A stretch of 64,000 nt of DNA from Prescottella agglutinans (GTDB taxonomy: Bacteria > Actinomycetota > Actinomycetes > Mycobacteriales > Mycobacteriaceae): contig NZ_RKLP01000005.1 of the NCBI RefSeq assembly GCF_004011865.1, forward strand, positions 1 to 64,000, in the 5' to 3' direction. How positions within the stretch are numbered: the stretch's first letter is position 1; each line of letters opens with the position of its first letter. The notes under the pieces are model-generated. The model was given only the letters and a program-made list of their open reading frames with translations. It was not told the origin of the DNA and did no database searches. Position numbers and translations under genes: made by a program. This document shows, piece by piece, positions 1 to 64,000 of the stretch.

Positions 1-2
1 CG

Positions 3-740
3 ATCCCGGCGATGCGGTCCGGCGACGCGGAGTGGACCGACTGGCAGTGGAAGTCGCTGGTCATCGACACCAACTGCCGCGAGATCGTGGACAACGTCGT
101 GGACATGGCGCACTTCTTCTACGTGCACTACTCGTTCCCGACGTACTTCAAGAACATCTTCGAGGGCCACGTCGCCATCCAGGAACAAGCCGGCGTGGGC
201 CGCGACGACATCACCGAGTGGACCGACCCGGACGTGCCCAAGCTCGTCGGCCACGGCTCGATCGCCGCGTACCACGGGCCGTCGTTCATGATCGACGACC
301 TCGTCTACCACTACGAGGGCTACGACGTCGAGTCCGTCCTCATCAACTGCCACTACCCGATCTCCGCGAACCAGTTCGTGCTCATGTACGGCATCTCGGT
401 GAAGAAGACCGACAAGGTCCCGGCCGAGATGGCCGACCAGCTCGTCGACGCGATGATCGGCTACATCGGCGTCGGGTTCGAGCAGGACATCGAGATCTGG
501 AAGAACAAGACCCGCATCGAGAACCCGCTGCTCACCAACGAGGACGGCCCCGTCTACCAGCTGCGCCGCTGGTACGAGCAGTTCTACGTCGACGTCGCCG
601 ACATCACCCCCGACATGGTCGACCGCTTCGAGTTCGAACTCGACACCACCAAGCCCGTCGAGGCATGGAAGGCCGAGGTCGCCGAGAACCTGAAACTGCG
701 TGGCGCCAAGCTCGCCGGCGCCGCGGAGACGTCGGCGTGA
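3..740 (+). CDS. kshA: 3-ketosteroid 9-alpha-monooxygenase oxygenase subunit, C-terminal part (5' end outside window)
   Basis: This is the catalytic domain of a Rieske non-heme iron oxygenase of the KshA type, which hydroxylates the steroid nucleus at C9 and leads to B-ring opening. The frame is open from base 3, so the Rieske [2Fe-2S] N-terminus lies upstream of the window. The mononuclear iron site is visible as NVVDMAHFFYVH (the N-x2-D-x2-H-x4-H pattern), with the distal Asp in FEQDIEIWKNK. The DNVVDMAHFFYVHYSF segment matches my memory of actinobacterial KshA closely. Its stop overlaps the start of the next small gene (TGATG), so the two are probably translated together and followed by two SDR genes. 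KstR-type control is likely from family knowledge, but the promoter is not in the window. Confidence 0.9.
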   Translation: MPAMRSGDAEWTDWQWKSLVIDTNCREIVDNVVDMAHFFYVHYSFPTYFKNIFEGHVAIQEQAGVGRDDITEWTDPDVPKLVGHGSIAAYHGPSFMIDDLVYHYEGYDVESVLINCHYPISANQFVLMYGISVKKTDKVPAEMADQLVDAMIGYIGVGFEQDIEIWKNKTRIENPLLTNEDGPVYQLRRWYEQFYVDVADITPDMVDRFEFELDTTKPVEAWKAEVAENLKLRGAKLAGAAETSA

Positions 741-967
741 TGCAGCACGTCGACTGCACAAGCTGCGGAGTCCAGGTCCTCGTCGAGAAGCACAGCTGGG
801 AGCACACCAGTGTCCAGTGGAGCACCGACCGACCCGAAACCATCTGCGACGAGTACCGGAACGATTCGTCGTTGACACTGCGCGGAGCGCGTGTCGGGCG
901 TTGCGCCGCACTGCGTGAATCGATCGCCGTGGCCGCCGTGGACGGACGTATCCCCTTCTCCGACTGA
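740..967 (+). CDS. Small Cys-containing protein coupled to kshA (75 aa)
   Basis: The ATG shares its A with the TGA of kshA (TGATG), a classic sign of translational coupling. The product begins MQHVDCTSCGVQVLVEKHSW and contains a CxxC pair (CTSC), a further Cys in ETICDEY and one in GRCAALRES, so a small metal-binding or redox fold is possible. The C-terminus GRIPFSD is typical of short proteins I recall next to oxygenases in Rhodococcus and Mycobacterium. Its function is unknown. The arrangement (oxygenase, small Cys protein, two SDRs) suggests an accessory role in steroid or related ring degradation, but this is inference. The next gene follows after 29 bp with a GGAAGGA ribosome binding site. 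Confidence 0.65.
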   Translation: MQHVDCTSCGVQVLVEKHSWEHTSVQWSTDRPETICDEYRNDSSLTLRGARVGRCAALRESIAVAAVDGRIPFSD

Positions 968-996
968 CCCAGCGATCCGGAAGGAACGAGAGAACG

Positions 997-1785
997 ATGA
1001 TCGACAAGGACAAATACGGCCCGTGGGCGTTCGTCGCCGGCGGCTCCGAGGGCGTCGGCGCCGGGTTCGCTGAGGAACTGGCGAAGGCCGGACTGAACCT
1101 CGTGCTGCTCGCCCGCAAGCCCGGCCCGCTCGACGAGACCGCGGCGAAGGCTCGCGCGCACGGCGTCGAGGTTCGCACCCTCGCCGTCGATCTCCTGGCG
1201 GCCGACGCAGTCGAGCAGATCCGGGAGACAACCGCGGATCTCGAAGTGGGACTGCTGATCTTCAACGCCGGTGCCAACACCTACGGCCACGAGTTCGTCA
1301 CCGGCGATCTCGATGCCTGCCGGCAGGTCCTCACGCTCAACGTCGACCGCCAGCTCGAGCTCTCGCAGATCTTCGGCGCACCGATGCGCGAGCGCGGCCG
1401 CGGCGGCATCATCCTGCTCGGTTCGCTGGCAGGATTCGTAGGCGCCGAGCACATGAGCATCTACTCGGCGGCGAAGGCATTCAGCCGCGTCTTCGCCGAG
1501 GGCCTCTGGCTCGAGATGGCCGAGCACGGCGTCGACGTGCTCGAGCTCGTCCTCGGTGTCACCCGAACGCCGGCCATGGAGCGAGTGGGCCTCAACTTCG
1601 ATCTGCCGGGCCTCAACGCGTCGGACCCGTACGACGTTGCCCGTGAAGGACTCGAACACCTCACCGACGGACCCGTCTGGGTCGCGGGGGGGAACTACGA
1701 ATTGGCCTCGAGCCGTGCGGGATTGCCGCGCGGCGAAATCGTCCGGGCGGTTGCCGCCGAAACCCGAGCAATGATGGGACGCTGA
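997..1785 (+). CDS. Short-chain dehydrogenase/reductase (262 aa)
   Basis: This is an NAD(P)-dependent oxidoreductase of the classical SDR family. The N-terminal cofactor loop reads GGSEGVG (a variant of TGxxxGxG), followed by an NAG motif in FNAGANTYG and the catalytic YSAAK with a Ser upstream in LLGSLAGF. The length is normal for the family. The start ATG at 997 is preceded by GGAAGGAACGAGAG. The stop overlaps the ATG of the next SDR (TGATG), so the pair is coupled. Its place behind kshA suggests a hydroxysteroid or hydroxyacyl substrate. The exact substrate cannot be read from the sequence. Confidence 0.85.
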   Translation: MIDKDKYGPWAFVAGGSEGVGAGFAEELAKAGLNLVLLARKPGPLDETAAKARAHGVEVRTLAVDLLAADAVEQIRETTADLEVGLLIFNAGANTYGHEFVTGDLDACRQVLTLNVDRQLELSQIFGAPMRERGRGGIILLGSLAGFVGAEHMSIYSAAKAFSRVFAEGLWLEMAEHGVDVLELVLGVTRTPAMERVGLNFDLPGLNASDPYDVAREGLEHLTDGPVWVAGGNYELASSRAGLPRGEIVRAVAAETRAMMGR

Positions 1786-2570
1786 TGAACACCACCGATT
1801 ACAACCCCCTCCTCGACACCCCGTCGACCGCCGTCATCATCACGGGCGGCGCGTCAGGCATCGGGCTGGCCTCGGCGCGAGCCCTCGCCGAGTCCGGTCG
1901 TCCCGTTGCACTCTGGGACATCAACGAAGCAAAGGCAGCCTCCGAGGCCAAGCTGATCGCCGACGAGTTCGGCATCGACGCCATCGGCGTCGGTATCGAC
2001 CTGAGCAATCCCGATCTGTACGCAGCCGCGTTGGAGGCCACCCGCTCGGCACTGCCGAACATCGGCGGACTGGTCCACGCTGCAGGCGTCGTCGACACGG
2101 GGAATCTCGATGGCGTGACCGTCGACGTGTGGGACCTCGGTATCAACACGCACCTGCGGCCGCTGATCCTCCTGGCCAAGGAACTGCTTCCGGATTTCAT
2201 CGCGAATCCCGGTTCCGCGATCGTCGGTATTGCATCGATCAACGCCACCCTCGGCAACGCGATCAATCCGGTCTACTCCGCTGCCAAGGGCGGGATGCTG
2301 TCGATGGTCCGTTCCCTCGCAGACCGGCTCGGACCCGAGGGCATCCGCATCAACTGCGTCTCGCCGGGCCAGATTCTGACCCCGATGCTGCAGCCCACCG
2401 TGGACGCCCTGCCGGAAGGCACGTTCGAGCGCCGCATTCTGCTCGGACGCCTGGGCCGCCCCGAGGAAATTGCGCGCGCCGTGCGCTTCCTGCTGTCCGA
2501 CGAGGCCAGCTACATCACCGCCACCGAACTCGTCGTCGACGGCGGCAACATCTCGTCACAGCGCATGTGA
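1785..2570 (+). CDS. Short-chain dehydrogenase/reductase, FabG/hydroxysteroid-dehydrogenase type (261 aa)
   Basis: A second classical SDR starts on the A of the preceding stop. It shows ITGGASGIG at residues 19-27, the VHAAG segment, the Ser of the active site in IASINATLG and YSAAKGG, plus the C-terminal VVDGG typical of FabG-like enzymes. It probably acts with the upstream SDR in one coupled operon that starts at or before kshA. Candidate substrates are ring-derived hydroxy/keto intermediates; this is inference from context only. A stem-loop follows five bases after the stop and closes the operon. Confidence 0.85.
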   Translation: MNTTDYNPLLDTPSTAVIITGGASGIGLASARALAESGRPVALWDINEAKAASEAKLIADEFGIDAIGVGIDLSNPDLYAAALEATRSALPNIGGLVHAAGVVDTGNLDGVTVDVWDLGINTHLRPLILLAKELLPDFIANPGSAIVGIASINATLGNAINPVYSAAKGGMLSMVRSLADRLGPEGIRINCVSPGQILTPMLQPTVDALPEGTFERRILLGRLGRPEEIARAVRFLLSDEASYITATELVVDGGNISSQRM

Positions 2571-2574
2571 TGAT

Positions 2575-2616
2575 CCGCCGGTGGCCGACGCTCTCGGAGC
2601 AGATGGCCACCGGCGG
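2575..2616. terminator. Hairpin terminator shared by convergent genes
   Basis: CCGCCGGTGGCC at 2575-2586 pairs perfectly with GGCCACCGGCGG at 2605-2616 around an 18-nt loop. It lies directly behind the SDR stop and before the 3' end of the leftward TetR remnant, so it can serve both strands. No U-tract follows, as is common in high-GC actinobacteria. It is nearly identical over its left arm and loop to the hairpin at 9220-9261. Confidence 0.7.
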
Positions 2617-2638
2617 GCACCCGAGTGATCTGCCCGGT

Positions 2639-3328
2639 TCACGAACCCGAGGACGCGGGGTCCGGCCGGGTCGCCGCGAGAACGATCCCGATGGTCCGCT
2701 CGATCTCCTCGTCGGATGCTTTGCGGCCGAGGGTCATCGGCGCCATGAAGAGAGGAGCAGCGAGCGCGTTCACCATAGCCTCCGGCGTGTGGTGGGAGTT
2801 GGCCTCGCCTCGGTCGATCGCGCGGTGCGCCATCTGCTGCCACGCATCGAGAACTGGCCGGTACTGCTCCAGGACGAGCTTGTTGAATTCGGGATAACGA
2901 CGGCTCGCCGTGAGCGCCGCCGACGCGACTTCCACCGGTCCGGCTGCATACTCCGCAATCTGTTCGGCGAACGTCCGAACGTCGGACTCCTATGAGCCCG
3001 TATCCGGGGGAGCGACCTGTCGAACGTGCATCGCCAGCGCCTCGACGAGCAGGTCGTTGTGCGCGGGCCACCACCGGTAGATCGTCTTGCGGCTGACACC
3101 GGCACGGGCCGCGACCTCGAGCGTGGTGAAGTCGAGTCGCCCTTCCGCAAGGAACGCCAGACACGCCTCACCGACAGCGACGCGAACCTTCTCGCTTCGG
3201 CCACCGCTGCGTGTACGCATCCTTTCGGCCTTGCCGGAGTCGACAGCGCCCTCGGCAGCAGGCATTTCCGTCTCGGCCTGCACCGGGCCGATCGAGTCGT
3301 CGTTCGCCATCCGCTTGCTCAACGCCAT
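2639..3328 (-). pseudogene. TetR-family regulator interrupted by an in-frame TAG
   Basis: The leftward frame encodes an HTH (EVAARAGVSRKTIYRWWPAH) near residues 65-85 and continues in the same frame into a normal TetR C-terminal ligand domain (VEVASAALTASRRYPEFNKL, ending DPASSGS). The two halves are separated by a single TAG at 2992-2990, after ...VAPPDTGS and before ESDVRTFAEQIAEY. A one-base change from TGG (Trp) would explain it. No other defect is seen downstream. The 5' end is uncertain (ATG at 3328 or 3310, or TTG at 3322) and sits directly against a headless oxidoreductase on the other strand. Either the gene is dead, or it yields a DNA-binding domain of about 100 residues without the ligand domain. 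A sequencing error is also possible. Confidence 0.75.
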
Positions 3329-3332
3329 CTCC

Positions 3333-4220
3333 CTCGACTGTGCGGTCCTTGCCGGCAACGCGGCCGACCTCAATGTCGGCGTCGACCTGCTGAGCTCGGA
3401 GCAGCTGCGGCGGGAGTATCTCGACCTGTCCTTCGCACCACACCACGTCGGCATCGTTCAGCGCGACGCCTTGATCGTGAATCCGCGCGAATTGTTGCGT
3501 GCCGAACTGACCGCCGCCCTCGGGAACGGGGCCGTTCTGATCCGCGACGTGGTCAGCGGTGTCGAGCGGTCTCGTCATGGGGTGCTCGTCACCGCCCGTT
3601 CCGGTGAAACCTTCTATGCTGGAACGGTTGTCGTCGCGGCAGGAGCTGCGACCAACGTCAGTAGCCTCCTCTCACGGCCACTGGATCTGCGCACCTATGG
3701 AGCGACGGTGGTCCTCGTCGAGGTATCGGATCCTGCCGAACTCGACATCCCGGCCATGATGTACCTGAAGGCCTCAGGAGACCACGTTGCTTTCGGGGGG
3801 ATCGTCATGCCGCCGCTGAGATACCCGGACGGGCGTTGGTATCTCAAGTGCTCCGGCCGCAGCCTGCTCGACAACCCCCTCGACTCGGCCTCTTCGATCG
3901 CACGGTGGGTCCGTAGCGGTGGCCGGCAGGAGGACATTCGCGAATCACTCGATCTGCTCACCGAACTCCTTCCCGGCAAAGCCCTCGGTCCCGCACACAC
4001 GCGCCCCTGCATGGTGTGCGAAACCCCGACCGGCTTGCCGTACATCGATCGGGTGGACGGGCACACCGTCGTCGCTGTCGAGGGGGAACGTGGCGCCATG
4101 GCAGCGGACGAAATCGGCAGACTTGCTGCAGAACTCGCGCTCGAAGGAGCGTGGACAGACGGCATTCCGCACGCGGCGTCCAGGCCCGATGGACGGAAGC
4201 CGAGTCTTCGCCTCCACTGA
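3333..4220 (+). pseudogene. FAD-dependent oxidoreductase (DAO family) lacking its N-terminus
   Basis: The translation from about 3333 (CAVLAGNAADLNVGVDLLSS) to the stop at 4220 looks like the middle and C-terminal parts of a D-amino-acid-oxidase/glycine-oxidase-like flavoprotein, including GTVVVAAGAATN and the C-terminal TGLPYIDRVDGHTVVAVEGE. The FAD-binding GxGxxG segment, about the first 100 residues, is absent. Upstream codons in this frame only translate the antisense of the TetR gene. The coding similarity begins within a few bases of where the TetR coding end lies. This is what a deletion removing the divergent promoter and the oxidoreductase 5' end would leave. The gene is probably non-functional. 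Confidence 0.7.
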
Positions 4221-4281
4221 GCGCCGCTGCGCGTGCGTGACCCCGTACGACCGCTCCGCGAGTAGAAACGGATCACCTCCG

Positions 4282-4695
4282 GTGAAGTGTTCGAACGGCC
4301 CCGTCATCCCTGCCGAAATGGTGCATGTCTACCAGCATTGCCATGTCGCTCCTGCCGTCCGCGCAGGTGACTTCATCATCTGCTCAGGCGTGCTGGGGCA
4401 GCGCCTCGATGGAACCATTCCTGACGATCACGCAACAGAGTTCGCCCTCGCATTCGAGAATCTCCGGTGCGTACTGGCGGCGGCCGGAGCCGAGTTGGCT
4501 CATATCGTCGAATTGGTCACGTTCCATACGGATCTCGAAGGCGACCTGGGTTCCTTCACGACAGTCAAGGAGCGGTTCATGCACGAGCCGTATCCGGCAT
4601 GGACCGCCGTGGGTGTTACCCATCTCGGCGCCGGATCGATCGTGACACCGCGAGTCGAGATCAAAGCCACCGCGTATCTCGTCTCCGCTCCCTGA
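4282..4695 (+). CDS. RidA/YjgF family protein (about 125-137 aa)
   Basis: RidA-family proteins are small trimeric enamine/imine deaminases or related hydrolases. The product shows family features: GDFIICSGVLGQRLDG near the N-terminus, FALAFENLRCVLAAAG, and WTAVGVTHLGAGSIVTPRVE, ending with VEIKATAYL. A GTG at 4282 (KCSNGPVIPAEM) or the ATG at 4318 can start it. I chose 4282 because NGPVIPAEMVH fits the usual N-terminal strand. It lies 61 bp behind the headless amine-oxidase-like gene. This is a sensible metabolic pairing, since oxidases make imines that RidA proteins hydrolyse. It appears intact although its neighbour is broken. Confidence 0.8.
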   Translation: MKCSNGPVIPAEMVHVYQHCHVAPAVRAGDFIICSGVLGQRLDGTIPDDHATEFALAFENLRCVLAAAGAELAHIVELVTFHTDLEGDLGSFTTVKERFMHEPYPAWTAVGVTHLGAGSIVTPRVEIKATAYLVSAP

Positions 4696-4951
4696 TTCCT
4701 GTCGCCTGCTCCGAGGCGTATGTCGTGGCCGGCAATACGACTCGGACACAGAGATTTCCGTCGGCATCGTCGCCGACGCGGCACTCGCCGGGCCCCTTGA
4801 TGTGATCACGATTCCGCAGTCGATCCGGGAGGCAGATGCGCGCCGTCCGCGACCATGACCGACTGATCAGGTCGTGTATTCGTCCATGCGCGCCCGCTGG
4901 TGAACATGCGACGAGACACGCTCGCCGTCGACCGACGGGGAGCTAGCAACC

Positions 4952-4971
4952 CTGCACACGTGAGAGTGCAG
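4952..4971 (+). promoter_or_regulatory. Inverted repeat in the leader of the micro-gene
   Basis: CTGCAC (4952-4957) and GTGCAG (4966-4971) form a 6-bp inverted repeat around 8 nt, just upstream of the AGAGGAGAA ribosome binding site (4976-4984). It could be an operator or a small 5'-UTR hairpin. The rest of 4696-4951 shows no convincing gene. A 32-codon open stretch ending at 4858 (VGIVADAALAGPLDVITIPQ) might be the tail of a lost gene, but I cannot assign it. Confidence 0.35.
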
Positions 4972-4987
4972 ACACAGAGGAGAACAG

Positions 4988-5125
4988 ATGGGTTCTTCGG
5001 AATCAGACCTGATGACGCTGGGCAACATCGCCACGATCGTCGGTGCTGCGGCGGGCATCCTGGGCGGAATCGGTGCGGCCGCTGGCCTCGCCGCGTTCTT
5101 CGGCGCGGGCGGCGCGCTCAGCTGA
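4988..5125 (+). CDS. Hydrophobic micro-protein, 45 aa
   Basis: An ATG at 4988 follows a strong AGAGGAGAA site at 3-nt spacing and opens a 45-codon frame. The product begins MGSSESDLMTLGNIATIVGA and continues with an uninterrupted Ala/Gly/Ile/Leu-rich stretch (residues 10-45) long enough for one membrane helix or an amphipathic pore-like helix. It ends FFGAGGALS. It carries no signal peptide cleavage motif. A 14-bp hairpin terminator follows at 5169, and there is no adjoining gene, so it looks like a free-standing transcription unit. The size and Gly/Ala composition recall the small secreted-without-signal outer-membrane channel peptides (PorA/PorH class, about 45-57 aa) of mycolate actinobacteria, but there is no sequence match I can state. 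Confidence 0.6.
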   Translation: MGSSESDLMTLGNIATIVGAAAGILGGIGAAAGLAAFFGAGGALS

Positions 5126-5168
5126 CAACGGTGTGTGACTAGACCGTCTTTGCTCGACGCGCACGAAA

Positions 5169-5204
5169 CCGGGTTCGCGCGACACCTTCCTCGCGCGAGC
5201 CCGG
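5169..5204 (+). terminator. Strong hairpin terminator after the micro-gene
   Basis: CCGGGTTCGCGCGA (5169-5182) pairs with TCGCGCGAGCCCGG (5191-5204) around an 8-nt loop, a 14-bp stem with one G-T pair. It lies 44 bp behind the micro-gene stop and about 100 bp before the 3' end of the leftward MFS gene, so it can insulate both. Confidence 0.75.
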
Positions 5205-5305
5205 CTCGTGAAAGCCTTTGCTTACCAACTGCAAGTCTGATCCTGCCGCTGCACGCCGGCACCTATCGATTCCTGTCGATCAGGACCGTCGGAGCGCTCG
5301 AGCCG

Positions 5306-6829
5306 CTACGGCAACGCAAGTGCAATAGCGGCCGGATCGTTGGAGGTGCCCGCATCCGCGGCAACGGCCTGCAGGTCGGCGGCCTGCTCTGCCTTGCGAG
5401 GCAGGGCCGCTGCCGTGACCAGGGCCATGGCTGCGGCCGCCGCAGCGATCAGGTAGCCGACGGTGATACCGGTGTCCGAATAGAGCACCTGGCCATCGAG
5501 TTCCATCGCGATGTGCGAATTGAGCGCGGCGAAAGCGATCACCGGCAACACCGCGGGCAGGATGTTCTGCGAAACGGACGCCAGTGCGCCCGTGGTCGCC
5601 TGCAGCGACTGCGGAACGGTGGCCAGGAGCAGGTTCGGCGTGCTCGCGTAGCCGATGCCGGTGCCGAGACCGGCGATCGCGGCAAAGACGATCACCGCCC
5701 ACTTGTTCTCGTGTGACAGTGCGGTCGCGGCAGTGCCGACCGTCATGAGAACGAGGCCGGCGATCATCGTGACGCGCGGCCCGATCCGGCCGACGAACCG
5801 GCCGACAAGGACTCCACCGAGGACGGTGGTGGCACCGAACGGTGCTTGGAAGATCGCGTACCCTTCCGCGTCGACGCCGAAGCCGTACCCCAGACCGAGT
5901 TCTGCCGGGGTCATGGCCATGTACGGCAGGATGATGGTGAACACAGCACTGACGCCGTAGACCAGACCGCTGGTGAGCGTGGTCAGCGCGACCGGACGGT
6001 TGGCCAGCAGGCGAAGGTCGATGAGCGGCTGCTCGATTCGGCGAGCTGAGACGATCCATGCCACGAAGAGCAGTGCACCGCCGATGAGGTACGCCAGGGT
6101 ACTGGGTGCGGCCCAGCCCCAGTCCGGTCCGACACTGACGCCGACGAGCACGCCGGCGATGCCGGTGCCGAGCAGGATCGCGCCGACCAGGTCGAGGCGC
6201 GAGCGCAGGCGCAGGTTCGACTCGTCGGTGGTGAGCATGATCATCGGGGCGAGGACCGCGAGGCAGATCAGCGTGAACCAGAACATGCTGCGGAAGCCGA
6301 AGTTGTCGATGAGCCAACCGGCCAGGAACGGTGCCGGGATAGCTACCAGCCCCATCCCGCTGATGACGACGCTGACCGACATCGTGACAGTGCGCTTGGG
6401 GAACACGTCACGGATGAGCGTGTAGACGAGGAACAGGCACGGGTTGAGCATGCCGGTCAGGGCGCGGCCGATCACCAGGACTCCGAACGACGGGGCGACC
6501 GCCGAGATCAGCGCGCCGACGGCGGCCAGTGCGATGCACACCATCAGCAGCCTTCGCTTGCCGTAGGTGTCGGCGAGCTTGCCGATCAGTGGCGATGCCA
6601 CGGCACCGAGCAGCAGGAAGGCGGTCAGCAGCCAGGCGCCCTGCGTTGTCCGGTAGTGCGCCGAAATGTCCGGCAGCGCTATCGAGATCAGCATGTAGCT
6701 GATCGACAGGAGTTCGAGCAACAAGCCCATCGAGAGCAGGGACAGGAGCACTCTCGGCGTCCAGCCCGCATTCACAGACTGTTCGGGACCGGGAGAGTTG
6801 GTGTCGACTTCGAAATCGGGAGAGTGCAT
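5306..6829 (-). CDS. MFS drug-efflux-type transporter (about 507 aa)
   Basis: This is a major-facilitator permease of the drug:H+ antiporter (DHA) kind, with about 12-14 hydrophobic segments. Family signs are the loop PLIGKLADTYGKRRLLMVCI between the second and third helices and the paired motif GVLVGRFVGRIGPR in the second half. The ATG at 6829 (MHSPDFEVDT) is preceded by GGAAGGA at good spacing, so I prefer it to a start 31 codons upstream. The tail after the last helix is Ala-rich and cytoplasmic. A TetR gene lies upstream in the same direction, which often marks substrate-induced efflux. The substrate is unknown. Confidence 0.85.
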   Translation of the reverse strand: MHSPDFEVDTNSPGPEQSVNAGWTPRVLLSLLSMGLLLELLSISYMLISIALPDISAHYRTTQGAWLLTAFLLLGAVASPLIGKLADTYGKRRLLMVCIALAAVGALISAVAPSFGVLVIGRALTGMLNPCLFLVYTLIRDVFPKRTVTMSVSVVISGMGLVAIPAPFLAGWLIDNFGFRSMFWFTLICLAVLAPMIMLTTDESNLRLRSRLDLVGAILLGTGIAGVLVGVSVGPDWGWAAPSTLAYLIGGALLFVAWIVSARRIEQPLIDLRLLANRPVALTTLTSGLVYGVSAVFTIILPYMAMTPAELGLGYGFGVDAEGYAIFQAPFGATTVLGGVLVGRFVGRIGPRVTMIAGLVLMTVGTAATALSHENKWAVIVFAAIAGLGTGIGYASTPNLLLATVPQSLQATTGALASVSQNILPAVLPVIAFAALNSHIAMELDGQVLYSDTGITVGYLIAAAAAAMALVTAAALPRKAEQAADLQAVAADAGTSNDPAAIALALP

Positions 6830-7131
6830 GCGCGGTGGTCCTTCCAGGACGGGTGAGATACCACGGGAGATGCCTCGGGAACACGTCGAACAATGAAGGA
6901 GAGGCGGAATGGCCTGGAGCAAAACAGCATTGGCTTGCGATGGCCGAATTCGCGGTCGGGTGTCGCACCGAGAATGCGAATGCTAGAGCCGAGGGATCCC
7001 ACCGGAAGGCACACATCCCACCCAGTGGGAGATTCTTCGATACGCATACCCGACCCGGCAACTCCCGAAGACCGGGCAAACCGGCCAAAAGGACGCGATC
7101 TACTGGATACCAAGCAGTTTCGACTCGAATC
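6830..7131. other. Intergenic region between TetR gene and MFS gene (no gene seen)
   Basis: This stretch of 302 bp lies downstream of the TetR stop and upstream of the MFS start, both leftward. I find no plausible coding frame with an RBS. There is a short TCCCAC/GTGGGA inverted repeat near 7017-7033 and the MFS ribosome site GGAAGGA next to 6829. It presumably carries the MFS promoter, but I cannot place a -10/-35 pair with confidence. Confidence 0.5.
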
Positions 7132-7812
7132 TCAACCGGCGTGCGGGGCCTCGTGGAGGACTGCGATACCGCCGATGAACCCTTCCAGTGCGACCGAGAA
7201 GGCATCGCCTCCCACATAGTCGTGCAGCTCGGTCACGAATCGTGCGGCGCGCCGATGATCGGTCGCGGCCCGCTCGTCCAGGTCCACACCCTCCCGCCGG
7301 CGCCACTCACGCAGGTCGACTCCCGATTTCAGCTCCTCGCCCGGATCGTCGATGGCGAGCGCAGCCATCCCCAGAGTCAGACCAGCGACACCGAATATCA
7401 CTGCGTAGCCAGCGGATCGACCAATTCCGGCCCGCTCCAGGCGCTCGAGGACGAGTTCCAGTTGATCCAGAGATGCGGAATCCACTCGACGACGTGGAGT
7501 GGACCACACGCTGATCAGCCAGGGGTGGCGCGTGAAGGCCTGCCAATCGCCGATCGCCATGATCCGAACCAGTTCAGACCAGGACACCTCCGGAGCGCGC
7601 GGTAGCGGGCTTCGTGCGGTGATGGTGTCGACCATCGCGACGATGAGGTCGTCACGGTCCCTGACGTGCCGATACGACGACATCGTGGATACGTTCAGCG
7701 CCGCAGCAACTCGCCGCATCGATACCGCCTCGATTCCCTCGGAATCAGCAATAGCGATGCCTGCCAGAGCAATCCGCTCGCGTGTCAGCGGTGCTTTCAC
7801 GGCTTCCTTCAT
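7132..7812 (-). CDS. TetR-family transcriptional regulator (226 aa)
   Basis: The N-terminal HTH is visible around residues 26-50 (AVSMRRVAAALNVSTMSSYRH), followed by a TetR_C-like helical domain with GYAVIFGVAGLTLGMAA and a Tyr/Gly-rich C-terminus (ELHDYVGGDAFSVALEGF). This resembles the TetR/AcrR members with a tetracycline-repressor-like C-terminal domain. The ATG at 7812 (MKEAVKAPLT) is preceded by GGAGGA at about 9 nt, so the long upstream open frame is not used. It is divergent from the saccharopine-dehydrogenase-like gene, with a 19-bp palindrome between them that fits its operator. Confidence 0.87.
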   Translation of the reverse strand: MKEAVKAPLTRERIALAGIAIADSEGIEAVSMRRVAAALNVSTMSSYRHVRDRDDLIVAMVDTITARSPLPRAPEVSWSELVRIMAIGDWQAFTRHPWLISVWSTPRRRVDSASLDQLELVLERLERAGIGRSAGYAVIFGVAGLTLGMAALAIDDPGEELKSGVDLREWRRREGVDLDERAATDHRRAARFVTELHDYVGGDAFSVALEGFIGGIAVLHEAPHAG

Positions 7813-7855
7813 CCTCGAAAATCCTCCGCTCGGGTAGTGACAGCACGGCGCGGCC

Positions 7856-7874
7856 GTGTGTACAGTGTACGCAC
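7856..7874. promoter_or_regulatory. Palindromic TetR-type operator
   Basis: GTGTGTACAGTGTACGCAC is a 19-bp near-perfect palindrome: half-sites GTGyGTACA and TGTACrCAC around a central base, with a single mismatched base pair. It sits 44 bp upstream of the TetR start and 149 bp upstream of the divergent enzyme gene. It is the only strong dyad in that intergenic region. Auto-repression and control of the divergent gene are inferred from position. Confidence 0.7.
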
Positions 7875-8022
7875 GGCGATGTGATCGATGCCATACCTGG
7901 CTGCCACATGCCGCTACAGAGCTCAATGCCGAGCTCGATGGTGAGCGTATATCGCAAGTCCCGCAGCCGATTCCGGGACAAGCACCCTTTCGTTTCGACA
8001 CAGACAGAGGTGCATCACATCC

Positions 8023-9186
8023 ATGAAACTTGTCATCCTCAGCGCCGGTTCCATCGCAAGCTCTGTTGCGCGCATTCTCGCGCCTACCGGAAGCTACGAC
8101 GAACTCGTCATCGCCGACATCGACCTCGACAAGGCCACTGCGGTCGCTAGTGAACTCGGAGGCAAGGCAGAGCGGTTCGATGCGACCGATCCGGCCAGCA
8201 TCAAGTCGGTGATCACCGGTGCGGACGTCGTGTTCAACGCAGTCGGCCCGTTCTATCGGTTCGGGATGCCGATCATCCGTGCCGCGATCGAATGCGGAGT
8301 CAACTACGTCGACGTCTGCGACGAGTTCGACGTTGCCGAGCAACTGGTCTCGGCCGCGGATCTCGACGAAGCCGCCAAAGCCGCCGGAGTGAGCGTCATC
8401 TTCGGCATGGGCTACGCCCCCGGCATCACAAGCCTGATCGGCCGCTGGGCAGTCGAGTCGCTGGACTCGGCGCACAGCGTCGACGTGGCGATGGCCATCC
8501 CCTACATGGTCGACATGGGCGCAACCATCAACGAGCACATGCTCCACTCGATGTCCGGTGACGTCGTGCAGTACATCGACGGCAGCATGAAGCGGGTCCC
8601 CGCGTGGGGCGATCCGAAGCCGTTCTCGTTCTCGGCGCCCTTCGACACCACCGCATATGCCGGGTACATGGGCCACCCCGAGGGCATCACACTCGGCACC
8701 TACCTGCCGGGGCTTCGCAACGCCACCGTGCGCTACACGTGGTTCGAGCAGGCCGGGAACGACCTGTGGCAGCTCTTCGAGAAGCTCGGCCTGACCAACC
8801 CGAACAAGCTGGGCGACCTGCCGATGTCACCGCGCCAGTACCTCGCCCACTACATGTCCACGGAGGAGGGCGAGCGCGGCCTCGCCGTCGAGCGCGCCGG
8901 TCAGCCCGGGACCGCGATGCAGATCATCGCTGACGGCGCGATCGACGGGGAGCCCGCTCGCGTCGTGTTCGAGACCCAGATCCTCTACACCGAGGCGAGC
9001 GGTGCCGACCCGACGCCGCACGCCGCCGCGGCCGCCGTCCGCGAAATGCTCGAGGGTCGCATCACCCGCACCGGTGTGATGTCGCCGGAGGCATGTATCG
9101 ATCCGGAACCGTTCGTCACCAGGGTGCTCGACGCGACCGGCGTCAGGCTCAGCAAGCGGGTGACGACGACCACCACCATCCGCTGA
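8023..9186 (+). CDS. Saccharopine dehydrogenase-like NAD(P)-binding oxidoreductase (387 aa)
   Basis: The N-terminus is a Rossmann fold of the saccharopine dehydrogenase NADP-binding type: MKLVILSAGSIASSVARIL, with the acidic ADIDLDKA at the end of strand 2 and DVVFNAVGPFYRFG. A C-terminal catalytic-like domain follows (GYAPGITSLIGRW and later VRYTWFEQ). Related proteins in actinobacteria include carboxynorspermidine-dehydrogenase-like and trans-enoyl-reductase-like members, so the reaction is not certain. It is transcribed away from a TetR regulator across a palindromic operator, which suggests substrate induction. A hairpin terminator follows. Confidence 0.82.
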   Translation: MKLVILSAGSIASSVARILAPTGSYDELVIADIDLDKATAVASELGGKAERFDATDPASIKSVITGADVVFNAVGPFYRFGMPIIRAAIECGVNYVDVCDEFDVAEQLVSAADLDEAAKAAGVSVIFGMGYAPGITSLIGRWAVESLDSAHSVDVAMAIPYMVDMGATINEHMLHSMSGDVVQYIDGSMKRVPAWGDPKPFSFSAPFDTTAYAGYMGHPEGITLGTYLPGLRNATVRYTWFEQAGNDLWQLFEKLGLTNPNKLGDLPMSPRQYLAHYMSTEEGERGLAVERAGQPGTAMQIIADGAIDGEPARVVFETQILYTEASGADPTPHAAAAAVREMLEGRITRTGVMSPEACIDPEPFVTRVLDATGVRLSKRVTTTTTIR

Positions 9187-9219
9187 CCATCGTCTTCGCC
9201 GACTGAGGGGAATGCCGGT

Positions 9220-9261
9220 CCGCCGGTGGTCGACGTTCTCGGAGCCGACGACCACCGGCGG
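9220..9261. terminator. Hairpin terminator, near-twin of the one at 2575
   Basis: CCGCCGGTGGTCG (9220-9232) pairs perfectly with CGACCACCGGCGG (9249-9261), loop 16 nt. It lies between the convergent stops at 9186 and 9270. The left arm plus loop (9220-9247) differs from 2575-2602 by only a few bases, including the shared loop part TCTCGGAGC. Confidence 0.75.
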
Positions 9262-9269
9262 GGACCTGA

Positions 9270-10166
9270 CTAACCGACTTTCAGCCCCGCCATCCAGGTG
9301 AGGAACGCGTCGACGTCGTCGGGACCGATGTCCAGGGCCGACGGACGCACCAGCAGGGTGTCGACACCCAGTTCCTGCGCCTCCTTCGCCGAGGCCGCCA
9401 TGGCGTCGAGGTCGACACCACCGGCACCGTCGGCGACGGCCGGAAGCATGATCTGGACCTCGGCGTCGGCCGGGTCCCGGTCGTGCTCCTCGAAGCACGC
9501 GCGCAGCAGCGCGACGGACTCCGCGAGCCGGTCCATGTCGGCGGGGGCCGCGGTCCAGCCGTCGCCGACACGCGCGATCCGGTCGAAGTTCCGCTTGGAC
9601 GGCGCCATCCCGAAGATCACCGGGACACGGGCCTGGACGGGTCGCGGCAGGCTGTGGAAGTCGTCGAACGCGAAACCCGTTCCGGTGAACGACGCCGGCG
9701 GCGCACCCCACAGTTCGCGGCACGCGGCCACCGTCTCCTCGAGCCGGCCGAACCGCCGCTCGAACGGAATGCCCGCGGCGTCGTACTCGGCCTGCTGCCA
9801 GCCCACACCCATCCCGATCCGGGCCCGGCCGCGGGACAGCACGTCCAGTGTCGCGATCTGCTTGGCCAGCAGCAGCGCCGGACGCAGCGGTGCCACCAGT
9901 ACGTACACGCCGAGGTCGACGCGCTCGGTCACCGCGGCCACCGCGGAAAGCAGCGACATCGGCTCGAGCCACGGGTGCTCGAGATCGAACGGGAAGCCGT
10001 TGTCCCGCACCCGCTCGGCATGCGCCTCCCGCGAGAAGCCGAGATGGTCCGACGTCGTGATCAGGTCGACGCCCCGACGGTCGGCCTCCGCCGCCAGGTC
10101 CAGCACCCCGCGGTGGTCGCCGTCGTAGAACCGTTCCGCCCCGAAGACGTCCAGTCCGATCCGCAT
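9270..10166 (-). CDS. LLM-class F420-dependent oxidoreductase (298 aa)
   Basis: This is a luciferase-like monooxygenase-fold enzyme (TIM barrel) that in actinobacteria normally uses coenzyme F420 or FMN. Visible features are RIGLDVFGAERF at the start, TTSDHLGF, LSRGRARIGMGVGW and PVIFGMAPSKRNFDRIARVGDGW. The ATG at 10166 (MRIGLDV) is preceded by GGAAGAGGAGAGG and gives a normal length. The upstream in-frame alternative lacks this spacing. It lies directly downstream of the ABC transporter genes, same strand, but separated by a 55-bp palindromic repeat that may end transcription. The substrate is unknown. Confidence 0.85.
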   Translation of the reverse strand: MRIGLDVFGAERFYDGDHRGVLDLAAEADRRGVDLITTSDHLGFSREAHAERVRDNGFPFDLEHPWLEPMSLLSAVAAVTERVDLGVYVLVAPLRPALLLAKQIATLDVLSRGRARIGMGVGWQQAEYDAAGIPFERRFGRLEETVAACRELWGAPPASFTGTGFAFDDFHSLPRPVQARVPVIFGMAPSKRNFDRIARVGDGWTAAPADMDRLAESVALLRACFEEHDRDPADAEVQIMLPAVADGAGGVDLDAMAASAKEAQELGVDTLLVRPSALDIGPDDVDAFLTWMAGLKVG

Positions 10167-10199
10167 GTTTCCCTCTCCTCTTCCTGTCCGCAATGCACT

Positions 10200-10254
10200 G
10201 AACGGGAGCTCACGGCACGGTTTCGCGAACGAAGCGTGCCGTGAACTCCCGTTC
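10200..10254. repeat. 55-bp palindromic intergenic repeat, copy 1
   Basis: The arms GAACGGGAGCTCACGGCACG (10200-10219) and CGTGCCGTGAACTCCCGTTC (10235-10254) are complementary at 19 of 20 positions, with the remaining position a G-T pair, around a 15-nt loop ending GAAG. It lies between livF and the LLM gene and could act as a terminator. It is one of three copies in the window. Confidence 0.85.
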
Positions 10255-10265
10255 GGGGTTGCCGG

Positions 10266-10985
10266 TCAGACGCGACCGAAGTACGCGTCCTTGAGCACCG
10301 CGATGTCGTCGATCTCCGACGCCGGCGAGTCCATGACGACCTTGCCGATGTCGAGGACCGTCACGTGGTCGGCGACGCTCATCGCGGCCTCGACCGCCTG
10401 CTCCACGAGGAGCACGGCCAGGCCGGTCTCCTTGAGCAACTGCACCCGCTCCATGACCTCGTTGACGATGACCGGGGCCAGACCGCCGGACGGCTCGTCG
10501 AGCAGCAGCAGCGTCGGATTCGACATCAGTGCCGCACCGATCGCCAGCATCTGCTGCTGGCCACCGGACATCGAGCCCGCCAACAGGTTCCGCTTCTCGC
10601 CCAGGATCGGGAACATCTCGTAGATGCGCTCGACATCGGGCTTGAGCGCGCTGCGCCGCATCTTCCGGGTGTAGCCGCCGAGGAGCAGGTTCTGCTCGAT
10701 GGTCTGCTTGTGGAAGACCCGCTTGCCCTCCTGCACGTAGGCCATGCCGCGGCGCACCCGCTGGTGCGCGGCGACCCCGGAGATGTCCTGGCCGTCCATC
10801 TCGATGGTGCCGCCGTGGACCTTGTTCAGGCCGGAGATGGCACGCAGCGTGCTGGTCTTGCCGGCACCGTTGCGACCGAGCAGCGCCGTGACCCGACCCG
10901 GGTAGACGTCGAACGAGACGTCCCACACCACCCGCAGGTCACCGTAGCCGGACTGCAGATTCCGAACGCTCAGAACCGGTTCCAT
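10266..10985 (-). CDS. livF: Branched-chain amino-acid-type ABC transporter ATP-binding protein LivF
   Basis: This is the ATPase subunit of an HAAT-family importer. Walker A is GRNGAGKTST, the Q-loop region is YVQEGKRVFHKQTIEQNL (the R/K-V-F spacing is typical of LivF), the signature is SGGQQQMLAI and Walker B is LLLLDEPSGGLAP. The ATG at 10985 shares its A with the stop of the upstream livM-livG fusion (TGATG), so translation is coupled. Length is normal. It is the last gene of the leftward livK-livH-livMG-livF operon. The substrate need not be an amino acid, because such systems in Rhodococcus also take up aromatic and steroid-derived acids (family knowledge). Confidence 0.93.
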   Translation of the reverse strand: MEPVLSVRNLQSGYGDLRVVWDVSFDVYPGRVTALLGRNGAGKTSTLRAISGLNKVHGGTIEMDGQDISGVAAHQRVRRGMAYVQEGKRVFHKQTIEQNLLLGGYTRKMRRSALKPDVERIYEMFPILGEKRNLLAGSMSGGQQQMLAIGAALMSNPTLLLLDEPSGGLAPVIVNEVMERVQLLKETGLAVLLVEQAVEAAMSVADHVTVLDIGKVVMDSPASEIDDIAVLKDAYFGRV

Positions 10986-12808
10986 CACTCCACCTTCTCC
11001 AGCTCGGCAGCGGTTCCACTGTCCGGATCGACACCGAGGTACTCGCTGAGCACCCGCGGGTGATGCTCGATCTCCTCGGGCGGGCCGGACGCGATGACCT
11101 GCCCCTGCGCCAGCACGACGATGGTGTCGGCGAGCGAGAGAACCAATCGGAAGTTGTGCTCCACCAACAGGACCGTGGCCCCGGCGTCGCGCAGCGCCCG
11201 GATCAGCACCGACAGCCGCACCAGCTCGTCCTCGTCCATGCCGGAGGCGATCTCGTCGAGCAGCAGTACCCGCGGCTCGGCGATCACCGCGCGCGCGACC
11301 TCGAGCATGCGACGCATACCCAACGGCAGCGACGTCGCGACCTCGTTGCGCAGGTGCGACATGCCGACGAGTTCGAGGACGCGTTCGGCCTCGACGATGT
11401 CCGCCTTGGCGACCTTGCGGAAGCCGGGCAGCCGGAGCACGGCCGAGAGCATCGAGGCACGGTCGGTCATGTACCGACCCGACGCGACCGCCTCGAGCAC
11501 GGTGACGTTCTCGGGGATGTTCGGCGTCTGGAACGTGCGGGCCACGCCCTCACGCGCCACCCGGTGCGACGAGAACTTCTGGACCTCGGTGTCGCCGATG
11601 ACGATGCGTCCCGCGTCCGCGGTGTAGAAGCCGCAGATCATGTTCAGCATGGTCGTCTTGCCCGAACCGTTGGGGCCGATCAGTGCGGTGACCTTGCCCG
11701 CCTCGGCGCGCAGCGTCGCCGACTTCAGGGCCTGGTTGCCGCCGAACGCCTTCGAGATGCCGTCGACCTCGAGCGTGGAGCCCGCGATCGGTGCCACGAC
11801 GGGCACTTCGTTCGGATCGCGGGGCGCCGGGCGCTCCGCCACCCCGATGCCGGCCTTGCGGTCGAGTCGGGTCGCCAGGGACCGGAAGACCTTGGTGAGG
11901 CCGCCGGAGAGCAGCACACCACCGAGGATCAGGAAGCCGCCGTAGAACAGCAGCGAGTACTCCTGGAACGCCGTCGACTGGTTGGGGCCGAACTGCATGA
12001 TGGCCGCACCGATCACGGCGCCGTACACGCTCGCCGAACCGCCGAGGATCGACGCCGCCAGCACCGCTGTCGCGAACGTGAACCCGAACGCCTCCGGGGA
12101 GATGAACAGGTCCGTGTTCGCGAACAACGCACCCGCGAGACCGGCGGGCAGGGCACCGATCGCGTAGCCCAGCAGCTTCATCCGGTACACCGAAACGCCC
12201 TGGGACTGCGCGAGGACGGGCGACTGCTTCAGCGTGCGGAACGCGATCCCGTGCCGCGAGACCACCAGGTTGCGCATCACCACGAACCACAGGATCGTCA
12301 CCACGACGACGACGTAGTAGAAGTCCTTGTCGATGTCCTGACCGAACAGCGTCGGAGGCTCCATGCCGGACAGGCCGTTGCGGCCGCCGGTGTTGCCACC
12401 GAAGATCGCCAGGATGTCGGGCACCAGCAGGATCAGGAAGAACGACGTCATCGCCAGCGACCAACTGCCCAGTCGCAGACCGGGAATGCCGGTGAGGATG
12501 CCGACGACGAGCGCGACGGCGCCGGCGGCGACCAACTGCAGCAGGATCTCGGTGTGTCCGGCCTGCGACATCAGACCGGCCGTGTACGCACCGGCCGCGT
12601 ACATCGCGGCCTGGCCGAGTGCGAGTTCACCCGCGTAGCCGAGGCTGAGGTTCAGACCACTGACGACGAGCGCCAGGATGCATGCGAGCTGGAGCTGACG
12701 CGTGTTGGTCGCGTCCATACCGAGCATCGGCGCGAAGAACACCGCGGCACCGAAGACGAGCGCGAAGATCCAGCTGGGGATCGCGCGGAGAGTCCGCCAG
12801 ATCTGCAT
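10985..12808 (-). CDS. Fused permease-ATPase (LivM-LivG) of the same ABC importer (607 aa)
   Basis: Residues about 1-320 form a LivM-type permease with 8-9 membrane helices, including the conserved GLNLSLGYAGELALGQAAMY and ILGGSASVYGAVIGAA. From about residue 345 a LivG-type ATPase follows: LEVDGISKAFGGNQAL, Walker A GPNGSGKTTMLN, the LivG-typical ARTFQTPNIPENVTVLE, signature SLPLGMRRMLEVAR and Walker B VLLLDEIASGMDE. A short linker rich in Pro and Arg (about 320-340) joins them. The Walker B is followed by Ile-Ala-Ser where most LivG have Pro-x-Ala-Gly. It starts 2 bp behind livH. Confidence 0.92.
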   Translation of the reverse strand: MQIWRTLRAIPSWIFALVFGAAVFFAPMLGMDATNTRQLQLACILALVVSGLNLSLGYAGELALGQAAMYAAGAYTAGLMSQAGHTEILLQLVAAGAVALVVGILTGIPGLRLGSWSLAMTSFFLILLVPDILAIFGGNTGGRNGLSGMEPPTLFGQDIDKDFYYVVVVVTILWFVVMRNLVVSRHGIAFRTLKQSPVLAQSQGVSVYRMKLLGYAIGALPAGLAGALFANTDLFISPEAFGFTFATAVLAASILGGSASVYGAVIGAAIMQFGPNQSTAFQEYSLLFYGGFLILGGVLLSGGLTKVFRSLATRLDRKAGIGVAERPAPRDPNEVPVVAPIAGSTLEVDGISKAFGGNQALKSATLRAEAGKVTALIGPNGSGKTTMLNMICGFYTADAGRIVIGDTEVQKFSSHRVAREGVARTFQTPNIPENVTVLEAVASGRYMTDRASMLSAVLRLPGFRKVAKADIVEAERVLELVGMSHLRNEVATSLPLGMRRMLEVARAVIAEPRVLLLDEIASGMDEDELVRLSVLIRALRDAGATVLLVEHNFRLVLSLADTIVVLAQGQVIASGPPEEIEHHPRVLSEYLGVDPDSGTAAELEKVE

Positions 12809-12810
12809 GG

Positions 12811-13668
12811 CTACACCACCCGTTCTTTCACCGTGCCGAACAATCCGGCCGGCTTGACCATCAGGATGACGATCAGCACCGTGAACACCGCGATGTTGCT
12901 GTACTGGCTACCCGCCCACAGCGCGGTGAACGATTCGACCAGGCCGACGGTCAGACCGCCGATCAGCGCACCCGGCAGCGAACCGAATCCACCGATGGCC
13001 AGGGCCACGAAGCCCTTGAGTGCCAGCGCGGCGCCGAGGGTCGCGACCGCAAAGGTCTTGGGGCCGACGAACAGTCCCAGCACGCCGGCGAGCGCACCGG
13101 AGAACGCGAATGCGCCCATCGCGATTCGGCGCACGTTGACGCCACGGAGCATCGCGGCCTCGCGGTCCTCCGAGACGCCCATCAGCGCCAGACCGGTCAT
13201 GGTCCGCTTGCTGAGCTGCCCCAGCCCGATCACGAGCACGATCGACAGCACCAGCAGCGCGATCTCGACCGGGTAGGTGCGTCCACCGAGGATGGTGATG
13301 GGGTCGTTGGAGCCGAAGAACGGAACCGTGAGCGGCTCGCTGCCCCAGATCAACTGCGTCGCACCGTTGAGCAGCGTCGCCGCGCCCAATGTCGTGACGA
13401 GTTGGTTCTGGTGGTCGGCGACCGGTCTGATGGCGACCAACTCCTCGACCGCGGCGAGAATCATCACCGTCACCGTCGCCATGACGGCCACCACCAGCAC
13501 GGGAAGCTTCAGGGTCACCAGACCCGTGTAGGCGACGAACGTGCCGACCATCATCAACTGCGCCTGCGCGAAGTTGAAGGTGTTCGACGAGACGAACACG
13601 ATGTTGTACCCGATGGCCACGAGTACGTACACGGCGCCGAGGGCAAGCCCCGACCACAGAATGGTCAC
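12811..13668 (-). CDS. livH: Branched-chain amino-acid-type ABC transporter permease LivH
   Basis: The protein of 285 residues has about eight membrane helices. LivH hallmarks are GAVYVLVAIGYNIVFVSSNTFNFAQAQLMMVGTF near the N-terminus and the late GGFGSLPGALIGGLTVGLVESF. It pairs with the LivM half of the downstream fusion to form the channel. It sits 43 bp behind the binding-protein gene and 2 bp before livM-livG, clearly one operon. Confidence 0.92.
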   Translation of the reverse strand: MTILWSGLALGAVYVLVAIGYNIVFVSSNTFNFAQAQLMMVGTFVAYTGLVTLKLPVLVVAVMATVTVMILAAVEELVAIRPVADHQNQLVTTLGAATLLNGATQLIWGSEPLTVPFFGSNDPITILGGRTYPVEIALLVLSIVLVIGLGQLSKRTMTGLALMGVSEDREAAMLRGVNVRRIAMGAFAFSGALAGVLGLFVGPKTFAVATLGAALALKGFVALAIGGFGSLPGALIGGLTVGLVESFTALWAGSQYSNIAVFTVLIVILMVKPAGLFGTVKERVV

Positions 13669-13711
13669 CGTGGGTCCCTCCTCCGAGTAGCGGGAACGAA
13701 GATCATGGAAC

Positions 13712-14929
13712 TCATGCCTGCGGGTTGCCGAACTGTCCGTTGACGACCTTGGTGGGCGCGATGAACTGCATCTCGTCCTGCGCCGGGTTCGGGCCGTGGT
13801 TGTCGGCGGTGAAGTTGTAGCGCGACAGGAAGGCCGTCTGGGCGTTCTTCTGGACCTCTTCGGTCTCGAGGGCCTCGGCCAGCTTCTCGGCGTCGGTGGT
13901 GGTGCCGGCCTTCTCGGCGGCGGCAGCGACCAGCGGGAACGCGTCGTAGTTGTCGGCGATGATCAGCGTCGACGAGATGGTGCCCAGCGACGCCATCGTG
14001 TCGACCATCTTGTTCACGGTCGCGTTGTTCGGGTCGTAGACGGTGCTCGTGAACACCTGCGAGACAAGGTTCTTCACCTCGGGGGTGCCGAGGACGCCGT
14101 TCGGCGGCTCGTTCGCGACGAGGCTGGTGCTCGACACTGACGTGTTGCCGATCAGCGGCACGTCCCAGCCCAGGCGCTGCATGCTCTGCAGGACGTACCC
14201 GAGCGGGGCGCCGTAGGCGTCGAGCGCGATGGCCTTGGCGCCGGCGTTCTTGAGCGACTGCAGCTGCGCGGTCATGTCGAGCGCGGTGGACTCGTACTCC
14301 TCGTTGCCGGCCTGCTTCAGGCCTGCCTTCTCGAGCGCCGAGGTCATCTCCTTGCCGAACAGCTCACCATAGGCGGTGCTGCCGTGGATGACACCGATGT
14401 CGTTGTAGCCCTTCTCCTTCGCGTAGCCGACGATGCCGCGGGCGTTGTCGGTGGCTCCGGGCGCGAGGTCGAAGTTGAGCGGGAACTTCGACGGGTCCGT
14501 CGAATCCGGAGTGGGCGCAACATTGAACGAGAGGATGTCGTTCTGCTTGAGGATCGGCAGCACCGCGGCGCCGATGGACGACGGGCCGGAGTTGAGGACG
14601 AGGTCCGGCTTCTGCTTGTTAATGGCCTCGCGCACCTTGGTGACCGCGATCGTGGCGTCACCGGCGTCGTCGACGACGGTCAGTTCGATCTGTCGGCCGC
14701 CGATGCCGCCGGCCTGGTTCTGCACCTCGACGCCGGCCTTGGTCGCGAGGATCGACGTCTGCGCGTTGGCCGCGAGCACACCCTGTGCGCTGATGCCGCC
14801 GGTGACGAGCACCCGGTACGGCTGATCGGCACCGCCCGTCTCGGCGGATTCGGCACTGCTGCAGCCCGCAAGAGCCAGGACGGACGTGGCGGCTACCGCT
14901 GCAACGACAACTGGACGCCGATTTCTCAT
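13712..14929 (-). CDS. ABC transporter substrate-binding lipoprotein, LivK type
   Basis: The ATG at 14929 (MRNRRPVVVAAVAATSVLAL) is preceded by AGGAGAG and starts a lipoprotein signal with lipobox LAGC. The mature part is a type-I periplasmic-binding-protein fold (ABC_sub_bind/Peripla_BP_6): YRVLVTGGISAQGVLA, GGRQIELTVVDDAGD, GPSSIGAAVLPILKQ and IGVIHGSTAYGELFG. It delivers substrate to the LivH/LivM-LivG/LivF complex. It is first in the operon and follows a 22-bp operator-like palindrome, so it is probably repressed by an unlinked TetR-type regulator. The ligand cannot be read from the sequence. Confidence 0.9.
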   Translation of the reverse strand: MRNRRPVVVAAVAATSVLALAGCSSAESAETGGADQPYRVLVTGGISAQGVLAANAQTSILATKAGVEVQNQAGGIGGRQIELTVVDDAGDATIAVTKVREAINKQKPDLVLNSGPSSIGAAVLPILKQNDILSFNVAPTPDSTDPSKFPLNFDLAPGATDNARGIVGYAKEKGYNDIGVIHGSTAYGELFGKEMTSALEKAGLKQAGNEEYESTALDMTAQLQSLKNAGAKAIALDAYGAPLGYVLQSMQRLGWDVPLIGNTSVSSTSLVANEPPNGVLGTPEVKNLVSQVFTSTVYDPNNATVNKMVDTMASLGTISSTLIIADNYDAFPLVAAAAEKAGTTTDAEKLAEALETEEVQKNAQTAFLSRYNFTADNHGPNPAQDEMQFIAPTKVVNGQFGNPQA

Positions 14930-14960
14930 GACTGCTCTCCTAGGACACCCGAAACACACC

Positions 14961-14982
14961 GAACCAAGCGCTCGCTTGGTTC
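14961..14982. promoter_or_regulatory. Perfect 22-bp palindrome upstream of the liv operon
   Basis: GAACCAAGCG (14961-14970) and CGCTTGGTTC (14973-14982) are perfect inverted repeats around CT, 31 bp upstream of the binding-protein start. The CCAAGCG half-site resembles TetR-family operators common in lipid and steroid genes of Rhodococcus and Mycobacterium, but the 6-nt gap between CAAG and CTTG does not fit the KstR2 pattern as I remember it. No regulator gene is adjacent. Confidence 0.7.
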
Positions 14983-15203
14983 GATCGGACGCGAGAAGGC
15001 CCGGACCACGTGCAACAACCCATAGGTTCCGCGCACGCCGCGCACATCCCACCCAGCAAATGCTCGATCTATCAAGCAGTTGCTCGAGCGGGAGCATATG
15101 AGTGTGACGTAGATAACGTCAAACGGACTTACCGCGAGGCGGGAAACTCGGCGGAATGATTTCGGCCCTGGTAGCTTCCCGTACCCTCACCCCCGCGAGC
15201 ATT

Positions 15204-15258
15204 GAACGGGAGTTCACGGCACAACATCGACGTACAGGCGTTCCCTGAACTCCCGTTC
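15204..15258. repeat. 55-bp palindromic intergenic repeat, copy 2 (degenerate right arm)
   Basis: The left arm GAACGGGAGTTCACGGCAC (15204-15222) is intact. The right side keeps CTGAACTCCCGTTC (15245-15258), but its inner part has diverged. The total length equals that of copy 1. It lies 108 bp upstream of the remnant gene at 15366. Confidence 0.8.
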
Positions 15259-15365
15259 GCGGGTTGGCGCGCAAGTCGTCCACAGGTCGAGCGATTTCCA
15301 CAGGCGTGCTCGGTGCCGGGATTCGACGGCGGATCGTGTCGGCGTGCGGCGCGCAGTGTGCCGGC

Positions 15366-15540
15366 ATGACGGAACTGCTCGTACCGTTCCGTGGCGCCGC
15401 GGCCCTCGATCGGCCACCTGCGCCCGCCGCACGGGCACGATCTACCGCGACGACATCCCGCCCGACGAGGTGACCGCGCACAGTGGAGTGCGACTCACCG
15501 CTCCCCTGCGCAGCGCGATCGAGGAGTCCGACGGTCTTGC
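15366..15540 (+). pseudogene. Remnant of an AbiEi/DUF559-type protein gene
   Basis: An ATG at 15366 opens MTELLVPFRGAAALDR, the usual N-terminus of actinobacterial AbiEi-antitoxin-domain/DUF559 proteins. A few codons later a second frame continues with TIYRDDIPPDEVTAHSGVRL and TAPLRSAIEESDGL, which matches the middle of that family (compare the complete relative at 45381). About 60-80 residues between these parts and the whole C-terminus are missing, and the two parts are in different frames. The gene is decayed. The rest of 14983-15674 holds only the two flanking palindromic repeats; I see no other gene there. Confidence 0.55.
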
Positions 15541-15568
15541 GCGACGCCGGAGCCCCCGGATAAGCGAC

Positions 15569-15624
15569 GAACGGGAATTCACGGCACGCTTGCGGGGTTC
15601 GAAGCGTGCCGTGAATTCCCGTTC
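15569..15624. repeat. 56-bp palindromic intergenic repeat, copy 3 (perfect arms)
   Basis: The arms GAACGGGAATTCACGGCACG (15569-15588) and CGTGCCGTGAATTCCCGTTC (15605-15624) are complementary at all 20 positions around a 16-nt loop ending GAAG, as in copy 1. The two arms carry compensating changes relative to copy 1 (GAGCTC-type against GAATTC). It lies 50 bp behind the hspR stop and may terminate the dnaK operon. Confidence 0.88.
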
Positions 15625-15674
15625 AGGGCTTGGGGGTTACGGGTCGTATCGCGATACCCGGAAGACGGCTGCGG

Positions 15675-16082
15675 TCAGCGCTCGTTGCGCGGCTTCCAGA
15701 CGACGATGGCGTTGCTGCGCGGGATGGGGACGAGGTCGCGTCGGTAGCTGGCGTGGATCCGGGCGATCTCGGCGGCCATCTCGTCGACGCGGTTCTGCAG
15801 TGCCTCGACCTGGTTGGTCAGTTCGATAATGCGCTTGATGCCGGCGAGGTTGACGCCCTCGTCCTGGGACAGGCGCTGCACCTCACGCAGCAGCGCCACG
15901 TCCCGCGGCGAGTATCGGCGTCCGCCACCGGTTGTGCGGTGCGGGGTGACCAGCCCGAGCCGGTCGTAGTTGCGCAGCGTCTGCGCGTGCATGCCGGCCA
16001 GTTCGGCGGCCACCGAGATGACGAACACCCGCGCGTCGGGGTCCGGTGGGACCTCCGACTGCTTGCGTGGCTTGTCGCTCAT
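15675..16082 (-). CDS. hspR: MerR-family heat-shock repressor HspR (135 aa)
   Basis: HspR binds HAIR sites (CTTGAGT-N7-ACTCAAG) with DnaK as co-repressor. The sequence shows the MerR-type wing-HTH: FVISVAAELAGMHAQTLRNY, DRLGLVTPHRTTGGGRRYSP, RDVALLREVQRLSQDEGVNL, then a coiled-coil region (QVEALQNRVDEMAAEIARI). Length and position (last gene of dnaK-grpE-dnaJ-hspR) are as in M. tuberculosis and Streptomyces. A HAIR site is present upstream of dnaK, so the loop is autoregulatory. Confidence 0.95.
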   Translation of the reverse strand: MSDKPRKQSEVPPDPDARVFVISVAAELAGMHAQTLRNYDRLGLVTPHRTTGGGRRYSPRDVALLREVQRLSQDEGVNLAGIKRIIELTNQVEALQNRVDEMAAEIARIHASYRRDLVPIPRSNAIVVWKPRNER

Positions 16083-16114
16083 GATGGTTCACCCGTTCGA
16101 TCGGTTCGGCCCCG

Positions 16115-17284
16115 TCAGGCGCCGGCCCATCCTGCCCGCGGATCGAATCCGCTGGCCTGCTCCGCCTCCAGGTACGCCTGGAGCGCCTCGGTGGCGGGGT
16201 CGTCGAGCTTCTGCGGCACCGCCACCTTCACGGTGACGAGCAGATCGCCGGCTCCTCCGCCGCGCTTGGGCACACCGCGCCCCCGCACCCTCAGAATTCG
16301 TCCGTCCGCGGTTCCTGCCGGAACCTTCACGCCCACACGGCCGTCCAGCGTCGGTACCGACACCGTCGTGCCGAGCACGAGTTCGCCGTAGCTGACGGGC
16401 ACCACGACCGTCAGGTCGTCACCGTTGCGTCCGAAGACCTTGTCGGGGCGCACATGCACGGTCACGTACAGGTCGCCCGACGGCGCACCGCGCAGCCCGG
16501 CCTCGCCCTGGCCGGCGAGACGGATCTTGGTGCCGTCGCTGACGCCGGACGGCACGCGGACAGTGATGGTCCGGGTGCGGTTGGTGACGCCGTTGCCGTG
16601 GCAGTCGGTGCACGGGTCGTCGATGATCGACCCGGTGCCGCGGCAGTCGTCGCACGGCTCGCTGAACCCGAACGCGCCCTGGTTGCGGCTCACCACACCG
16701 GTTCCGTTGCAGCGCGGGCACACCCGCGGGCTGGTGCCGGGATTGGCACCGCTGCCGTGACACGTGGTGCACGGCGACGGGCTGGTCAGGCGCAGCGGGA
16801 CGGTGACGCCCTGCGCGGCCTCGCGGAACTCGAGCGTGGTCTCGGTCTCGACGTCGCTGCCCCGCCGGGGGCGCGAACTCGCGGTGGTCCGGCCGCCGCC
16901 GCGGTTGAACAGGCCACCGAAGATGTCGCCCAGGCCACCGTCGCCACCGCCGGCACCGCCGCCGAAGAGGTCGTTGATGTCGAAGCTGCCGCCACCGAAT
17001 CCACCACCGCCGGTGGAGTATCCGGCACCGGGGCCGAAGCCGCCGCTTGCGAACAGGCGACGGGCCTCGTCGTACTCCTTGCGTTTCGCGGGGTCGGTGA
17101 GGACGGCGTTGGCCTCGCTCACCGCCTTGAAACGCTCCTCCGCCTTGGTGTCACCGGGGTTGGCGTCGGGATGCAGATCCCGGGCCAGCTTGCGGTACGC
17201 CTTCTTGATCTCGTCGGCGGAGGCGTCGGAAGAGACACCCAGCTCCTTGTAGAAGTCCTTCTCGATCCACTCCCGTTGGCTCAC
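16115..17284 (-). CDS. dnaJ: Chaperone protein DnaJ (389 aa)
   Basis: This Hsp40 co-chaperone stimulates DnaK ATPase and delivers clients. The J-domain (residues about 10-75) has the expected HPD in [12 protein letters not shown] Gly/Phe-rich linker with [17 protein letters not shown] follows. Then come four zinc-finger CxxCxGxG repeats: [26 protein letters not shown] and CTDCHGNG, and finally the C-terminal substrate domain. It corresponds to DnaJ1 of mycobacteria. It starts 34 bp behind grpE and is followed by hspR after 32 bp. Confidence 0.96.
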
Positions 17285-17318
17285 TGGGTGCCTCCTCCTT
17301 TCGTCGTTTCCTGTCTAG

Positions 17319-17878
17319 CTACTCGGCCGCCACATCGGATGCAGGCTCGCCGTTCGTGACGGTCACCATCGCCGTCCGGAGAACCCGATCACCGAGGCGG
17401 TAACCCTTACGCAGCACTGCGCCGAGGACAGGGTTGTCGCCGTCGCCCTCCATCTGCACGGCCTCGTGCAGATCCGCGGAGAACGCCTCGCCCTCCTCGC
17501 CGAAACCGGCGAGGCCGAGACCCTCGAGCACGCCGGAGAGCTTGTCCGACAGTGCCTTCAGCGGCCCCGTCTCGAGGTCCCCGTGAGCGCGAGCACGGTC
17601 GAGGTCGTCGACCAGATCGAGGAACTTGCTCACCACGGAGGCTCGCTCGTCCTCGACGGCCCGATCGATCCGGGCCAGCGAGTTGCGGCGGATGTTGGCG
17701 ATCTCCGCCTTTGCGTAGCCCAGTTCGGTACTGGCCTTCTCGAGTTCGGCGGTGATCGCGGTCAGCTCGTCCGTCTCGGCCGCACCGGCCTCGGCCGCCT
17801 CCTGAGAGGCGGCCGGGGCGGCGGTGTCCGTGACCTGGTCGTCGACCGTCACCGATTCACGCTCGGGGTTCTCGGCGG

Positions 17879-17882
<4 letters not shown>
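17319..17882 (-). CDS. grpE: Nucleotide exchange factor GrpE (187 aa)
   Basis: GrpE releases ADP from DnaK. The acidic N-terminal region is followed by a long coiled coil ([20 protein letters not shown]) and the conserved head region: [16 protein letters not shown] and the C-terminal [16 protein letters not shown]. The ATG overlaps the dnaK stop by four bases (ATGA), so the two are coupled. Confidence 0.95.
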
Positions 17883-19720
<1,838 letters not shown>

Positions 19721-19851
19721 AGTGATCCCTCACTTTCCCTCTTTGCAGCTTCGTGAGCTGCGGTTTTGCTTCTCTACGCTGAACTGATGAACCTCAGGTG
19801 AGCGTATCCGGCTCAAGTTTGCATCCGACCCCGGTCGAAGTCAATTCCAAA

Positions 19852-19872
19852 CTTGAGTCACCCTCACTCAGG
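19852..19872. promoter_or_regulatory. HAIR element (HspR binding site) upstream of dnaK
   Basis: CTTGAGT (19852-19858), seven bases, then ACTCAGG (19866-19872) matches the HAIR consensus CTTGAGT-N7-ACTCAAG with one mismatch. A second, weaker half-site GCTCAAG lies at 19811-19817, in line with the two HAIR copies known upstream of dnaK in mycobacteria. The sites are about 90-150 bp from the dnaK start. Confidence 0.85.
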
Positions 19873-19971
19873 TTCTCGAAAGGCTCAACGGGCCGGGATA
19901 CGAGTTTGTTCCCGAGTGGCCGATCCCCCGGAATCTGTGGCCGGGGCCCGCGCACTCGATACGATTTCGGC

Positions 19972-20565
19972 GTGGACACCACCGGCGAACCCGAGGCGCC
20001 GGGCACGTCGGCGCCGCCCCACCCGCGGGCACCGCAGCCGCCGCGCCCCGACGTCGTCGTCACGCCCCTGCACGCGCCCGCGACCGGCCCGGGTCCCGCA
20101 CCGGGGGCCCTCACCGCGGCGCTCACGGTGTGGGCGGCGTCGTTCGCGGTCTTCGCCGCCGTCGTCGGCGTCCTCGCCGTCGACTACCAGGCCGTGGCCG
20201 ACGCGCTCGCCGCGGGCCTGGCGGCCCGCAACCCGACGGCCGATCCCTCCGCGGTGGACCTCGCGGCGGCGCTCAGCATGCTGGGCGTCGGGGGCATCGG
20301 CATGCTCCTGGTGCTCGCGGCGCTGCTCGCGATCGTGCGCCTGCGGACCGGACGCGCCCACGCCCGCACGTGGCTCACGATCGTCGGCGCACTCACCGTC
20401 GTCGCCTCCGTGGCCGCCTGGAGCCTGCTGTCCGACGCCGGGGACATCGCGCTCGGCATCCTCACCTGGGCCCCGCTACTGCAGGCCGGACTCGTCGCCG
20501 CCGGCACGGCGCTGCTGTTCGCGCCCTCGGTGTCGGCGTGGCTGCGCCACCGGAGCACCTCGTGA
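19972..20565 (+). CDS. Four-helix membrane protein, unknown function (197 aa)
   Basis: A GTG at 19972 (VDTTGEPEAPGTSAPP) is the best start, because upstream codons lie in the dnaK regulatory region. A Pro-rich cytoplasmic N-terminus of about 45 residues precedes four predicted helices (ALTVWAASFAVFAAVVGVLA, MLGVGGIGMLLVLAALLAIV, TWLTIVGALTVVASVAAWSL and LQAGLVAAGTALLFAP), ending in a basic tail. The stop overlaps the GTG of the following FAD oxidoreductase (GTGA), so they are co-translated. It is divergent from dnaK. I cannot name a family. Confidence 0.7.
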   Translation: MDTTGEPEAPGTSAPPHPRAPQPPRPDVVVTPLHAPATGPGPAPGALTAALTVWAASFAVFAAVVGVLAVDYQAVADALAAGLAARNPTADPSAVDLAAALSMLGVGGIGMLLVLAALLAIVRLRTGRAHARTWLTIVGALTVVASVAAWSLLSDAGDIALGILTWAPLLQAGLVAAGTALLFAPSVSAWLRHRSTS

Positions 20566-21977
20566 CCGACGCCGTCGTCGTGGGCGCCGGCCCCAACGGA
20601 CTGGCCGCGGCGGTGACGCTCGCGCTGCGCGGCGTCGCGGTCACCGTCTACGAGGCCGCCGACACCATCGGCGGCGGCACCCGGACCACCGAACGGATCC
20701 GGCCCGGCCTGCTGCACGACGACTGCTCCGCCGTGCACCCGATGGGCGTGGCGTCGCCGTTCTTCCGGTCGCTCGACCTCGCGGCCCACGGGCTCGAATG
20801 GTGTTACCCGGAAGTCGATCTCGCGCACCCGCTCGACGGCGCCGTCGCGGGCGTCTTCACCCGGTCGCTCGAGCAGACGACGAACCGTCTCGGCCCCGAC
20901 GGCCCGTCGTGGCGGCGGTTGTTCGCCCCGCTCACCGCGCACTTCGACTACCTCGCCGACGAGGTGCTGCAGCCCATCGCCCACCTGCCGATGCACCCGA
21001 TCACGTTGGCACGCTTCGGTGTCGGCGCGCTCGTTCCGGCGACCCTGACCGGGAGGCGCTGGCGGACCCAGCAGGCGCGCGCGTTGTTCGGCGGCGTCGC
21101 GGCGCACGCGTACTACCCGCTGACCCGGCCGACCACTTCGGCCGTCGGACTGCTCATGCTCGCCGCCGGGCACCGCTACGGCTGGCCGGTCGCGCGGGGC
21201 GGGTCCCGGTCGATCACCGACGCCCTGGCCTCGCTGCTGCGGGCGCACGGGGGCCGGATCGAGACCGGCCGCCGGGTCCGATCGCTCGGGGAACTACCTT
21301 GCGCCGACGTCACCGTGCTCGACCTGTCCCCGACGGGTGTCGCCGACCTGGCCGGAAACCGGTTGCCGGCCAGGGTGTCCCGCGCGTACCAGCGGTACCG
21401 CTACGGGCCGGCCGCGTTCAAGCTCGACCTCGCCGTCGAGGACGGCATCCCGTGGCGCGACGACGCGTGCCGCCGGGCCGGCACCGTCCACCTGGGCGGC
21501 ACGCTCGCCGAGATCGCCGCGACCGAACGGGACCTGCACCGCGGCCGCATGCCGGAACGCCCGTTCGTGCTGATCGGTCAGCAGTACCTGGCGGATCCGT
21601 CGCGCTCGGCCGGGAACGTGCATCCGGTGTGGGCGTACGCCCATGTGCCGCACGGGTACACCGGCGACGCGACCGAGGCGATCCTGCGCCAGATCGAACG
21701 CTTCGCCCCGCGAACGCGCGAGCGCATCGTCGGCAGCTTCAGCCGGTCGGCGACCGAGATGCCGCTCTACAACCCCAACTACGTGGGCGGCGACATCGCG
21801 TCCGGCGCCAACGACCCCGCGCAGTTGCTGGCCCGGCCGCGGATCGCGCTGGACCCGTACTCGACCGGCATCCCCGGCGTCTACATCTGTTCCGCCTCGA
21901 CACCGCCCGGCGGCGGCGTGCACGGCATGGGCGGATACAACGCGGCCCGCTCGGCGCTGCGGCGGCTCGAGCGTTAG
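20562..21977 (+). CDS. FAD-dependent oxidoreductase, phytoene-desaturase/CrtI-like (471 aa)
   Basis: The N-terminus carries the dinucleotide-binding VVVGAGPNGLAAAVTLALRG followed by the acidic YEAADTIGGGTRT, and the C-terminus has the second FAD motif GVYICSASTPPGGGVHGMGGYNAA. This pattern belongs to the NAD(P)-binding Rossmann/amine-oxidase superfamily close to the CrtI/PDS and RetSat-like proteins. It probably oxidises or isomerises a hydrophobic polyene or lipid, but the substrate is open. The GTG start at 20562 overlaps the upstream membrane-protein stop. Its 3' end overlaps the convergent DUF6191 gene by 4 bp. Confidence 0.85.
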   Translation: MTDAVVVGAGPNGLAAAVTLALRGVAVTVYEAADTIGGGTRTTERIRPGLLHDDCSAVHPMGVASPFFRSLDLAAHGLEWCYPEVDLAHPLDGAVAGVFTRSLEQTTNRLGPDGPSWRRLFAPLTAHFDYLADEVLQPIAHLPMHPITLARFGVGALVPATLTGRRWRTQQARALFGGVAAHAYYPLTRPTTSAVGLLMLAAGHRYGWPVARGGSRSITDALASLLRAHGGRIETGRRVRSLGELPCADVTVLDLSPTGVADLAGNRLPARVSRAYQRYRYGPAAFKLDLAVEDGIPWRDDACRRAGTVHLGGTLAEIAATERDLHRGRMPERPFVLIGQQYLADPSRSAGNVHPVWAYAHVPHGYTGDATEAILRQIERFAPRTRERIVGSFSRSATEMPLYNPNYVGGDIASGANDPAQLLARPRIALDPYSTGIPGVYICSASTPPGGGVHGMGGYNAARSALRRLER

Positions 21978-22282
21978 TCGGGTCGGTTCACCCGCACCGA
22001 ACCCGCGTCCAGGTCGACCCGCAGCAGCGGCGGCGCGCCGTCGGTCCCGTCCTCGCGGTGCATCAGCGTCGTCCGGCGCTGCTCGAACTCGTGATGCTTG
22101 GACCCCTGGAAGAGCGCCGCGACCTCCTCGAACCCGGTCGCCGCCACGCTGCGGGACTTCCGCTCGTGGAACCAGGGCAGCAGCCCGCGGCCGGTGGCCC
22201 GGCTCCACGCGACCTCGACGAACGCCAGCAGGATCAGCGGACACGCGAGCCCCGGCAGCGTCATCGCCCACAGAAGACCCAT
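21974..22282 (-). CDS. DUF6191-type small membrane protein (102 aa)
   Basis: The ATG at 22282 opens MGLLWAMTLPGLACPLILLA, a single N-terminal membrane helix. A conserved-looking cytoplasmic part follows, with WFHERKSRSVAATGFEEVAA and FQGSKHHEFEQRRTTLMHRED, and an acidic end (LRVDLDAGSVRVNRPD). I recall this layout as DUF6191, a family of unknown function in actinobacteria. The C-terminal VDLDAGSVRV resembles the IniC-like C-terminus at 26973 (LDLDTGSVRVTTVP), a coincidence or a shared short module. Confidence 0.7.
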   Translation of the reverse strand: MGLLWAMTLPGLACPLILLAFVEVAWSRATGRGLLPWFHERKSRSVAATGFEEVAALFQGSKHHEFEQRRTTLMHREDGTDGAPPLLRVDLDAGSVRVNRPD

Positions 22283-22319
22283 GGGTTCGAGTGTAGGCGC
22301 GACGCGCAGGGCGACCCGG

Positions 22320-23207
22320 TCATCCCAACCGGCGCAGTTCCGCGATCGCCGCACGCGCGGCCCGGCCGATCGCGGCGTCGGCGCTGGGCAGCAACGGATC
22401 CGCGCGCGCGGCCCGCGTGAACACCGCGACGGCGAAGGCGTCGCCGTCCGGGAATTCGATCACGCCGACCTCGTTGCGGATCGCACCGAGTGTCCCGGTC
22501 TTCCCGGCCACGACGACGTCCCCGTACGGGAACCCGGAGCGCAGACGGGCCGTGAACACCTGACTCGACATCACCGTGCGCATGAACGCCGTCTGCTCGG
22601 GCGACGCCGCGGCGCCGGACCACACCGCCGACAGCAGGGTCGTCATGTCCCGCGGGGTGGTCGCGCTCGACAGCACCGGGTCGTACCCGCTGGGGAACAC
22701 GACGCTGTCGTTGTCGCCGATCCGGGCGAATGCGGCTGCAGGCGAATCCGTTCCGGTGTCGTCGACCAGTGTTCGCAGGGTGTCGGCCGTGCCGCCGAGG
22801 ACACGTGTCGACCCGAGTCCGAGGGTACGCATCGTCTCGTTCACCCGGTCCACGCCGACCCGGCGCAGCACCTCGTCCGCGGCGGCGTTGTCGGATACCG
22901 CCATCATCGACCGCACGGCGTCGCGCAGCGAAATCCGGACCGGATCGAGGAACTGTGAGACGCCGGTGGGACCGGGGGTCCGGTTCTCCGGCGCGAGTGT
23001 CACCTGCTCCGTCGGGTCGAGGTGGCCGGCGTCGACCGACCGACAGAAGGTCACCATGACCGGCAGCTTGTAGACCGACGCCATGACGACCGGGGTGTCC
23101 GGATCCCGCCCGGCCTCGGTGTCCGGTCCCGCGACCGGAACGGCGTGCACCCACCCGCGCACACCGGCGTCCGCGAACAGCCCCTCGAACGTCGTCGCGC
23201 CAATCAT
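22320..23207 (-). CDS. Beta-lactamase-fold serine hydrolase (295 aa), no visible signal peptide
   Basis: The protein belongs to the class A beta-lactamase/PBP superfamily. Motifs seen are S44-V-Y-K47 (SxxK), S105-D106-N107 (SDN) and K236-T237-G238 (KTG). The class A omega-loop ExxLN is not evident, so it may be a peptidase or a poor lactamase. The ATG at 23207 overlaps the LysR stop (ATGA) and is the only sensible start. From it there is no Sec or Tat signal, unusual for enzymes of this fold, which mostly act outside the membrane. It is coupled to the LysR regulator and lies 1 kb from a PBP gene. Confidence 0.8.
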   Translation of the reverse strand: MIGATTFEGLFADAGVRGWVHAVPVAGPDTEAGRDPDTPVVMASVYKLPVMVTFCRSVDAGHLDPTEQVTLAPENRTPGPTGVSQFLDPVRISLRDAVRSMMAVSDNAAADEVLRRVGVDRVNETMRTLGLGSTRVLGGTADTLRTLVDDTGTDSPAAAFARIGDNDSVVFPSGYDPVLSSATTPRDMTTLLSAVWSGAAASPEQTAFMRTVMSSQVFTARLRSGFPYGDVVVAGKTGTLGAIRNEVGVIEFPDGDAFAVAVFTRAARADPLLPSADAAIGRAARAAIAELRRLG

Positions 23208-24100
23208 CGCCGCCCACGCCCTGTCTCGGCGAATCGGGTGATCCGCTCGGCGACGGCATCGAGGACGCTGTCGGCGACGTCGCCGGACGCCGCGCGCAGA
23301 CACCGCAGGCGCAGTCGCAGCGACGCGTCGCCCGGCCGTACCCGTCGCACACCGGGCGCCGAGAGATCCGGGTCCGCGGTGAGCGCGAACGCCTGCCCCG
23401 CGGCGACCGATGCCAGCGCCCACCGGTCGTCGGGGGCATGGACCGCCTCGAGGTCGATGCCGATGCGGGCGAAGGCGTCGCCCTGCAGGTCGTAGGCCGC
23501 CGGACCGTCCGCGCGCGGCGGCGACGCGATCCGCAGGCCGCCGAGCCTGGACAGCTCGCACGGATCGTGTTTGGCCGCGGGATGTGTCGCCGGGACCAGC
23601 AGCGTCAGCGGCAGCGACACGACGTCGGTGCCGACCAACCGCTCGACGAGGGCGGGGTGCTCGACCACGGCGACGTCGACGGCGCCGGATCCCAGTTGCT
23701 CGATCAGGTCCACGCTCGGCGCGATGGTCACCTCGACCAGGCCCGACGGCGTGGCGGCACGCACCGTCGACACCAGGTCGGCGACCAGCGACGTGGGCAC
23801 CTTGGGCATCACCCCCAGGCGCAGGCTCCGCTCCTGGCTGCCACGGCGGCGGGCGGTGGCGGTGAACCGTCGCGCCTGCCGGACCAGTTCGAGCGCGTCG
23901 GGCAGCAGCGCCTGCCCGCCGGCGGTCAGGGCGACCCCCTTCGACCCGCGATGGAACAGCGTGACCCCGAGTTCGCGCTCGAGTTTCTTGATGCCCTGGC
24001 TGAGCGGCGGCTGGGTCATCCCCAGTCGCGCGGCGGCGCGACCGAAGTGCTGCTCCTCCGCCACGGCGATGAAGAATTCGAGGTGCAGGAGCAGGTTCAC
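23204..24100 (-). CDS. LysR-family transcriptional regulator (298 aa)
   Basis: The HTH is in the first 60 residues (HFGRAAARLGMTQPPLSQGI, KKLERELGVTLFHRGSKGVA), followed by a LysR substrate-binding domain. Its stop overlaps the start of the beta-lactamase-fold gene, so regulator and enzyme are made together. It is divergent from the lipoprotein PBP gene. A pair of adjacent palindromes in the shared promoter (24111-24128) is a candidate binding site. AmpR-like sensing of wall fragments is possible but not shown by the sequence. Confidence 0.9.
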   Translation of the reverse strand: MNLLLHLEFFIAVAEEQHFGRAAARLGMTQPPLSQGIKKLERELGVTLFHRGSKGVALTAGGQALLPDALELVRQARRFTATARRRGSQERSLRLGVMPKVPTSLVADLVSTVRAATPSGLVEVTIAPSVDLIEQLGSGAVDVAVVEHPALVERLVGTDVVSLPLTLLVPATHPAAKHDPCELSRLGGLRIASPPRADGPAAYDLQGDAFARIGIDLEAVHAPDDRWALASVAAGQAFALTADPDLSAPGVRRVRPGDASLRLRLRCLRAASGDVADSVLDAVAERITRFAETGRGRR

Positions 24101-24110
24101 AGCAGACCTG

Positions 24111-24128
24111 AACTGCAGTTATTCGAAT
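24111..24128. promoter_or_regulatory. Two abutting palindromes in the LysR/PBP divergent promoter
   Basis: AACTGCAGTT (24111-24120) and ATTCGAAT (24121-24128) are each perfect palindromes and touch one another, 10 bp upstream of the LysR start. A TAGGAT hexamer at 24150-24155 is a plausible -10 for the rightward PBP gene. LysR-type regulators usually bind such a site and control both directions; here this is inference. Confidence 0.5.
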
Positions 24129-24221
24129 GATGTATCGATCGCACACCCATAGGATATTGGACTCACCGCTGCCCGTGGTGCTTCGCTGCCTCTCGACCCC
24201 AATCGAGCGAACGGAGTGAAG

Positions 24222-25988
24222 ATGGCACCGGTCGGGTGGAGAAGCCTGGCGCTCGCGGCCGCGGGAGCGATCGTCCTGACGTCGTGCGGGTTGCTGGGAC
24301 CGGACTCCGGCGAGAAGGTCGCACGCCGGTTCGTCGAGGCCCTGTCCAACCGGGACGTGGCCGCGGCGGCCGCGCTCACCGACGATCCGAACGGCGCGAC
24401 CGATGTCCTGGCCCGCACCTTCGACGGCCTCGGCGACGGGGCCGGTGGGGCGTTCACCGTCGAGCAGGCCGCCGACGCGGTGTTCACCTACCGCTCGGAG
24501 TGGGACTTCGGAGGCGGTCGGGAATGGGGCTATTCGACGACGGTGCCCCTGTCGACCGTCGACGGAAGTCGCCGCGTCGCATGGTCGTCCGGCGTCGTGC
24601 ACGAGCGGCTGCGGCCGGGTCAGGCACTGCAGTACACGACGGTCGCCGACACCCGCTCGGTACTCGACGCCAACGGCATGGCGCTGATGGAGCCGCAGAC
24701 CGTGACCGTGATCGACGCCGAATCCGCGATGCTCGCAGACGATTCCGCGACGCGCGCGGCGGTGACCGCGATCCTCGGCCGGGCGGTGCCGGGGTTCGCC
24801 CTCCCGCGGACCGACCCGTCATCCGAGCGGGTGAACCTGGCGAGCCTGCGCCAGGAAGACGTCGCGCCGATCCGCGCCGAACTCGAGACGCTGCCCGGAC
24901 TCCACCTGTCCGACCAGCTGCGGCTGCTCACCGTCGATCGGCAGCTGACGTCGCCCGTCGTCGCCGGCATCCGGGAGACCTGGGAAGCGCGGCAACAGGA
25001 TTCGGCGGGCTGGCGGGTGCAGGCCGTCGAGCGCGACGGCAGCATCGTCGGCACCCTCGCCGGCGGCGACCCGCCGCACGGCACGGCGATCCGCACGACG
25101 CTCGACCCGCGGATCCAGCATCTGGCCCAGCGGGCGGTGGACACCGAGCATCGGGCCTCGGCGCTGGTCGCGCTCGACGCGTCGACCGGTCAGGTGCTCG
25201 CGGTCGCGCAGAACGAGGCCGCCGACAAGTCCGGTCCGATCGCCCTCACCGGCCTGTACCCGCCGGGATCGACGTTCAAGACGATCACGACGATGGCGGC
25301 GCTACGCGCCGGCGCGGTGAACGCGGACAGCACCGTCGACTGTCCGGGCACCGCGAACATCGAGGGCCGCCGCATCCCCAACGAGGACGAGTTCGATCTG
25401 GGTCGGGTGCCCCTGCACACCGCGTTCGCGCACTCGTGCAACACCACGATGGGTCGGCTCGCCGTCGGACTACCCGCCGACGCGCTGCGGGAACAGGCAC
25501 GCGAGTTCGGACTGGGTGTCGACTACGTGACCCCGGGACTGACAACAGTGACCGGTTCGGTGCCGTCGGCGCGGACACCCGCACAGCGTGTCGAGGCCGC
25601 GATCGGTCAGGGCGAGGACCTGGCCAGCCCGTTCGGCATGGCGATGGTGGCCGCGACCATCGCCGAGGGACAGACACCGCTCCCGCAGTTGATCGCCGGC
25701 GATCCCGCGACCGCGGATCACGCTCCGGAACCACTCGACCCCGGCCACGTGCGGGACCTGAAAGCCATGATGGCCGAGGCCGTTCGCAGTGGCACCGCCA
25801 CCAGCCTCTCCGACATCTCCGGGCTCATCGGCAAGACCGGGACCGCCGAGTTCGGTGACGGCAAGCACGCCCACGGCTGGTTCGTCGGGATCCGCGGCAA
25901 CGTCGCGTTCGCGGTGTTGGTCGTCTCCGGCGAGAGTTCCGGACCCGCGCTCGACATCGCCGGGAACTTCCTGCGGCCCCTCGACTGA
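24222..25988 (+). CDS. Lipoprotein penicillin-binding protein with MecA_N/NTF2-like domain (588 aa)
   Basis: This is a transpeptidase that cross-links peptidoglycan outside the membrane. The ATG at 24222 (MAPVGWRSLALAAAGAIVLT) follows GGAG, and the signal ends with lipobox LTSC (Cys22). Residues about 30-150 resemble the NTF2-like MecA N-terminal domain, then a dimerisation region, then the transpeptidase domain with S350-T-F-K353 (SxxK), S405-C-N (SxN) and K538-T-G (KTG). It resembles Rv2864c-type lipoprotein PBPs of mycobacteria. The divergent LysR-lactamase pair suggests a common wall-stress or beta-lactam-related role. Confidence 0.9.
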   Translation: MAPVGWRSLALAAAGAIVLTSCGLLGPDSGEKVARRFVEALSNRDVAAAAALTDDPNGATDVLARTFDGLGDGAGGAFTVEQAADAVFTYRSEWDFGGGREWGYSTTVPLSTVDGSRRVAWSSGVVHERLRPGQALQYTTVADTRSVLDANGMALMEPQTVTVIDAESAMLADDSATRAAVTAILGRAVPGFALPRTDPSSERVNLASLRQEDVAPIRAELETLPGLHLSDQLRLLTVDRQLTSPVVAGIRETWEARQQDSAGWRVQAVERDGSIVGTLAGGDPPHGTAIRTTLDPRIQHLAQRAVDTEHRASALVALDASTGQVLAVAQNEAADKSGPIALTGLYPPGSTFKTITTMAALRAGAVNADSTVDCPGTANIEGRRIPNEDEFDLGRVPLHTAFAHSCNTTMGRLAVGLPADALREQAREFGLGVDYVTPGLTTVTGSVPSARTPAQRVEAAIGQGEDLASPFGMAMVAATIAEGQTPLPQLIAGDPATADHAPEPLDPGHVRDLKAMMAEAVRSGTATSLSDISGLIGKTGTAEFGDGKHAHGWFVGIRGNVAFAVLVVSGESSGPALDIAGNFLRPLD

Positions 25989-25997
25989 CCGGAGGTG

Positions 25998-26879
25998 CTA
26001 GTCCTCGCCGAGCGCCCGGGTCCGGGCGCTGAGCGACCGGCCGAGCCTGGCCACCTCGGCGTCGAGCTCCGGCAGCACGGTCGCGGCGTCCTTTCCGGCC
26101 ACGCGCTCCGCCAGCGGCGTGTGCAGCAGCGGCCGCAGCCACCGCAACGCGCCGACCCAGGCAGGCACGTTGATCCGCCTGGCGCGCCGCTCGATTCCCC
26201 GCTCGAATCGGGCGCCGCACTCCTGCACCGACAGCGTCTTCCGCATCGGCCCCGGCAGTGCTGCGAGCGCTCGTCCGAACGGTGGCAGGTCGGCGAAGGC
26301 CTCCCGGACGAGTGGCGTGTCGATCCACGACATGTGTGCGGACCCGACATCGACGCCGCGGTGAGCAACCTCGACGCGAAGCGTGTTGGCGAAGTGTTCG
26401 ACCCCGGCCTTGGACGCGTTGTAGGCCGCCATACCCGGCATCGCCGCGTACGCGGCGAGGGACGAGACGAGGAGGACGTACCCGCGTCGTTCGATGACCG
26501 CCGGCAGGGCGGCGCGGACGGTGTGGAAGCAACCGACGAGGTTCACCTCGATCACCCGACGGAAGGCTGCGGGGTCGACCCCGAGGATCGACCCGTAGCT
26601 GCCGATACCGGCGTTGGCGACGAGAACGTCTATGCCGCCGAACCGGTCGATCCCCTTCGCGACCGCGTCCTCCATCGCGTTCAGATCACGCACATCGGCG
26701 GCGACCGCGACGACGTGGTCGTCACCGCCCAGTTCCTCCGCCAGCGCACGCAGCGGGGGCGGATCGAGATCGACGAGCACCAGGTTTGCGCCTCTGGCGC
26801 GCAGGCGCCGCGCAACCTCGGCGCCGATGCCCCGTGCACCGCCGGTGATGAGAACGACCTTGCCGCTGAAGGCGGTCAT
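25998..26879 (-). CDS. Short-chain dehydrogenase/reductase (293 aa)
   Basis: This is a classical SDR: LITGGARGIGAEVARRL, LVDLD at the end of strand 2 (NAD preference), VANAGIGSYG, the catalytic Ser in LLVSSLAAY and YNASKAG. A C-terminal extension of about 60 residues after the fold (INVPAWVGALRWLRPLLHTP) is hydrophobic and may contact the membrane. The ATG at 26879 (MTAFSGKVV) is preferred over one three codons upstream. It lies downstream of the iniC-like gene on the same strand, with 93 bp between, and converges on the PBP gene. Confidence 0.87.
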   Translation of the reverse strand: MTAFSGKVVLITGGARGIGAEVARRLRARGANLVLVDLDPPPLRALAEELGGDDHVVAVAADVRDLNAMEDAVAKGIDRFGGIDVLVANAGIGSYGSILGVDPAAFRRVIEVNLVGCFHTVRAALPAVIERRGYVLLVSSLAAYAAMPGMAAYNASKAGVEHFANTLRVEVAHRGVDVGSAHMSWIDTPLVREAFADLPPFGRALAALPGPMRKTLSVQECGARFERGIERRARRINVPAWVGALRWLRPLLHTPLAERVAGKDAATVLPELDAEVARLGRSLSARTRALGED

Positions 26880-26972
26880 GGCTACCAAGCCTAGACCCGC
26901 CGGTCGGGTCTGAACAGGGGGTCGCCGGTGCCGACCGTGGGGCCGGACGACGTGTTCCTCCGTTCGCCGGGC

Positions 26973-28535
26973 CTAGCGCTCGCCCCGCGGAACCGTTGTC
27001 ACCCGGACCGATCCGGTGTCGAGGTCCAGTCGCATGGCCCCCTCGAAGCCGTCCGAACCGCCGGAGCCGCCCAGGTCCGCGAGCACGCCCTCGGCGCTGC
27101 GGGCGGCGACCCGGCAGGCCCGTGCGGTGAACTGGTCGACCAGCGGGTGTGCCGCACGTTCGCGCCACCTCCGTACCGCACCGAGCGCCACCGCCCGCCC
27201 CTCCTCGATCGACGTGTCCGGCGTCAGCCCGAGCCGCTGGGCGACATCGATGCCGAATCCGCCCATCAGCCTCTGCAATTCGACCAGGTCGTCGGGCGAC
27301 AGGCCGGTCTCGGTGCCGCGGAGTCGGCCCAGCATCCGCAGTTCCTGGAATCCGTGCACGTCGGCCAGCAACCGCCGGACCTCACCGAGCAGCCGCGGCG
27401 TCTCCGACCCCGGATGCGCCTCGAGGACACGTTCGAGCGCGACGAGCGCCGAGTGCGTCTTGAGCTGGTCGGCGCGCTGCCCGAACTGGACGTCGATCAC
27501 CTGACGCAACTCGTCGAGCCCGCTGCGCGCCACCAACTCCGATGCGAGAGTGGGTGAATCCTGAACGCCCAGACGGATCAGCATGACCGCGAGCCGGATC
27601 CCGAACAGCCCGAATCGTTCCACCAACTGTCGGCGCACCGCGGTGTCCACCGGCAGCGGGACGTCCTCGCGCGCGAACCGGTCCGCCGACAGCATCGCCA
27701 ACTGCAGGTCTTCCGCCGGCACCGTGGCCAGCGCCTCGAACGCCGCGAACTCGCTCTGCCGCAAAGTCCGCGCGCCCAGCGCCAGCAGTCCGGCGACCGG
27801 CACGACGGCCTGGCACAGTCCGGTGAGCTCGAGTTCCGATGCGAACCGCGCCGCCATGTCCTTCGCGGACATCATCGCGTCGGCCCGGCCGGCACCCACC
27901 TCGTCGGCGCGCGAGACGACCCCGATCACCCCGAGCGGACCCGACTCGCCGCCCACGTGCGTGCCGATACGGCCGAGGAACTGGACATCCGACGCACCGA
28001 GGCTGCGCAGCAGATACACCACCGCGTCGGCGCCAGACACCGCGTTCTCCGGCGTCAGCATCTCGAACGTGCGCGCCGAGACGTCCTTCGACAGCGACGA
28101 CGTGCCGGGGGTGTCGATGATGGTCGTCTGCGCGAGCGCGGGGGCGGGCCACTCGACGTCCAACCGGTCGACCCGGTCCGCGGTGAGGTCGCCGAGGTCG
28201 AACGTGAGGCGTCCGGCGCGGCGCTGCACCGCGACGTTCACCGACCGATCGCCGTCGTGGACCGCGGTGACCGTGGGGGTGGCACCACTGCGGTACCAGG
28301 TTACGACGCGGGTGCACTCGGTCGCGTCCGTGGGCGCGATGTCCTGTCCCACGAACGCGTTGAGCAACGTCGACTTGCCGGCCTTGAGCGAGCCGGCCAG
28401 CGCGACCCGCAGCGGCTGCTCGAGCCGCGCCGCGCATTCCGCGAGTTGCGTTCGGGCCGAGACATTTCCCGCATACGCGTCACGCGCGGACGCGATCAGG
28501 GTCCGGGCGCGGTCCAGGGACGCCGGCGTCGTCAC
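26973..28535 (-). CDS. iniC: Dynamin-family GTPase, IniC-like (520 aa)
   Basis: This is a bacterial dynamin-like protein. G1 is GSLKAGKS (48-55), G2 lies around TDATECTRVV, G3 is DTPGTSSLSKD and G4 is SRADEVGAG. A mostly helical C-terminal half follows, without the two clear membrane helices seen in the partner. The start at 28535 is 4 bp from the IniA-like stop, so the pair is co-transcribed. M. tuberculosis IniA and IniC are encoded the same way and are induced by isoniazid and other wall inhibitors (established). The pair probably acts on inner-membrane remodelling or repair. Confidence 0.87.
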   Translation of the reverse strand: MTTPASLDRARTLIASARDAYAGNVSARTQLAECAARLEQPLRVALAGSLKAGKSTLLNAFVGQDIAPTDATECTRVVTWYRSGATPTVTAVHDGDRSVNVAVQRRAGRLTFDLGDLTADRVDRLDVEWPAPALAQTTIIDTPGTSSLSKDVSARTFEMLTPENAVSGADAVVYLLRSLGASDVQFLGRIGTHVGGESGPLGVIGVVSRADEVGAGRADAMMSAKDMAARFASELELTGLCQAVVPVAGLLALGARTLRQSEFAAFEALATVPAEDLQLAMLSADRFAREDVPLPVDTAVRRQLVERFGLFGIRLAVMLIRLGVQDSPTLASELVARSGLDELRQVIDVQFGQRADQLKTHSALVALERVLEAHPGSETPRLLGEVRRLLADVHGFQELRMLGRLRGTETGLSPDDLVELQRLMGGFGIDVAQRLGLTPDTSIEEGRAVALGAVRRWRERAAHPLVDQFTARACRVAARSAEGVLADLGGSGGSDGFEGAMRLDLDTGSVRVTTVPRGER

Positions 28536-28539
28536 GCCG

Positions 28540-30351
28540 TCACCTCCTCGCCCACAGCGGTTCGACCGGGAACAGCTGCGCGGCGTGCTCCTTCAGCCCG
28601 GCGAGGGCATCGAGCTGCCGCTCGACCTCGGCGGCGCGGCGCGCCCGTTCGGTCGACGCGACGGTGGCCGCCTCCTGCGCCGCCCGCAGCGAATCTGCGA
28701 GCGAACGCAGTGTCTGCTCGGCGATGGTCGTGAAGTGGTCGCGCAGCAACCGCTGGATCAGCCGCAGCCGGTCCTTCGATTCCTTGCCGACCTGGAAGCT
28801 GACGTCGTCGGTGAAGCGCCGGATGGCGACCTTGGCGTCGGCTCGACGCTTGACGACGCGCGCGTCCCGGTCGTCGCGGTACGCCTTGGTGCCCAGCAGG
28901 ACTCCCGCACCCACCGAGATCGGGTTGACCAGTGCCATCCCCATCAGGGTGGTGACCAGGCCGAACATCAGCACGCCGCCGTACGACCCGCGCATGCCGA
29001 CGAGCACCTTCTGGGTGATGCCGATCCGGCCGGACTCGAGATCGGCCAACTCCACGACCGGTTCGAGGACACCGTCCGTGTCGGCGACGTCGAGCTGCGG
29101 CAGTTCCACCGCGCCGGCGTCCGCGAAATGCTCCGCCACCACCTCCGCGAGCCACAGCGCACGGTCGTGCGCCCACACGAAGTTGTCGCCCACCGACTGC
29201 GCGATCTGCTGCTCGAGCCACTCCCCCAGCTCGGTCCACTCCTTGCCGGGATCACCCTCGTCGACGGCGCGTTCGGCCTCCCGGGTCACCTGGCGCAACC
29301 GGTCGCGCAGGTCGTGATCGATGTCGGACGCCAGGTCGGCGATGCCGTCGGCCAGGGTCTGCTGCCAGCGCGCGGTCTTCTTCTGCAGTTCCTCGGTGAC
29401 CGCCTTGGCCCGCTGCAACTCGGCCACCGCAACCGCACCCTTCTCCGGATCCCTCAGTGCGGCAAGCTCACTGGCGAGCGCCAGCTGGAGATGCTCGACG
29501 ACGGAGTGGACGTCCAGGGACACCGTCCGCCGGAGGCCGCCCCGCGCGTACTCGATCACCCGGGTGCGCAGGAAGTCGTACAGCGCGTCGAATCCGGATT
29601 CCTCGTGCAGGGCCCGGTCGTCGAGGCGCAGGGCGTGTGACCGCAGGATCGACGAGATCGGCAGCAGCGGGACGTCGATTCCGGCTCGGCGCAGGTGACC
29701 GCGATCCGCGTCGACGATCTGTCGCCAGTGCGGGTAGAGGTCGGTCTTGGTGATCAGGCACGCCGCCGCCGGACACAACACCGTCACCTGCCGGAGGAAC
29801 GCGACTTCCGGTTCGGTGAACTCCTGGCTCGCGTCGGACACGACCAACACCGCATCCGCCGCCGGCAGCAGTGCGAGAGTGGCTGCTGCATGCGGATTTC
29901 CGTGCCCTCCCACACCCGGCGTGTCGACGAACACGAGACCGTCCGCGAGCAGGGCGCTCGGCACGTTGACCTCGATCCGCAGCACCTCGCGCCCCTCGGC
30001 GCGCGGCGTCTTCGGCGTCACCGCCTCGAGTTCGTCGAGCGGCAGGTCCACCCGGAGCGGCTCACCGCCGGGCTCGGCGAGGACCAACTCCGCGAAGGCC
30101 CGCTCGGAGTTCTGCACCACGGTGGGAACGGCGGTGGTCTCGTCGTCGCCGACCGAGCACACCGCCAGGTTGAGCAGGGAATTGACGAACTGGCTCTTGC
30201 CCTGTTTGAGCTGGCCGACCACGACGACCCGGAACCGGGGATCGACCGTCCGGGTGCGGACCAGAGCCAGCCGTTCCACCAGATCGCCGCGGCCCGCCGA
30301 GGCGGCGATCGTCGTCGTTCGATCGAGCAGATCCGTCATCGCGTCGTTCAT
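28540..30351 (-). CDS. iniA: Dynamin-family GTPase with membrane paddle, IniA-like (603 aa)
   Basis: G1 is GQLKQGKS (46-53), G3 is DTPGVGGHGN and G4 is TKTD, with a long helical region rich in charged heptads after the GTPase domain. Two neighbouring hydrophobic stretches (SYGGVLMFGLVTTLMGMALV and NPISVGAGVLLGTKAY) form the membrane-inserting paddle expected of IniA. The ATG at 30351 gives a length close to the 640 residues of M. tuberculosis IniA; the frame upstream is only an extension through the intergenic hairpin. IniA is known to be a GTPase that drives membrane fission in vitro. A hairpin between iniB and iniA may lower its expression relative to iniB. Confidence 0.88.
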   Translation of the reverse strand: MNDAMTDLLDRTTTIAASAGRGDLVERLALVRTRTVDPRFRVVVVGQLKQGKSQFVNSLLNLAVCSVGDDETTAVPTVVQNSERAFAELVLAEPGGEPLRVDLPLDELEAVTPKTPRAEGREVLRIEVNVPSALLADGLVFVDTPGVGGHGNPHAAATLALLPAADAVLVVSDASQEFTEPEVAFLRQVTVLCPAAACLITKTDLYPHWRQIVDADRGHLRRAGIDVPLLPISSILRSHALRLDDRALHEESGFDALYDFLRTRVIEYARGGLRRTVSLDVHSVVEHLQLALASELAALRDPEKGAVAVAELQRAKAVTEELQKKTARWQQTLADGIADLASDIDHDLRDRLRQVTREAERAVDEGDPGKEWTELGEWLEQQIAQSVGDNFVWAHDRALWLAEVVAEHFADAGAVELPQLDVADTDGVLEPVVELADLESGRIGITQKVLVGMRGSYGGVLMFGLVTTLMGMALVNPISVGAGVLLGTKAYRDDRDARVVKRRADAKVAIRRFTDDVSFQVGKESKDRLRLIQRLLRDHFTTIAEQTLRSLADSLRAAQEAATVASTERARRAAEVERQLDALAGLKEHAAQLFPVEPLWARR

Positions 30352-30439
30352 GAGTCCCGCTGCCCCGCTTCTCTGTTCCGACCCGCGCCCGCATCCGCGT
30401 ACGCGCGCTGGCTGATCCGCCGCTCCGCTGGATACGAAT

Positions 30440-30475
30440 CGGGGCCCCGCTCGCATTAGCGCGTCCGGGGCCCCG
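30440..30475 (-). terminator. Hairpin between iniB-like and iniA-like genes
   Basis: CGGGGCCCCG occurs at 30440-30449 and again at 30466-30475. Each copy is self-complementary and they also pair with each other around a 16-nt loop. It begins about 25 nt after the iniB-like stop, and iniA starts about 90 nt further on. It may be a partial terminator or an mRNA-stabilising hairpin that sets different levels of the abundant IniB and the dynamins. Confidence 0.6.
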
Positions 30476-30499
30476 TTCGTTACAAGCTCCGCCGGGTCG

Positions 30500-33115
30500 T
30501 CACGGCAGCAGATCGTGTCCGAGATCCGGCTGGGTGGCGGCCGGGTCGAGGATGGACGAACCGACGTGTCCCAGGGCGTCGGCGACGCCGTCGGCGAACA
30601 GCCCCGCGTCCGAATGCGCCGAACCGAACGCGTCACCGTCGATCGAGGACCAGGCGTTTCCGCCCGCGAGACCACCCGTCAGCCCAGTGGTGAGGTCGGA
30701 GGTCGCATCGACTGCGCCCTGCCACGCCGACGTCAGACCGCTCGTGAGGTCGGCCGCGATGTCTCCGGTTCCGGCGACGCCGGTGCCGAGTCCGCCGGCG
30801 ACGTCGCCGCTCGACCCGAAGCCGCCGCCGAGGTCACCACCGATCCCGCCCTCGACACCGCCACCGAATCCGCCGTCCACCGAACCGGACGATCCGGCGC
30901 CGGCCTGCAGTCCGCCGGCTGCGGCCGTCGCGGCATCGACGAAACCGTTCAGCGCGCCGGTCAGGTCGGCACCGAGCTGCCCACCGAGGTCACCGGCCGA
31001 GCCGAGACCGCCGCCCAGCTGACCCCCGAGATCCCCCGTCGAGCCCAGCCCGCCGCCGGCGCCGAGCGCCGCGTCCAGGGCCGCACCGAGGTCGCCGCCG
31101 GCCGAGCCGCCCGCGCCGAGCAGGCCGCCGAGCGCACCGCCCAGCTCGGTGCCGAAGCCACCGTCACCGGCGAGCAGGCCGCCGAGGTCCAGCGAACCTC
31201 CGGACTCGAGGCCGCCCCCGAGGACGCCTCCGAGCGCCGAGCCCAGGTCGACGCCGGCCGAGCCGCCGACACCGAACGCGGCCTCGAGCAGGCCGCCGAG
31301 ATTCGCGTCGGCTCCCACCTCGACGCTGCCGGCGAGCGCGAGCGCGCTGTCGATCGCCGTGCCGAGCGTGGCGGTGAGGGCGCCGTCGACGTCGAGCGCT
31401 CCGCCGAGCGCCCCGCTGATCGCGGTGCCCAGATCGCCGTCGGCGAGGCTGCCCAGGTCGAGGCTGCCGCCGAGCCCGCCGGCCAGAGCCCCACCGAGAG
31501 CCGCCCCCAGCTCGGCTCCGATCGAGCCCCCCGCCGCGAGCGCGGACCCGAGGGCGCCGCTGAGCGCCGCCGTCAGATCGGCACCCACGTTGCCGCCCAA
31601 CTCCGCGCCGAGGCTACCGCCGACCTCGAGCGCCGATTCGAGGGCGCCGGTGAACGCAGCCGACAGGTCGCCGCCGGCTCCCAACACACCCGCGAGCGCC
31701 GCCTCGAGCGAACCGCCGAGCCCCCCGGCCGCCTCGACGGCGCCGTCGAGCACGCCACCGAACGCGGCGCCCAGCGCACCGCCGAGATCGCCGCCGACGC
31801 CGAACGCGCCCTCGAGGGCCGCGGTCAGGCCACCACCCGCCTGCAGCAGACCCCCCAGGTCGAGGCTGTTCACGCCCTCGAGAGCGGCACCCAGCGCGGC
31901 ACCGAGCTGGGTGGTGAGCGCCCCGTCGACACCGAGCGAGCCACCGATCAGGCTGCCGAGCGACGCGCCCAGGTCCAGCGCGGTGTCGATCTCGAGCAGG
32001 TTCGCGAGGTCGAGGGCGCCGCCGAGTTCGAGGGCGCCGCCCAGCGCGGCACCGAGATCGGCGCCGATGGACCCGCCGAGCGACAGCGCCGACTCGAGCA
32101 GCCCGCTCAGGCTGGTACCGATCTGGCCCAGAATGTCGGCGTCCAGTCCGCCTCCGAGGCTGCCGCCGAGCGACAGCGCGGACTCGAGCGCTCCGGTCAG
32201 TGCCGCGGTGAGATCCGCGCCGATCCCGAGGCCACCACCGAGCGCCGCGCCGAGCGAACCGCCCAACCCGAGCAGCCCCTCGAGACCGGCGCCGAGCCCC
32301 CCATCGAGCCCGGCGCCGGCCTCGATCGCCGCACCGAAGAGCGCACCCAGCGCGCCGCCGAGTTCGGCTCCCAGCTCGCCGCCGATGCCGAACGCGCTCT
32401 CCAGCGCAGCAGTCAATCCGCCGTCCACCGACAGCAGTCCATCCAGGTCGAGGCTGCTCACGCCGGCGAACGCGGCATTGAGCGCGGCACCGAGATCGGT
32501 CACGAGGGAGCCGTCGACGTCGAGCGCGCCGCCGATGGCCGCGGCGAGCGCCCCACCGAGATCCAGCGAACCACCGAGGTCGGTCAGGCTGCCGAGATCG
32601 AGGCCGCCGCCCAGCCCGACCGCGGCCTCGATCGCGCCGCCGATGGCCGCACCGAGTTGCGCGCCGATCGCGCCGCCGGCCGCGAGCGCCGCGCCCAGCG
32701 CGGCCGCCAGATCCCCACCGAAGTCGAAGCCGCCACCGAGGTCGAGACCCCCGCCCAGCCCACCGCCCACGGCGGCACCGAGTCCCAGCCCCGCACCGGC
32801 GCCGAGCCCGGCACTGCCTCCGAGTCCCAGACCGCCGCCGAGACCCAGACCGCCACCCAGGCCACCGGCGGCGGCTCCGCCGACCGACCCCGCCGCTCCG
32901 GCACCGGCCGCGAGGATCGCACCCAGATCGCCCGCCGCGGGTCCGAACAGCCCGGATTCGGCGACCATCGGCGCCACCGCGACGATGTCGGCGTGGCACA
33001 CACCGTCGAGTCCGGCCGCACTGAGCGCCGCCTGCGGATTCGCGCAGTACGCCGCGGCCGCGTCCTCGTCGCGGAGAAGCCGGAGGATGAAGTCGAGAAC
33101 TGCGTTGCTGGCCAT
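30500..33115 (-). CDS. iniB: IniB-like giant Gly/Ala-rich repeat protein (871 aa)
   Basis: The ATG at 33115 (MASNAVLDFILRLLRDEDAA) follows AGGAG. The first 60 residues form the IniB-type N-terminal domain (YCANPQAALSAAGLDGVCHA). The remaining 800 residues are low-complexity Gly/Ala/Leu/Asp/Ser in a short period such as GGSLGAxLGAAL. A longer repeat starts at residues about 199, 396 and 576 (VDGSLVTDLG, VDGALTTQLG, VDGALTATLG), each continuing with SLDLxGLL, GGLTAALExAFG and a long LGxxLGxAL run. The C-terminal 60 residues lose the repeat. It is nearly twice as long as I recall M. tuberculosis IniB to be. It is first in the iniB-iniA-iniC unit; its function is unknown even in mycobacteria. Confidence 0.85.
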   Translation of the reverse strand: MASNAVLDFILRLLRDEDAAAAYCANPQAALSAAGLDGVCHADIVAVAPMVAESGLFGPAAGDLGAILAAGAGAAGSVGGAAAGGLGGGLGLGGGLGLGGSAGLGAGAGLGLGAAVGGGLGGGLDLGGGFDFGGDLAAALGAALAAGGAIGAQLGAAIGGAIEAAVGLGGGLDLGSLTDLGGSLDLGGALAAAIGGALDVDGSLVTDLGAALNAAFAGVSSLDLDGLLSVDGGLTAALESAFGIGGELGAELGGALGALFGAAIEAGAGLDGGLGAGLEGLLGLGGSLGAALGGGLGIGADLTAALTGALESALSLGGSLGGGLDADILGQIGTSLSGLLESALSLGGSIGADLGAALGGALELGGALDLANLLEIDTALDLGASLGSLIGGSLGVDGALTTQLGAALGAALEGVNSLDLGGLLQAGGGLTAALEGAFGVGGDLGGALGAAFGGVLDGAVEAAGGLGGSLEAALAGVLGAGGDLSAAFTGALESALEVGGSLGAELGGNVGADLTAALSGALGSALAAGGSIGAELGAALGGALAGGLGGSLDLGSLADGDLGTAISGALGGALDVDGALTATLGTAIDSALALAGSVEVGADANLGGLLEAAFGVGGSAGVDLGSALGGVLGGGLESGGSLDLGGLLAGDGGFGTELGGALGGLLGAGGSAGGDLGAALDAALGAGGGLGSTGDLGGQLGGGLGSAGDLGGQLGADLTGALNGFVDAATAAAGGLQAGAGSSGSVDGGFGGGVEGGIGGDLGGGFGSSGDVAGGLGTGVAGTGDIAADLTSGLTSAWQGAVDATSDLTTGLTGGLAGGNAWSSIDGDAFGSAHSDAGLFADGVADALGHVGSSILDPAATQPDLGHDLLP

Positions 33116-33224
33116 GGGAACGCTCCTGACAGTCTGGAGGCCGGCTGCCGCAAGATCCGACCGGGACACTGCGGCGAGATTGGTTTCCACGCTACGAATC
33201 CGGGACGTGCACGGTAACGGGGCG

Positions 33225-33294
33225 GATCCCCCCGAGCACCGACAGGGGGATTCTCGCCTCCCTCCATAGGGGATCGGGCCGGATTAGGGGGATC
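33225..33294. promoter_or_regulatory. Cluster of four G-run motifs in the iniB divergent promoter
   Basis: The 295-bp region between iniB and the Hsp70-like gene holds four copies of GGGG(G)AT(C/T): GATCCCCCC on the + strand at 33225-33233 (reverse), AGGGGGATT at 33244-33252, AGGGGATC at 33268-33275 and AGGGGGATC at 33286-33294. The last runs into ACCCCC and is nearly a palindrome. They lie 110-180 bp upstream of iniB and 117-186 bp upstream of the Hsp70-like gene. They are candidates for binding by the LuxR-type regulator encoded next door. Confidence 0.5.
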
Positions 33295-33410
33295 ACCCCC
33301 AAACCCGCACCGCTCGTCACCCGTTCCCGTAACGCACGACGACGACACACCGACAATCGCCATACCACCGGCGGTCACGCAAACCCGCCCAGAACGGACG
33401 GGAGAAGGGT

Positions 33411-35192
33411 ATGACCGCTGGACTCGGAATTGCTGTCGGAACCGCCAATTCGCGCACCGCGTCCTTATCGGAGGCCGGATCGGAAGTCGCCGAACCGGCA
33501 CTCGTCACCACGTCCCGCCCGTCGGTTCTGCACGTCGCGGCCGACGGATCCGTCACGTTCCCCGATCCGCCCACCGACCCCGCCGGCCTCCCCGTGGCCG
33601 GGTTCGTCGAACGCGTCGGCGATCCGGTGGGCCTGCTCGACGACAACGGCCACGTCCATCGGGGTGAGGACCTGTTCGCCGCCGCAGCGGCCCGACTGAT
33701 CGACGCCGTCGGGAGCACCGGCGCCGCTGCCGTCACCCACCCGACCGCATGGAACACGTACACCGTCCACGCCCTCGAATCCGCGCTCGCTCGCGCGGGG
33801 ATCGCGGCGGCGCGCGTCGTGCCCGAGGCCACCGCCTGCGTACGTTGGCTCGAATCGTCGCGTGATCTGCAGGGCGACGGTGTCGTGGTGGTCTACGACC
33901 TCGGTGCGTCCGCGCTCGACGTCTCCGTGGTCCGCACCGGCACCGAACCGTCGATCCTCGGCAAGCCGATCCGGTCCGAGGATTTCGGCGGCACGCACTT
34001 CGACCACCTGGTCACCCGGTACGTGCTCGACACGGTCTCCGACAAGACCGACGATCTCGATCCCTTCGACAGCGCCACGACTGCCGCGCTCGGGGATCTG
34101 CGCCGGAACTGCGCGGCGGCCAAGGAGTCGCTGTCCACGGACACCGAAACCGTCATCCCCGTCGCCCTGCCCGGGTACGTCGCGGACGTACGCCTGGTCC
34201 GGTCCGAACTCGAGGATCTGATCCGGCCGGCACTCACCGGTTCGCTCGAACTGGTCCGAGAAGCACTGCGGTCGGCCGAGATCGAGGTCTCCGACGTCGG
34301 CTGCGTGCTGTTGACGGGCGGTGGCGGAGCGATCCCGCTGGTGGCCGAACTCGTCTCGTCCGAACTGGGCCTCGCGGTGGTGGCGGCAGCGGACCCGGCG
34401 CTCACCGCCGCGCTGGGAGCGGCCCACCTCGCCGTCGACGAACCGGCGTCCACCGACGCGACGACGATCTTCCCCGACTACGAGCACGTCCCCGACGACA
34501 CGGTCGTCGCACCGGTCGTCCCCAGCTTCCCGTCCCGTATGCGCTCGCCTCGGAGCGAGTCCCCGACCCGGCGCCGAATCGCGATCGTCCTGTCCGCCGC
34601 GGCCGCCGTCGGGATCCTCACCGCGGGCGGTCTGTCCATCGGGACGGCATCGAAGAACGAACCGGCACAGTCGAGTTCATCCGTCCCCGGAACGACCACG
34701 GCACCATCCGGCGGTGTCACGACGCCCGGCGCGGCGATCGGCGGTGCGGTACCGGGCGAGACCGTCACCGTCGGCCACGTCGGAACGGGCGGGACCGCGA
34801 CGGCTGCGGACGGCGGACTCGTCCGGACCGCCGATGCCGGACGCGTCACCACCGCGCCGGGTCCGACTGCGGGCACCCCGGGTACGCCGGGTGCGGCACC
34901 GAGCGTCCCGGAAGGTGCCCCCGCAGCGCCCTCCGCTCCCACCCCCGAAGGCCAGGCGCCCGGTGGCGCCGTGGTGGCGCCGCCCGCATACATCCCGCCC
35001 GCACCCGTGGGCGGCGTGCCGAATCCGGCACCCAGCGGACCCTCCCCCGCCGACGTCGGCGAGGGAATCGGCAAGGCAGCCACCGGTGTGGGCAAGGGAC
35101 TCGGGGCAGCGGTGACCGGTATCGGGACCGGCGTCGGGAACATCGTCGGGGCGGTCGTCGACCCGGTGACCGGACTGCTGATCGGAAAGTAG
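33411..35192 (+). CDS. Membrane-anchored Hsp70/actin-fold ATPase-like protein with Pro/Gly/Thr-rich exterior (593 aa)
   Basis: The N-terminal 340 residues form an Hsp70/actin-like domain: MTAGLGIAVGTANSRTA (phosphate-1), VYDLGASALDVSVVRTG (phosphate-2, 162-175) and CVLLTGGGGAIPL (adenosine loop, 298-310). There is no Hsp70 substrate-binding domain. One helix follows (AIVLSAAAAVGILTAGGLSI, about 391-410), then about 180 residues of Pro/Gly/Thr/Ala-rich sequence and a final Gly-rich GKAATGVGKGLGAAVTGIGT. The RBS is GGGAGAAGG. It is divergent from iniB and ends 3 bp before the LuxR gene. A paralogue of the same layout lies at 53277. Its role is unknown; signalling or scaffolding between cytoplasm and wall is a guess. 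Confidence 0.8.
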   Translation: MTAGLGIAVGTANSRTASLSEAGSEVAEPALVTTSRPSVLHVAADGSVTFPDPPTDPAGLPVAGFVERVGDPVGLLDDNGHVHRGEDLFAAAAARLIDAVGSTGAAAVTHPTAWNTYTVHALESALARAGIAAARVVPEATACVRWLESSRDLQGDGVVVVYDLGASALDVSVVRTGTEPSILGKPIRSEDFGGTHFDHLVTRYVLDTVSDKTDDLDPFDSATTAALGDLRRNCAAAKESLSTDTETVIPVALPGYVADVRLVRSELEDLIRPALTGSLELVREALRSAEIEVSDVGCVLLTGGGGAIPLVAELVSSELGLAVVAAADPALTAALGAAHLAVDEPASTDATTIFPDYEHVPDDTVVAPVVPSFPSRMRSPRSESPTRRRIAIVLSAAAAVGILTAGGLSIGTASKNEPAQSSSSVPGTTTAPSGGVTTPGAAIGGAVPGETVTVGHVGTGGTATAADGGLVRTADAGRVTTAPGPTAGTPGTPGAAPSVPEGAPAAPSAPTPEGQAPGGAVVAPPAYIPPAPVGGVPNPAPSGPSPADVGEGIGKAATGVGKGLGAAVTGIGTGVGNIVGAVVDPVTGLLIGK

Positions 35193-35195
35193 TCG

Positions 35196-37727
35196 ATGCG
35201 GACCCTAGGAGCAGGCGCGTCGGCAGCGCCGTTCGGCGACTCGCCGTCGGACCCCGCACTCGCCGGGGTGCCCGGCGGCCGGGACCTCGCCGAGGCGCTC
35301 ACCTCACGCGCGGACGGTTGCGTCCTGGTTCGCGGCAACTCCGGCAGCGGGAAGTCTCTCCTGCTCGCTTCCGCGCGAAACATGTTGAGCACACGGGCAG
35401 ATCGCGTGCACGCCACCGTCGATGCCGCGCTGCTCGACTCGGGACCACTGGTTCTCGACGGCGCGCACGCCCTGCCCGACGCCGAACTCGTCGCCCTGCG
35501 TCGACTCGTGCAACGGGGCAACCGCACGGTGGTCGTGGCCACCGAACCCCGACCACACCGCACGCCGCTGTGCGACCTCGTGACGGGAATGCAGGCACGC
35601 GGGCCGGTGATCGACCTCCGCCCCCTGACCCCGAGCGAGGTCGACGAACGAGCGCGGCGGCGCGGAATCGCGCTGGCGCCGGACCTCACCCGCTCGCTCC
35701 ACGAGTCGACCGCGGGCGTGCTCGCCTCCATCGACGCCGGACTCGACGCGGCCGAGTCCTCGGACTGCGACGAGAACGCGATCCACGCCGCGGTGGCGTC
35801 GCATCTGCACGACGCGCTGCGACATCTCGACACGGACATGCTCGCGGCACTGTCGCTGTGCGCGTTCGGATTCGGCATGGATTCGACGGACCTGGCCACC
35901 GTCCTGCAACTGACGCCGGAGGCCGGACTGGACCTCACGGACCGGGTGCGCGCGAGTGCGTTCGTGCCCCGCGCGAACACCGCCGCGCCCGCGGTGCGGC
36001 CACTGGTCGGCGCGGCGCTGGGCGTCACACGACTGCGGGAACTCCAGGCGGGTGTGCTGACGGCGCGACTCGACGCCGGGACGCTCGACGCACAGGCCGC
36101 GCTGATGCTGGCCGAGGCCGGTCTCGAGGACCGGCGGCTCGCCCAGTTCCTGTGCACGTGCGCGGAATCGGAGAACCCCGTGCGCGCTGCCGAACTCCTG
36201 GCGGCCGCGGTCCGGGCCGGAGCCGACGCCGACTGCGTCGCCCTGCGCCGGTCCGAGGCGAGCGCGCTGGCCGGCGACCTGGACACCGCCGAAGCGCTCA
36301 CCGACTCGATGATCGACCGCGCCGCCGCCCTCGAACCGGTGGAGTTGGCCTCCGCGGTGCGCATCTCGGCCGGTATCGCGGCGTACCGAGGAGCGGTCGA
36401 GCGCAGCGCCGATCTGTACGAGTGGCTCGGTCCCGAGCGGGTCGGGGCGGACGCCGCGATCGCCGCGACGGTCCTGCTCGCCGCCGGGCGCCCCGAGTCG
36501 GCCGCCGGACACCTCGCAGCGGGACGACAGGGACCGCCGACGTCCGGGGCGGCGGGTGTCGCGCTGCTCGCCGAAGGACTCAGCCAGTCGATCGCGGATT
36601 CCGGTGCGCTCGCGATGAACTCGCTCACCCGTGCGATGTCGCTGCTGAACACCAGCGCGCACGCACGCCTGCTGCCGGACAGCGCGACCGCGGTCACCGC
36701 ACTACTGTGTCTGCACTCCGGCGAACTCGCGCACGCGGATTCGGTGCTTCGGCGAGCACTGGAGTCCGATCCGCCGGCGAGCATCGCCCGCACCCGGCAC
36801 CTCGTGCTGTCGGCGTGGACCGCGATGATCGGGGGTGATCTCATCGCCGCCGCCTCGATCGTCGACGCGCTCCCCACCGACAGTCCGCTGCACGCCCGCG
36901 AGGCCCTGTTCGTCCACGGGTTGCGCGTGGGGCTCGCCCGCCGCAACGGGGACGTCGGTGCGCTGCAACGTGAGTGGTCCGTGGCCCAACCGGTGGTCGC
37001 CGGCTACTCGGTGGACCTGTTCAGCCTGTTGCCGCTCGGGGAACTCTGGCTGGCCGCGGTGCGCGTCGGGGACGTCCCCCGGATCGCGCACCTGATCGCG
37101 CAGGCGCAGGAACTGCTGAGCCGGCTCGGTGAACCGGCGCTGTGGGGTGCGGCGCTGCACTGGTACGGCGTGCAGGCCGCGATCCTCGGCGACAACCCGG
37201 CGCAGCTGCTGCCGCACGCTCGGGCGCTCGCCGCGGCCGCCGCGGTGAGCGCCTACTCCGCCGGGCTCGCCGCCGCCGGGCGCGTCTGGTTGCGGGTGCT
37301 CCGGGAGGAGGCGGACGCGTCGGAGGTGGAGTCCGCGGCACGGGAACTCGAGCGCATCGGACTTCCCTGGGACGGCGCACGCCTGGCCGGCGAAGCCGCG
37401 CTTCGCGTCTCGGACACCCGCGGCGCCACGACGCTGCTCCAGGTCGCTCGCTCGCTGCGGGACACGACGGCGCCGCAACCCACCGGCGAGTCCGCCGCAC
37501 CCGATGCGAGCGGGGGCACACTCACCGAGCGCGAGGCGGACGTGGCCGGTCTGCTGCTCCTCGGGCTCACCCACCGCGAGATCGGCGCCCGCCTGTACAT
37601 CGCGCCGAAGACCGTCGAGCACCACGTGGCGCGGATCCGACGACGGCTCGGCGCCAACTCCCGATCGGAGTTGCTGTCGATGCTGCGCGCGCTCGGCTAC
37701 GGAGGCGCCGAATCGTCCGCCTCGTGA
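35196..37727 (+). CDS. iniR: Large ATP-binding LuxR-family regulator, IniR-like (843 aa)
   Basis: Walker A is GNSGSGKS (47-54), with a degenerate Walker B LVLDGAHALPDAE. A long helical TPR-like region (about 250-750) leads to a LuxR HTH at the C-terminus (LTEREADVAGLLLLGLTHRE, IGARLYIAPKTVEHHVARIR). This is the STAND/LAL type. In M. tuberculosis Rv0339c, as I recall named IniR and reported to sense trehalose and control iniBAC, has the same build and lies between iniB and Rv0338c, as here. The gene follows the Hsp70-like gene by 3 bp, so they form one operon divergent from iniB. Confidence 0.85.
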   Translation: MRTLGAGASAAPFGDSPSDPALAGVPGGRDLAEALTSRADGCVLVRGNSGSGKSLLLASARNMLSTRADRVHATVDAALLDSGPLVLDGAHALPDAELVALRRLVQRGNRTVVVATEPRPHRTPLCDLVTGMQARGPVIDLRPLTPSEVDERARRRGIALAPDLTRSLHESTAGVLASIDAGLDAAESSDCDENAIHAAVASHLHDALRHLDTDMLAALSLCAFGFGMDSTDLATVLQLTPEAGLDLTDRVRASAFVPRANTAAPAVRPLVGAALGVTRLRELQAGVLTARLDAGTLDAQAALMLAEAGLEDRRLAQFLCTCAESENPVRAAELLAAAVRAGADADCVALRRSEASALAGDLDTAEALTDSMIDRAAALEPVELASAVRISAGIAAYRGAVERSADLYEWLGPERVGADAAIAATVLLAAGRPESAAGHLAAGRQGPPTSGAAGVALLAEGLSQSIADSGALAMNSLTRAMSLLNTSAHARLLPDSATAVTALLCLHSGELAHADSVLRRALESDPPASIARTRHLVLSAWTAMIGGDLIAAASIVDALPTDSPLHAREALFVHGLRVGLARRNGDVGALQREWSVAQPVVAGYSVDLFSLLPLGELWLAAVRVGDVPRIAHLIAQAQELLSRLGEPALWGAALHWYGVQAAILGDNPAQLLPHARALAAAAAVSAYSAGLAAAGRVWLRVLREEADASEVESAARELERIGLPWDGARLAGEAALRVSDTRGATTLLQVARSLRDTTAPQPTGESAAPDASGGTLTEREADVAGLLLLGLTHREIGARLYIAPKTVEHHVARIRRRLGANSRSELLSMLRALGYGGAESSAS

Positions 37728-37809
37728 ACTTCGGTCGAAATTTCCCGAGCCGTAGTCGGTACCGTGCCCTATTGTTGGTGGCCGATCCCGAAGACACCGA
37801 AGGAACTCC

Positions 37810-39198
37810 ATGCGTACCTCGCTGGCGCCGCGCGCCGCAGTGCTGTCGTTCGCCCGCCGCGCCGCTGTCGTCGGATCGTCGACGCTGCTGCTCGCCGCAC
37901 CGCTCACCGCGTCCGCGCACGCCGAGCCGACCGACCCGGTCGGGTCGTCCGGGGCAGGCGTCACGCAGCTCTCCGCGGACGAGCTGCCCGCCGATCTGGT
38001 CGAGGCGATCACCCGGGATCTGCAGATCAGCCCGCAGGAGTACCTCGACCGTGCCGCACGCGCGCAGGAACTCGGCTCGTACGCGGCGGACTTCAGGGCC
38101 GAACGTCCCGAGGAGTTCGCCGGCGCCTGGATGGGTCTCGACGGTCACCCCGTCGTCGCCGTGACGACGACGGAGGCGGCACAGGACGCGGCCCGCGACG
38201 GGTACCGCACCCACATGGCACCGGTCTCCCTCGAGGGACTCGAGCAGTCCGTCGCCGACTTCAACCGTTGGGTGTCGGACCTGCCGCGCGAGATCGCATC
38301 GCAGGTCGGGTCCGCCTCGATCGACGTCCTGAACAACCAGATCGTCGTCGACATCGCCAACAGCCCCGCCGGACGCGCACTCGACCTGCCCACGCAGATC
38401 GCGAACGTCAAGGTCCAGCTCTCGAATGTCGGGCCGGCCCCGGTGGAACGGACGCCGATGGGCGGCGACACCTACGTGACGTCGGCCAAGCCCCTGGGCG
38501 ACGCGCCCCGCGACGAAATCGGAATCTGCTCCTTCGGATTCAACGGCGTCGACCGGAACGGCAATGCCGTGAACATCAGTGCGGGTCACTGCGACCCCGC
38601 GCAGGGTGCGAACGCGGGCGTGTACCTGCCGAACCGCGAGAACCTCGCCGACAGCCTCGAGGTGGGCAAGTTCGCCCGCTCCGAGATCGGCGGCAACGAC
38701 ACCATCGACTACTCGTTGATCCGCCTCAACGACGCGGGCCTGCGCGTCGGCCTCGACCGCCCGGTGATCCGCGGCGCCGGCGGCAGCACCCTCACCGTCA
38801 CCGGCACCGCCGTCCCCGTCGTCGGAGCCCCGATCTGCAAGTCCGGGCAGACGTCGTCGTTCACCTGCGGTGTCGTGTCCGCCGACCGGGTCGAGGCACA
38901 GCTCATGACCTTCGACGGCGCCAGCCACACGGTGCGCGGATTCGCCGGGACCGCTTGCACTCTCGCGGGAGACAGCGGCGGCGCGATCGTCACGGGCACG
39001 CTGGCTCTCGGCATCACCAGCGGGTCCAACAGCAGCGACGCACCCAGTTGCGCCGAGGCCAACATGGTTCTCGCGTTCGACGGTGGAACCTCCAACCTGG
39101 GCATTCCGATCCGCACCATCCTGGGCGCCGCCGACGCGTCCTCCGGCGGGGGTCTGGGCGCCGGTCTTTCCGTGCGCACCGGCGCCGCCGGCGCCTGA
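37810..39198 (+). CDS. Secreted S1-family serine protease 1 (462 aa)
   Basis: The signal peptide (MRTSLAPRAAVLSFARRAAV to about residue 38, AHAEP) leads to a prodomain of about 190 residues, then a chymotrypsin-fold domain of the alpha-lytic/streptogrisin type. The triad is His260 in NISAGHC, Asp300 in TIDYSLI and Ser389 in GDSGGAIV. Cys pairs CSFG...GHC and CKSG...TC...ACTLAGDS fit the family disulfides. It is one of two tandem paralogues and follows the LuxR gene by 82 bp. The prodomain keeps the ISPQEYLDRAARAQE motif seen in both copies. It probably acts outside the cell or in the wall. Confidence 0.88.
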   Translation: MRTSLAPRAAVLSFARRAAVVGSSTLLLAAPLTASAHAEPTDPVGSSGAGVTQLSADELPADLVEAITRDLQISPQEYLDRAARAQELGSYAADFRAERPEEFAGAWMGLDGHPVVAVTTTEAAQDAARDGYRTHMAPVSLEGLEQSVADFNRWVSDLPREIASQVGSASIDVLNNQIVVDIANSPAGRALDLPTQIANVKVQLSNVGPAPVERTPMGGDTYVTSAKPLGDAPRDEIGICSFGFNGVDRNGNAVNISAGHCDPAQGANAGVYLPNRENLADSLEVGKFARSEIGGNDTIDYSLIRLNDAGLRVGLDRPVIRGAGGSTLTVTGTAVPVVGAPICKSGQTSSFTCGVVSADRVEAQLMTFDGASHTVRGFAGTACTLAGDSGGAIVTGTLALGITSGSNSSDAPSCAEANMVLAFDGGTSNLGIPIRTILGAADASSGGGLGAGLSVRTGAAGA

Positions 39199-39350
39199 CG
39201 ATTCGTTCACGCGGATTTACGCATAACGGGTGGGCTTCGGGGTACCGAACCCATATAGTCAAATGCGACTCGGGGCACCCGCGTAGCCGGGTGCTCCTCT
39301 CTGCGCGCCTCGGGGTCCATGGGCGCAGGGCGGACAATAGAAAGGCCCTC

Positions 39351-40685
39351 ATGCGAAGCTCGCTCGCACGTCGTGCCGCGGTGTTCGGCTCTACCGCGCT
39401 CCTGTTCCTCGGCCCTCTGACAGCCGTCGCACAGGCCGAGCCCGCCGAATCGCCCGCAGTGTCCGAGTCGGGTGTCTCCGACCAGGCGGCGCACCTGCCG
39501 ATCGAGCTCGTCGAGGCGTTGCAACGGGACCTGAAGCTCTCGCCGGACCAGTACCTGGAACGGTCGGAGCTGGGCCAGAAGCTGGCGGAGTTCGCGGAGA
39601 TCGCGCGCGTCCAGTTCCCCGACGCGTTCGCCGGGGCGTGGATCGACCAGTCCGGGACGCCGATCGTCGGGCTCGCCGGGCACGACCGCGACGCCGCCCG
39701 CGCCGCCGTCGAGCAGGCCGGGTTCACGAGCAAGGACGTCGAGCGGAGCCAGAACCAACTCGAGTCCGCCCGCACCGCGCTGACCGACTGGATCGGCACC
39801 CTGCCCCCGGAGATCGGCAAGCTCGTTCGCGGTGTCGCCATCGACATCACCACCAACAACGTGATCCTGCGGGCCGACGACACCGCCGGTGACCTGTTCG
39901 ACCTGCTGCCGCCGTTCCTCCAGGGGGCCGCGCGCCTCGTGCTCGGCCCCGCCCTCGCGCCGTTGCAGCCCGTTGCCCAGGGTCCCGAGTCCGCCTACTA
40001 CGCGGCCGACGCCTTCCTCGGCGGCGACCCGTACGCCGCAGTCGGTGGAGGTATGGGCCTGCGCTGCTCGCTCGGGTTCAACGCGACCGACGGCAACGGT
40101 GCACCGGTCAACATCAGCGCCGGCCACTGCGACCCCAACCGGACGTTCGCCGGCACCGAGAACGCGTCCAAGGCGTACGCCATGGTGGGCGAGGTGTCCG
40201 GACCGATGATCGGCACCTTCGAGAAGACCAGCCTCGACGGGTACGACTACTCGATCATCCGGCCGACGTCCGACTCGGCCCCGCGCTTCGCGAACAACGG
40301 CATCCGGGTTCCGGGCGCCGCACCGCTCGGCATCACCGGCACCGCCGACCCCGTCGTCGGCGCACCGGTGTGCAAGGCCGGCAACACCTCGGGCTTCAAC
40401 TGCGGCGTCGTGACCGCCACCAACCAGACCGTTCCCGTCGGACAGCGGGTGCTCACCGACGGATTCGCCACCAACCTGTGCGCACTGCAGGGCGACAGCG
40501 GCGGCACCATCGTCACCGGCACGCTCGCCCTCGGCATCTCGAGCGCATCGAACGTCGGCGACTTCGGCATGTGCCAGGTCGCGGACTTCGTCGGATCCGT
40601 CACGGGCAGCACCCCGGAACTGTTCGCCACCCCGATCAACACGATCCTGCGGCAGAACCCCGGACTGGCGCTCAGGACGTCCTGA
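39351..40685 (+). CDS. Secreted S1-family serine protease 2 (444 aa)
   Basis: The ATG at 39351 (MRSSLARRAAVFGSTALLFL) follows GAAAGG; the in-frame region upstream is only read-through of the first protease gene's other frame. The signal is cleaved near AQAEP. The prodomain holds LSPDQYLERSELGQKLAE. The triad is His259 in NISAGHC, Asp299 in GYDYSII and Ser383 in GDSGGTIV. Compared with protease 1, the prodomain has a longer helical hairpin around residues 170-230. A perfect 19-bp terminator follows. Gene duplication is the likely origin. Confidence 0.88.
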   Translation: MRSSLARRAAVFGSTALLFLGPLTAVAQAEPAESPAVSESGVSDQAAHLPIELVEALQRDLKLSPDQYLERSELGQKLAEFAEIARVQFPDAFAGAWIDQSGTPIVGLAGHDRDAARAAVEQAGFTSKDVERSQNQLESARTALTDWIGTLPPEIGKLVRGVAIDITTNNVILRADDTAGDLFDLLPPFLQGAARLVLGPALAPLQPVAQGPESAYYAADAFLGGDPYAAVGGGMGLRCSLGFNATDGNGAPVNISAGHCDPNRTFAGTENASKAYAMVGEVSGPMIGTFEKTSLDGYDYSIIRPTSDSAPRFANNGIRVPGAAPLGITGTADPVVGAPVCKAGNTSGFNCGVVTATNQTVPVGQRVLTDGFATNLCALQGDSGGTIVTGTLALGISSASNVGDFGMCQVADFVGSVTGSTPELFATPINTILRQNPGLALRTS

Positions 40686-40700
40686 CCCACCCGATACGGA

Positions 40701-40738
40701 GAACGGGCCCGCTTCCTCGAGGAAGCGGGCCCGTTCTG
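40701..40738. terminator. Perfect 38-bp palindromic terminator
   Basis: AGAACGGGCCCGCTTCCTC (40701-40719) is immediately followed by its exact complement (40720-40738), so the 19-bp arms have no separate loop. It lies between the convergent protease 2 and DUF8020-like genes and can terminate both. Confidence 0.88.
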
Positions 40739-40756
40739 CGTTCGAATACCGTCAAC

Positions 40757-41446
40757 TCACCCAGCGGCGGGCGCCGGCGCGGCCGGTGCGGCGTTGAGCG
40801 TCTGGTACACCTGCCACCCGTTGTAGGCGAGGACCGGGACGCCGGCGACGATCGTGCCGATCATGCCGCCGACAGGTGCGGCGGCGGCCGCACCACCGAG
40901 ACAGGTAAGGACGCTCGCCGGAATACCGACACCGGTCAACGCGAGCGGTGTGCCACCAATCGCGCATCCAGCGACCGCACCGACGAGCGTGCCGACGATA
41001 CTGCCAACGGTGACGGCGGTGTCGACGCCGTCGCCCAGCTTCTCGAATACCGCGAGATTCTCCCCCAGGACGGCCAGGTTCGTCGGATCGAAGGGTTGCG
41101 CCACGTCCGCCGGCGTCGCCTTGGCCGGATCGGTCTCGGGCGTCAACGTCAACGTGCGTCCCTCGACGAGCGGAGCGATCGAGAACTCCTGGTCGCCGAT
41201 CCGATATGACAGCGGCAGCGCCTGCAACACCGTGCCGGCCGCGTTCCGGATCTCGACGGACTTGCCGTCCGAGGTGACCCGGAATCCACCGGCGTCGAGG
41301 ACCGTGACAACCGAGCGTCCGTCGATGTGCGCCGCGTAACCGACCGCCTCGGGCGCGGGTGCCGGATCCGCGTACGCGGTACCGGCCCCTATCCCCATCG
41401 CGGCGATCACCAGCGCGGACGTAGCGGCGAATTTCGTCAGCTTCAT
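40757..41446 (-). CDS. Exported protein of unknown function, DUF8020-like (229 aa)
   Basis: The ATG at 41446 (MKLTKFAATSALVIAAMGIG) opens a clear Sec signal cleaved near AYADP. The mature N-terminal part (AAHIDGRSVVTVLDAGGFRV, LPLSYRIGDQEFSIAPLVEG) is a beta-rich domain that I associate with DUF8020 of Nocardia and Rhodococcus exported proteins. The C-terminal part has Gly/Ala-rich hydrophobic stretches (TVGSIVGTLVGAVAGCAIGG, APVGGMIGTIVAGVPVLAYN) that could insert into a membrane. It ends in an Ala/Pro tail. No SD is obvious before the ATG. Function unknown. Confidence 0.72.
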   Translation of the reverse strand: MKLTKFAATSALVIAAMGIGAGTAYADPAPAPEAVGYAAHIDGRSVVTVLDAGGFRVTSDGKSVEIRNAAGTVLQALPLSYRIGDQEFSIAPLVEGRTLTLTPETDPAKATPADVAQPFDPTNLAVLGENLAVFEKLGDGVDTAVTVGSIVGTLVGAVAGCAIGGTPLALTGVGIPASVLTCLGGAAAAAPVGGMIGTIVAGVPVLAYNGWQVYQTLNAAPAAPAPAAG

Positions 41447-41625
41447 AGGGCTGTCATTCCGTTCTGTGACTGCCACGAATGGCCCCCCGACCGAATGTTG
41501 TCCGAACGATCCGAAGCGCCGAGGGTTCCCCCACCTGCACGAACGATCTCGGCGAAGCTCCGATCCGCGGCGAAGCATAACCCAGCAGAACTCGAAATCG
41601 TCACCAATTCATTTCGAGCAATTTA

Positions 41626-41662
41626 TGGACGAATGTCCAAGTTATTCATGGACGAATGTCCA
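41626..41662. promoter_or_regulatory. Tandem perfect operators TGGACGAATGTCCA
   Basis: TGGACGAATGTCCA, a perfect inverted repeat (TGGAC-GAAT-GTCCA), occurs at 41626-41639 and again at 41649-41662. The direct repeat extends to TGGACGAATGTCCAAGTT. The start-to-start distance of 23 bp is about two helical turns, so two dimers could bind on one face. The sites are 180-216 bp upstream of the exported-protein start and over 300 bp upstream of the Fe-S reductase. Confidence 0.72.
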
Positions 41663-41885
41663 AGTTTCGGAGAAATCCGCGCCGCCCGGGCCGGGTTAGG
41701 CCTACCTACGCGACAGGGGTCACACGGGCACCACATACCGTTAACTGAATACGACCGACTTGCGAGGGTCAGCCCTCCCTCGCGCCCACGCAGCGAAGCC
41801 TCTCGCGTCGCCCACCGCGCCGCACCTGAGAGCCGAAGATGCAGGAAACGAAGCTTCGCGCTATGTTACCGATTAGTAGAAGTAG

Positions 41886-41907
41886 CAAGTTACCAGCGGG
41901 TAACTTG
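41886..41907. promoter_or_regulatory. Inverted repeat overlapping the Fe-S reductase promoter
   Basis: CAAGTTACC (41886-41894) and GGTAACTTG (41899-41907) are perfect arms around AGCG. A TAGGAT hexamer at 41916-41921 would be the -10, which puts the palindrome over the -35. That is a typical repressor position. A second hairpin (41922-41939) follows in the likely 5' leader. Confidence 0.7.
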
Positions 41908-41976
41908 TGAGCGGTTAGGATCTGTGGGCTGACCCACAGGCGGCACGCGTGCTGCCCCGAAACGAAAGGCTTCGAC

Positions 41977-44900
41977 ATGAATGCCCTGACGATTACGTTG
42001 GGCACCGTCGGCGTACTGCTGAGCCTCGTCTGTTGGGCCTCGTTCCTCAGCGGAGCCTGGCGGATGGCGAAGACCGTGCAGATCGGGCAGTCCGCGCCCG
42101 ACCGCTGGCGCCCGTTCTTCCCGCGCTTCAAGCAGATGATCGTCGAGTTCATCGCGCACACCCGGATGCAGAAGTTCCGCACCGTCGGTTGGGCGCACTG
42201 GCTCGTCATGATCGGCTTCCTCGGCGGCGCGCTGCTGTGGTTCGAGGCCTACGGCCAGACGTTCGACCCCACATTCCACTGGCCGCTGTTCGGTAACACG
42301 TGGGTCTGGCACCTGTGGGACGAGATCCTGGGCATCGGCACCGTGGTCGGCATCCTGACGCTGATCGTGATCCGTCAGCTCAACCACCCCCGCATCCCCG
42401 AGCGGCTGTCCCGCTTCGGGGGCTCCCGCTTCGGCGCCGCCTACTTCGTCGAGGTCGTGGTCCTGATCGAGGGCCTGGGCATGATCATGGTGAAGGCCGG
42501 CCGCATCGCGATGACCGGTCACTCCAACCCGTGGACCGACTTCTTCACGATGCGCGTCGCCGAGCTGCTGCCGTCGAGCGCCGTCATGGTCTCGTGCTTC
42601 GCGTTCGTCAAGCTGATGTCCGGCATGATCTGGCTGTTCGTGGTCGGCCGCAACATCACGTGGGGTGTCGCGTGGCACCGCTTCTCGGCGTTCCCGAACA
42701 TCTACTTCAAGCGTGAGGACGACGGCGGCGTCGCCCTGGGTGCCGCCAAGCCGATGATGTCGAAGGGCCGCGCCCTCGACATGGAGAACGTCGACCCCGA
42801 CACCGACACGCTCGGTGCCGGCCGGATCGAGGACTTCTCGTGGAAGGGCTGGCTCGACTTCACCACGTGTACCGAGTGTGGCCGCTGCCAGTCGCAGTGC
42901 CCCGCCTGGAACACCGGCAAGCCGCTGTCGCCGAAGCTGCTCATCATGTCGCTGCGCGACCACGGCTACGCCAAGGCCCCCTACCTGCTGGCCGGTGGCC
43001 GCAAGGACATGGGCGGCGACGAGGTCGGCCTGGTCGACGCCGAGGGCAACGTCCTCGAGAACAAGCTCGCCGCGATTCCGGAGGCCGCCCGCGCCGAGGC
43101 CGAGCGTCCGCTGATCGGCGAGTCGGTCGAGGGTGAACTCGGCGGCATCATCGATCCCGAGACGCTGTGGTCGTGCACCACCTGTGGCGCGTGCGTCGAG
43201 CAGTGCCCGGTCGACATCGAGCACGTCGACCACATCATCGACATGCGCCGCTACCAGGTGCTGATCGAGTCGGAGTTCCCGTCCGAGCTCGCGGGTCTGT
43301 TCAAGAACCTCGAGAACAAGGGCAACCCCTGGGGCCAGAACTCCAAGGACCGGCTCAACTGGATCAACGAGATGGACTTCGAGATCCCGGTCTACGGCCA
43401 GGACGCGGATTCCTTCGAGGACTACGAGTACCTGTTCTGGGTCGGCTGCGCCGGCGCCTACGAGGACCGCGCGAAGAAGACCACCAAGGCCGTCGCCGAG
43501 CTGCTCGCGACCGCGGGTGTGAAGTTCATGGTCCTCGGCGCCGAGGAGACCTGCACCGGCGACTCGGCTCGCCGCGCGGGCAACGAGTTCCTGTTCCAGC
43601 AGCTCGCGATGCAGAACATCGAGCTGCTCAACACAGTGTTCGACGGCACCCCGGACAACAAGCGCAAGATCGTCGTCACGTGTGCGCACTGCTTCAACGC
43701 CCTGGGCAACGAGTACCCGCAGGTCGGCGGCGTCTACGAGGTCGTCCACCACACGCAGCTGCTCAACCGCCTGGTCCGGGCCAAGAAGCTGGTCCCGGTC
43801 GCCAAGCTGAACGAGGACGTCACCTACCACGACCCGTGCTACCTGGGCCGTCACAACAAGGTGTACGACGCGCCGCGTGAGCTGATGGAGGCGTCGGGCG
43901 CCAAGCTCAACGAGATGCCTCGTCACGGCGAGCGGTCCATGTGCTGTGGTGCCGGTGGCGCCCGCATGTGGATGGAGGAACAGCTCGGCAAGCGCATCAA
44001 CATCGATCGCGTCGACGAGGCCCTCACCACGTCGCCGAAGAAGATCGCGACCGGCTGCCCGTTCTGCCGCGTCATGCTCACCGACGGCGTCACCGCACGC
44101 CAGGAGCAGGGCCAGGGCGAGGGTGTCGAGGTCGTCGACGTCGCGCAGATGATGCTCGAAACCGTCACGCGTCTCGATCCCGCGCAGCTGACCGCGAACC
44201 TCAAGGTCGAGCCGCGCGAGAAGGCTCCGGTCGCCTCGGCACCGGCCGCCGAGGCTGCCGCTCCGGTCGCGGAGGCCCCGGTCGCTGAAGCGGCTCCGGC
44301 TGCCGAGGCCGCCCCTGCTGCTGCAGCGGCACCGGCCGCCGGCAAGGGCCTGCAGATGAAGGGCCTGGCGAAGGCTCCCGGCGCGAAGGCTCCGGGCGGC
44401 AAGGGTCTGCAGATGAAGGGCGCCGCCAAGGCTCCGGGAGCCAAGGCCGAGGCCGCCGCACCGGCCGCCGAGGCTGCTCCCGCTGCCGAGGCACCGGCCG
44501 CTCCGGTCGCCAAGCCCGGCGGACTGGGCATGAAGGGCGGGGCCAAGGCACCCGGTGGCAAGGGCCTGCAGATGAAGGGCGCCGCGAAGGCTCCCGGCGC
44601 GAAGGCGGCCGCTCCGGCACCCGCCGCCGCCCCGGCCGCCGAGGCACCCGCTGCCGAGGCTCCGGCTGCGCCCGCGGCACCTGCCGCCAAGCCCGGCGGA
44701 CTCGCCATGAAGGGCGGGGCCAAGGCACCCGGCGGCAAGGGCCTGCAGATGAAGGGTGGGGCGAAGGCTCCCGGCGCGAAGGCCGCTGCACCGGCACCGG
44801 CCGCCGAGGCACCCGCAGCCGCGCCTGCTGCTCCGGCGGCAGAGGCTCCGGCGGCACCCGCCGCCGAGGCCAAGCCGGCACCGCAGGCCAAGCCGGGCGC

Positions 44901-45153
44901 ACTGGGCTTCAAGTCGGGCGCGAAGGCACCGGGCGCCCGCAAGGCCGCCCCGGCCGCCTCTGCTCCGGCACCAGCTGCCCCGGCTGCCGAGCCCGTCGCA
45001 GAGCCCGAGCAGCCTGCCGCACCGCAGGCCGAGGCCGCACCGGCCGAGGCTCCGGCGCCGAAGCAGGAGGCGTCGACGCCGCCTCCGCCGCAGGCCAAGC
45101 CCGGCGCGCTGGGCTTCAAGGCCGGCGCCAAGGCCCCCGGCCGCAAGAAGTAG
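41977..45153 (+). CDS. Membrane iron-sulfur reductase, Rv0338c type, with repetitive C-terminal tail (1058 aa)
   Basis: The N-terminal 250 residues contain about five membrane helices, like a NarI/HdrE-type cytochrome-b-like domain. Two [4Fe-4S] motifs follow: CTECGRCQSQCP (from C298) and CTTCGACVEQCP (from C400). Two CCG-type domains come next (CAHCFNALGNEYPQ, HDPCYLGRHNK, CCGAGGARMWMEE, CPFCRVM), as in heterodisulfide-reductase HdrD/GlpC-like proteins. From about residue 745 the protein is Ala/Pro/Glu/Lys-rich with about eight copies of a G-L-x-M-K-x-x-AKAPG unit. It probably passes electrons from a cytoplasmic donor to the quinone pool. The M. tuberculosis counterpart Rv0338c is reported essential. 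Confidence 0.9.
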   Translation: MNALTITLGTVGVLLSLVCWASFLSGAWRMAKTVQIGQSAPDRWRPFFPRFKQMIVEFIAHTRMQKFRTVGWAHWLVMIGFLGGALLWFEAYGQTFDPTFHWPLFGNTWVWHLWDEILGIGTVVGILTLIVIRQLNHPRIPERLSRFGGSRFGAAYFVEVVVLIEGLGMIMVKAGRIAMTGHSNPWTDFFTMRVAELLPSSAVMVSCFAFVKLMSGMIWLFVVGRNITWGVAWHRFSAFPNIYFKREDDGGVALGAAKPMMSKGRALDMENVDPDTDTLGAGRIEDFSWKGWLDFTTCTECGRCQSQCPAWNTGKPLSPKLLIMSLRDHGYAKAPYLLAGGRKDMGGDEVGLVDAEGNVLENKLAAIPEAARAEAERPLIGESVEGELGGIIDPETLWSCTTCGACVEQCPVDIEHVDHIIDMRRYQVLIESEFPSELAGLFKNLENKGNPWGQNSKDRLNWINEMDFEIPVYGQDADSFEDYEYLFWVGCAGAYEDRAKKTTKAVAELLATAGVKFMVLGAEETCTGDSARRAGNEFLFQQLAMQNIELLNTVFDGTPDNKRKIVVTCAHCFNALGNEYPQVGGVYEVVHHTQLLNRLVRAKKLVPVAKLNEDVTYHDPCYLGRHNKVYDAPRELMEASGAKLNEMPRHGERSMCCGAGGARMWMEEQLGKRINIDRVDEALTTSPKKIATGCPFCRVMLTDGVTARQEQGQGEGVEVVDVAQMMLETVTRLDPAQLTANLKVEPREKAPVASAPAAEAAAPVAEAPVAEAAPAAEAAPAAAAAPAAGKGLQMKGLAKAPGAKAPGGKGLQMKGAAKAPGAKAEAAAPAAEAAPAAEAPAAPVAKPGGLGMKGGAKAPGGKGLQMKGAAKAPGAKAAAPAPAAAPAAEAPAAEAPAAPAAPAAKPGGLAMKGGAKAPGGKGLQMKGGAKAPGAKAAAPAPAAEAPAAAPAAPAAEAPAAPAAEAKPAPQAKPGALGFKSGAKAPGARKAAPAASAPAPAAPAAEPVAEPEQPAAPQAEAAPAEAPAPKQEASTPPPPQAKPGALGFKAGAKAPGRKK

Positions 45154-45160
45154 TTCGACC

Positions 45161-45198
45161 CGACTGCGCCCCCACCGATAGCGGTGGGGGCGCAGTCG
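45161..45198 (+). terminator. Strong hairpin terminator of the Fe-S reductase gene
   Basis: CGACTGCGCCCCCACCG (45161-45177) pairs over 17 bp with CGGTGGGGGCGCAGTCG (45182-45198) around ATAG. It starts 7 bp after the stop codon. Confidence 0.9.
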
Positions 45199-45380
45199 TA
45201 TGCGCACGCCTCTCGACGCCACACACGATTTCTCCGCATCACACACGAATTCGCTATGGAGAACGTGTGTGAGCTCGAGAGAACCTGTGTGTTCTCGAAC
45301 CATCCACAGGTCCGAGGTTGTCCCCAGCCCAGCCTTCGGACCGGCACGAACGACGTCCGTCTCGCGGGGAGGACGGCACG

Positions 45381-46349
45381 ATGCCGGATGTGGACTCACA
45401 CATCATCCGACGCGCCGAGGCGCTGCGACGCGGGGCCGCAGACCATCAACTGCAGCGGCAGTGCCGGACCGGGGCCTGGCGGCGGCTCAGGCCCGGGCGA
45501 TACGCCCCGCGGGCCGAGTTCGACGCGTTGGACGCCCGCGAACGGCACCGACTCCGGGCGGTGGAAACCCTGCGGGCCGCAGCCTCGGATGCGGTGTTCA
45601 GCCACCAGTCCGCGGCCGTCCTCCACGGGCTGGACCTGTGGAACACCCCGCTCGCCGTCGCGCACCTGACCCGCAGCCGTCCGACCGGCGGCCGACGCAC
45701 CCGGCACCGCCACGTCCACTCCGCGACGCTGCGGCCCGACGAGATCACCGAGGTCGACGGGCTCGCCGTGACGACCGTGGCGCGGACGGTGGCAGATCTG
45801 GCGCGGACGCTGCCGTTCGAACAGGCCGTCGTCGTCGGTGATCACGCGCTGCATGCGAGCGGACTGACAGCCGACGACTTGGCTGCCGTCGCGGACACGA
45901 TCGCGCCGCATGTGGGGCGGCGCCGCGTCCACCGCGTCCTCGACCAACTCGACGGCCGCTCCGAGAGCGTCGGCGAATCACGCAGCCGGGTCTTGATGGT
46001 GCGAGAACAGCTGCCTGTTCCGAACTGCCAGTCGAACCTCTACGGCGCCGACGGCAATCACCTGGGACGAGTGGACTTCCTGTTCGAGGAGTTCGGTGTC
46101 GTGGGCGAGTTCGACGGGCGCGGCAAGTACGGCCGCCTCGTCCCCGACGGGCAGGTCCCGGCGGACGTGGTGTGGGCGGAAAAGAAGCGCGAGGACGCGA
46201 TCCGGGCCACGGGCCGGCAGGTGGTGCGGTGGAGCTGGGACGAACTCGAAACCCCGTACGTGATCGTTCGGCGAATCCGCGACGCGTTCGAGCGGGCGCG
46301 GCTCTCTACCCAACCGCGTGGATACGTCGAGCACACGCCGCAGGCGTGA
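45381..46349 (+). CDS. AbiEi-antitoxin-like/DUF559-type protein (322 aa)
   Basis: The ATG at 45381 (MPDVDSHIIRRAEALRRGAA) follows GGGGAGGA. The N-terminal part looks like a winged-helix type IV antitoxin (AbiEi) domain: WRRLRPGRYAPRAEF, AVFSHQSAAVLHGLDLWN. The C-terminal part resembles a very-short-patch-repair/DUF559 nuclease fold, with DFLFEEFGVVGEFDGRGKYG and AIRATGRQVVRWSWDELETP. Such genes are numerous in actinobacteria and usually stand alone, as here. No partner toxin is adjacent. The decayed relative at 15366 shows the family turns over in this genome. Nuclease activity is untested for the family as far as I know. Confidence 0.75.
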   Translation: MPDVDSHIIRRAEALRRGAADHQLQRQCRTGAWRRLRPGRYAPRAEFDALDARERHRLRAVETLRAAASDAVFSHQSAAVLHGLDLWNTPLAVAHLTRSRPTGGRRTRHRHVHSATLRPDEITEVDGLAVTTVARTVADLARTLPFEQAVVVGDHALHASGLTADDLAAVADTIAPHVGRRRVHRVLDQLDGRSESVGESRSRVLMVREQLPVPNCQSNLYGADGNHLGRVDFLFEEFGVVGEFDGRGKYGRLVPDGQVPADVVWAEKKREDAIRATGRQVVRWSWDELETPYVIVRRIRDAFERARLSTQPRGYVEHTPQA

Positions 46350-46352
46350 CCG

Positions 46353-47381
46353 TCACTCCCGACCCGAGGAGATCCATTCCGGTCCGTTGAAGGTCAGGTT
46401 GCGCCCGCCGGTGACCAGGTCTGCGACGCGGTCGAGCCGCGCGAGTTGGGACGCCGACAGTTCCAGCGACGACGCCGCCGCGTTCTCGTCGACGCGTGCG
46501 CTGCGCCGAGTTCCCGGGATCGGCGCGACCGGCAGGCCCAGGCGCGTGCCCTGTGCCAGCAGCCAGGCCAGGGCTACCTGTGCCGGGGTGGCCCCGACCT
46601 CCCCGGCCACCGCGCGGACGTGTTCCACGACGACCTGGTTCGCGTCGAAGTGCCGATCGAACCGGTCCTGGCCCTGGAGCATCGAGCCCGACACCGCTTC
46701 CCGGGAGAGTGTTCCGGTCAGGAACCCGCGACCGAGCGGCGAGTACGGGACGAATCCCGCACCGACGTCGAGCGCCGCGGGCACGACGCGCCGCTCGACG
46801 TCACGCGACCAGAGACTCCACTCGCTCTGGACGGCGCTGATCGGATGCACCGCGGCGGCCGCCCTGAGCTCGTCACCGGTCACCTCCGACAGCCCGAGGT
46901 GCCGCACCTTGCCCTCGCGGACCAACTCGGCCATCGCCGCGACCGTCTCCTCGATCGGGCGGCCGATCTCCCGCCGGTGCATGTAGTAGAGGTCGATCAC
47001 GTCGGTCCCCAGTCGCCGCAGCGACGCCTCGCAAGCCGACCGGACGTAGTCCCGGTCGCCGCGGGTCGGTGTGCCGCCGCCTGCGCCGATCGCGCCGGTG
47101 ATGCCGAACTTTGTGGCCAGCTGCACCTCGCCGCGTCGTGTGCGCAGCACCTGCGCGAGGAGTTCCTCGTTGGTGCCGGCGGGCCCGACGGTGCCCGGCC
47201 GCGGCGTGCCGTAGACGTCGGCGGTGTCGATGAAGGTGACGCCCACGTCGATCGCATGGTGCAGGGTCCGCTCCGCCTCGGCCGGGTCGGTGTGGCCGTA
47301 GACGTGACTCAGGGCCATGCCGCCCAGTCCGATTCGGCTCACTCGCATTCCGTGTCCGAGTTCGATGGTCGGTACCGTCAT
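46353..47381 (-). CDS. Aldo/keto reductase (342 aa)
   Basis: This is an NADPH-dependent AKR with a TIM barrel. The tetrad is seen as Asp in FIDTADVYG (with Tyr four residues on), Lys in LATKFGI and His in YYMHRREIG. The N-terminal RIGLGGMALSHVYG and C-terminal PIPGTRRSARVDENAAAS fit the YajO/AKR12-like group. It begins 1 bp behind the MerR regulator on the same strand, so the two form an operon controlled at the palindrome 47839-47860. The substrate is probably a reactive aldehyde or ketone. Confidence 0.9.
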   Translation of the reverse strand: MTVPTIELGHGMRVSRIGLGGMALSHVYGHTDPAEAERTLHHAIDVGVTFIDTADVYGTPRPGTVGPAGTNEELLAQVLRTRRGEVQLATKFGITGAIGAGGGTPTRGDRDYVRSACEASLRRLGTDVIDLYYMHRREIGRPIEETVAAMAELVREGKVRHLGLSEVTGDELRAAAAVHPISAVQSEWSLWSRDVERRVVPAALDVGAGFVPYSPLGRGFLTGTLSREAVSGSMLQGQDRFDRHFDANQVVVEHVRAVAGEVGATPAQVALAWLLAQGTRLGLPVAPIPGTRRSARVDENAAASSLELSASQLARLDRVADLVTGGRNLTFNGPEWISSGRE

Positions 47382-47382
47382 G

Positions 47383-47823
47383 TCAGTTCCCCTCCGTCTG
47401 CCGTTGCCTCAGCCGGGTCGTGGCGTCGACGATCGGTCTGTTCTCACAATCGAGTCCGCGTTCGACGAGGTCGCGGTAGTGCTCGATCTTGGCGTCGAGC
47501 GCGCCGAGATCCTGACGCAGTTGGGCCAGTTGGCCGAGCACCCGTTCGCGGTGCGCGCGCAGCATGGTCATCCGCCGCCCATGGCTCGCGGCCCCCTCGT
47601 CGTACATCGCGAGGAAGGACCGGATCTCGGCAACGGGCATCCCGGTGCGACGTAGTCGGACGATCAGTTCGATCGTGCGCACGGCGGCGTCGTCGTAGAT
47701 TCGGCGCCCGTCACTGCCGCGCTCGACACGCGGGATGAGCCCCTCCCGTTCGTACCAGCGCAGTGTGTCCTGTGTCAGGCCCGTCGCCTCGGACACCTCC
47801 GCGATTCCCAGCGCTGCTGTCAT
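47383..47823 (-). CDS. MerR-family regulator (146 aa)
   Basis: The ATG at 47823 opens MTAALGIAEVSEATGLTQDT with the MerR HTH and wing (LRWYEREGLIPRVERGSDGR, RIYDDAAVRTIELIVRLRRT), followed by a dimerisation coiled coil (AHRERVLGQLAQLRQDLGAL). The single Cys (LDCENRP) is near the C-terminus. It resembles the MerR members paired with aldo/keto reductases and other detoxification enzymes. A perfect 9-bp-arm palindrome lies 16 bp upstream, where MerR proteins bind between -35 and -10. Confidence 0.88.
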   Translation of the reverse strand: MTAALGIAEVSEATGLTQDTLRWYEREGLIPRVERGSDGRRIYDDAAVRTIELIVRLRRTGMPVAEIRSFLAMYDEGAASHGRRMTMLRAHRERVLGQLAQLRQDLGALDAKIEHYRDLVERGLDCENRPIVDATTRLRQRQTEGN

Positions 47824-47838
47824 GGGTCCCGACGGTAG

Positions 47839-47860
47839 GCGTTGGAGCGCACTCCAACGC
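47839..47860. promoter_or_regulatory. MerR-type operator upstream of MerR-AKR operon
   Basis: GCGTTGGAG (47839-47847) and CTCCAACGC (47852-47860) are perfect arms around CGCA. The core GTTGGAG-N4-CTCCAAC is typical of MerR-family promoters. It fills the 42-bp gap between the S9 peptidase stop and the MerR start. Confidence 0.85.
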
Positions 47861-47865
47861 AACTG

Positions 47866-49815
47866 CTAGGGCCGCCACAGCTCCAGCTGCGGCACGCCGG
47901 GCGTCTCGAACCCCATGACCTGCCCGTAGAACGACAGTTCCGCCTCGCGGGCGCTGACGATCGTCTCGACGCGGCGGAATCCGTGGGCCTCGCCCTGGTA
48001 CGCGAGGTAGGCGTGCGGGATCCGCTTCCGCACGAGCGCGGCGCGGAACCGCTCCGCCTGCGACGGCGGGACGATCGGGTCGGACAGCCCCTGGAGCAGC
48101 AGCACCGGGCAGGAGAGGCCGTCGACGTTGTTCACCGGCGCCCGCCGGGCGTACAGGTCGGCGGCCGCGGGCAGTGGACCGATCAGCCCGTCGATGTACC
48201 GGGACTCGAAATCGTGGGTCTCCTTGACGAACTCGACCAGTTCGGCCACGCCGTAGTACGAGACGCCGCACGCGAACACGTCCGACGTCGTCAGCGCGGA
48301 CAGCACGGTCCAGCCGCCGGCCGAACCTCCCTCGATCGCGAGACGATCGGGGTCGGCGAGACCGGCGTCGGCGAGACCACGCACGGCGGCGACGGTGTCC
48401 TCGACGTCGACGATCCCCCACTGTCCGCGCAGCCGGTTGCGGTACTCGCGGCCGTACCCGCTCGAGCCGCCGTAGTTGACGTCGACGACGCCGATGCCGC
48501 GGCTCGTGAAGTACGCGTACACGAGGTGCACCGCGGGTGCGACGTGCGCGGTCGGCCCGCCGTGCACGAATGCGACGTACGGCGGGAGTTCTCCCTCGGG
48601 CGCGGTGAAGTTCGGGTTGCGGGGCGGGTAGACGATCGCGTGGACCTCGCGCTCGGGACCGTCGAAGGTGAGGGCCTGCGCCTCGGGGAGGTACGCGACG
48701 TCGGGCAGGCCGTCGACCGCCAGTCGCACTTCGGTGAGCCGCCCGGTGTCGAGATCGAGCATCCGCAGCCCGGACGCGACGCGAGCGCCGCCGCAGCGCA
48801 ACAGGATCCGACGGCCGTCCACGTCACAGATCTGCACGGACGAGAGGCCCTCGAGTTCGACGTCGCGCAGTGCGCCGGTGCGCGGGTCGAGGACCGCCAG
48901 GGTGTCGGTACCGACGGTCCGGGTGGTCAGCAGGGTGCCGTCGTCGAGGGCCGTGTACCAGCGGGCGCCGAGTTGCCACAGCGGGGCACCGAAGTCGGCG
49001 CCCCGCGGGCAGATCGGTTCCACCACACCGTCGTCCACCGAGACGCGGCAGAGGTTCCACCACCCGCTGCGGTCGGTGATCACGTGCAGTGTCGATGCGT
49101 CGACCCATTCGGGTTGGAGCACCGACTCGTCGGGAGCACCGAGTAACGTCTCCAGGACGCCGGTCGCGAGATCGAGGACACGCAGTTCGGTTCCGTCCCA
49201 GGGCATCTGCGGGTGGTTCCACGCGATCCACGCGAGCCGGCCGCCGTCCGGCGAGAGCCGCGGGTAGGCCAGGAAGTCGGAGCCGCCGACCACCGAGCGG
49301 ATCGCGGACGGGTCGTCGGCGCCCGAACCGTCGAGCGGGACCACGCAGATGTCCCGGGTCACCTCGTCACCCGCGTGACGCTCGCGGACACACCACACGT
49401 CCCGCCCCACGACGAGGAGGTCGGCGTACCGAATCGCGGCCGCTGTCAACGGGATCGGCGTCAGCGGGACGGGTGCGACGTCGACGGACGCGTCGAACCG
49501 GTACAGCCGCTGGTCGCTGAACTCCGCGAACACCAGGATCGAGTCGTCGGTCACCGTCCACGCACCGCCGCCGTACTCGTGGACGCGGGTGCGCGCGTTC
49601 CACGGCAGCGGCAGGACGTCGACGGGTTCGCCGTCGGCGCCGAGGCGCCGGATCGCGGTCCGCCCGCCCTCGGTGGGACGCTGCTCCGACCACCAGGCCC
49701 GACCGTCGACGAAGCGTGCCCCCTCCACCGGATGCCCACTCGCGGCGAGGTGCGTGGCGGTGATCGGCGAGATCCACGACCCGTAGGGCGCGACGGCCGG
49801 CGCAGCGTTCGTCAT
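47866..49815 (-). CDS. S9-family prolyl-oligopeptidase-like serine peptidase (649 aa)
   Basis: The N-terminal half is a WD/beta-propeller-like region with segments such as YPRLSPDGGRLAWIAWNHPQ and LQPEWVDASTLHVITDRSGW. The C-terminal alpha/beta hydrolase domain has YVAFVHGGPTAH, VNYGGSSGYGREYRNRLRGQ (with G-I in the next turn), the nucleophile in EGGSAGGWTVL, the acid in QGLSDPIVPP and the His in GEAHGFR. It matches the cytosolic acylaminoacyl/dipeptidyl-peptidase type. No signal is seen, so it cleaves short peptides inside the cell. The ATG at 49815 (MTNAAPAVAPYGSW) gives the expected length. It is divergent from the PPOX gene with 48 bp between. Confidence 0.9.
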   Translation of the reverse strand: MTNAAPAVAPYGSWISPITATHLAASGHPVEGARFVDGRAWWSEQRPTEGGRTAIRRLGADGEPVDVLPLPWNARTRVHEYGGGAWTVTDDSILVFAEFSDQRLYRFDASVDVAPVPLTPIPLTAAAIRYADLLVVGRDVWCVRERHAGDEVTRDICVVPLDGSGADDPSAIRSVVGGSDFLAYPRLSPDGGRLAWIAWNHPQMPWDGTELRVLDLATGVLETLLGAPDESVLQPEWVDASTLHVITDRSGWWNLCRVSVDDGVVEPICPRGADFGAPLWQLGARWYTALDDGTLLTTRTVGTDTLAVLDPRTGALRDVELEGLSSVQICDVDGRRILLRCGGARVASGLRMLDLDTGRLTEVRLAVDGLPDVAYLPEAQALTFDGPEREVHAIVYPPRNPNFTAPEGELPPYVAFVHGGPTAHVAPAVHLVYAYFTSRGIGVVDVNYGGSSGYGREYRNRLRGQWGIVDVEDTVAAVRGLADAGLADPDRLAIEGGSAGGWTVLSALTTSDVFACGVSYYGVAELVEFVKETHDFESRYIDGLIGPLPAAADLYARRAPVNNVDGLSCPVLLLQGLSDPIVPPSQAERFRAALVRKRIPHAYLAYQGEAHGFRRVETIVSAREAELSFYGQVMGFETPGVPQLELWRP

Positions 49816-49863
49816 GCAGGACACCCTAGCCAGGGACCCCGGTCGTCGACGTACTGTTTCCCC

Positions 49864-50274
49864 ATGCCCGCGCGCGTGCCGCAGCGATTCGCCGACGCCC
49901 CCGTCGCGCGGATGGCGACGACGTCGGCGGACGGCGATCCGCACCTGGTCCCGGTGGTCTTCGCGGTCGTCGACGACACGATCTACACCGCGGTCGACGA
50001 CAAGCCCAAGACCACCCGGCGCCTGAGGCGTCTCGCGAACATCGCGGCGACGGGCCGCGTGAGCCTGCTCGTCGACCACTACGACGACGACTGGACGCGA
50101 CTGTGGTGGGTGCGGGTCGACGGGTCGGCGCAGGTGATCGCCGCCGAGGGCGAGGAGGGTCGCCGCGCGATCGATGCGCTGGTCGCGAAGTATCCGCAGT
50201 ACCGGTCGATGCGCCCGGCCGGCCCCGTGGTCGCCGTGCGCGACCTTCGGTGCCGGTCGTGGGCGGCCGCCTGA
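49864..50274 (+). CDS. PPOX-class F420-dependent oxidoreductase-like protein (136 aa)
   Basis: This small split-beta-barrel flavin/F420-binding protein starts at MPARVPQRFADAPVARMATT, with PHLVPVVFAVVDDTIYTAVD (KPKTTRRLRRL next) and a C-terminal WWVRVDGSAQVI region. The layout fits the Rv-type PPOX-class F420-dependent enzymes of mycobacteria. The ATG at 49864 has only a short leader, and only 48 bp separate it from the divergent peptidase, so it may be leaderless. Function is probably reduction of small electrophiles. Confidence 0.8.
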   Translation: MPARVPQRFADAPVARMATTSADGDPHLVPVVFAVVDDTIYTAVDDKPKTTRRLRRLANIAATGRVSLLVDHYDDDWTRLWWVRVDGSAQVIAAEGEEGRRAIDALVAKYPQYRSMRPAGPVVAVRDLRCRSWAAA

Positions 50275-50445
50275 GCCGCGCGACGCCCGTCACACCGATC
50301 ACCGCCGGCGCGGCGACACCCCCGCCGCCGAGGGCAACCGAATCGGCGCTCTACCTGGCCCGATACCCGGACGATCGAGCCCCGGGCGGGGCCTCCGCCC
50401 GCAGGCGGCCGATTTCCGTTTGCGCCCGAGTGGAATCATGGTTGC

Positions 50446-51699
50446 GTGAGCACTCCAGATTCCGTCCGCCATCATCGGCCGCAGCGCGCTCTCGAGCAGT
50501 CCACCAAACTGCAGAACGTGCTGTACGAGATCCGGGGGCCGGTGCACGCGCACGCGGCGCGCCTGGAGGCGGAGGGGCATCGGATCCTCAAGCTCAACAT
50601 CGGCAACCCCGCCCCGTTCGGTTTCGAGGCGCCCGACGTGATCATGCGCGACATGATCGCGGCACTGCCCTACGCGCAGGGCTATTCGGAGTCCAAGGGC
50701 ATCCTGTCGGCCCGCCGCGCCATCGTCACGCGGTACGAACTGGTGCCCGGGTTCCCCGAACTCGACGTCGACGACATCTACCTCGGCAACGGCGTCTCCG
50801 AGCTCATCACGATGACGATGCAGGCGCTGCTCGACGACGGCGACGAGGTGCTCATCCCCGCACCGGACTACCCGCTGTGGACCGCGATGACGAGCCTGTC
50901 GGGCGGCACCCCGGTGCACTACCTGTGCGACGAGCAGAACGACTGGAACCCGGACATCGCGGACATCGAGTCCAAGATCACGGACAAGACCAAGGCGCTG
51001 CTGGTCATCAACCCGAACAACCCGACGGGTGCCGTGTACTCGGCGGAGGTGCTCGCGCAGCTCGTCGACCTGGCACGCAAGCACCAGTTGCTGCTGCTGT
51101 CGGACGAGATCTACGACAAGATCCTCTACGACGACGCCAAGCACATCTCGCTGGCCACGCTCGCTCCCGACCTGCTGTGTCTAACGTTCAACGGGCTGTC
51201 GAAGGCATACCGGGTCGCCGGCTACCGCTCGGGTTGGGTCGCCATCACCGGACCGAAGGACCACGCCGCCGGCTTCCTCGAGGGCCTGGATCTGCTCGCG
51301 TCCACCCGCCTGTGCCCGAACGTCCCCGGCCAGCACGCCATCCAGGTGGCGCTCGGCGGACATCAGAGCATCGAGGATCTGGTCCTGCCCGGCGGCCGAC
51401 TGCTCGAGCAGCGCGACGTCGCGTGGGAGCGGCTCAACATGATTCCCGGCGTCTCGTGCGTCAAGCCGCGGGGCGCGCTGTACGCCTTCCCCCGCCTGGA
51501 TCCGAACGTCTACGAGATCCACGACGACGAGAAGCTGGTTCAGGACCTGTTGCTGCAGGAGAAGATCCTCATGGTCCAGGGCACCGGCTTCAACTGGCCC
51601 GACCATGATCATCTTCGCATCGTGACGCTGCCATGGGCGCGGGATCTGGCGGTCGCGATCGAACGATTCGGCAACTTCCTGTCGAGCTACAAGCAGTGA
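50446..51699 (+). CDS. aspC: PLP-dependent aminotransferase, AlaA/AspC type (417 aa)
   Basis: This is a class I aminotransferase of fold type I. The PLP lysine is in NGLSKAYRVAGYR, with substrate-binding NPNNPTGAVYS and RSGWVAITG and the late GALYAFPRL. N-terminal NIGNPAPFGFEAPD is typical of the AlaA-like group, so alanine/glutamate-pyruvate transamination is as likely as aspartate. The GTG at 50446 (MSTPDSVRHHRPQ) is the likely start. Its M. tuberculosis counterpart is Rv0337c (aspC), which sits next to Rv0338c there, as this gene lies close to the Fe-S reductase here. A terminator hairpin follows. Confidence 0.88.
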   Translation: MSTPDSVRHHRPQRALEQSTKLQNVLYEIRGPVHAHAARLEAEGHRILKLNIGNPAPFGFEAPDVIMRDMIAALPYAQGYSESKGILSARRAIVTRYELVPGFPELDVDDIYLGNGVSELITMTMQALLDDGDEVLIPAPDYPLWTAMTSLSGGTPVHYLCDEQNDWNPDIADIESKITDKTKALLVINPNNPTGAVYSAEVLAQLVDLARKHQLLLLSDEIYDKILYDDAKHISLATLAPDLLCLTFNGLSKAYRVAGYRSGWVAITGPKDHAAGFLEGLDLLASTRLCPNVPGQHAIQVALGGHQSIEDLVLPGGRLLEQRDVAWERLNMIPGVSCVKPRGALYAFPRLDPNVYEIHDDEKLVQDLLLQEKILMVQGTGFNWPDHDHLRIVTLPWARDLAVAIERFGNFLSSYKQ

Positions 51700-51850
51700 C
51701 CACGGCCCACCTCGGGCATCGGTAGGAGGCGACACGGAACCCGACCCCAATCCAGCAAGATCGCTGCGATATGGGTAGATTCACCGTTTAGCACCATTGT
51801 GTGCCGTAAGCGCCTCGTCCTGCCCCTCCCCCCCTGGGCGACGAGGTTAT

Positions 51851-51887
51851 CGGTGGCGGGGACGACCCCCCCTGCTCCCCGCCACCG
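51851..51887 (+). terminator. Hairpin terminator after the aminotransferase gene
   Basis: CGGTGGCGGGGA (51851-51862) pairs with TCCCCGCCACCG (51876-51887), 12 bp, loop 13 nt. It lies about 150 bp behind the aminotransferase stop and 52 bp before the YibE/F start. The 239-bp gap holds no gene. Confidence 0.7.
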
Positions 51888-51938
51888 TCGCTTGCCTGTC
51901 CGTGCCCACTAATCTGACCCGGTGCGGAAGGCAGTCCG

Positions 51939-53267
51939 ATGACATCCGAGTTGTCGACCGATCGTGAGCAGACCCGGCGTCGTGTGCAGGTACCCGGGCA
52001 CGGCCACGGTCACGGCCACTTCGACGGGCCGGCCCCGGTCGGCCCCACCGCGGCCCGTGTCGTCGTGGGCCTCCTCGTCACCATCGCGACCGCCGTCGTC
52101 ATCGGCGCCGTCATCCTCTGGCCGAGCAAACAGCACGTCGAGATCCCGTTGCCGTTCCAGAGTGCCGGCGGCGGGGCCGTCACCACCGAGGCCGGGACGG
52201 TCGTCGCCCAGGACATCGCCCCGTGCGGCAGTCCGTCTGCGGGACGGGCATTCTCGGGCGAACCCGCGCCGTCGGCGGCGCTCGGTGGCGGGATCGACTG
52301 TCGCCGCAGCCTGGTCGCCATCGAGTCCGGCCCCAACGCGGGGACGCGGACGCTCCTCGAGATCGTCCCGGGTCCCGGACAGCCGGTGCTGAGTCTCGGC
52401 GAGCACGTTCGACTTGTCCGGCAGACGGATTCGACCGGCACCCCGATCTACTCGTTCAACGACTATTCGCGCGGCATGTCGCTGGCGCTCGTCGTCGCGG
52501 CCTTCGTGGTGGCGATCGTCGCGGTCGCGCGGTGGCGCGGGCTGCGCGCACTGCTGGGACTCGGGATCGCCTTCGGCGTTCTGGTCGTGTTCACGCTGCC
52601 CGCGCTCCTGGACGGCCAACCCGCGATGCCCGTCGCGCTCGTCTCCGGCGCGGCGATCCTCTTCGCCGTGCTGTACCTGGCCCACGGCGTGAACCTGCGG
52701 ACGAGTTCCGCGCTGCTCGGCACCCTCGCGTCGATGCTCGTCGCGGCGCTGCTGTCCGCCATCGCGATTCGGATGACGCACCTGACGGGTCTGTCGGAGG
52801 AGCAGAACACCAATGTGCAGGCCTACATCCAGCACGTGAGCATCACGGGACTCCTGCTGGCCGGCTTCATCATCGGATCGTTGGGGGTACTGAACGACGT
52901 CACGATCACGCAGGCGTCAGCCGCGTTCGAACTCGCGTCGATCGACGAATCGGCCACTCGCCGGACCATCTTCGCGTCGGCGATGCGGGTGGGGCGCGAC
53001 CACATCGCGAGCACCGTGTACACCCTGGTGCTCGCCTACGCCGGCGGCGCGCTTCCCCTGCTGCTCCTCTTCAGCGTCGCGGGAGGCTCCATCGGCGACG
53101 TGCTGACGGGCGACGCCGTCGCGATCGAGATCGTGCGATCGTCGGTGGGCGGGATCGCGCTGGCCCTCTCCGTGCCGCTCACGACCGCCATCGCGGCGCT
53201 GCTGGCACGCCCGCGGACGGCTGCGCCGGCCCGGCAACGACGACGACGCGGGCGCCACTCCCGGTGA
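51939..53267 (+). CDS. YibE/F family membrane protein (442 aa)
   Basis: A His-rich cytoplasmic start (GHGHGHGHFDG) is followed by one membrane helix, an extracytoplasmic domain of about 110 residues with two Cys (APCGSPS, IDCRRS), and about seven more helices. The conserved family core is GLLLAGFIIGSLGVLNDVTI followed by TQASAAFELASIDES and FASAMRVGRDHIASTVYTLV. YibE/F proteins are widespread and of unknown function. The His cluster could bind metal. It is monocistronic and converges on the second Hsp70-like gene. Confidence 0.85.
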   Translation: MTSELSTDREQTRRRVQVPGHGHGHGHFDGPAPVGPTAARVVVGLLVTIATAVVIGAVILWPSKQHVEIPLPFQSAGGGAVTTEAGTVVAQDIAPCGSPSAGRAFSGEPAPSAALGGGIDCRRSLVAIESGPNAGTRTLLEIVPGPGQPVLSLGEHVRLVRQTDSTGTPIYSFNDYSRGMSLALVVAAFVVAIVAVARWRGLRALLGLGIAFGVLVVFTLPALLDGQPAMPVALVSGAAILFAVLYLAHGVNLRTSSALLGTLASMLVAALLSAIAIRMTHLTGLSEEQNTNVQAYIQHVSITGLLLAGFIIGSLGVLNDVTITQASAAFELASIDESATRRTIFASAMRVGRDHIASTVYTLVLAYAGGALPLLLLFSVAGGSIGDVLTGDAVAIEIVRSSVGGIALALSVPLTTAIAALLARPRTAAPARQRRRRGRHSR

Positions 53268-53276
53268 CCGGGGCGG

Positions 53277-54431
53277 TCACAGCTTCGGAAGCGGTATCCC
53301 GGGGATGACCGGCATCGGCGGCAGCTGAACCGGCGGCAGCGCGGGCAGGACGGGCAGTTGGATGTCCAGGCCCGGGAACAACGGGGCCGGCGCCGGAGCG
53401 GTCGTGCGGGGCGGCTCCGGTCGGTATCCGGGGTCCGCGGCCGGTTGTTGCGCAGCCTCGGTGGTGGTGACCGGGGCCGACGACGGCGGCGGGGGTGGCG
53501 GGGTGGTCGTCCGCGACGACGTCTGCCCGCTCGACGAGAAGGTCGAGGTCGGCGTGTCCGTCGAGGCCCCCGCCTCCGATCCGAAAACCGTTCTGCCGTA
53601 TCCGAGCCCGAAACCGATGGCCGCGATGAGGACCAGGGCGGCACCCGCCAGGCCGGCACCGTTCACCTGTCGACGGGAGACCGCCCGGTGGGCCGCGCGC
53701 GTCGACCGGCGCGGCGCCGCCACCGTCACCGTTCCCGCGAGGAGCGCCGCGCCGCCGGCGACGACGAACTCGGGATGCTCCGGCATCACGATCGGGACGG
53801 CCGACCGCTCGGCGAGCACCGACTGCACCTCGGGGATGTGGGCTCCGCCTCCCAACAGCACCACGGCCTCGGGGAGCAGATCGACCTGCGAGACCAGGTC
53901 GCCGATCAGTTCGATCGATTCCTCGATCACCGGAAGGACGACGCGCCCGAATGTTTCACGTGGTGTTCGTTCGAGTCGATCACAGCGCAGGATCTGGCTG
54001 CGCTCGGATGCCGCGACCGAGCCGGTGTACCTGTCCACCACGCTGACGGTCAGACCGGTGCTCCCCAGGTCGTACAGCACGATCGTCCGCACACCCGCGA
54101 GCCGGCCGTCGCGGTCGAGCCGCTCGAGCACCGCGGTGAGTTCGGGGATCAACCGGAAGCCCGTGATGCCGGCGCCCCGCAGCGCGGCATCGAGCGCGGC
54201 GGCCTGCGCTTCGTCACCGTAGGCGACACTCACGCCGACCGGTGTTCTCGACGACGTGAGTTCGGCCAGCGCCGCACCGACCGCATCCGCCGCGGCCTCT
54301 TCCGGGATCCGACCCGTGACGGGGACCGTCCGACGCTCGAACGTGGCCGGCGTCCCCGCAGGACCGGTTGCCCGGGAGCGCACCAGGCGCACGAATCCGG
54401 CCCCCACCGAAACCCCTAGAACCCCACCCAT
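53277..54431 (-). CDS. Second membrane-anchored Hsp70-like protein with Pro-rich tail (384 aa)
   Basis: This is a shortened Hsp70/actin-fold domain of about 235 residues: MGGVLGVSVGAGFVRLV, VLYDLGSTGLTVSVVDRYTG (118-137) and AVVLLGGGAHIPEVQSVLAE (189-208). One helix follows (LAGAALVLIAAIGFGLGYG, about 261-279), and then an outside part first rich in Ser/Thr and later almost only Pro/Leu/Ile/Ala (PGLDIQLPVLPALPPVQLPP). It has the same architecture as the protein at 33411, with lower similarity. It lies between a YibE/F gene and a tyrosine phosphatase. ATP hydrolysis is uncertain because the phosphate-1 loop lacks the usual DxGT. Confidence 0.75.
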   Translation of the reverse strand: MGGVLGVSVGAGFVRLVRSRATGPAGTPATFERRTVPVTGRIPEEAAADAVGAALAELTSSRTPVGVSVAYGDEAQAAALDAALRGAGITGFRLIPELTAVLERLDRDGRLAGVRTIVLYDLGSTGLTVSVVDRYTGSVAASERSQILRCDRLERTPRETFGRVVLPVIEESIELIGDLVSQVDLLPEAVVLLGGGAHIPEVQSVLAERSAVPIVMPEHPEFVVAGGAALLAGTVTVAAPRRSTRAAHRAVSRRQVNGAGLAGAALVLIAAIGFGLGYGRTVFGSEAGASTDTPTSTFSSSGQTSSRTTTPPPPPPSSAPVTTTEAAQQPAADPGYRPEPPRTTAPAPAPLFPGLDIQLPVLPALPPVQLPPMPVIPGIPLPKL

Positions 54432-54525
54432 GAGCCGCCTTCGATCGAGGGCCTCCCGGTCGACGCTCGAACCGGTCGCGTACTGGACCAGCAGAGTCTA
54501 TACAGCAGTGCCTACACTCACCGAT

Positions 54526-55041
54526 ATGCAGTTGCTGTTCGTATGCACCGGCAACATCTGCCGTTCCCCCACCGCCGAGCGCCTGACCACCGCCTGGACA
54601 GCCCGCAACGGCACCGTCGACCTCACCGCGTCCAGCGCCGGCACCCGGGCCGTCGTGGGCTCGGGCCTCGAACCCAACGCGGCGCAGGTCCTTTCGACAC
54701 TCGGCGGGGATCCCGACGGGTTCGCGGCGCGCCAGCTGACGCCCGCGATCGCGGGTGGCGCGGACCTGGTCCTCACGATGACCGAGTCCCATCGCGACAG
54801 GGTGCTCCGGATCGCTCCGCGCCAGCTCAAACGAACATTCACGCTGCTCGAGGCCGCGCACCTGGCCTCGGTGACCGGTCCGGCCACCGTCGCGGAACTG
54901 GCGGCCGCACGCGGCACCGTCCCCCGCCCGGCAAACGCCGACGTCCCCGACCCGATCGGGCAGAGCGCGACCGTGTTCGGGGACGTCGGCGGTGTGATCG
55001 ACCGGGCCCTCCTGGAGCTACTTGCTCGCCTGCGTTGCTAG
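54526..55041 (+). CDS. Low-molecular-weight protein tyrosine phosphatase (171 aa)
   Basis: The catalytic loop is C7-TGNIC-R13-S (CX5RS), right at the N-terminus, and the general acid Asp lies in VPDPIGQSA near residue 146. It is close to the Wzb/YwlE/Etp type, and slightly longer than usual because of an insertion around residues 95-120. It dephosphorylates the Tyr cluster of BY-kinases in exopolysaccharide control. The partner kinase gene converges on it and overlaps by 24 bp at the 3' ends (55018-55041). Confidence 0.9.
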   Translation: MQLLFVCTGNICRSPTAERLTTAWTARNGTVDLTASSAGTRAVVGSGLEPNAAQVLSTLGGDPDGFAARQLTPAIAGGADLVLTMTESHRDRVLRIAPRQLKRTFTLLEAAHLASVTGPATVAELAAARGTVPRPANADVPDPIGQSATVFGDVGGVIDRALLELLARLRC

Positions 55042-56445
55042 CGGCGCGGGGTCGACCGGCCGGGCGGACTCGTCCGACTTCTGCACCGGTGCGTCGGCGT
55101 CGTAGTAGTACTTGTACTCGTACCCGCCCTTGCCCTTGGACGGCGTCATCGTGAGGATCGTGCCGAGCACCGTCGCCCCGACGCTGCGCAGATTGCCGAT
55201 CGCGCGCGACACCTGGTCACGCTTCGTCTTGCCGTGCCTCACCACGACCAGTGAACCGTCGACCTTCGCCGCCAGCACCGCCGCGTCCGTCACCGGCAAC
55301 AGCGGCGACGCGTCGATGACGACGAAGTCGAACTTCGACCGCAGGTCGGCGATCAGCTTCTCCGCGTGCGTCGACCCCAGCAGCTCGCTCGGGTTCGGCG
55401 GCAGCGGACCCGACGCCAGCACCGAGACGTTGGCGAGCGCGGTCGACTGCAGGACGTCGTCCAGGTCGGCCTGTCCCGCGAGGACGGTGCTCATGCCGAC
55501 CGACCCGATCAGGTCCAGGTACTTCGCCACGCGGGGGCGACGCAGATCGGCGTCGACCAGGCACACCGAGTAGCCTGCCTCGGCGATCGCCAGGGACAGG
55601 TTGATCGCCGTGGTCGTCTTGCCCTCGCCCGGAAGCGAACTGGTGATCGAGATGACCCGCGGCGGGTTGTCGACCTCGAGGAACTGCAGGTTCGTCCGCA
55701 GCTCCCGGAACGCCTCGGCGCTGCCCGAGTACCCGTCGTGGAAAGCGATGGCCGCCTTCTGCTCGCGCTCCTTGTCGTAGGGCACGGTGCCCACCAGGCC
55801 CACGCCGGCCAACTCGTCGAGCACCTCGCGACTCTTGACCGTGTTGTCGAGGCGGTCACGGAGGATCGCCAGGGCAATGCCGCCCAGGAGGCCGACGGCG
55901 AACCCGAGCAGCAGGTTGCGCTTGGTCTTGGGGCTCACCGGGTCCGTGGGCGTCGCGGCGTGTTGCTCGACGACCACCCGGGCCGTCGGAGGCACGCCGG
56001 GCTCGAGGGTTTCGAGTTCTTCCGCCATGATCACGAATTCGTCGGCAAGGGCGTTCGCCAGGTCGCGAGCGCGCTCAGGGGACGCATCGGTCAGCTTCAG
56101 GTCGATCAGGACCGTGTCGGGTGTCGACGTCGCCTTGACCTCTTTGGACAGCCCCGCGGCGGTCATGCCCGACACCTGCACCTTGTCGAGCGTGCGCTGC
56201 GCGAGCGTCGTACCGGTCAAAAGCTTGGTATACGACGCGACGCGCTGTTGGGAGAACAGGTTGCCCTGGTACACCTCGTTGACCGACGCCCCCGACGACG
56301 TGGAGACGAAAAGCCTGGCCGAAGCCTGGTACATCGGCGTAGCGACGAGTGATGCGCCCAGCGCGACAAGCACCCCGACGAGCGTTGCCACCGCAATGAT
56401 CTTCCACCGCGTCTGCACGACCCGTAGGTAGTCCTGTACTTCCAT
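55018..56445 (-). CDS. Polysaccharide co-polymerase/BY-kinase (Wzz-CpsD fusion type, 475 aa)
   Basis: Two membrane helices (about 16-35 and 177-196) flank a Wzz-like outside domain (PMYQASARLFVSTSSGAS). The cytoplasmic kinase domain has Walker A LPGEGKTTTA (271-280), Walker A' CLVDADLRRP and Walker B FVVIDASPLL, and the C-terminal Tyr cluster YEYKYYY (442-448) for autophosphorylation. It controls chain length and export of a polysaccharide. It lies 62 bp downstream of the NRPS gene on the same strand, so it may share its transcript, and its 3' end overlaps the matching phosphatase. Confidence 0.9.
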   Translation of the reverse strand: MEVQDYLRVVQTRWKIIAVATLVGVLVALGASLVATPMYQASARLFVSTSSGASVNEVYQGNLFSQQRVASYTKLLTGTTLAQRTLDKVQVSGMTAAGLSKEVKATSTPDTVLIDLKLTDASPERARDLANALADEFVIMAEELETLEPGVPPTARVVVEQHAATPTDPVSPKTKRNLLLGFAVGLLGGIALAILRDRLDNTVKSREVLDELAGVGLVGTVPYDKEREQKAAIAFHDGYSGSAEAFRELRTNLQFLEVDNPPRVISITSSLPGEGKTTTAINLSLAIAEAGYSVCLVDADLRRPRVAKYLDLIGSVGMSTVLAGQADLDDVLQSTALANVSVLASGPLPPNPSELLGSTHAEKLIADLRSKFDFVVIDASPLLPVTDAAVLAAKVDGSLVVVRHGKTKRDQVSRAIGNLRSVGATVLGTILTMTPSKGKGGYEYKYYYDADAPVQKSDESARPVDPAPLATQASK

Positions 56446-56507
56446 ATCCCCGATCCCCGTCCTGTTTTCAGTACAACGCTCTCGAATACCCTATGCGCGA
56501 GTTCGCA

Positions 56508-59500
56508 TCACGGCTCACCTTCGTACAGCTCGGCGAGAACACCTGCGACGTGTTGCAGGGGCGCAGGGGCGCCCATCTCGGAGTGCAGACACGGCACCGG
56601 CTTCTCCAGAATCCGTCCGGTTACGAAGCGCCGCCACAGGTCCGGCAGACCGCACCGCCCGTCGGGCTCGTGCGATGCCGTGAACAGCACGGCGTCTCCG
56701 TCGAACACGCCCGGACGGTGCTGCTGTGCAGCGATTTCCAGTCGCTCACCGGTCTCCACGACACGTCGCACCATCTCCGGATCCAGTCCCTCGGTCTCGC
56801 CCACGGCGTGCTCCGGTGCCGCCGCACGATCCGGGACCGCATCGGGCGGGAACGAGTCGAGCAATGCCAGGGTGGCCACGTCAGCACCAGCCGCCCGCAG
56901 TTGGACCGCCATCTCGTGAGCGATGTTGCCGCCCAACGACCAGCCGAGAAGGTGGTAGGGCCCTTCGGGCTGCACCGAACGCACGTGTTCGACGTAGCGG
57001 TGCGCCAGCGTGGTCACACTTTCCGGAGACTCACCGGTGGCCTGCAGTCCGTACAGCGGTCGATCACGCAGTGTCTCGGCGAGACCCGCATAGCACCAGG
57101 CCAACCCGCTGACGGGGTGCACGCAGAACAGTGGGGCCCCGCGAGGCTCGTCCGGAACGTGCAGGCGGACGAGGGTCCCGAGCGGGTCCTGGCCTGCACC
57201 ACGGGCACCGATCTGCCGCGCCACTCCCGCAGCGGTGGGATCGGCGAACAGTTCCGCGAGGGCGACGTCGTATCCGTACTCGTCACGCAGTCTCGTCACC
57301 AGCCGGAGCGCGGCCATCGACGTACCGCCGAGTTCGAAGAAGCTTCGGTCGCGCGGCACGCCGACGCACCCGATCACCTCGGCCATCACGCCCGCCACGT
57401 GCTTCTCGGTCGTCCCCTGTGGGGAGGCCCCGTCGACATTCCGGTCGGCGTGGGACGGCGCCGGGAGGGCACTGCGGTCGACCTTGCCGCCCGAGGAGCG
57501 CGGAATCCCGTCGATCACACTGATGCTCGCGGGCACATGGTGCGGCGGGAGCGCCGATCCGATCCGGACCCGCAGATCCTCCGGGTCGACCTCGGCACCG
57601 GCCGCGGGGACCACGTACGACACGAGGACGGTCTCCCCCGTCGAACGGTGGTGTGGGACGGTCACCGCAGCACCCACTGATTCCTCCGCCAGCAGCACGC
57701 TGTCCACCCCAGCGGGTTCCACACGCACGCCGTGGATCTGGAGCTGATCGTCGCTGCGACCGACGTACTCGAGGCGGCCGTCGGAGCGCAACCGCACGAG
57801 GTCGCCGGTCCGGTAGAGGCGAGCCCCCGCTTCCCCCCACGGGTCTGCGACGAAGCGACTCGCGGTCATGCCGAAGAGTCCGTGGTAGCCACGGGCCAGT
57901 CCGCTACCACCGACGTACAGTTCACCCGTCGTCCCGACCGGCACCGGCCGCAGCCGTGCGTCCAGCACGCGCAGGCCAGTGCCGGCGATCGGCGTACCGA
58001 TGCTGACCGGTCCACCGCCGAGGACGTCGGTGCACGTGACGCCGACGGTGCACTCGGTCGGCCCGTAGCCGTTGTGCACGCGGTGACGCGCCCAGGCCCG
58101 GGCCAACGACGGCGGTAGCGCCTCGCCCGCCGAGACCACGGTCAGCTCGCGGGTGAAGCCGGCCGGATCCAGCGTCGCGAGCACCGTCGGCGTCAGGTTC
58201 AGGTGCGTGATCGCCTCGTTCTCCACGACCGTCTGCAGGTCCCGTCCCGCGAAGGCGGACTCGGGTGCACACACGAGTGTTCCGCCGTGCGCGTGAGCCG
58301 CGAGCAGTTCGAACACCGACGCATCGAAGGTCGGGGACGCCGCTTGCAGGACAATCGATTCCTCGTCGATCCCGAGTCGCCGGGCCTGCAGGTCGACCAG
58401 TGCCGCCAGTCCCGCGTGGGTCACCTCGACACCCTTCGGCTCGCCGGTCGTGCCCGACGTGTACAGCAGGTACGCGAGAGCGGCGGACGTCGATGCGGCC
58501 GCGTCGTCGAGCAGACGGCGCCGGCGCTCCGGCGAGTGAGTCGGGTCGATCGGCACCCATGCCGCACCGAGCCGGGTGATCGCCCAGACGTCGATGACCC
58601 AGTCCGCTCCGCGTACGGCGTCGACCGCGACGAAGGAGCCTACGCGGACACCGCGGTTCCGCAATTGCGCAGCACGGCGCCTCGCCGCCGCGTCGAGTTC
58701 CGTGTACGTCCATCGGCGGGCAGCCGAGCACAATGCGACCCGATCCGGGAACCGACGCACCGACTCGCCCAGAATCTCCGCCAACGTCCGGCTCGGCGGC
58801 GCCGCATCACCGTCCATGATCGAAGTGGGTACGGAGAGAACGAGATCGCCGATCGAAGAACCTGCGGCGGAGACCGCCCGGGCGAGCAGATCGATCCACG
58901 CGCGCAGGAGGGTGTCCGCGGTGCCTGCGTCGAACAGATCGAGAGCGTGCACCAGTCGTACCGCGACACCGGACCCGTCCGCGGACTCCGATGCGTCCCA
59001 GACGAGATCGAACTGCGTAGAGGGCGCCCCCTCCCCGAGATCGGCGATCTCGCAGTCCCCCAACCGCGGCAGGCTCGACCCCGACGTCGAGTGCGCGAGC
59101 AACACCTGGAACACCGGGTGGTGTGCTGCGGTGCGGGCCGGGGCCACGCGCGCGACGACGTCGTCGAACGGAATGTCCGCGTGTGCGAACGCGCCGAGAT
59201 CCACGTCGCGAACGCGGCGAACGAGATCGGCGAACGACTCGTCGAGATCCACCCGAGTGCGCAGCGCGACCGTGCCGACGAACATTCCGGCGAGCGAAGC
59301 CAACCGGGCGTCGGACCGTCCACCGACGACCGTCCCCACCGTGACGTCGGTGCGGTCGCCCAACCGGGCGAGCAGTACCGTCAGCGCGGCGTGCAGGACC
59401 ATGAACACAGTGACCCCGTGGGAGCGGGCGAAATCGGTTATCGCCGAGTGCAACTCGGATCCGATTCGTGCGTGTACCGCACCTCCCCGATGCGTCGAGA

Positions 59501-62500
59501 CCGCCGGGCGAGGGTTGTCGAACGGCAACCCCAGCGGCGCCGCCGGCAGGTCGGCCAGCGTCGTCTCCCAGTAGGCCAGCTGCCGACCGCCAGTGCTCTC
59601 GGGATCGGAGAGATCACCGAGCAGACGTGTCTGCCACTCGGCGAAGTCGCCGTACCGCAACGGAAGCGGTTCCCAGTCCGGGATCCGGCCCTCCCGTCGG
59701 GCCGCGTACGCCCGCTCCAGATCACGGAGGAGCGGCGCCACCGAGGCGCCGTCCACCGCGATGTGGTGTGTCACCACGGCGAGCACCCACTCGTTGTCCG
59801 CGTGGTCGCCGCAGCGGTGGAGTCCGACCCGCAGCGGGGGACCCTCGACCAGATCGAGGGGACGGTCGACCAGTTCACGGACGCGGCGCGCCACCTCATC
59901 CGCAGCCGACGGCTCGGTCACGCAATCGACCACGAACCGGTCGGCGCCCAGGACCCGCTGGCTGTGTTCGTCCGGGTAGACGGTTCGCAGCGGCTCGTGC
60001 CGGTCGACGACGTCTCCCAGGGCGGCGGTGAGCGCGTCGATGTCGAGGAACCCATGCAGCCGCAGAACGACCGGCATCGTGTAGGCGCTCGGGTCCGCCT
60101 GATGCAGCATCCACAGTCGTCGCTGTGCGGGTGCCATCGGGATGGGGCGACGGGGCGCACCCGCGACCAGCCGCGGGCGGGTGTCGGTGCCGGTGGTGGC
60201 CAGGCCGTCGGCGAGCGCCGCCAGCGTCGCGGACTCGAGCACCGCGCGCGGTGACACGTCCCGGTGCACCGCCCCCGACAGCCGGGCGGCCACTTCGACC
60301 GCGCCGAGGGAGTGGCCGCCCAGAGCGAAGAATCCCGCGTCGACGTCGACATCGTGACCGAGCACGTCCCGCACCACCGCGGTCACCAACGTTTCCGCGG
60401 CGGTCAGCGGACGGTGGGAAGACGTCGCCGCGAGCGCGTCGGCCATCCTCGACAGGGCCTCCAGGTCGAGCTTGCCGTTCGGGGTCGTCGGCAGACTCGT
60501 GAGCACGTGCACCCGAGAGGGAATGAACGCCGGAGGCAGGTCGCCTGCCAGTTCGCCGAACACCTCGTCGCTGTCGATTCCGTCGCCTGCGACGAACGCG
60601 ACCAACGTGTCCCCTCGGGGTACCACCGCGGCGTGCCGAACGCCGCGGCAACGCAGGAGCGCGGTCTCGACACGACCCGGTTCCATTCGTATGCCCCGGA
60701 TCTTGACCTGACGATCGACGCGCCCGAGGAACAGCATCCGGCCGTCGCGGCGGGCCTGAACGAGATCACCGGTGCGGTACATGCGCCCGTCGCCGAACAC
60801 GGACGCGACGAAGTGTTCCGCGGTCGTCGCAGGCGCACCGAGGTATCCGCGGGCCAGGCCGTCGCCGGCGAGATACAGCTCACCGACTCCCCCGACCGGG
60901 ACGGGACGAAGCCTCCCGTCCAGGACCACGGCGGACGTTCCGGGGATCGGGGCTCCGATGCCGCCGGACCCGTCGACGTCGACGAGCGTCGCCACGATGG
61001 TGGATTCGGTGGGACCGTACGCGTCGAGCATCGTGCGGCCGGTCCGCCATCGCTCGGCGACCTCGGGAGTGAGGAGTTCGCCGCCGCTCGCAACGACACG
61101 CAACGCATCGAGGCCGTCGGAGTTCAGTGTCGCGAGCACCGAAGGGGTGGAAAGGAAATGTGTCACCTGTTGCCTTCGCAGCAGGTCGTGCAGAGCGGGG
61201 CCCGCGAACACATCCGGCGGGGCGATCACCAGGGTGGCGCCGGACGTGTGCGCCAGCAGCACCTCGAGCAGCGCCGCATCGAATGCCGGGTTGTATCCGT
61301 GCAGCACCCGATCACCGGGGCCGACGCGGTACCTCGCACGCGCTGCCGCGGCCAAGGCGGCGAGGCCGCGGTGTGTGACCGCGACCTGCTTGGGTTCACC
61401 GGACGACCCCGAGGTGGCGATCACGTAGGCGAGCGAGTCGACCGAATCCGTTGTTCCCGAGAATGATCGGTCGATGCGCTGCTCGACGCCGAATGCCGCA
61501 CCGGACTTGGCCACGGCCCACAGCGTGCGCAGGCGCCCGAGTGACCGAGCCGCGTCGACAGCCACCACGTCCTCGGCACCGACGCCCCGCTCCTCGCTCA
61601 ACACCCTGGCCAGCTCGTCGGATTGCCGATCGAGTTCGCAATAGGTCAGCGTGTCGGATCCGTCGACGACGGCAACTCGGTCGGGGTGGGCTGCAGCGGT
61701 GGCCCGCAGCATGGCGGCCAGCATCCGCGGCGTGTCCGGCGTACCGCCACGGGCCACGTCGGTGACGGCGATCGACAGGTCCTGGACGGCGACATGGGGG
61801 CGCTCGACGGCATCGACCAGGGCATCGGCGAACTGACTTGCGAGAATCCTCGCCATTTCGTCGTCGAAGTGGGAGGTGTCGTAGACCAGAGTTCCATGCA
61901 GATCCCCCGTCGCGCTGCGCGACAGCGTGACGAGGAGGTCGAACTTCGATGTCCGGTCGTCGAGTTCGTGGGCCGTGATCTCGAGGTCGTCGATCTGCAC
62001 GTGCGGCGGAGTGAAGTCCTGGAACGCAAGCGCGACCTGCGGCATGCGAGCGCCGACGGCCGCGAGCACGTCCTCGACGGGAACCGCGGACCGGTCCAGG
62101 GCGGCTACGTCGAAGTCTCGGACCTGGCCGAGCAATCCGGTGAACGGCATGTCCGGCGCCACCCGCGCGCGCAGCACGACCGTGTCGACGAACAGGCCCA
62201 CCAGCGGCTCGAGCTGGGGGTAGCGTCGCCCGGACACCACCGCCGCGATCCCGATGTCACCGTGGCCGGTCAGCCTCGACAGCAGCGCCGCGAGAACGGC
62301 GTGCACAACCATGAACTCGGTCGCTCGGTGTTCGGCGGCGATGTCCGACAACCCCTGCGCCACGCCGGAATCGAGGGTGAACACGACCGCTCCCGGGGAC
62401 TGCGGCCCCGAATTCGGCATCGGACCGGACGGAAGTACCGCGGGGTCGAAGTCATCGAGTTCCCGTTGCCAGAAGTCGCGGTCCGCCCCGGACGTTTCGC

Positions 62501-64000
62501 GGTCGCGTTCCCACAGCGCGTAATCGGAGTACTGCAGGGGCAGCGGGTCCCAACGCGGCGGCATTCCGGCAACACGCGCACGGTAGGCCGTGGTCAAGTC
62601 GCGGAGCAACACGGCGACGGACGCGCCGTCGGCGGCCAGATGGTCGAGGTCGACGTCGAGCGTGTGACCGTCTTCGCCGTCGGCACGCAAGCAAACACCC
62701 AGTGCGCCCGCCGGTCTCCTCGGTCCGATGCCGAGCAGGCCCACGCTCCGGTCGACTGGCCGGACGATGGCGTACGGGCCACGGTCATCGGTGCCGTAGT
62801 CGGTGCGCAGGATCTCGTGCCGCGCGACGAGGTCGACCAGTGCCGCGTCCAGCGCGGCCACCTCGAGCGGTCCGCGGAAGACGACACGGGCCGGCATCCG
62901 GTATTCGTCTCCGCGGCCGACGTTGCGTTGCGCCCACATGCGACTCTGCGCTCGGGTCAGCGGAATCCGTTCCGGGCGTATCGTCGCGGCCGGACCCGAG
63001 TCCAGGGTCCCGAAGCCGCCAGCGTCCAGGACTGCGGCGAGACCCGCGACCGTCGGTTCCTCGAACAACATTCGCAGCGGCAGGTCCGACCCGGTGCGCG
63101 CCCGCAGTCGCGCGACGACGGAGGTCGCGAGGAGCGAGTCGCCGCCCGCCGCGAAGAAGTCGTCCGTGCGCCCGACCGGGATACCCAGCGCTGACGAGAA
63201 CACGTCGGCGACGAGTTCCTCGCTGCCGGTCACGGGATCCGCACCCGCTCCGACGAGGGGTGCCGGAAGGCGCTCGAGGTCCACCTTTCCGTTGGGGGTC
63301 AATGGGATCGAGTCGACGGCGATGATCGACGCCGGGACCATGTAGTTCGGCAGCACGGCGGTCAGGCCCCGACGAAGCTCCGCCGAGTCGAGCCCGGCGG
63401 GTGCAACGTACGAAGCGAGCACGGATACGCCGGTCGGCCCCCGGTGCACGACGGTGGTCGAATGCGACACCCCGGCGAATCCGGCGAGCACCGAGTCGAT
63501 CTCGGTCGGCTCGATCCGGATGCCACGGATCTTGACCTGGTCGTCGTTGCGGCCACGGAAGTCGAGCGATGGCCCGGTCGGCCCCTCGAGCCACCGCGCC
63601 AGGTCGCCGGTGCGGTACCAGCGCCGCCCCGACGACCCGGCGACGAATCGTGTCGCGGTGAGGCCAGGTGCGCCCGCGTAACCCGCCGCGATGCGGTCAC
63701 CCGCCAGGTACAGCTCTCCCGTGACCCCGGTCGGGACCGGACGCAATCGCTCGTCGAGCACCACCACGTCGATTCCGCGGGCCGGCTTACCGATGACGCC
63801 GCGGTCGTCGGATTCGAGCGGGCCGGCGAACGTGGCGAACACGGTCGACTCGGCCGGGCCGTAGCCGTTGAACAGGCGGCACCGCCCACCCCACCGCCGC
63901 ACCAACTCCGGTGGTACGCGTTCGCCGCCGAGCATGAGCACCTCGAGGTGCGGAAAGTCTCGCTGTCCGACGGTCGCGAGCACCGACGGGGTCATGCACG
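56508..64000 (-). CDS. Non-ribosomal peptide synthetase, C-terminal part: A'-PCP-C-A-PCP-C-A-PCP-TE (5' end outside window)
   Basis: The frame is open through the right edge, so at least 2495 residues of a larger NRPS are seen (numbering from the Met at 63995). The order is the C-terminal half of A1 (NGYGPAEST, YRTGDLA, NGKVDLE), PCP1 (FFAAGGDSLLA, Ser287), C (DHLAADG at 451), A2 (ATSGSSGEPKQV, LDAYGPTEST), PCP2 (GGHSLGA, Ser1229), C (HHIAVDG, near 1410), A3 (YTSGTTGEPKG, HNGYGPTECT), PCP3 (LGGTSMA, Ser2226) and a thioesterase (GWSLGG, Ser2353; FCVHPVSG before it). The TE marks the end of assembly. A2 has weak A2/A3 core motifs. Substrates cannot be assigned with confidence. The product is unknown. 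Confidence 0.9.
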   Translation of the reverse strand, partial: CMTPSVLATVGQRDFPHLEVLMLGGERVPPELVRRWGGRCRLFNGYGPAESTVFATFAGPLESDDRGVIGKPARGIDVVVLDERLRPVPTGVTGELYLAGDRIAAGYAGAPGLTATRFVAGSSGRRWYRTGDLARWLEGPTGPSLDFRGRNDDQVKIRGIRIEPTEIDSVLAGFAGVSHSTTVVHRGPTGVSVLASYVAPAGLDSAELRRGLTAVLPNYMVPASIIAVDSIPLTPNGKVDLERLPAPLVGAGADPVTGSEELVADVFSSALGIPVGRTDDFFAAGGDSLLATSVVARLRARTGSDLPLRMLFEEPTVAGLAAVLDAGGFGTLDSGPAATIRPERIPLTRAQSRMWAQRNVGRGDEYRMPARVVFRGPLEVAALDAALVDLVARHEILRTDYGTDDRGPYAIVRPVDRSVGLLGIGPRRPAGALGVCLRADGEDGHTLDVDLDHLAADGASVAVLLRDLTTAYRARVAGMPPRWDPLPLQYSDYALWERDRETSGADRDFWQRELDDFDPAVLPSGPMPNSGPQSPGAVVFTLDSGVAQGLSDIAAEHRATEFMVVHAVLAALLSRLTGHGDIGIAAVVSGRRYPQLEPLVGLFVDTVVLRARVAPDMPFTGLLGQVRDFDVAALDRSAVPVEDVLAAVGARMPQVALAFQDFTPPHVQIDDLEITAHELDDRTSKFDLLVTLSRSATGDLHGTLVYDTSHFDDEMARILASQFADALVDAVERPHVAVQDLSIAVTDVARGGTPDTPRMLAAMLRATAAAHPDRVAVVDGSDTLTYCELDRQSDELARVLSEERGVGAEDVVAVDAARSLGRLRTLWAVAKSGAAFGVEQRIDRSFSGTTDSVDSLAYVIATSGSSGEPKQVAVTHRGLAALAAAARARYRVGPGDRVLHGYNPAFDAALLEVLLAHTSGATLVIAPPDVFAGPALHDLLRRQQVTHFLSTPSVLATLNSDGLDALRVVASGGELLTPEVAERWRTGRTMLDAYGPTESTIVATLVDVDGSGGIGAPIPGTSAVVLDGRLRPVPVGGVGELYLAGDGLARGYLGAPATTAEHFVASVFGDGRMYRTGDLVQARRDGRMLFLGRVDRQVKIRGIRMEPGRVETALLRCRGVRHAAVVPRGDTLVAFVAGDGIDSDEVFGELAGDLPPAFIPSRVHVLTSLPTTPNGKLDLEALSRMADALAATSSHRPLTAAETLVTAVVRDVLGHDVDVDAGFFALGGHSLGAVEVAARLSGAVHRDVSPRAVLESATLAALADGLATTGTDTRPRLVAGAPRRPIPMAPAQRRLWMLHQADPSAYTMPVVLRLHGFLDIDALTAALGDVVDRHEPLRTVYPDEHSQRVLGADRFVVDCVTEPSAADEVARRVRELVDRPLDLVEGPPLRVGLHRCGDHADNEWVLAVVTHHIAVDGASVAPLLRDLERAYAARREGRIPDWEPLPLRYGDFAEWQTRLLGDLSDPESTGGRQLAYWETTLADLPAAPLGLPFDNPRPAVSTHRGGAVHARIGSELHSAITDFARSHGVTVFMVLHAALTVLLARLGDRTDVTVGTVVGGRSDARLASLAGMFVGTVALRTRVDLDESFADLVRRVRDVDLGAFAHADIPFDDVVARVAPARTAAHHPVFQVLLAHSTSGSSLPRLGDCEIADLGEGAPSTQFDLVWDASESADGSGVAVRLVHALDLFDAGTADTLLRAWIDLLARAVSAAGSSIGDLVLSVPTSIMDGDAAPPSRTLAEILGESVRRFPDRVALCSAARRWTYTELDAAARRRAAQLRNRGVRVGSFVAVDAVRGADWVIDVWAITRLGAAWVPIDPTHSPERRRRLLDDAAASTSAALAYLLYTSGTTGEPKGVEVTHAGLAALVDLQARRLGIDEESIVLQAASPTFDASVFELLAAHAHGGTLVCAPESAFAGRDLQTVVENEAITHLNLTPTVLATLDPAGFTRELTVVSAGEALPPSLARAWARHRVHNGYGPTECTVGVTCTDVLGGGPVSIGTPIAGTGLRVLDARLRPVPVGTTGELYVGGSGLARGYHGLFGMTASRFVADPWGEAGARLYRTGDLVRLRSDGRLEYVGRSDDQLQIHGVRVEPAGVDSVLLAEESVGAAVTVPHHRSTGETVLVSYVVPAAGAEVDPEDLRVRIGSALPPHHVPASISVIDGIPRSSGGKVDRSALPAPSHADRNVDGASPQGTTEKHVAGVMAEVIGCVGVPRDRSFFELGGTSMAALRLVTRLRDEYGYDVALAELFADPTAAGVARQIGARGAGQDPLGTLVRLHVPDEPRGAPLFCVHPVSGLAWCYAGLAETLRDRPLYGLQATGESPESVTTLAHRYVEHVRSVQPEGPYHLLGWSLGGNIAHEMAVQLRAAGADVATLALLDSFPPDAVPDRAAAPEHAVGETEGLDPEMVRRVVETGERLEIAAQQHRPGVFDGDAVLFTASHEPDGRCGLPDLWRRFVTGRILEKPVPCLHSEMGAPAPLQHVAGVLAELYEGEP

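Follow-up and report, generated by a model that had tools for sequence, protein, structure and literature searches.

The closest described system is the mycobacterial iniR-iniBAC locus (Rv0339c, Rv0341-Rv0343), for which published work has IniR binding upstream of iniBAC and acting as its activator. According to the accessible part of Boot 2017 (PMC5760070), mycobacterial IniR answers isoniazid, ethambutol and trehalose, and acts on iniBAC only, as judged by RNA-seq. The same part describes IniR as MalT-like, M. marinum IniR resembling sugar-binding domain III, and places a dnaK-like gene directly downstream of iniR in M. smegmatis.

The ini locus of Prescottella

We analysed a stretch of 64,000 nucleotides from the genus Prescottella (hereafter, the window), in which positions 26973-37727 hold an ini locus. 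The genes iniC, iniA and iniB run leftward, an Hsp70-like gene and iniR run rightward, and a 295-bp gap separates these divergent arms (Table 1). The locus was identified by an IniA-type dynamin, an IniB N-terminal domain and a second dynamin-like gene, iniC. A sequence-only reading of the same DNA had proposed these five genes, and all of them were found at the positions and on the strands it gave. Its statement that both arms start from the same promoter holds, as far as can be read from the sequence, for a common divergent intergenic region and for nothing beyond that region.

Table 1 Features of the ini locus in the window
Feature	Position	Strand	Evidence
iniC, dynamin-like GTPase, 520 aa	26973..28535	-	Dynamin_N E 2.2e-11, 44.5 bits (cut-off 27); GSLKAGKS, DTPG
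iniA, dynamin-like GTPase	28540..30351	-	Likely ATG start 30351; 6j72 match, Dynamin_N 58.5 bits
iniB, IniB N-terminal domain and Gly/Ala/Leu-rich repeats; likely start gives 871 aa	30500..33115	-	NF038175
Divergent intergenic region, iniB / Hsp70-like gene	33116..33410	.	295-bp gap, sequence
ini box pair, two TAGGGG units, starts 18 bp apart; proposed IniR operator	33267..33290	+	
Membrane-anchored Hsp70-like protein, 593 aa	33411..35192	+	PF00012, family alignment, hydropathy
iniR-like regulator, P-loop and C-terminal LuxR-type helix-turn-helix, 843 aa	35196..37727	+	NF038181, GerE 51.3 bits, conserved columns

The window shares with the mycobacterial locus the divergent regulator, the order iniB-iniA-iniC, the IniB N-terminal domain and the dynamin pair. 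Beyond iniR, both have a gene whose product carries Fe-S and cysteine-rich domains (41977-45153 in the window), which we take to correspond to Rv0338c. The window differs in that an Hsp70-like gene lies between iniB and iniR, in that one IniB-domain gene was found where mycobacteria have iniB* and iniB, and in that its IniR scores under the equivalog cut-off.

Products of the five genes

IniC: The product of iniC, which adjoins iniA, matches the bacterial dynamin-like protein 2j68 (E 1.5e-07) and IniA 6j72 (E 3.3e-05).

IniA: Open-frame residues 113-702 match M. smegmatis IniA (6j72) with E 3.1e-189. The likely start is the ATG of Table 1 rather than position 30675, to which the open frame extends. 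The motifs GQLKQGKS, DTPG and TKTD are present, and together with those of IniC and the Dynamin_N scores they bear out the dynamin-like nature that had been claimed for both proteins.

IniB: The N-terminal domain profile NF038175 is matched with 73.2 bits against a cut-off of 40, in agreement with the earlier proposal of a leftward IniB-like protein. The ATG at 33115 is the likely start.

IniR: The match to the profile NF038181 has E 4.6e-178 and 594 bits and covers positions 16-824 of the 827 in the model. NCBI's equivalog cut-off of 750 bits is not reached by the window protein, and 6 of the 76 matching family genomes reach it. We call the protein IniR-like because of the near-full-length match, the P-loop, the helix-turn-helix and the neighbouring genes. 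The P-loop GNSGSGKS and the C-terminal LuxR-type helix-turn-helix are as in MalT-type switch ATPases (STAND) and agree with the Walker-A/LuxR regulator proposed earlier.

Hsp70-like protein: PF00012 is matched with 94 bits (cut-off 20.6) at profile positions 135-372 of 599 only, and the part resembling a nucleotide-binding domain spans about residues 1-345. No profile match to a substrate-binding domain was found past PF00012 position 372; this part consists of a hydrophobic segment followed by a Pro/Gly tail. By hydropathy, the segment begins at about residue 390 and has 5 K/R before it and 1 after it; the tail of about 184 aa is predicted to lie outside. The earlier description as a one-helix protein with a Pro/Gly-rich outside tail agrees with this prediction, and 64 of 64 family members have a hydrophobic segment on the C-side that more K/R precede than follow.

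In the family alignment, the position equivalent to the catalytic Asp8 of DnaK has lost this residue in 63 of 64 members (kept in 1), and Lys70 is lost in all 64; in the window protein, Ala and Val take their places. The counts cover the window protein and 63 of the 70 loci called for an upstream copy, with five members lacking a usable N-terminus, L097 and L105 set aside. The label "ATPase", which the sequence-only reading had used, is unsupported because the catalytic residues are absent, and an active ATPase was rejected on these losses. The Asp194-equivalent, the GG loop and the AKxxLS region are retained as in DnaK. Nucleotide binding is only putative since two residues of the phosphate loop are poorly kept, the Thr199-equivalent in 4/64 and the Asp201-equivalent in 27/64. 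In contrast to DnaK, the protein has neither a matched substrate-binding domain nor Asp8 and Lys70, and it carries the hydrophobic segment and tail. It also falls outside DnaK in a tree (support 100/99) of a chosen subset, namely 39 loci named for the upstream copy with part of the downstream copies. The loss of the catalytic Asp8 and Lys70 in a protein without a matched substrate-binding domain is newly described here.

Linkage of the Hsp70-like gene to the ini locus

The sequence-only reading had called the Hsp70-like gene a new fixed member of the locus. We checked whether it is absent from most relatives and found it upstream of iniR in at least 71 of 76 family genomes with IniR, a count that uses all 76 IniR rows and those Hsp70-like rows judged relevant among the matches listed. 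It is likewise upstream of iniR in 69 of 70 readable named loci, where L105 is excluded (its match starts at 2645, after iniR), L097 with its split frame is counted as having the gene, and ten cases lie at contig ends. These counts rule out a local oddity. In Mycobacterium, at least 70 of 102 genomes have the upstream gene, the 102 being the IniR genomes (103) less G234, which gave two identical partial matches. A profile search of the whole order was rejected as a tally of the family, its matches near 1e-35 being probably DnaK.

The description thus stands for a regular member, and it does not stand for a strict position or for the novelty of the neighbour. Strict fixity upstream of iniR fails because Mycobacterium genomes without the gene there have a relative near iniC, without the box described below. 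Among 20 Mycobacterium loci fetched because the upstream gene was missing, all 20 retain iniR, and a non-DnaK Hsp70-like relative lies near iniC in 16 of 16 readable ones; the TAGGGG box was found before 0 of 14 iniC-side copies. Hsp70-like matches beside iniC in L062, L072, L086, L134 and L143 were rejected as family members because they group with DnaK in the tree, an assignment also checked by BLAST for L062 and L072. As to novelty, the dnaK-like gene beside iniR in M. smegmatis is already present in the accessible text of PMC5760070. That gene adjoins iniR as ours does, but it is described downstream and in one species, as far as this text goes; here the gene is upstream and family-wide, and its residues and box are analysed. 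The M. smegmatis copy resembles a second Hsp70-like gene (hsp2) of Mycobacterium loci. Nocardia sp. CNY236 (L176) shows no iniBAC and no upstream Hsp70-like gene, and retains iniR with a second Hsp70-like copy beside it.

Over 60 loci, distances of the Hsp70-like protein correlate with those of IniA (0.90), IniC (0.91) and IniR (0.82). The partial correlations are 0.30, 0.25 and 0.20, respectively, with overlapping half-sample ranges, and the method does not discriminate between IniR and the dynamins as the partner. Taken as a whole, the Hsp70-like gene is very probably a member of the ini locus.

A direct-repeat box in the shared intergenic region

The region common to iniB and the Hsp70-like gene holds a direct-repeat box, TTAGGGGAT. 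Of 65 homologous intergenic regions, 64 contain one or more TAGGGG, and the density of this word there exceeds that elsewhere in the loci about 100-fold. The TTAGGGGAT words recur as direct repeats, the preferred step between them being 18, 15 or 14 bp. With at most 1 mismatch allowed, the pair has 1 match in the window and a mean of 0.03 in shuffles, 3 of 100 of which contain one. TAGGGG-N12-TAGGGG occupies a single place in the 5.4-Mb genome and its backward control 2 places. Across 151 genomes, the spaced pair is rarer than the backward control (70 vs 302 places), which rules it out as a genome-wide signal. Because the control is commoner, only the placement of the pair counts as evidence: 37 of the 70 places lie within 400 bp upstream of the Hsp70-like gene described here, all in IniR-positive genomes.

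In Mycobacterium, at least two box units precede hsp2 in 10 of 10 loci, oriented as they are towards iniB, which points to an effector gene. L157, outside this set of ten, has two units before its second Hsp70-like gene, one per strand. The box, with its occurrence both between the two arms and ahead of hsp2, is newly described here. Judged by its sequence, it may be a landing site for IniR, and its conservation in both places makes co-induction of the Hsp70-like gene with iniBAC plausible.

Discussion

Our best reading, a tentative one, makes the Hsp70-like protein a membrane adaptor that depends on nucleotide and serves the effector side of the ini response. FtsA, PilM and GspL are actin-fold membrane adaptors of the actin/Hsp70-superfamily type at the inner membrane, and FtsA and PilM, which serve their own machines there, provide the model. 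They belong to other families, and the partners here would, by analogy, be the dynamins and IniB. Under wall stress, binding of IniR to the TTAGGGGAT direct repeats would activate iniBAC and also, directly or via the divergent arm, the Hsp70-like genes. The product would be a single-pass protein, with a cytoplasmic Hsp70/actin-type nucleotide-binding domain devoid of the catalytic Asp and Lys and a tail towards the envelope. It might place or assemble IniB, IniA and IniC at damaged membrane, and its tail might connect them to the wall or outer layer. In favour of this reading are the linkage to the locus, the placement of the box, the pattern of lost and kept residues, the K/R bias around the hydrophobic segment, the distance correlations, the effector-like boxes before hsp2, and Nocardia sp. 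CNY236, where the upstream gene and iniBAC are both missing and iniR stays. Against an adaptor on the effector side stands the position of the gene in the iniR arm and not in the iniBAC arm. Further points against it are the partial correlations, the iniC-side copies without a box, the commoner backward control, the poorly kept phosphate loop, the RNA-seq result that IniR acts on iniBAC only, and the second copy beside iniR in CNY236. M. marinum and M. tuberculosis have a functioning IniR and no Hsp70-like gene reported at the locus, so the gene is not indispensable.

The sequence-only reading had offered a sensor or a scaffold, and the sensor may be cast as the main rival. The protein would bind IniR, a MalT-like switch ATPase, and keep it inactive at the membrane until wall damage, sensed by the tail, frees it. 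We regard such a tether as possible but doubtful. It is suggested by the position of the gene, which is co-oriented with and immediately upstream of iniR, with 3 bp between the frames in the window and, among the matches listed, at most 200 bp between the two matches in 52 of 71 genomes. It also has a precedent in E. coli, where idle MalK keeps MalT anchored (PMC10427625, accessible part). The likeness extends to the DNA, since the ini box has GGGGAT in common with the MalT box GGGGA(T/G)GAGG given in the available text of PMC7567727, and to the MalT-like regulator itself (PMC5760070, in part). The ini system differs from the MalT regulon in its box, in its trigger (wall stress or trehalose) and in that any membrane partner would be Hsp70-like and not MalK. 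A tether is opposed by the responses of IniR to isoniazid, ethambutol and trehalose in mycobacteria for which the accessible part of PMC5760070 reports no upstream Hsp70-like gene, by the retention of iniR in every Mycobacterium locus chosen for missing that gene, and by the effector-like boxes before the second copy.

The repeats themselves could have another meaning, as a G-rich structure (quadruplex) or the site of another regulator, which we consider unlikely. The stretch upstream of M. tuberculosis Rv0339c, with two TTAGGGGA units, is listed as a putative G-quadruplex in the accessible part of PMC5515968; binding of HpoR to the iniBAC promoter has been reported, at a different motif according to the available part of PMC13413693; and our literature search found no report of IniR binding to the repeats. 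On the other hand, the words recur in direct repeat at preferred steps and are not mere G runs, and the promoter pairs are confined to IniR-positive genomes.

That the membrane-anchored protein is an ordinary, ATP-driven Hsp70 chaperone, or one that forms actin-like filaments, is very improbable: the PF00012 score and weak matches to MreB, FtsA and PilM profiles, all under their own cut-offs, are outweighed by the lost catalytic residues, the unmatched substrate-binding domain and the separation from DnaK in the tree. There is equally little to recommend linkage by neighbourhood only, in which the gene would ride with a conserved chromosome region and not act jointly with ini. Two downstream protease-like genes are also kept at many loci, including two genomes of the same genus that have no ini, and dnaK is nearby in the window and several relatives; however, those two genomes (G011, G013) retain the flanking protease-like genes while lacking the Hsp70-like gene together with the ini set, other Mycobacterium genomes carry the relative elsewhere in the ini locus, and the box precedes the second copy.

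If the Hsp70-like protein is an adaptor, a wider and more speculative picture comes into view. The ini response of mycolic-acid bacteria might be built on a catalytically dead, membrane-anchored Hsp70 head, serving the dynamin pair and the glycine-rich envelope protein, with one MalT-like operator, the TTAGGGGAT repeats, addressing the whole set and the M. tuberculosis locus as a reduced form from which the Hsp70-like part was lost.

The iniBAC promoter widely serves to report the damage that drugs do to the wall of mycobacteria. An Hsp70-like membrane partner that is regularly present, and a short candidate operator found once in the genome, bear on how the dynamins are placed and on the DNA target of IniR. 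The Hsp70-like gene is found in most sampled relatives with the ini locus, which is used under cell-wall attack, and this suggests that a component kept by most of these relatives may be missing from the forms of the locus investigated to date.

The ini locus of the window

The five genes named in the sequence-only reading, iniC, iniA, iniB, the Hsp70-like gene and iniR, were all found where it had placed them, in a genome of 5.4 Mb. In profile searches of the window proteins, IniC and IniA matched Dynamin_N above the curated cut-off, and IniB contained the IniB N-terminal domain. IniA matched the solved M. smegmatis IniA with an E value of 3.1e-189. For IniR, an NCBI model was matched across nearly the full length with 594 bits, which is below the cut-off of 750, a value exceeded by just 6 of the 76 matching family genomes. 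The window locus is a genuine ini locus. Its closest named IniR locus among the matches listed is that of Prescottella defluvii SampleD3_15 (L097; 92%). There, the frames of the Hsp70-like gene and of iniC are both split, likely a sequencing error because the corresponding genome (G002) is 79% complete.

Features of the ini region and Hsp70-like paralogues in the window genome
Feature	Position	Strand	Remarks
dnaK	17879-19720	-	~7 kb from iniC
Penicillin-binding-protein-like transpeptidase gene	24216-25988	+	MecA_N domain; between dnaK and iniC
ini locus	26973-37727		iniC, iniA and iniB on the - strand
iniB/Hsp70-like intergenic region	33116-33410		divergent
TAGGGG-N12-TAGGGG	33267-33290
Hsp70-like gene	33411-35192	+
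iniR	35196-37727	+
First protease-like gene	37810-39198	+	secreted serine-protease-like by appearance
Second protease-like gene	~39.3-40.7 kb	+	as above; GHC and GDSGG visible
Short Hsp70-like protein (P0006)	53277-54431	-	384 aa; hydrophobic segment, Pro-rich tail
Distant Hsp70-like paralogue (L019, L201)	G000:C16:228438-229562	-	664-aa open frame

The two tandem protease-like genes downstream of iniR matched no Pfam family, and relatives of both are found in numerous loci of Rhodococcus and Nocardia. Of 14 genomes from the genus, 12 have weak matches near the place of P0006, the two without ini among them. No ini genes were found in a 20-kb stretch around the distant paralogue; one TAGGGG is present.

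Conservation of the Hsp70-like gene

The family sample comprised 151 genomes, drawn evenly, of which 76 carry IniR at E values up to 1e-60. The proposal that the Hsp70-like gene is a regular member of the locus was borne out: it lies at most 3 kb from iniR on its upstream side, in the same orientation, in 71 of the 76, and in 52 of these 71 the match lies within 200 bp of iniR. As to the five misses, the contig ends at iniR in G137, iniR and the Hsp70-like match are on separate contigs in G074 and G059, G023 has a weak copy picked up by the profile, and in G094 a relative adjoins iniC. Among the 75 IniR-negative genomes, four show a Hsp70-like match at 1e-40 or better. In three of them, the same stretch contains an iniR that is divergent or cut, and the Hsp70-like gene adjoins iniC in G043 and precedes iniR in G099 and G146; the fourth (G026) is 66% complete. 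Two genomes of 3.7-4.0 Mb from the same genus as the window (G011 and G013; L092, L093) have neither IniR nor a Hsp70-like match. The protease-like flanking genes are retained in both.

Among the 522 confirmed stretches listed for the named collection, 80 IniR loci were retained. Among these matches, the Hsp70-like gene is upstream in 69, and the contig ends before the gene in 10. L105 was not counted as upstream since its match starts after iniR. The one exception, Nocardia sp. CNY236 (L176), keeps iniR and a second Hsp70-like gene, and no iniB, iniA or iniC was found in its fetched stretch. A record titled Kitasatospora arboriphila (L121), with an ini locus laid out as in Williamsia muralis, is probably mislabelled.

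IniR is present in 103 of 148 Mycobacterium genomes, and the Hsp70-like gene is directly upstream of iniR in at least 70 of 102 IniR-positive ones. Twenty of the other 32 were fetched, and none of these 20 loci has an upstream copy. A relative within 3 kb of iniC was found in all 16 with sequence past iniC; in the other four, the contig stops before that point. By BLAST, the 16 relatives are nearer to the window Hsp70-like protein than to DnaK. We infer that the fetched Mycobacterium genomes are slow growers.

Features of the Hsp70-like protein

The N-terminal part of the window protein matches only the Hsp70 nucleotide-binding domain, and the profiles suggest an Hsp70-type fold. Residues were counted in 64 members (the window protein and 63 named loci) aligned to DnaK of the window genome, in E. 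coli numbering. Asp8 is kept in one member and Lys70 in none. The Asp194 equivalent and the GG of the adenosine loop are kept in all 64, and the A-K/R-x-x-L-S region is likewise conserved; at the Glu171 equivalent, 45 members have Glu and 18 have Asp. Only 4 members keep the Thr199 equivalent, and 27 keep that of Asp201. An RVGDP motif is shared by all of 41 aligned members. Past residue 330, every one of the 64 has a hydrophobic segment with more K/R before than after it, and 49 have exactly one. The tail terminates in Gly/Val-rich sequence in many members from Rhodococcus and Williamsia and in Pro/Thr-rich sequence in those from Mycobacterium.

In a tree of 111 chosen sequences, 93, among them nearly all the ini Hsp70-likes, were split from 18 including DnaK with support 100/99. 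The G043 copy (L200) and the distant paralogue of the window genome are on the DnaK side, on long branches. Five iniC-side hits (L062, L072, L086, L134, L143) group there as well and were rejected as ini Hsp70-likes, being DnaK itself; dnaK is near iniC in these relatives as in the window.

A repeated box in the divergent intergenic region

The commonest 8-letter word in the iniB/Hsp70-like intergenic regions is TCCCCTAA, i.e., TTAGGGGA, found in 55 of 65 homologous regions, and the next commonest words mostly overlap it. Read in the iniR direction, TAGGGG is found in 64 of the 65, with two or more occurrences in 56. Neighbouring units are 18 bp apart in 42 of 74 steps; 138 units point toward iniR and 31 are opposite. 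On both strands, there are 169 units in 18,454 bp of intergenic sequence vs 274 in 1,267,614 bp of loci containing all but one of the 65 regions, an enrichment of about 100-fold in counts that are not independent because the loci are related.

The window genome has TAGGGG-N12-TAGGGG in one place and the backward control in two. Across the 151 family genomes, the spaced pair is rarer than the control (70 vs 302 places), so it was rejected as a frequent pattern. Its placement, not its frequency, makes it stand out: of the 70 places, 37 precede the ini Hsp70-like gene by no more than 400 bp, and each of the 37 genomes concerned is IniR-positive. The other 33 lie elsewhere, one of them in the gap between iniR and a second Hsp70-like gene. 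In the remaining IniR genomes, the exact pair is missing or the steps differ.

The short gap before the Mycobacterium-type second Hsp70-like gene, which follows iniR, holds at least two units in 10 of 10 loci. Of 51 gaps of other types, 49 have none and two have one unit (both L139). Pairs toward the second gene read CCCCTA, the same as toward iniB; toward the Hsp70-iniR arm the orientation is reversed. This makes iniB and the second copy the clearer targets. No TAGGGG was found near the start of the 14 iniC-side copies checked, making joint control of these copies less likely.

The box is a promising operator candidate. A limited search of the open-licence literature gave no description of it as an IniR site; in PMC5515968, the M. 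tuberculosis sequence preceding Rv0339c, which has two TTAGGGGA units, is given as a putative G-quadruplex.

Possible role

According to PMC5760070, IniR binds in front of iniBAC and activates it, and PMC6715688 describes membrane fission by IniA in vitro. We tentatively favour the Hsp70-like protein as an adaptor on the effector side. That it tethers IniR at the membrane is somewhat less likely, although this model is attractive by analogy with MalT: IniR is described as MalT-like in PMC5760070, GGGGAT is common to the ini box and the MalT box, given as GGGGA(T/G)GAGG in PMC7567727, and PMC10427625 has idle MalK anchoring MalT at the membrane. Against a tether, IniR signals in species without a reported upstream copy, the relative near iniC is retained in Mycobacterium genomes lacking that copy, and the boxes of the second copy resemble those of iniB. 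The effector-side adaptor is favoured because of these three facts; distance correlations single out neither role.

Beyond a remark on a dnaK-like gene adjoining iniR in M. smegmatis (PMC5760070, section 10), no description of an Hsp70-like ini component was found in a limited search of the open-licence literature. The Hsp70-like gene is a regular yet little-noticed component of the ini locus.

Follow-up and report, generated by a model that had tools for sequence, protein, structure and literature searches.

A gene for an Hsp70-related protein, here called hspL, is present in many genera of one actinobacterial order, mostly adjoining the gene for the regulator IniR, and its product, judged by sequence comparison, has lost key catalytic residues. 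The protein may help IniR to sense cell-envelope damage. The iniBAC operon, which encodes dynamin-family proteins and is known from the response of tuberculosis bacteria to isoniazid, shows strong induction by tuberculosis drugs that act on the wall. No study of hspL was pointed to in the literature covered, which leaves out most subscription journals.

Five genes on two sides of a divergent region

The window analysed is a stretch of 64,000 nucleotides from Prescottella agglutinans, and a sequence check located all five genes of the locus at the positions given in an earlier note. Three of them run leftward on the minus strand. The iniC-like gene (26973..28535; 520 aa, GTG start) encodes a dynamin-family protein (Dynamin_N, 2.2e-11) with weak matches to structures of a bacterial dynamin-like protein and of IniA. 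The iniA-like gene (28540..30351; 603 aa; Dynamin_N, 7.6e-16) aligns almost end to end with the M. smegmatis IniA of known structure (6j72; E 1.6e-189, residues 6-595 of 604 given). The dynamin motifs read in the earlier note hold for IniA (GQLKQGKS, DTPG and TKTD) and for GSLKAGKS and DTPG in IniC, but the fourth motif of the latter is SRAD and not TKTD. The iniB-like gene (30500..33115; 871 aa, with 33115 taken as the best start) encodes a helical N-terminal domain followed by Gly/Ala/Leu repeats. The domain scores 74 bits with NF038175 (IniB_NTERM) against a cut-off of 40, which bears out the leftward IniB-like repeat protein described earlier. The structure model is confident for about residues 1-70 only and too weak beyond them for a fold of the repeats, an idea that was dropped; their hydrophobic periods are 4, 14, 18 and 22 by autocorrelation. 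In the 148-nt gap between iniB and iniA, a GC-rich hairpin on the minus strand (30434..30480) may serve as an attenuator or processing site; the gap has a folding z-score of -3.2, and none of 200 shuffles was equally stable.

The two other genes run rightward. The gene hspL (33411..35192, plus strand; 593 aa; Pfam HSP70, 94 bits) is followed 3 nt past its stop by the iniR-like gene (35196..37727, plus strand; 843 aa), whose product has a Walker A motif (GNSGSGKS) in its N-terminal part and a C-terminal LuxR-type HTH (GerE, residues 775-829, 9e-14), as the earlier note had recognized. With NF038181 (IniR) this protein scores 594 bits over model positions 16-824 of 827, under the 750-bit equivalog cut-off, which is exceeded in only two of 61 genomes of the window's family; its sequence marks it as a homologue of IniR in the corresponding locus rather than as the NCBI equivalog. 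The IniA match, IniB_NTERM and the IniR profile match agree on an Ini-type locus. The ‘same promoter’ once assigned to the rightward genes is better described as a 295-bp divergent region common to iniB and hspL (33116..33410).

As described in the accessible text of PMC5760070, the iniBAC-iniR systems of M. tuberculosis, M. marinum and M. smegmatis share with the window the divergence of iniR from iniB-iniA-iniC, the IniA homologue and IniB_NTERM. They differ in having both iniB* and iniB, where the window has a single iniB; in the window, moreover, hspL lies between the shared region and iniR, and IniR stays under the equivalog cut-off. In M. smegmatis, one sentence of that text records an Hsp70-related gene touching iniR, noted as a species difference and not studied, whereas here the gene is found in several families of the order, with catalytic residues lost and mainly upstream of iniR. 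Neither dnaK nor Hsp70 occurs in the accessible text of PMC13413693.

Coupling of hspL to iniR and to the dynamin genes

Immediate placement of hspL 5′ of iniR is seen in 29 of 29 evaluable loci (of 30) of the window's family, in 18 of 20 loci outside it and, among the matches listed, in 52 of 73 mycobacterial-type loci. These counts leave aside L001 (broken hspL and iniC frames in the record) and L061 (iniR at the contig start), and L075, with a different order, is not among the 30 family loci. Of 57 loci given, 53 were measured, and in 51 of these at most 30 nt lie between the hspL stop and the closest start in the iniR frame, a 4-nt overlap being frequent; L073 and L074 fall outside the 53 through a length threshold, though hspL is 5′ of iniR in both. 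Strong IniR and strong IniA occur in the same 30 of 61 family genomes, all 30 of which have hspL. The gene is thus not missing from most relatives, and the Hsp70-like protein stands as a fixed member of the locus, as had been proposed. A chance or passenger neighbour, for which orphan hspL paralogues in mycobacterial-type genomes might speak, is ruled out for practical purposes by synteny and by the joint presence of the genes in genomes sampled throughout the order.

Among the matches listed, 17 of the 73 mycobacterial-type loci have no hspL adjoining iniR, a comparison of all 73 IniR places with 73 of at least about 150 HspL places; for 16 of these 17 loci the surrounding stretch was fetched as a check. 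Some genomes carry a second hspL copy downstream of iniR. Two genomes without iniR (L168, L169) have an hspL of the Ini type, although the stretch fetched around it contains no Ini gene; in the tree, L169 too groups with the Ini-type copies.

The mechanism proposed, which we hold tentatively and at somewhat less than even chances, is that HspL restrains IniR at the membrane until envelope damage frees IniR to activate iniBAC. HspL, predicted to be membrane-anchored and without key catalytic residues, would bind IniR and keep this activator inactive; its tail or membrane context would report cell-envelope damage; and IniR, once freed, would switch on the iniBAC dynamin operon, perhaps driving both arms from TAGGGG repeats in the divergent region. 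Counted against this HspL-IniR reading are the 17 misses, L168 and L169, the copies located after iniC, the orphans, a closer tree tie to IniC and the regulator HpoR.

The strongest rival, possible but rather doubtful, makes HspL a part of the effector, a membrane platform assembling IniA and IniC, as well as IniB, with adjacency to iniR reflecting shared expression only. It draws on the 16 fetched mycobacterial-type loci without hspL next to iniR, seven of which have hspL adjoining iniC, judged only where the fetched stretch ran beyond iniC; in L127, L128, L131 and L178 the gene lies behind iniC in the iniBAC arm, in L121 and L123 no hspL occurs within about 2 kb past iniC, and the remaining stretches end sooner. 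The HspL tree also follows that of IniC best (29 loci; partial r 0.43, against 0.21 for HspL-IniR), which is not decisive between partner and scaffold. Further support comes from a second type of dynamin genes, IniA/IniC-like and likewise beside Hsp70: 20 second-type IniA-like genes were compared, 17 of them with a visible IniC-like partner, and nine have an Hsp70 in the fetched stretch; the dynamin cluster of Gordonia plasmid CP094667 also has one. These clusters differ from the Ini locus in that no IniR (1e-20) or IniB N-terminal domain (1e-4) was matched, and their Hsp70s retain the readable catalytic residues (7 of 14 are trimmed before D8 and K70), so they may act differently. The main hspL copy, moreover, is coupled to iniR rather than to iniA or iniC in nearly all sampled loci. 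HspL could possibly do both, docking the dynamins and restraining IniR; a sensor or scaffold role is plausible.

A degenerate Hsp70 fold

In the predicted structure, the nucleotide-binding domain (NBD) of HspL has the complete Hsp70 fold. The Pfam HSP70 match covers profile positions 135-372 of 599 and ends at residue 341; no substrate-binding domain was matched by Pfam, and from about residue 345 onwards the model is not confident of any fold. HspL stays well below the DnaK equivalog TIGR02350 (80.5 bits; cut-off 822.55) and also below MreB_Mbl (22.5 against 27 bits) and FtsA (21 against 175.85). Five catalytic residues (D8, K70, E171, D194, T199) were followed in 36 family copies adjoining iniR; L071, where hspL is also 5′ of iniR, is outside this set through an overlap threshold. 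D8 is retained in 0 of 35 copies, K70 in 0 of 36, T199 in 3, E171 in 22 and D194 in 35, leaving one to three residues per copy and only E171 and D194 in the window. D8 and K70 are retained in DnaK in the same census, apart from gaps in two short pieces. Among 19 HspL from outside the family, one has all five residues and 18 have at most three (L153 being readable at one site); D8 is kept in 16 and R345 in 14 (4 gaps), other residues being lost. L152 and L075, both with a different gene order, retain all five. The census led to the rejection of an active ATPase, and the ‘ATPase’ label of the earlier interpretation falls, while its Ini locus and fixed Hsp70-like member stand.

Use of HspL as a nucleotide-binding switch that binds ATP without hydrolysing it and reports the ATP level to IniR is improbable. 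The adenosine motif still has its glycine pair (in 36 and 35 of the 36 family copies, respectively), D194 is largely retained, and parts of PMC6104191 connect iniBAC and inhibitors of the wall with a burst of ATP. However, R345, the arginine of the adenosine motif, is gone in all 36, as are K70 and every readable D8, so that binding itself may be lost, and IniR carries its own Walker A. An active DnaK-type chaperone ATPase for secreted or wall proteins is very unlikely: the NBD fold is complete and two copies have an intact set of residues, but the substrate-binding domain is unmatched and the catalytic residues are generally lost.

HspL differs from DnaK also by an added tail and a single predicted transmembrane helix (residues 386-405; 34566..34625, plus strand), supported by the model and by a hydropathy peak in all 36 copies adjoining iniR, each with more K/R on the N side of the helix. 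The predicted topology is a cytoplasmic NBD and an extracytoplasmic tail, in keeping with the one-helix Hsp70-fold protein described before, whose tail is indeed Pro/Gly/Ala-rich. In this low-confidence tail, three 11-residue Gly/hydrophobic repeats (residues 550-582; 35058..35156, plus strand) go with a lag-11 hydrophobic autocorrelation of 0.47 (shuffle 95% = 0.41). No kinship with the IniB repeats is claimed: both fit helical spacing, yet their dominant lags are not alike (11 in the tail, 4/14/18/22 in IniB). The tails are poorly conserved between copies, which is odd for a specific sensor and was counted against the HspL-IniR reading. The helix is absent by the hydropathy threshold in 11 of 19 extra-family HspL, and a sensor built on the tail alone is weakened. 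Because these helix-free copies are nevertheless sited 5′ of iniR, the degenerate NBD next to iniR appears to be the constant part, and this coupling makes us lean towards HspL as a partner of IniR. A firm choice is held back by the copies that follow iniC, by the Hsp70s found near other dynamin genes and by the two genomes that have an Ini-type copy and lack iniR.

Regulation and significance

A model for such restraint exists in E. coli, where the activator MalT is held back by MalK, a membrane-bound effector component, and its operator consists of G-rich direct repeats. MalK is an ABC ATPase and not an Hsp70, and the HspL-IniR interaction is a proposal. According to the accessible text of PMC5760070, the middle region of IniR has been likened to domain III of MalT, the IniR of M. 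tuberculosis binds upstream of iniBAC, overexpression of IniR causes induction without drug, and what IniR senses and which partners it has are posed there as open questions. Drug-free induction by excess IniR fits a titrated restraint but needs none.

In the window, a pair of direct TAGGGG repeats with a spacing of 18 bp (33267..33290, plus strand) forms a candidate operator. The divergent iniB/hspL arrangement is identical in 38 loci measured, and at least two same-strand copies of TAGGGG occur in 34 of these, against 0.125 in shuffles. In the 5.4-Mb genome that contains the window, this locus has the only instance of the exact pair. No genome-wide enrichment was seen: the exact 18-bp pair has 21 matches in 26 genomes against 67 for a backwards control (one against two in the genome of the window). 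What stands out is the position: twelve of the 21 fall in Ini promoters, and five of the 17 genomes with the locus lack a match at that site. Since other regulators, such as HpoR, act on the iniBAC promoter in mycobacteria (PMC13413693, accessible text), the repeats may belong to a regulator other than IniR.

On the evidence of sequence, the five-gene order, the near-contact of hspL and iniR, the loss of active-site residues and the TAGGGG repeats between the arms are features of the locus itself; the NBD fold and membrane helix of HspL are predicted by modelling. A wider and rather speculative interpretation is that a dead, membrane-anchored Hsp70 is the missing IniR receptor, that the five genes, with hspL-iniR opposite iniBAC and a TAGGGG-repeat operator between them, form an envelope-damage switch spanning the order, and that the tuberculosis-type locus, the subject of most work so far, is a reduced form whose receptor gene has moved or been dropped; hspL is missing or moved in genomes inferred to be tubercle-like. 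Touching iniR in most sampled relatives, hspL provides a concrete candidate for an IniR partner, and the TAGGGG repeats a directly testable candidate operator. If true, the proposal would give a dead Hsp70 a use in signalling and connect bacterial dynamins with the Hsp70 fold. That families beyond that of the window also have the module suggests a response to membrane or envelope damage in general.

The Ini locus in the window and in its family

The minus-strand genes iniB (30500-33115), iniA (28540-30351) and iniC (26973-28535) are separated by a 295-bp gap from the plus-strand genes hspL (33411-35192), which encodes the Hsp70-like protein HspL, and an iniR-like gene (35196-37727). This is the layout read in the earlier note, with iniC- and iniA-like dynamin genes and an iniB-like gene running leftward, and an Hsp70-like gene and an IniR-like regulator running rightward. 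IniA, a membrane-fission dynamin according to PMC6715688, aligns almost end to end with the solved M. smegmatis IniA (E 1.6e-189). The IniB_NTERM domain of IniB scores above its cut-off; IniR, at 594 bits, falls below the 750-bit cut-off of the equivalog model NF038181. Among the named relatives found for hspL, the nearest is that of Prescottella defluvii (83% identity over the best segment); in a record of that species (L001), hspL and iniC are broken across several frames, perhaps through record errors. A single sentence on hspL was found in the literature, concerning M. smegmatis (PMC5760070), subscription journals lying mostly outside the search.

Strong IniR (315 bits or more) is present in 30 of the 61 genomes of the family, and strong IniA (600 bits or more) in the identical 30. 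All of these carry hspL, 29 at 225 bits or more and one at 138 bits adjoining iniR; among the other 31 genomes, two pass 225 bits for hspL, G031 and G014, the latter a 66% complete genome with its match at a contig edge. The synteny sample comprised 29 fetched loci and the window, one locus being set aside as its iniR starts at a contig edge. The comparison of co-occurrence and gene order proposed for relatives placed hspL immediately upstream of iniR and transcribed away from iniB in 29/29 evaluable loci, so that in this sample of the family the Hsp70-like gene is indeed the fixed member it was suggested to be. The two genes are closely coupled: the gap is 3 nt in the window and, among 53 loci measured out of 57 supplied, the nearest start in the iniR frame lies at most 30 nt from the hspL stop in 51, a 4-nt overlap of stop and start being frequent.

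Other features of the window include a strong hairpin between iniB and iniA (30434-30480, minus strand; z −3.2 for the gap), which could set the iniB:iniA ratio, and two exported-looking proteins after iniR with GDSGG motifs (37810-39198 and about 39207-40685, plus strand), the first without a match in a Pfam search.

Distribution of hspL in wider samples

IniR was matched at E 1e-40 or better in 60 of 200 genomes (18 of 61 genera) in the order survey, and at 1e-60 in 19 of 246 in the class survey. Among 20 extra-family loci fetched out of 42, iniA and iniC are present in 19 and hspL is directly 5′ of iniR in 18; the exceptions are L152, in which hspL is divergent from iniB with iniR on the far side of iniC, and L166, with an isolated iniR over 16 kb.

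One genus, which we take to be Mycobacterium, has IniR above the curated NF038181 cut-off; of its 108 genomes in the mycobacterial-type sample, 73 have such an IniR. At these 73 loci hspL is directly 5′ of iniR in 52, a contig edge intervenes in three and hspL is absent there in 18, one of which (L178) is a locus split between contigs with hspL present. In 16/16 fetched of the remaining 17, hspL is absent beside iniR; we infer that the 17 are tubercle-like genomes, given that PMC5760070 reports the gene order iniR-iniB*-iniB, iniB* being an additional iniB-type gene. Seven of the 16 have an hspL next to iniC, and for most of the other nine the fetched sequence stops at iniC. Five of the seven iniC-side copies cluster in the tree with Ini-type copies, and two (L127, L128) with orphan paralogues. 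An Ini-type hspL is also present in two genomes in which no iniR was found (L168, L169), and the sequence fetched around it shows no Ini gene; in L168 its neighbour is the Fe-S reductase gene that in L130 comes after the Ini locus.

Around further HspL paralogues of mycobacterial-type genomes (L147, L112, L113, L170-L177, L179-L181), the fetched sequence contains no Ini gene; the paralogue of L147 adjoins an apolipoprotein N-acyltransferase gene. An extra, more degenerate copy lies directly 3′ of iniR in L048, L054, L060, L064, L067, L129, L130 and others (11 by our own grouping). The length of iniB differs enormously from locus to locus; in one genome a stop-to-stop frame of 4445 codons carries the IniB N-terminal domain (L114:3619-16953). 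For the IniR homologues of L073 and L074, the alignment to the model begins no earlier than about position 333, so they may have no N-terminal ATPase part.

Other Hsp70-like genes were also encountered. The window encodes a compact one of 384 aa (53277-54431, minus strand; Pfam HSP70, 29 bits), with an LGVSVGAG start motif, one hydrophobic stretch and a Pro/Thr-rich tail, near a Wzz/AAA_31 polysaccharide-type gene (55018-56445); it is likely a second pseudo-Hsp70 membrane protein. In 9/20 cases of second-type dynamin genes (L097-L105, L045), and in that of a Gordonia plasmid, the fetched sequence also includes an Hsp70 that looks catalytically intact; neither IniR nor IniB was matched at these loci.

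TAGGGG repeats in the divergent region

In PMC5760070, ChIP-seq places M. tuberculosis IniR directly in front of iniBAC, and for this reason we propose the TAGGGG repeats of the divergent region as a candidate IniR operator; HpoR and other regulators also act on the mycobacterial iniBAC promoter, according to PMC13413693. Pointing toward hspL, TAGGGG occurs at least once in 38/38 divergent loci and at least twice in 34, while dinucleotide shuffles of the 38 gave two or more copies in 0.125 loci on average (maximum 1). The copies are usually 18 bp apart (15 plus 17-18 bp in the mycobacterial-type genomes), and those of the window start at 33267 and 33285. Extra-family divergent regions have at least one copy in 17 of 18 (shuffles 3.2, maximum 8). 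A pair also lies between iniR and iniB* in 15/15 mycobacterial-type loci with iniB* and without hspL beside iniR, 14 of which have an additional 8-bp-spaced pair before iniB; L127 and L075, loci without iniB*, show no copy within 600 bases. An 8-bp-spaced pair before the second IniB-type gene, possibly a second operator, was seen in 23 of 24 mycobacterial-type loci (L046, L047, L116-L125, L128-L131, L133-L135, L143-L146), L126 having one copy.

In the window's 5.4-Mb genome, TAGGGG-N12-TAGGGG occurs once, at the Ini locus. Across 26 genomes (17 with the locus, 9 without) the exact pair has 21 matches, 12 within Ini promoters, against 67 for a backwards control pattern: the pair is well placed, without genome-wide enrichment.

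A possible restraint of IniR by HspL

MalK, a membrane-bound effector component, restrains the activator MalT. By analogy with this pair, and given the coupling of hspL to iniR, we tentatively propose that HspL keeps IniR bound at the membrane and lets it go upon damage, a mechanism to which we give somewhat less than an even chance. IniR combines an AAA+-type domain, a region like MalT domain III and a LuxR HTH (PMC5760070), and its partners are stated to be unknown in the same study. Against such restraint, hspL is not beside iniR in many mycobacterial-type loci and lies behind iniC in some genomes, L168 and L169 retain an Ini-type hspL without iniR, and tree distances tie HspL to IniC more than to IniR. 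A dual role of HspL, in dynamin docking and in IniR restraint, would fit most of the evidence. The Ini locus with hspL is best described as a variant of a known system, for which the comparative case is strong and the mechanism hypothetical.
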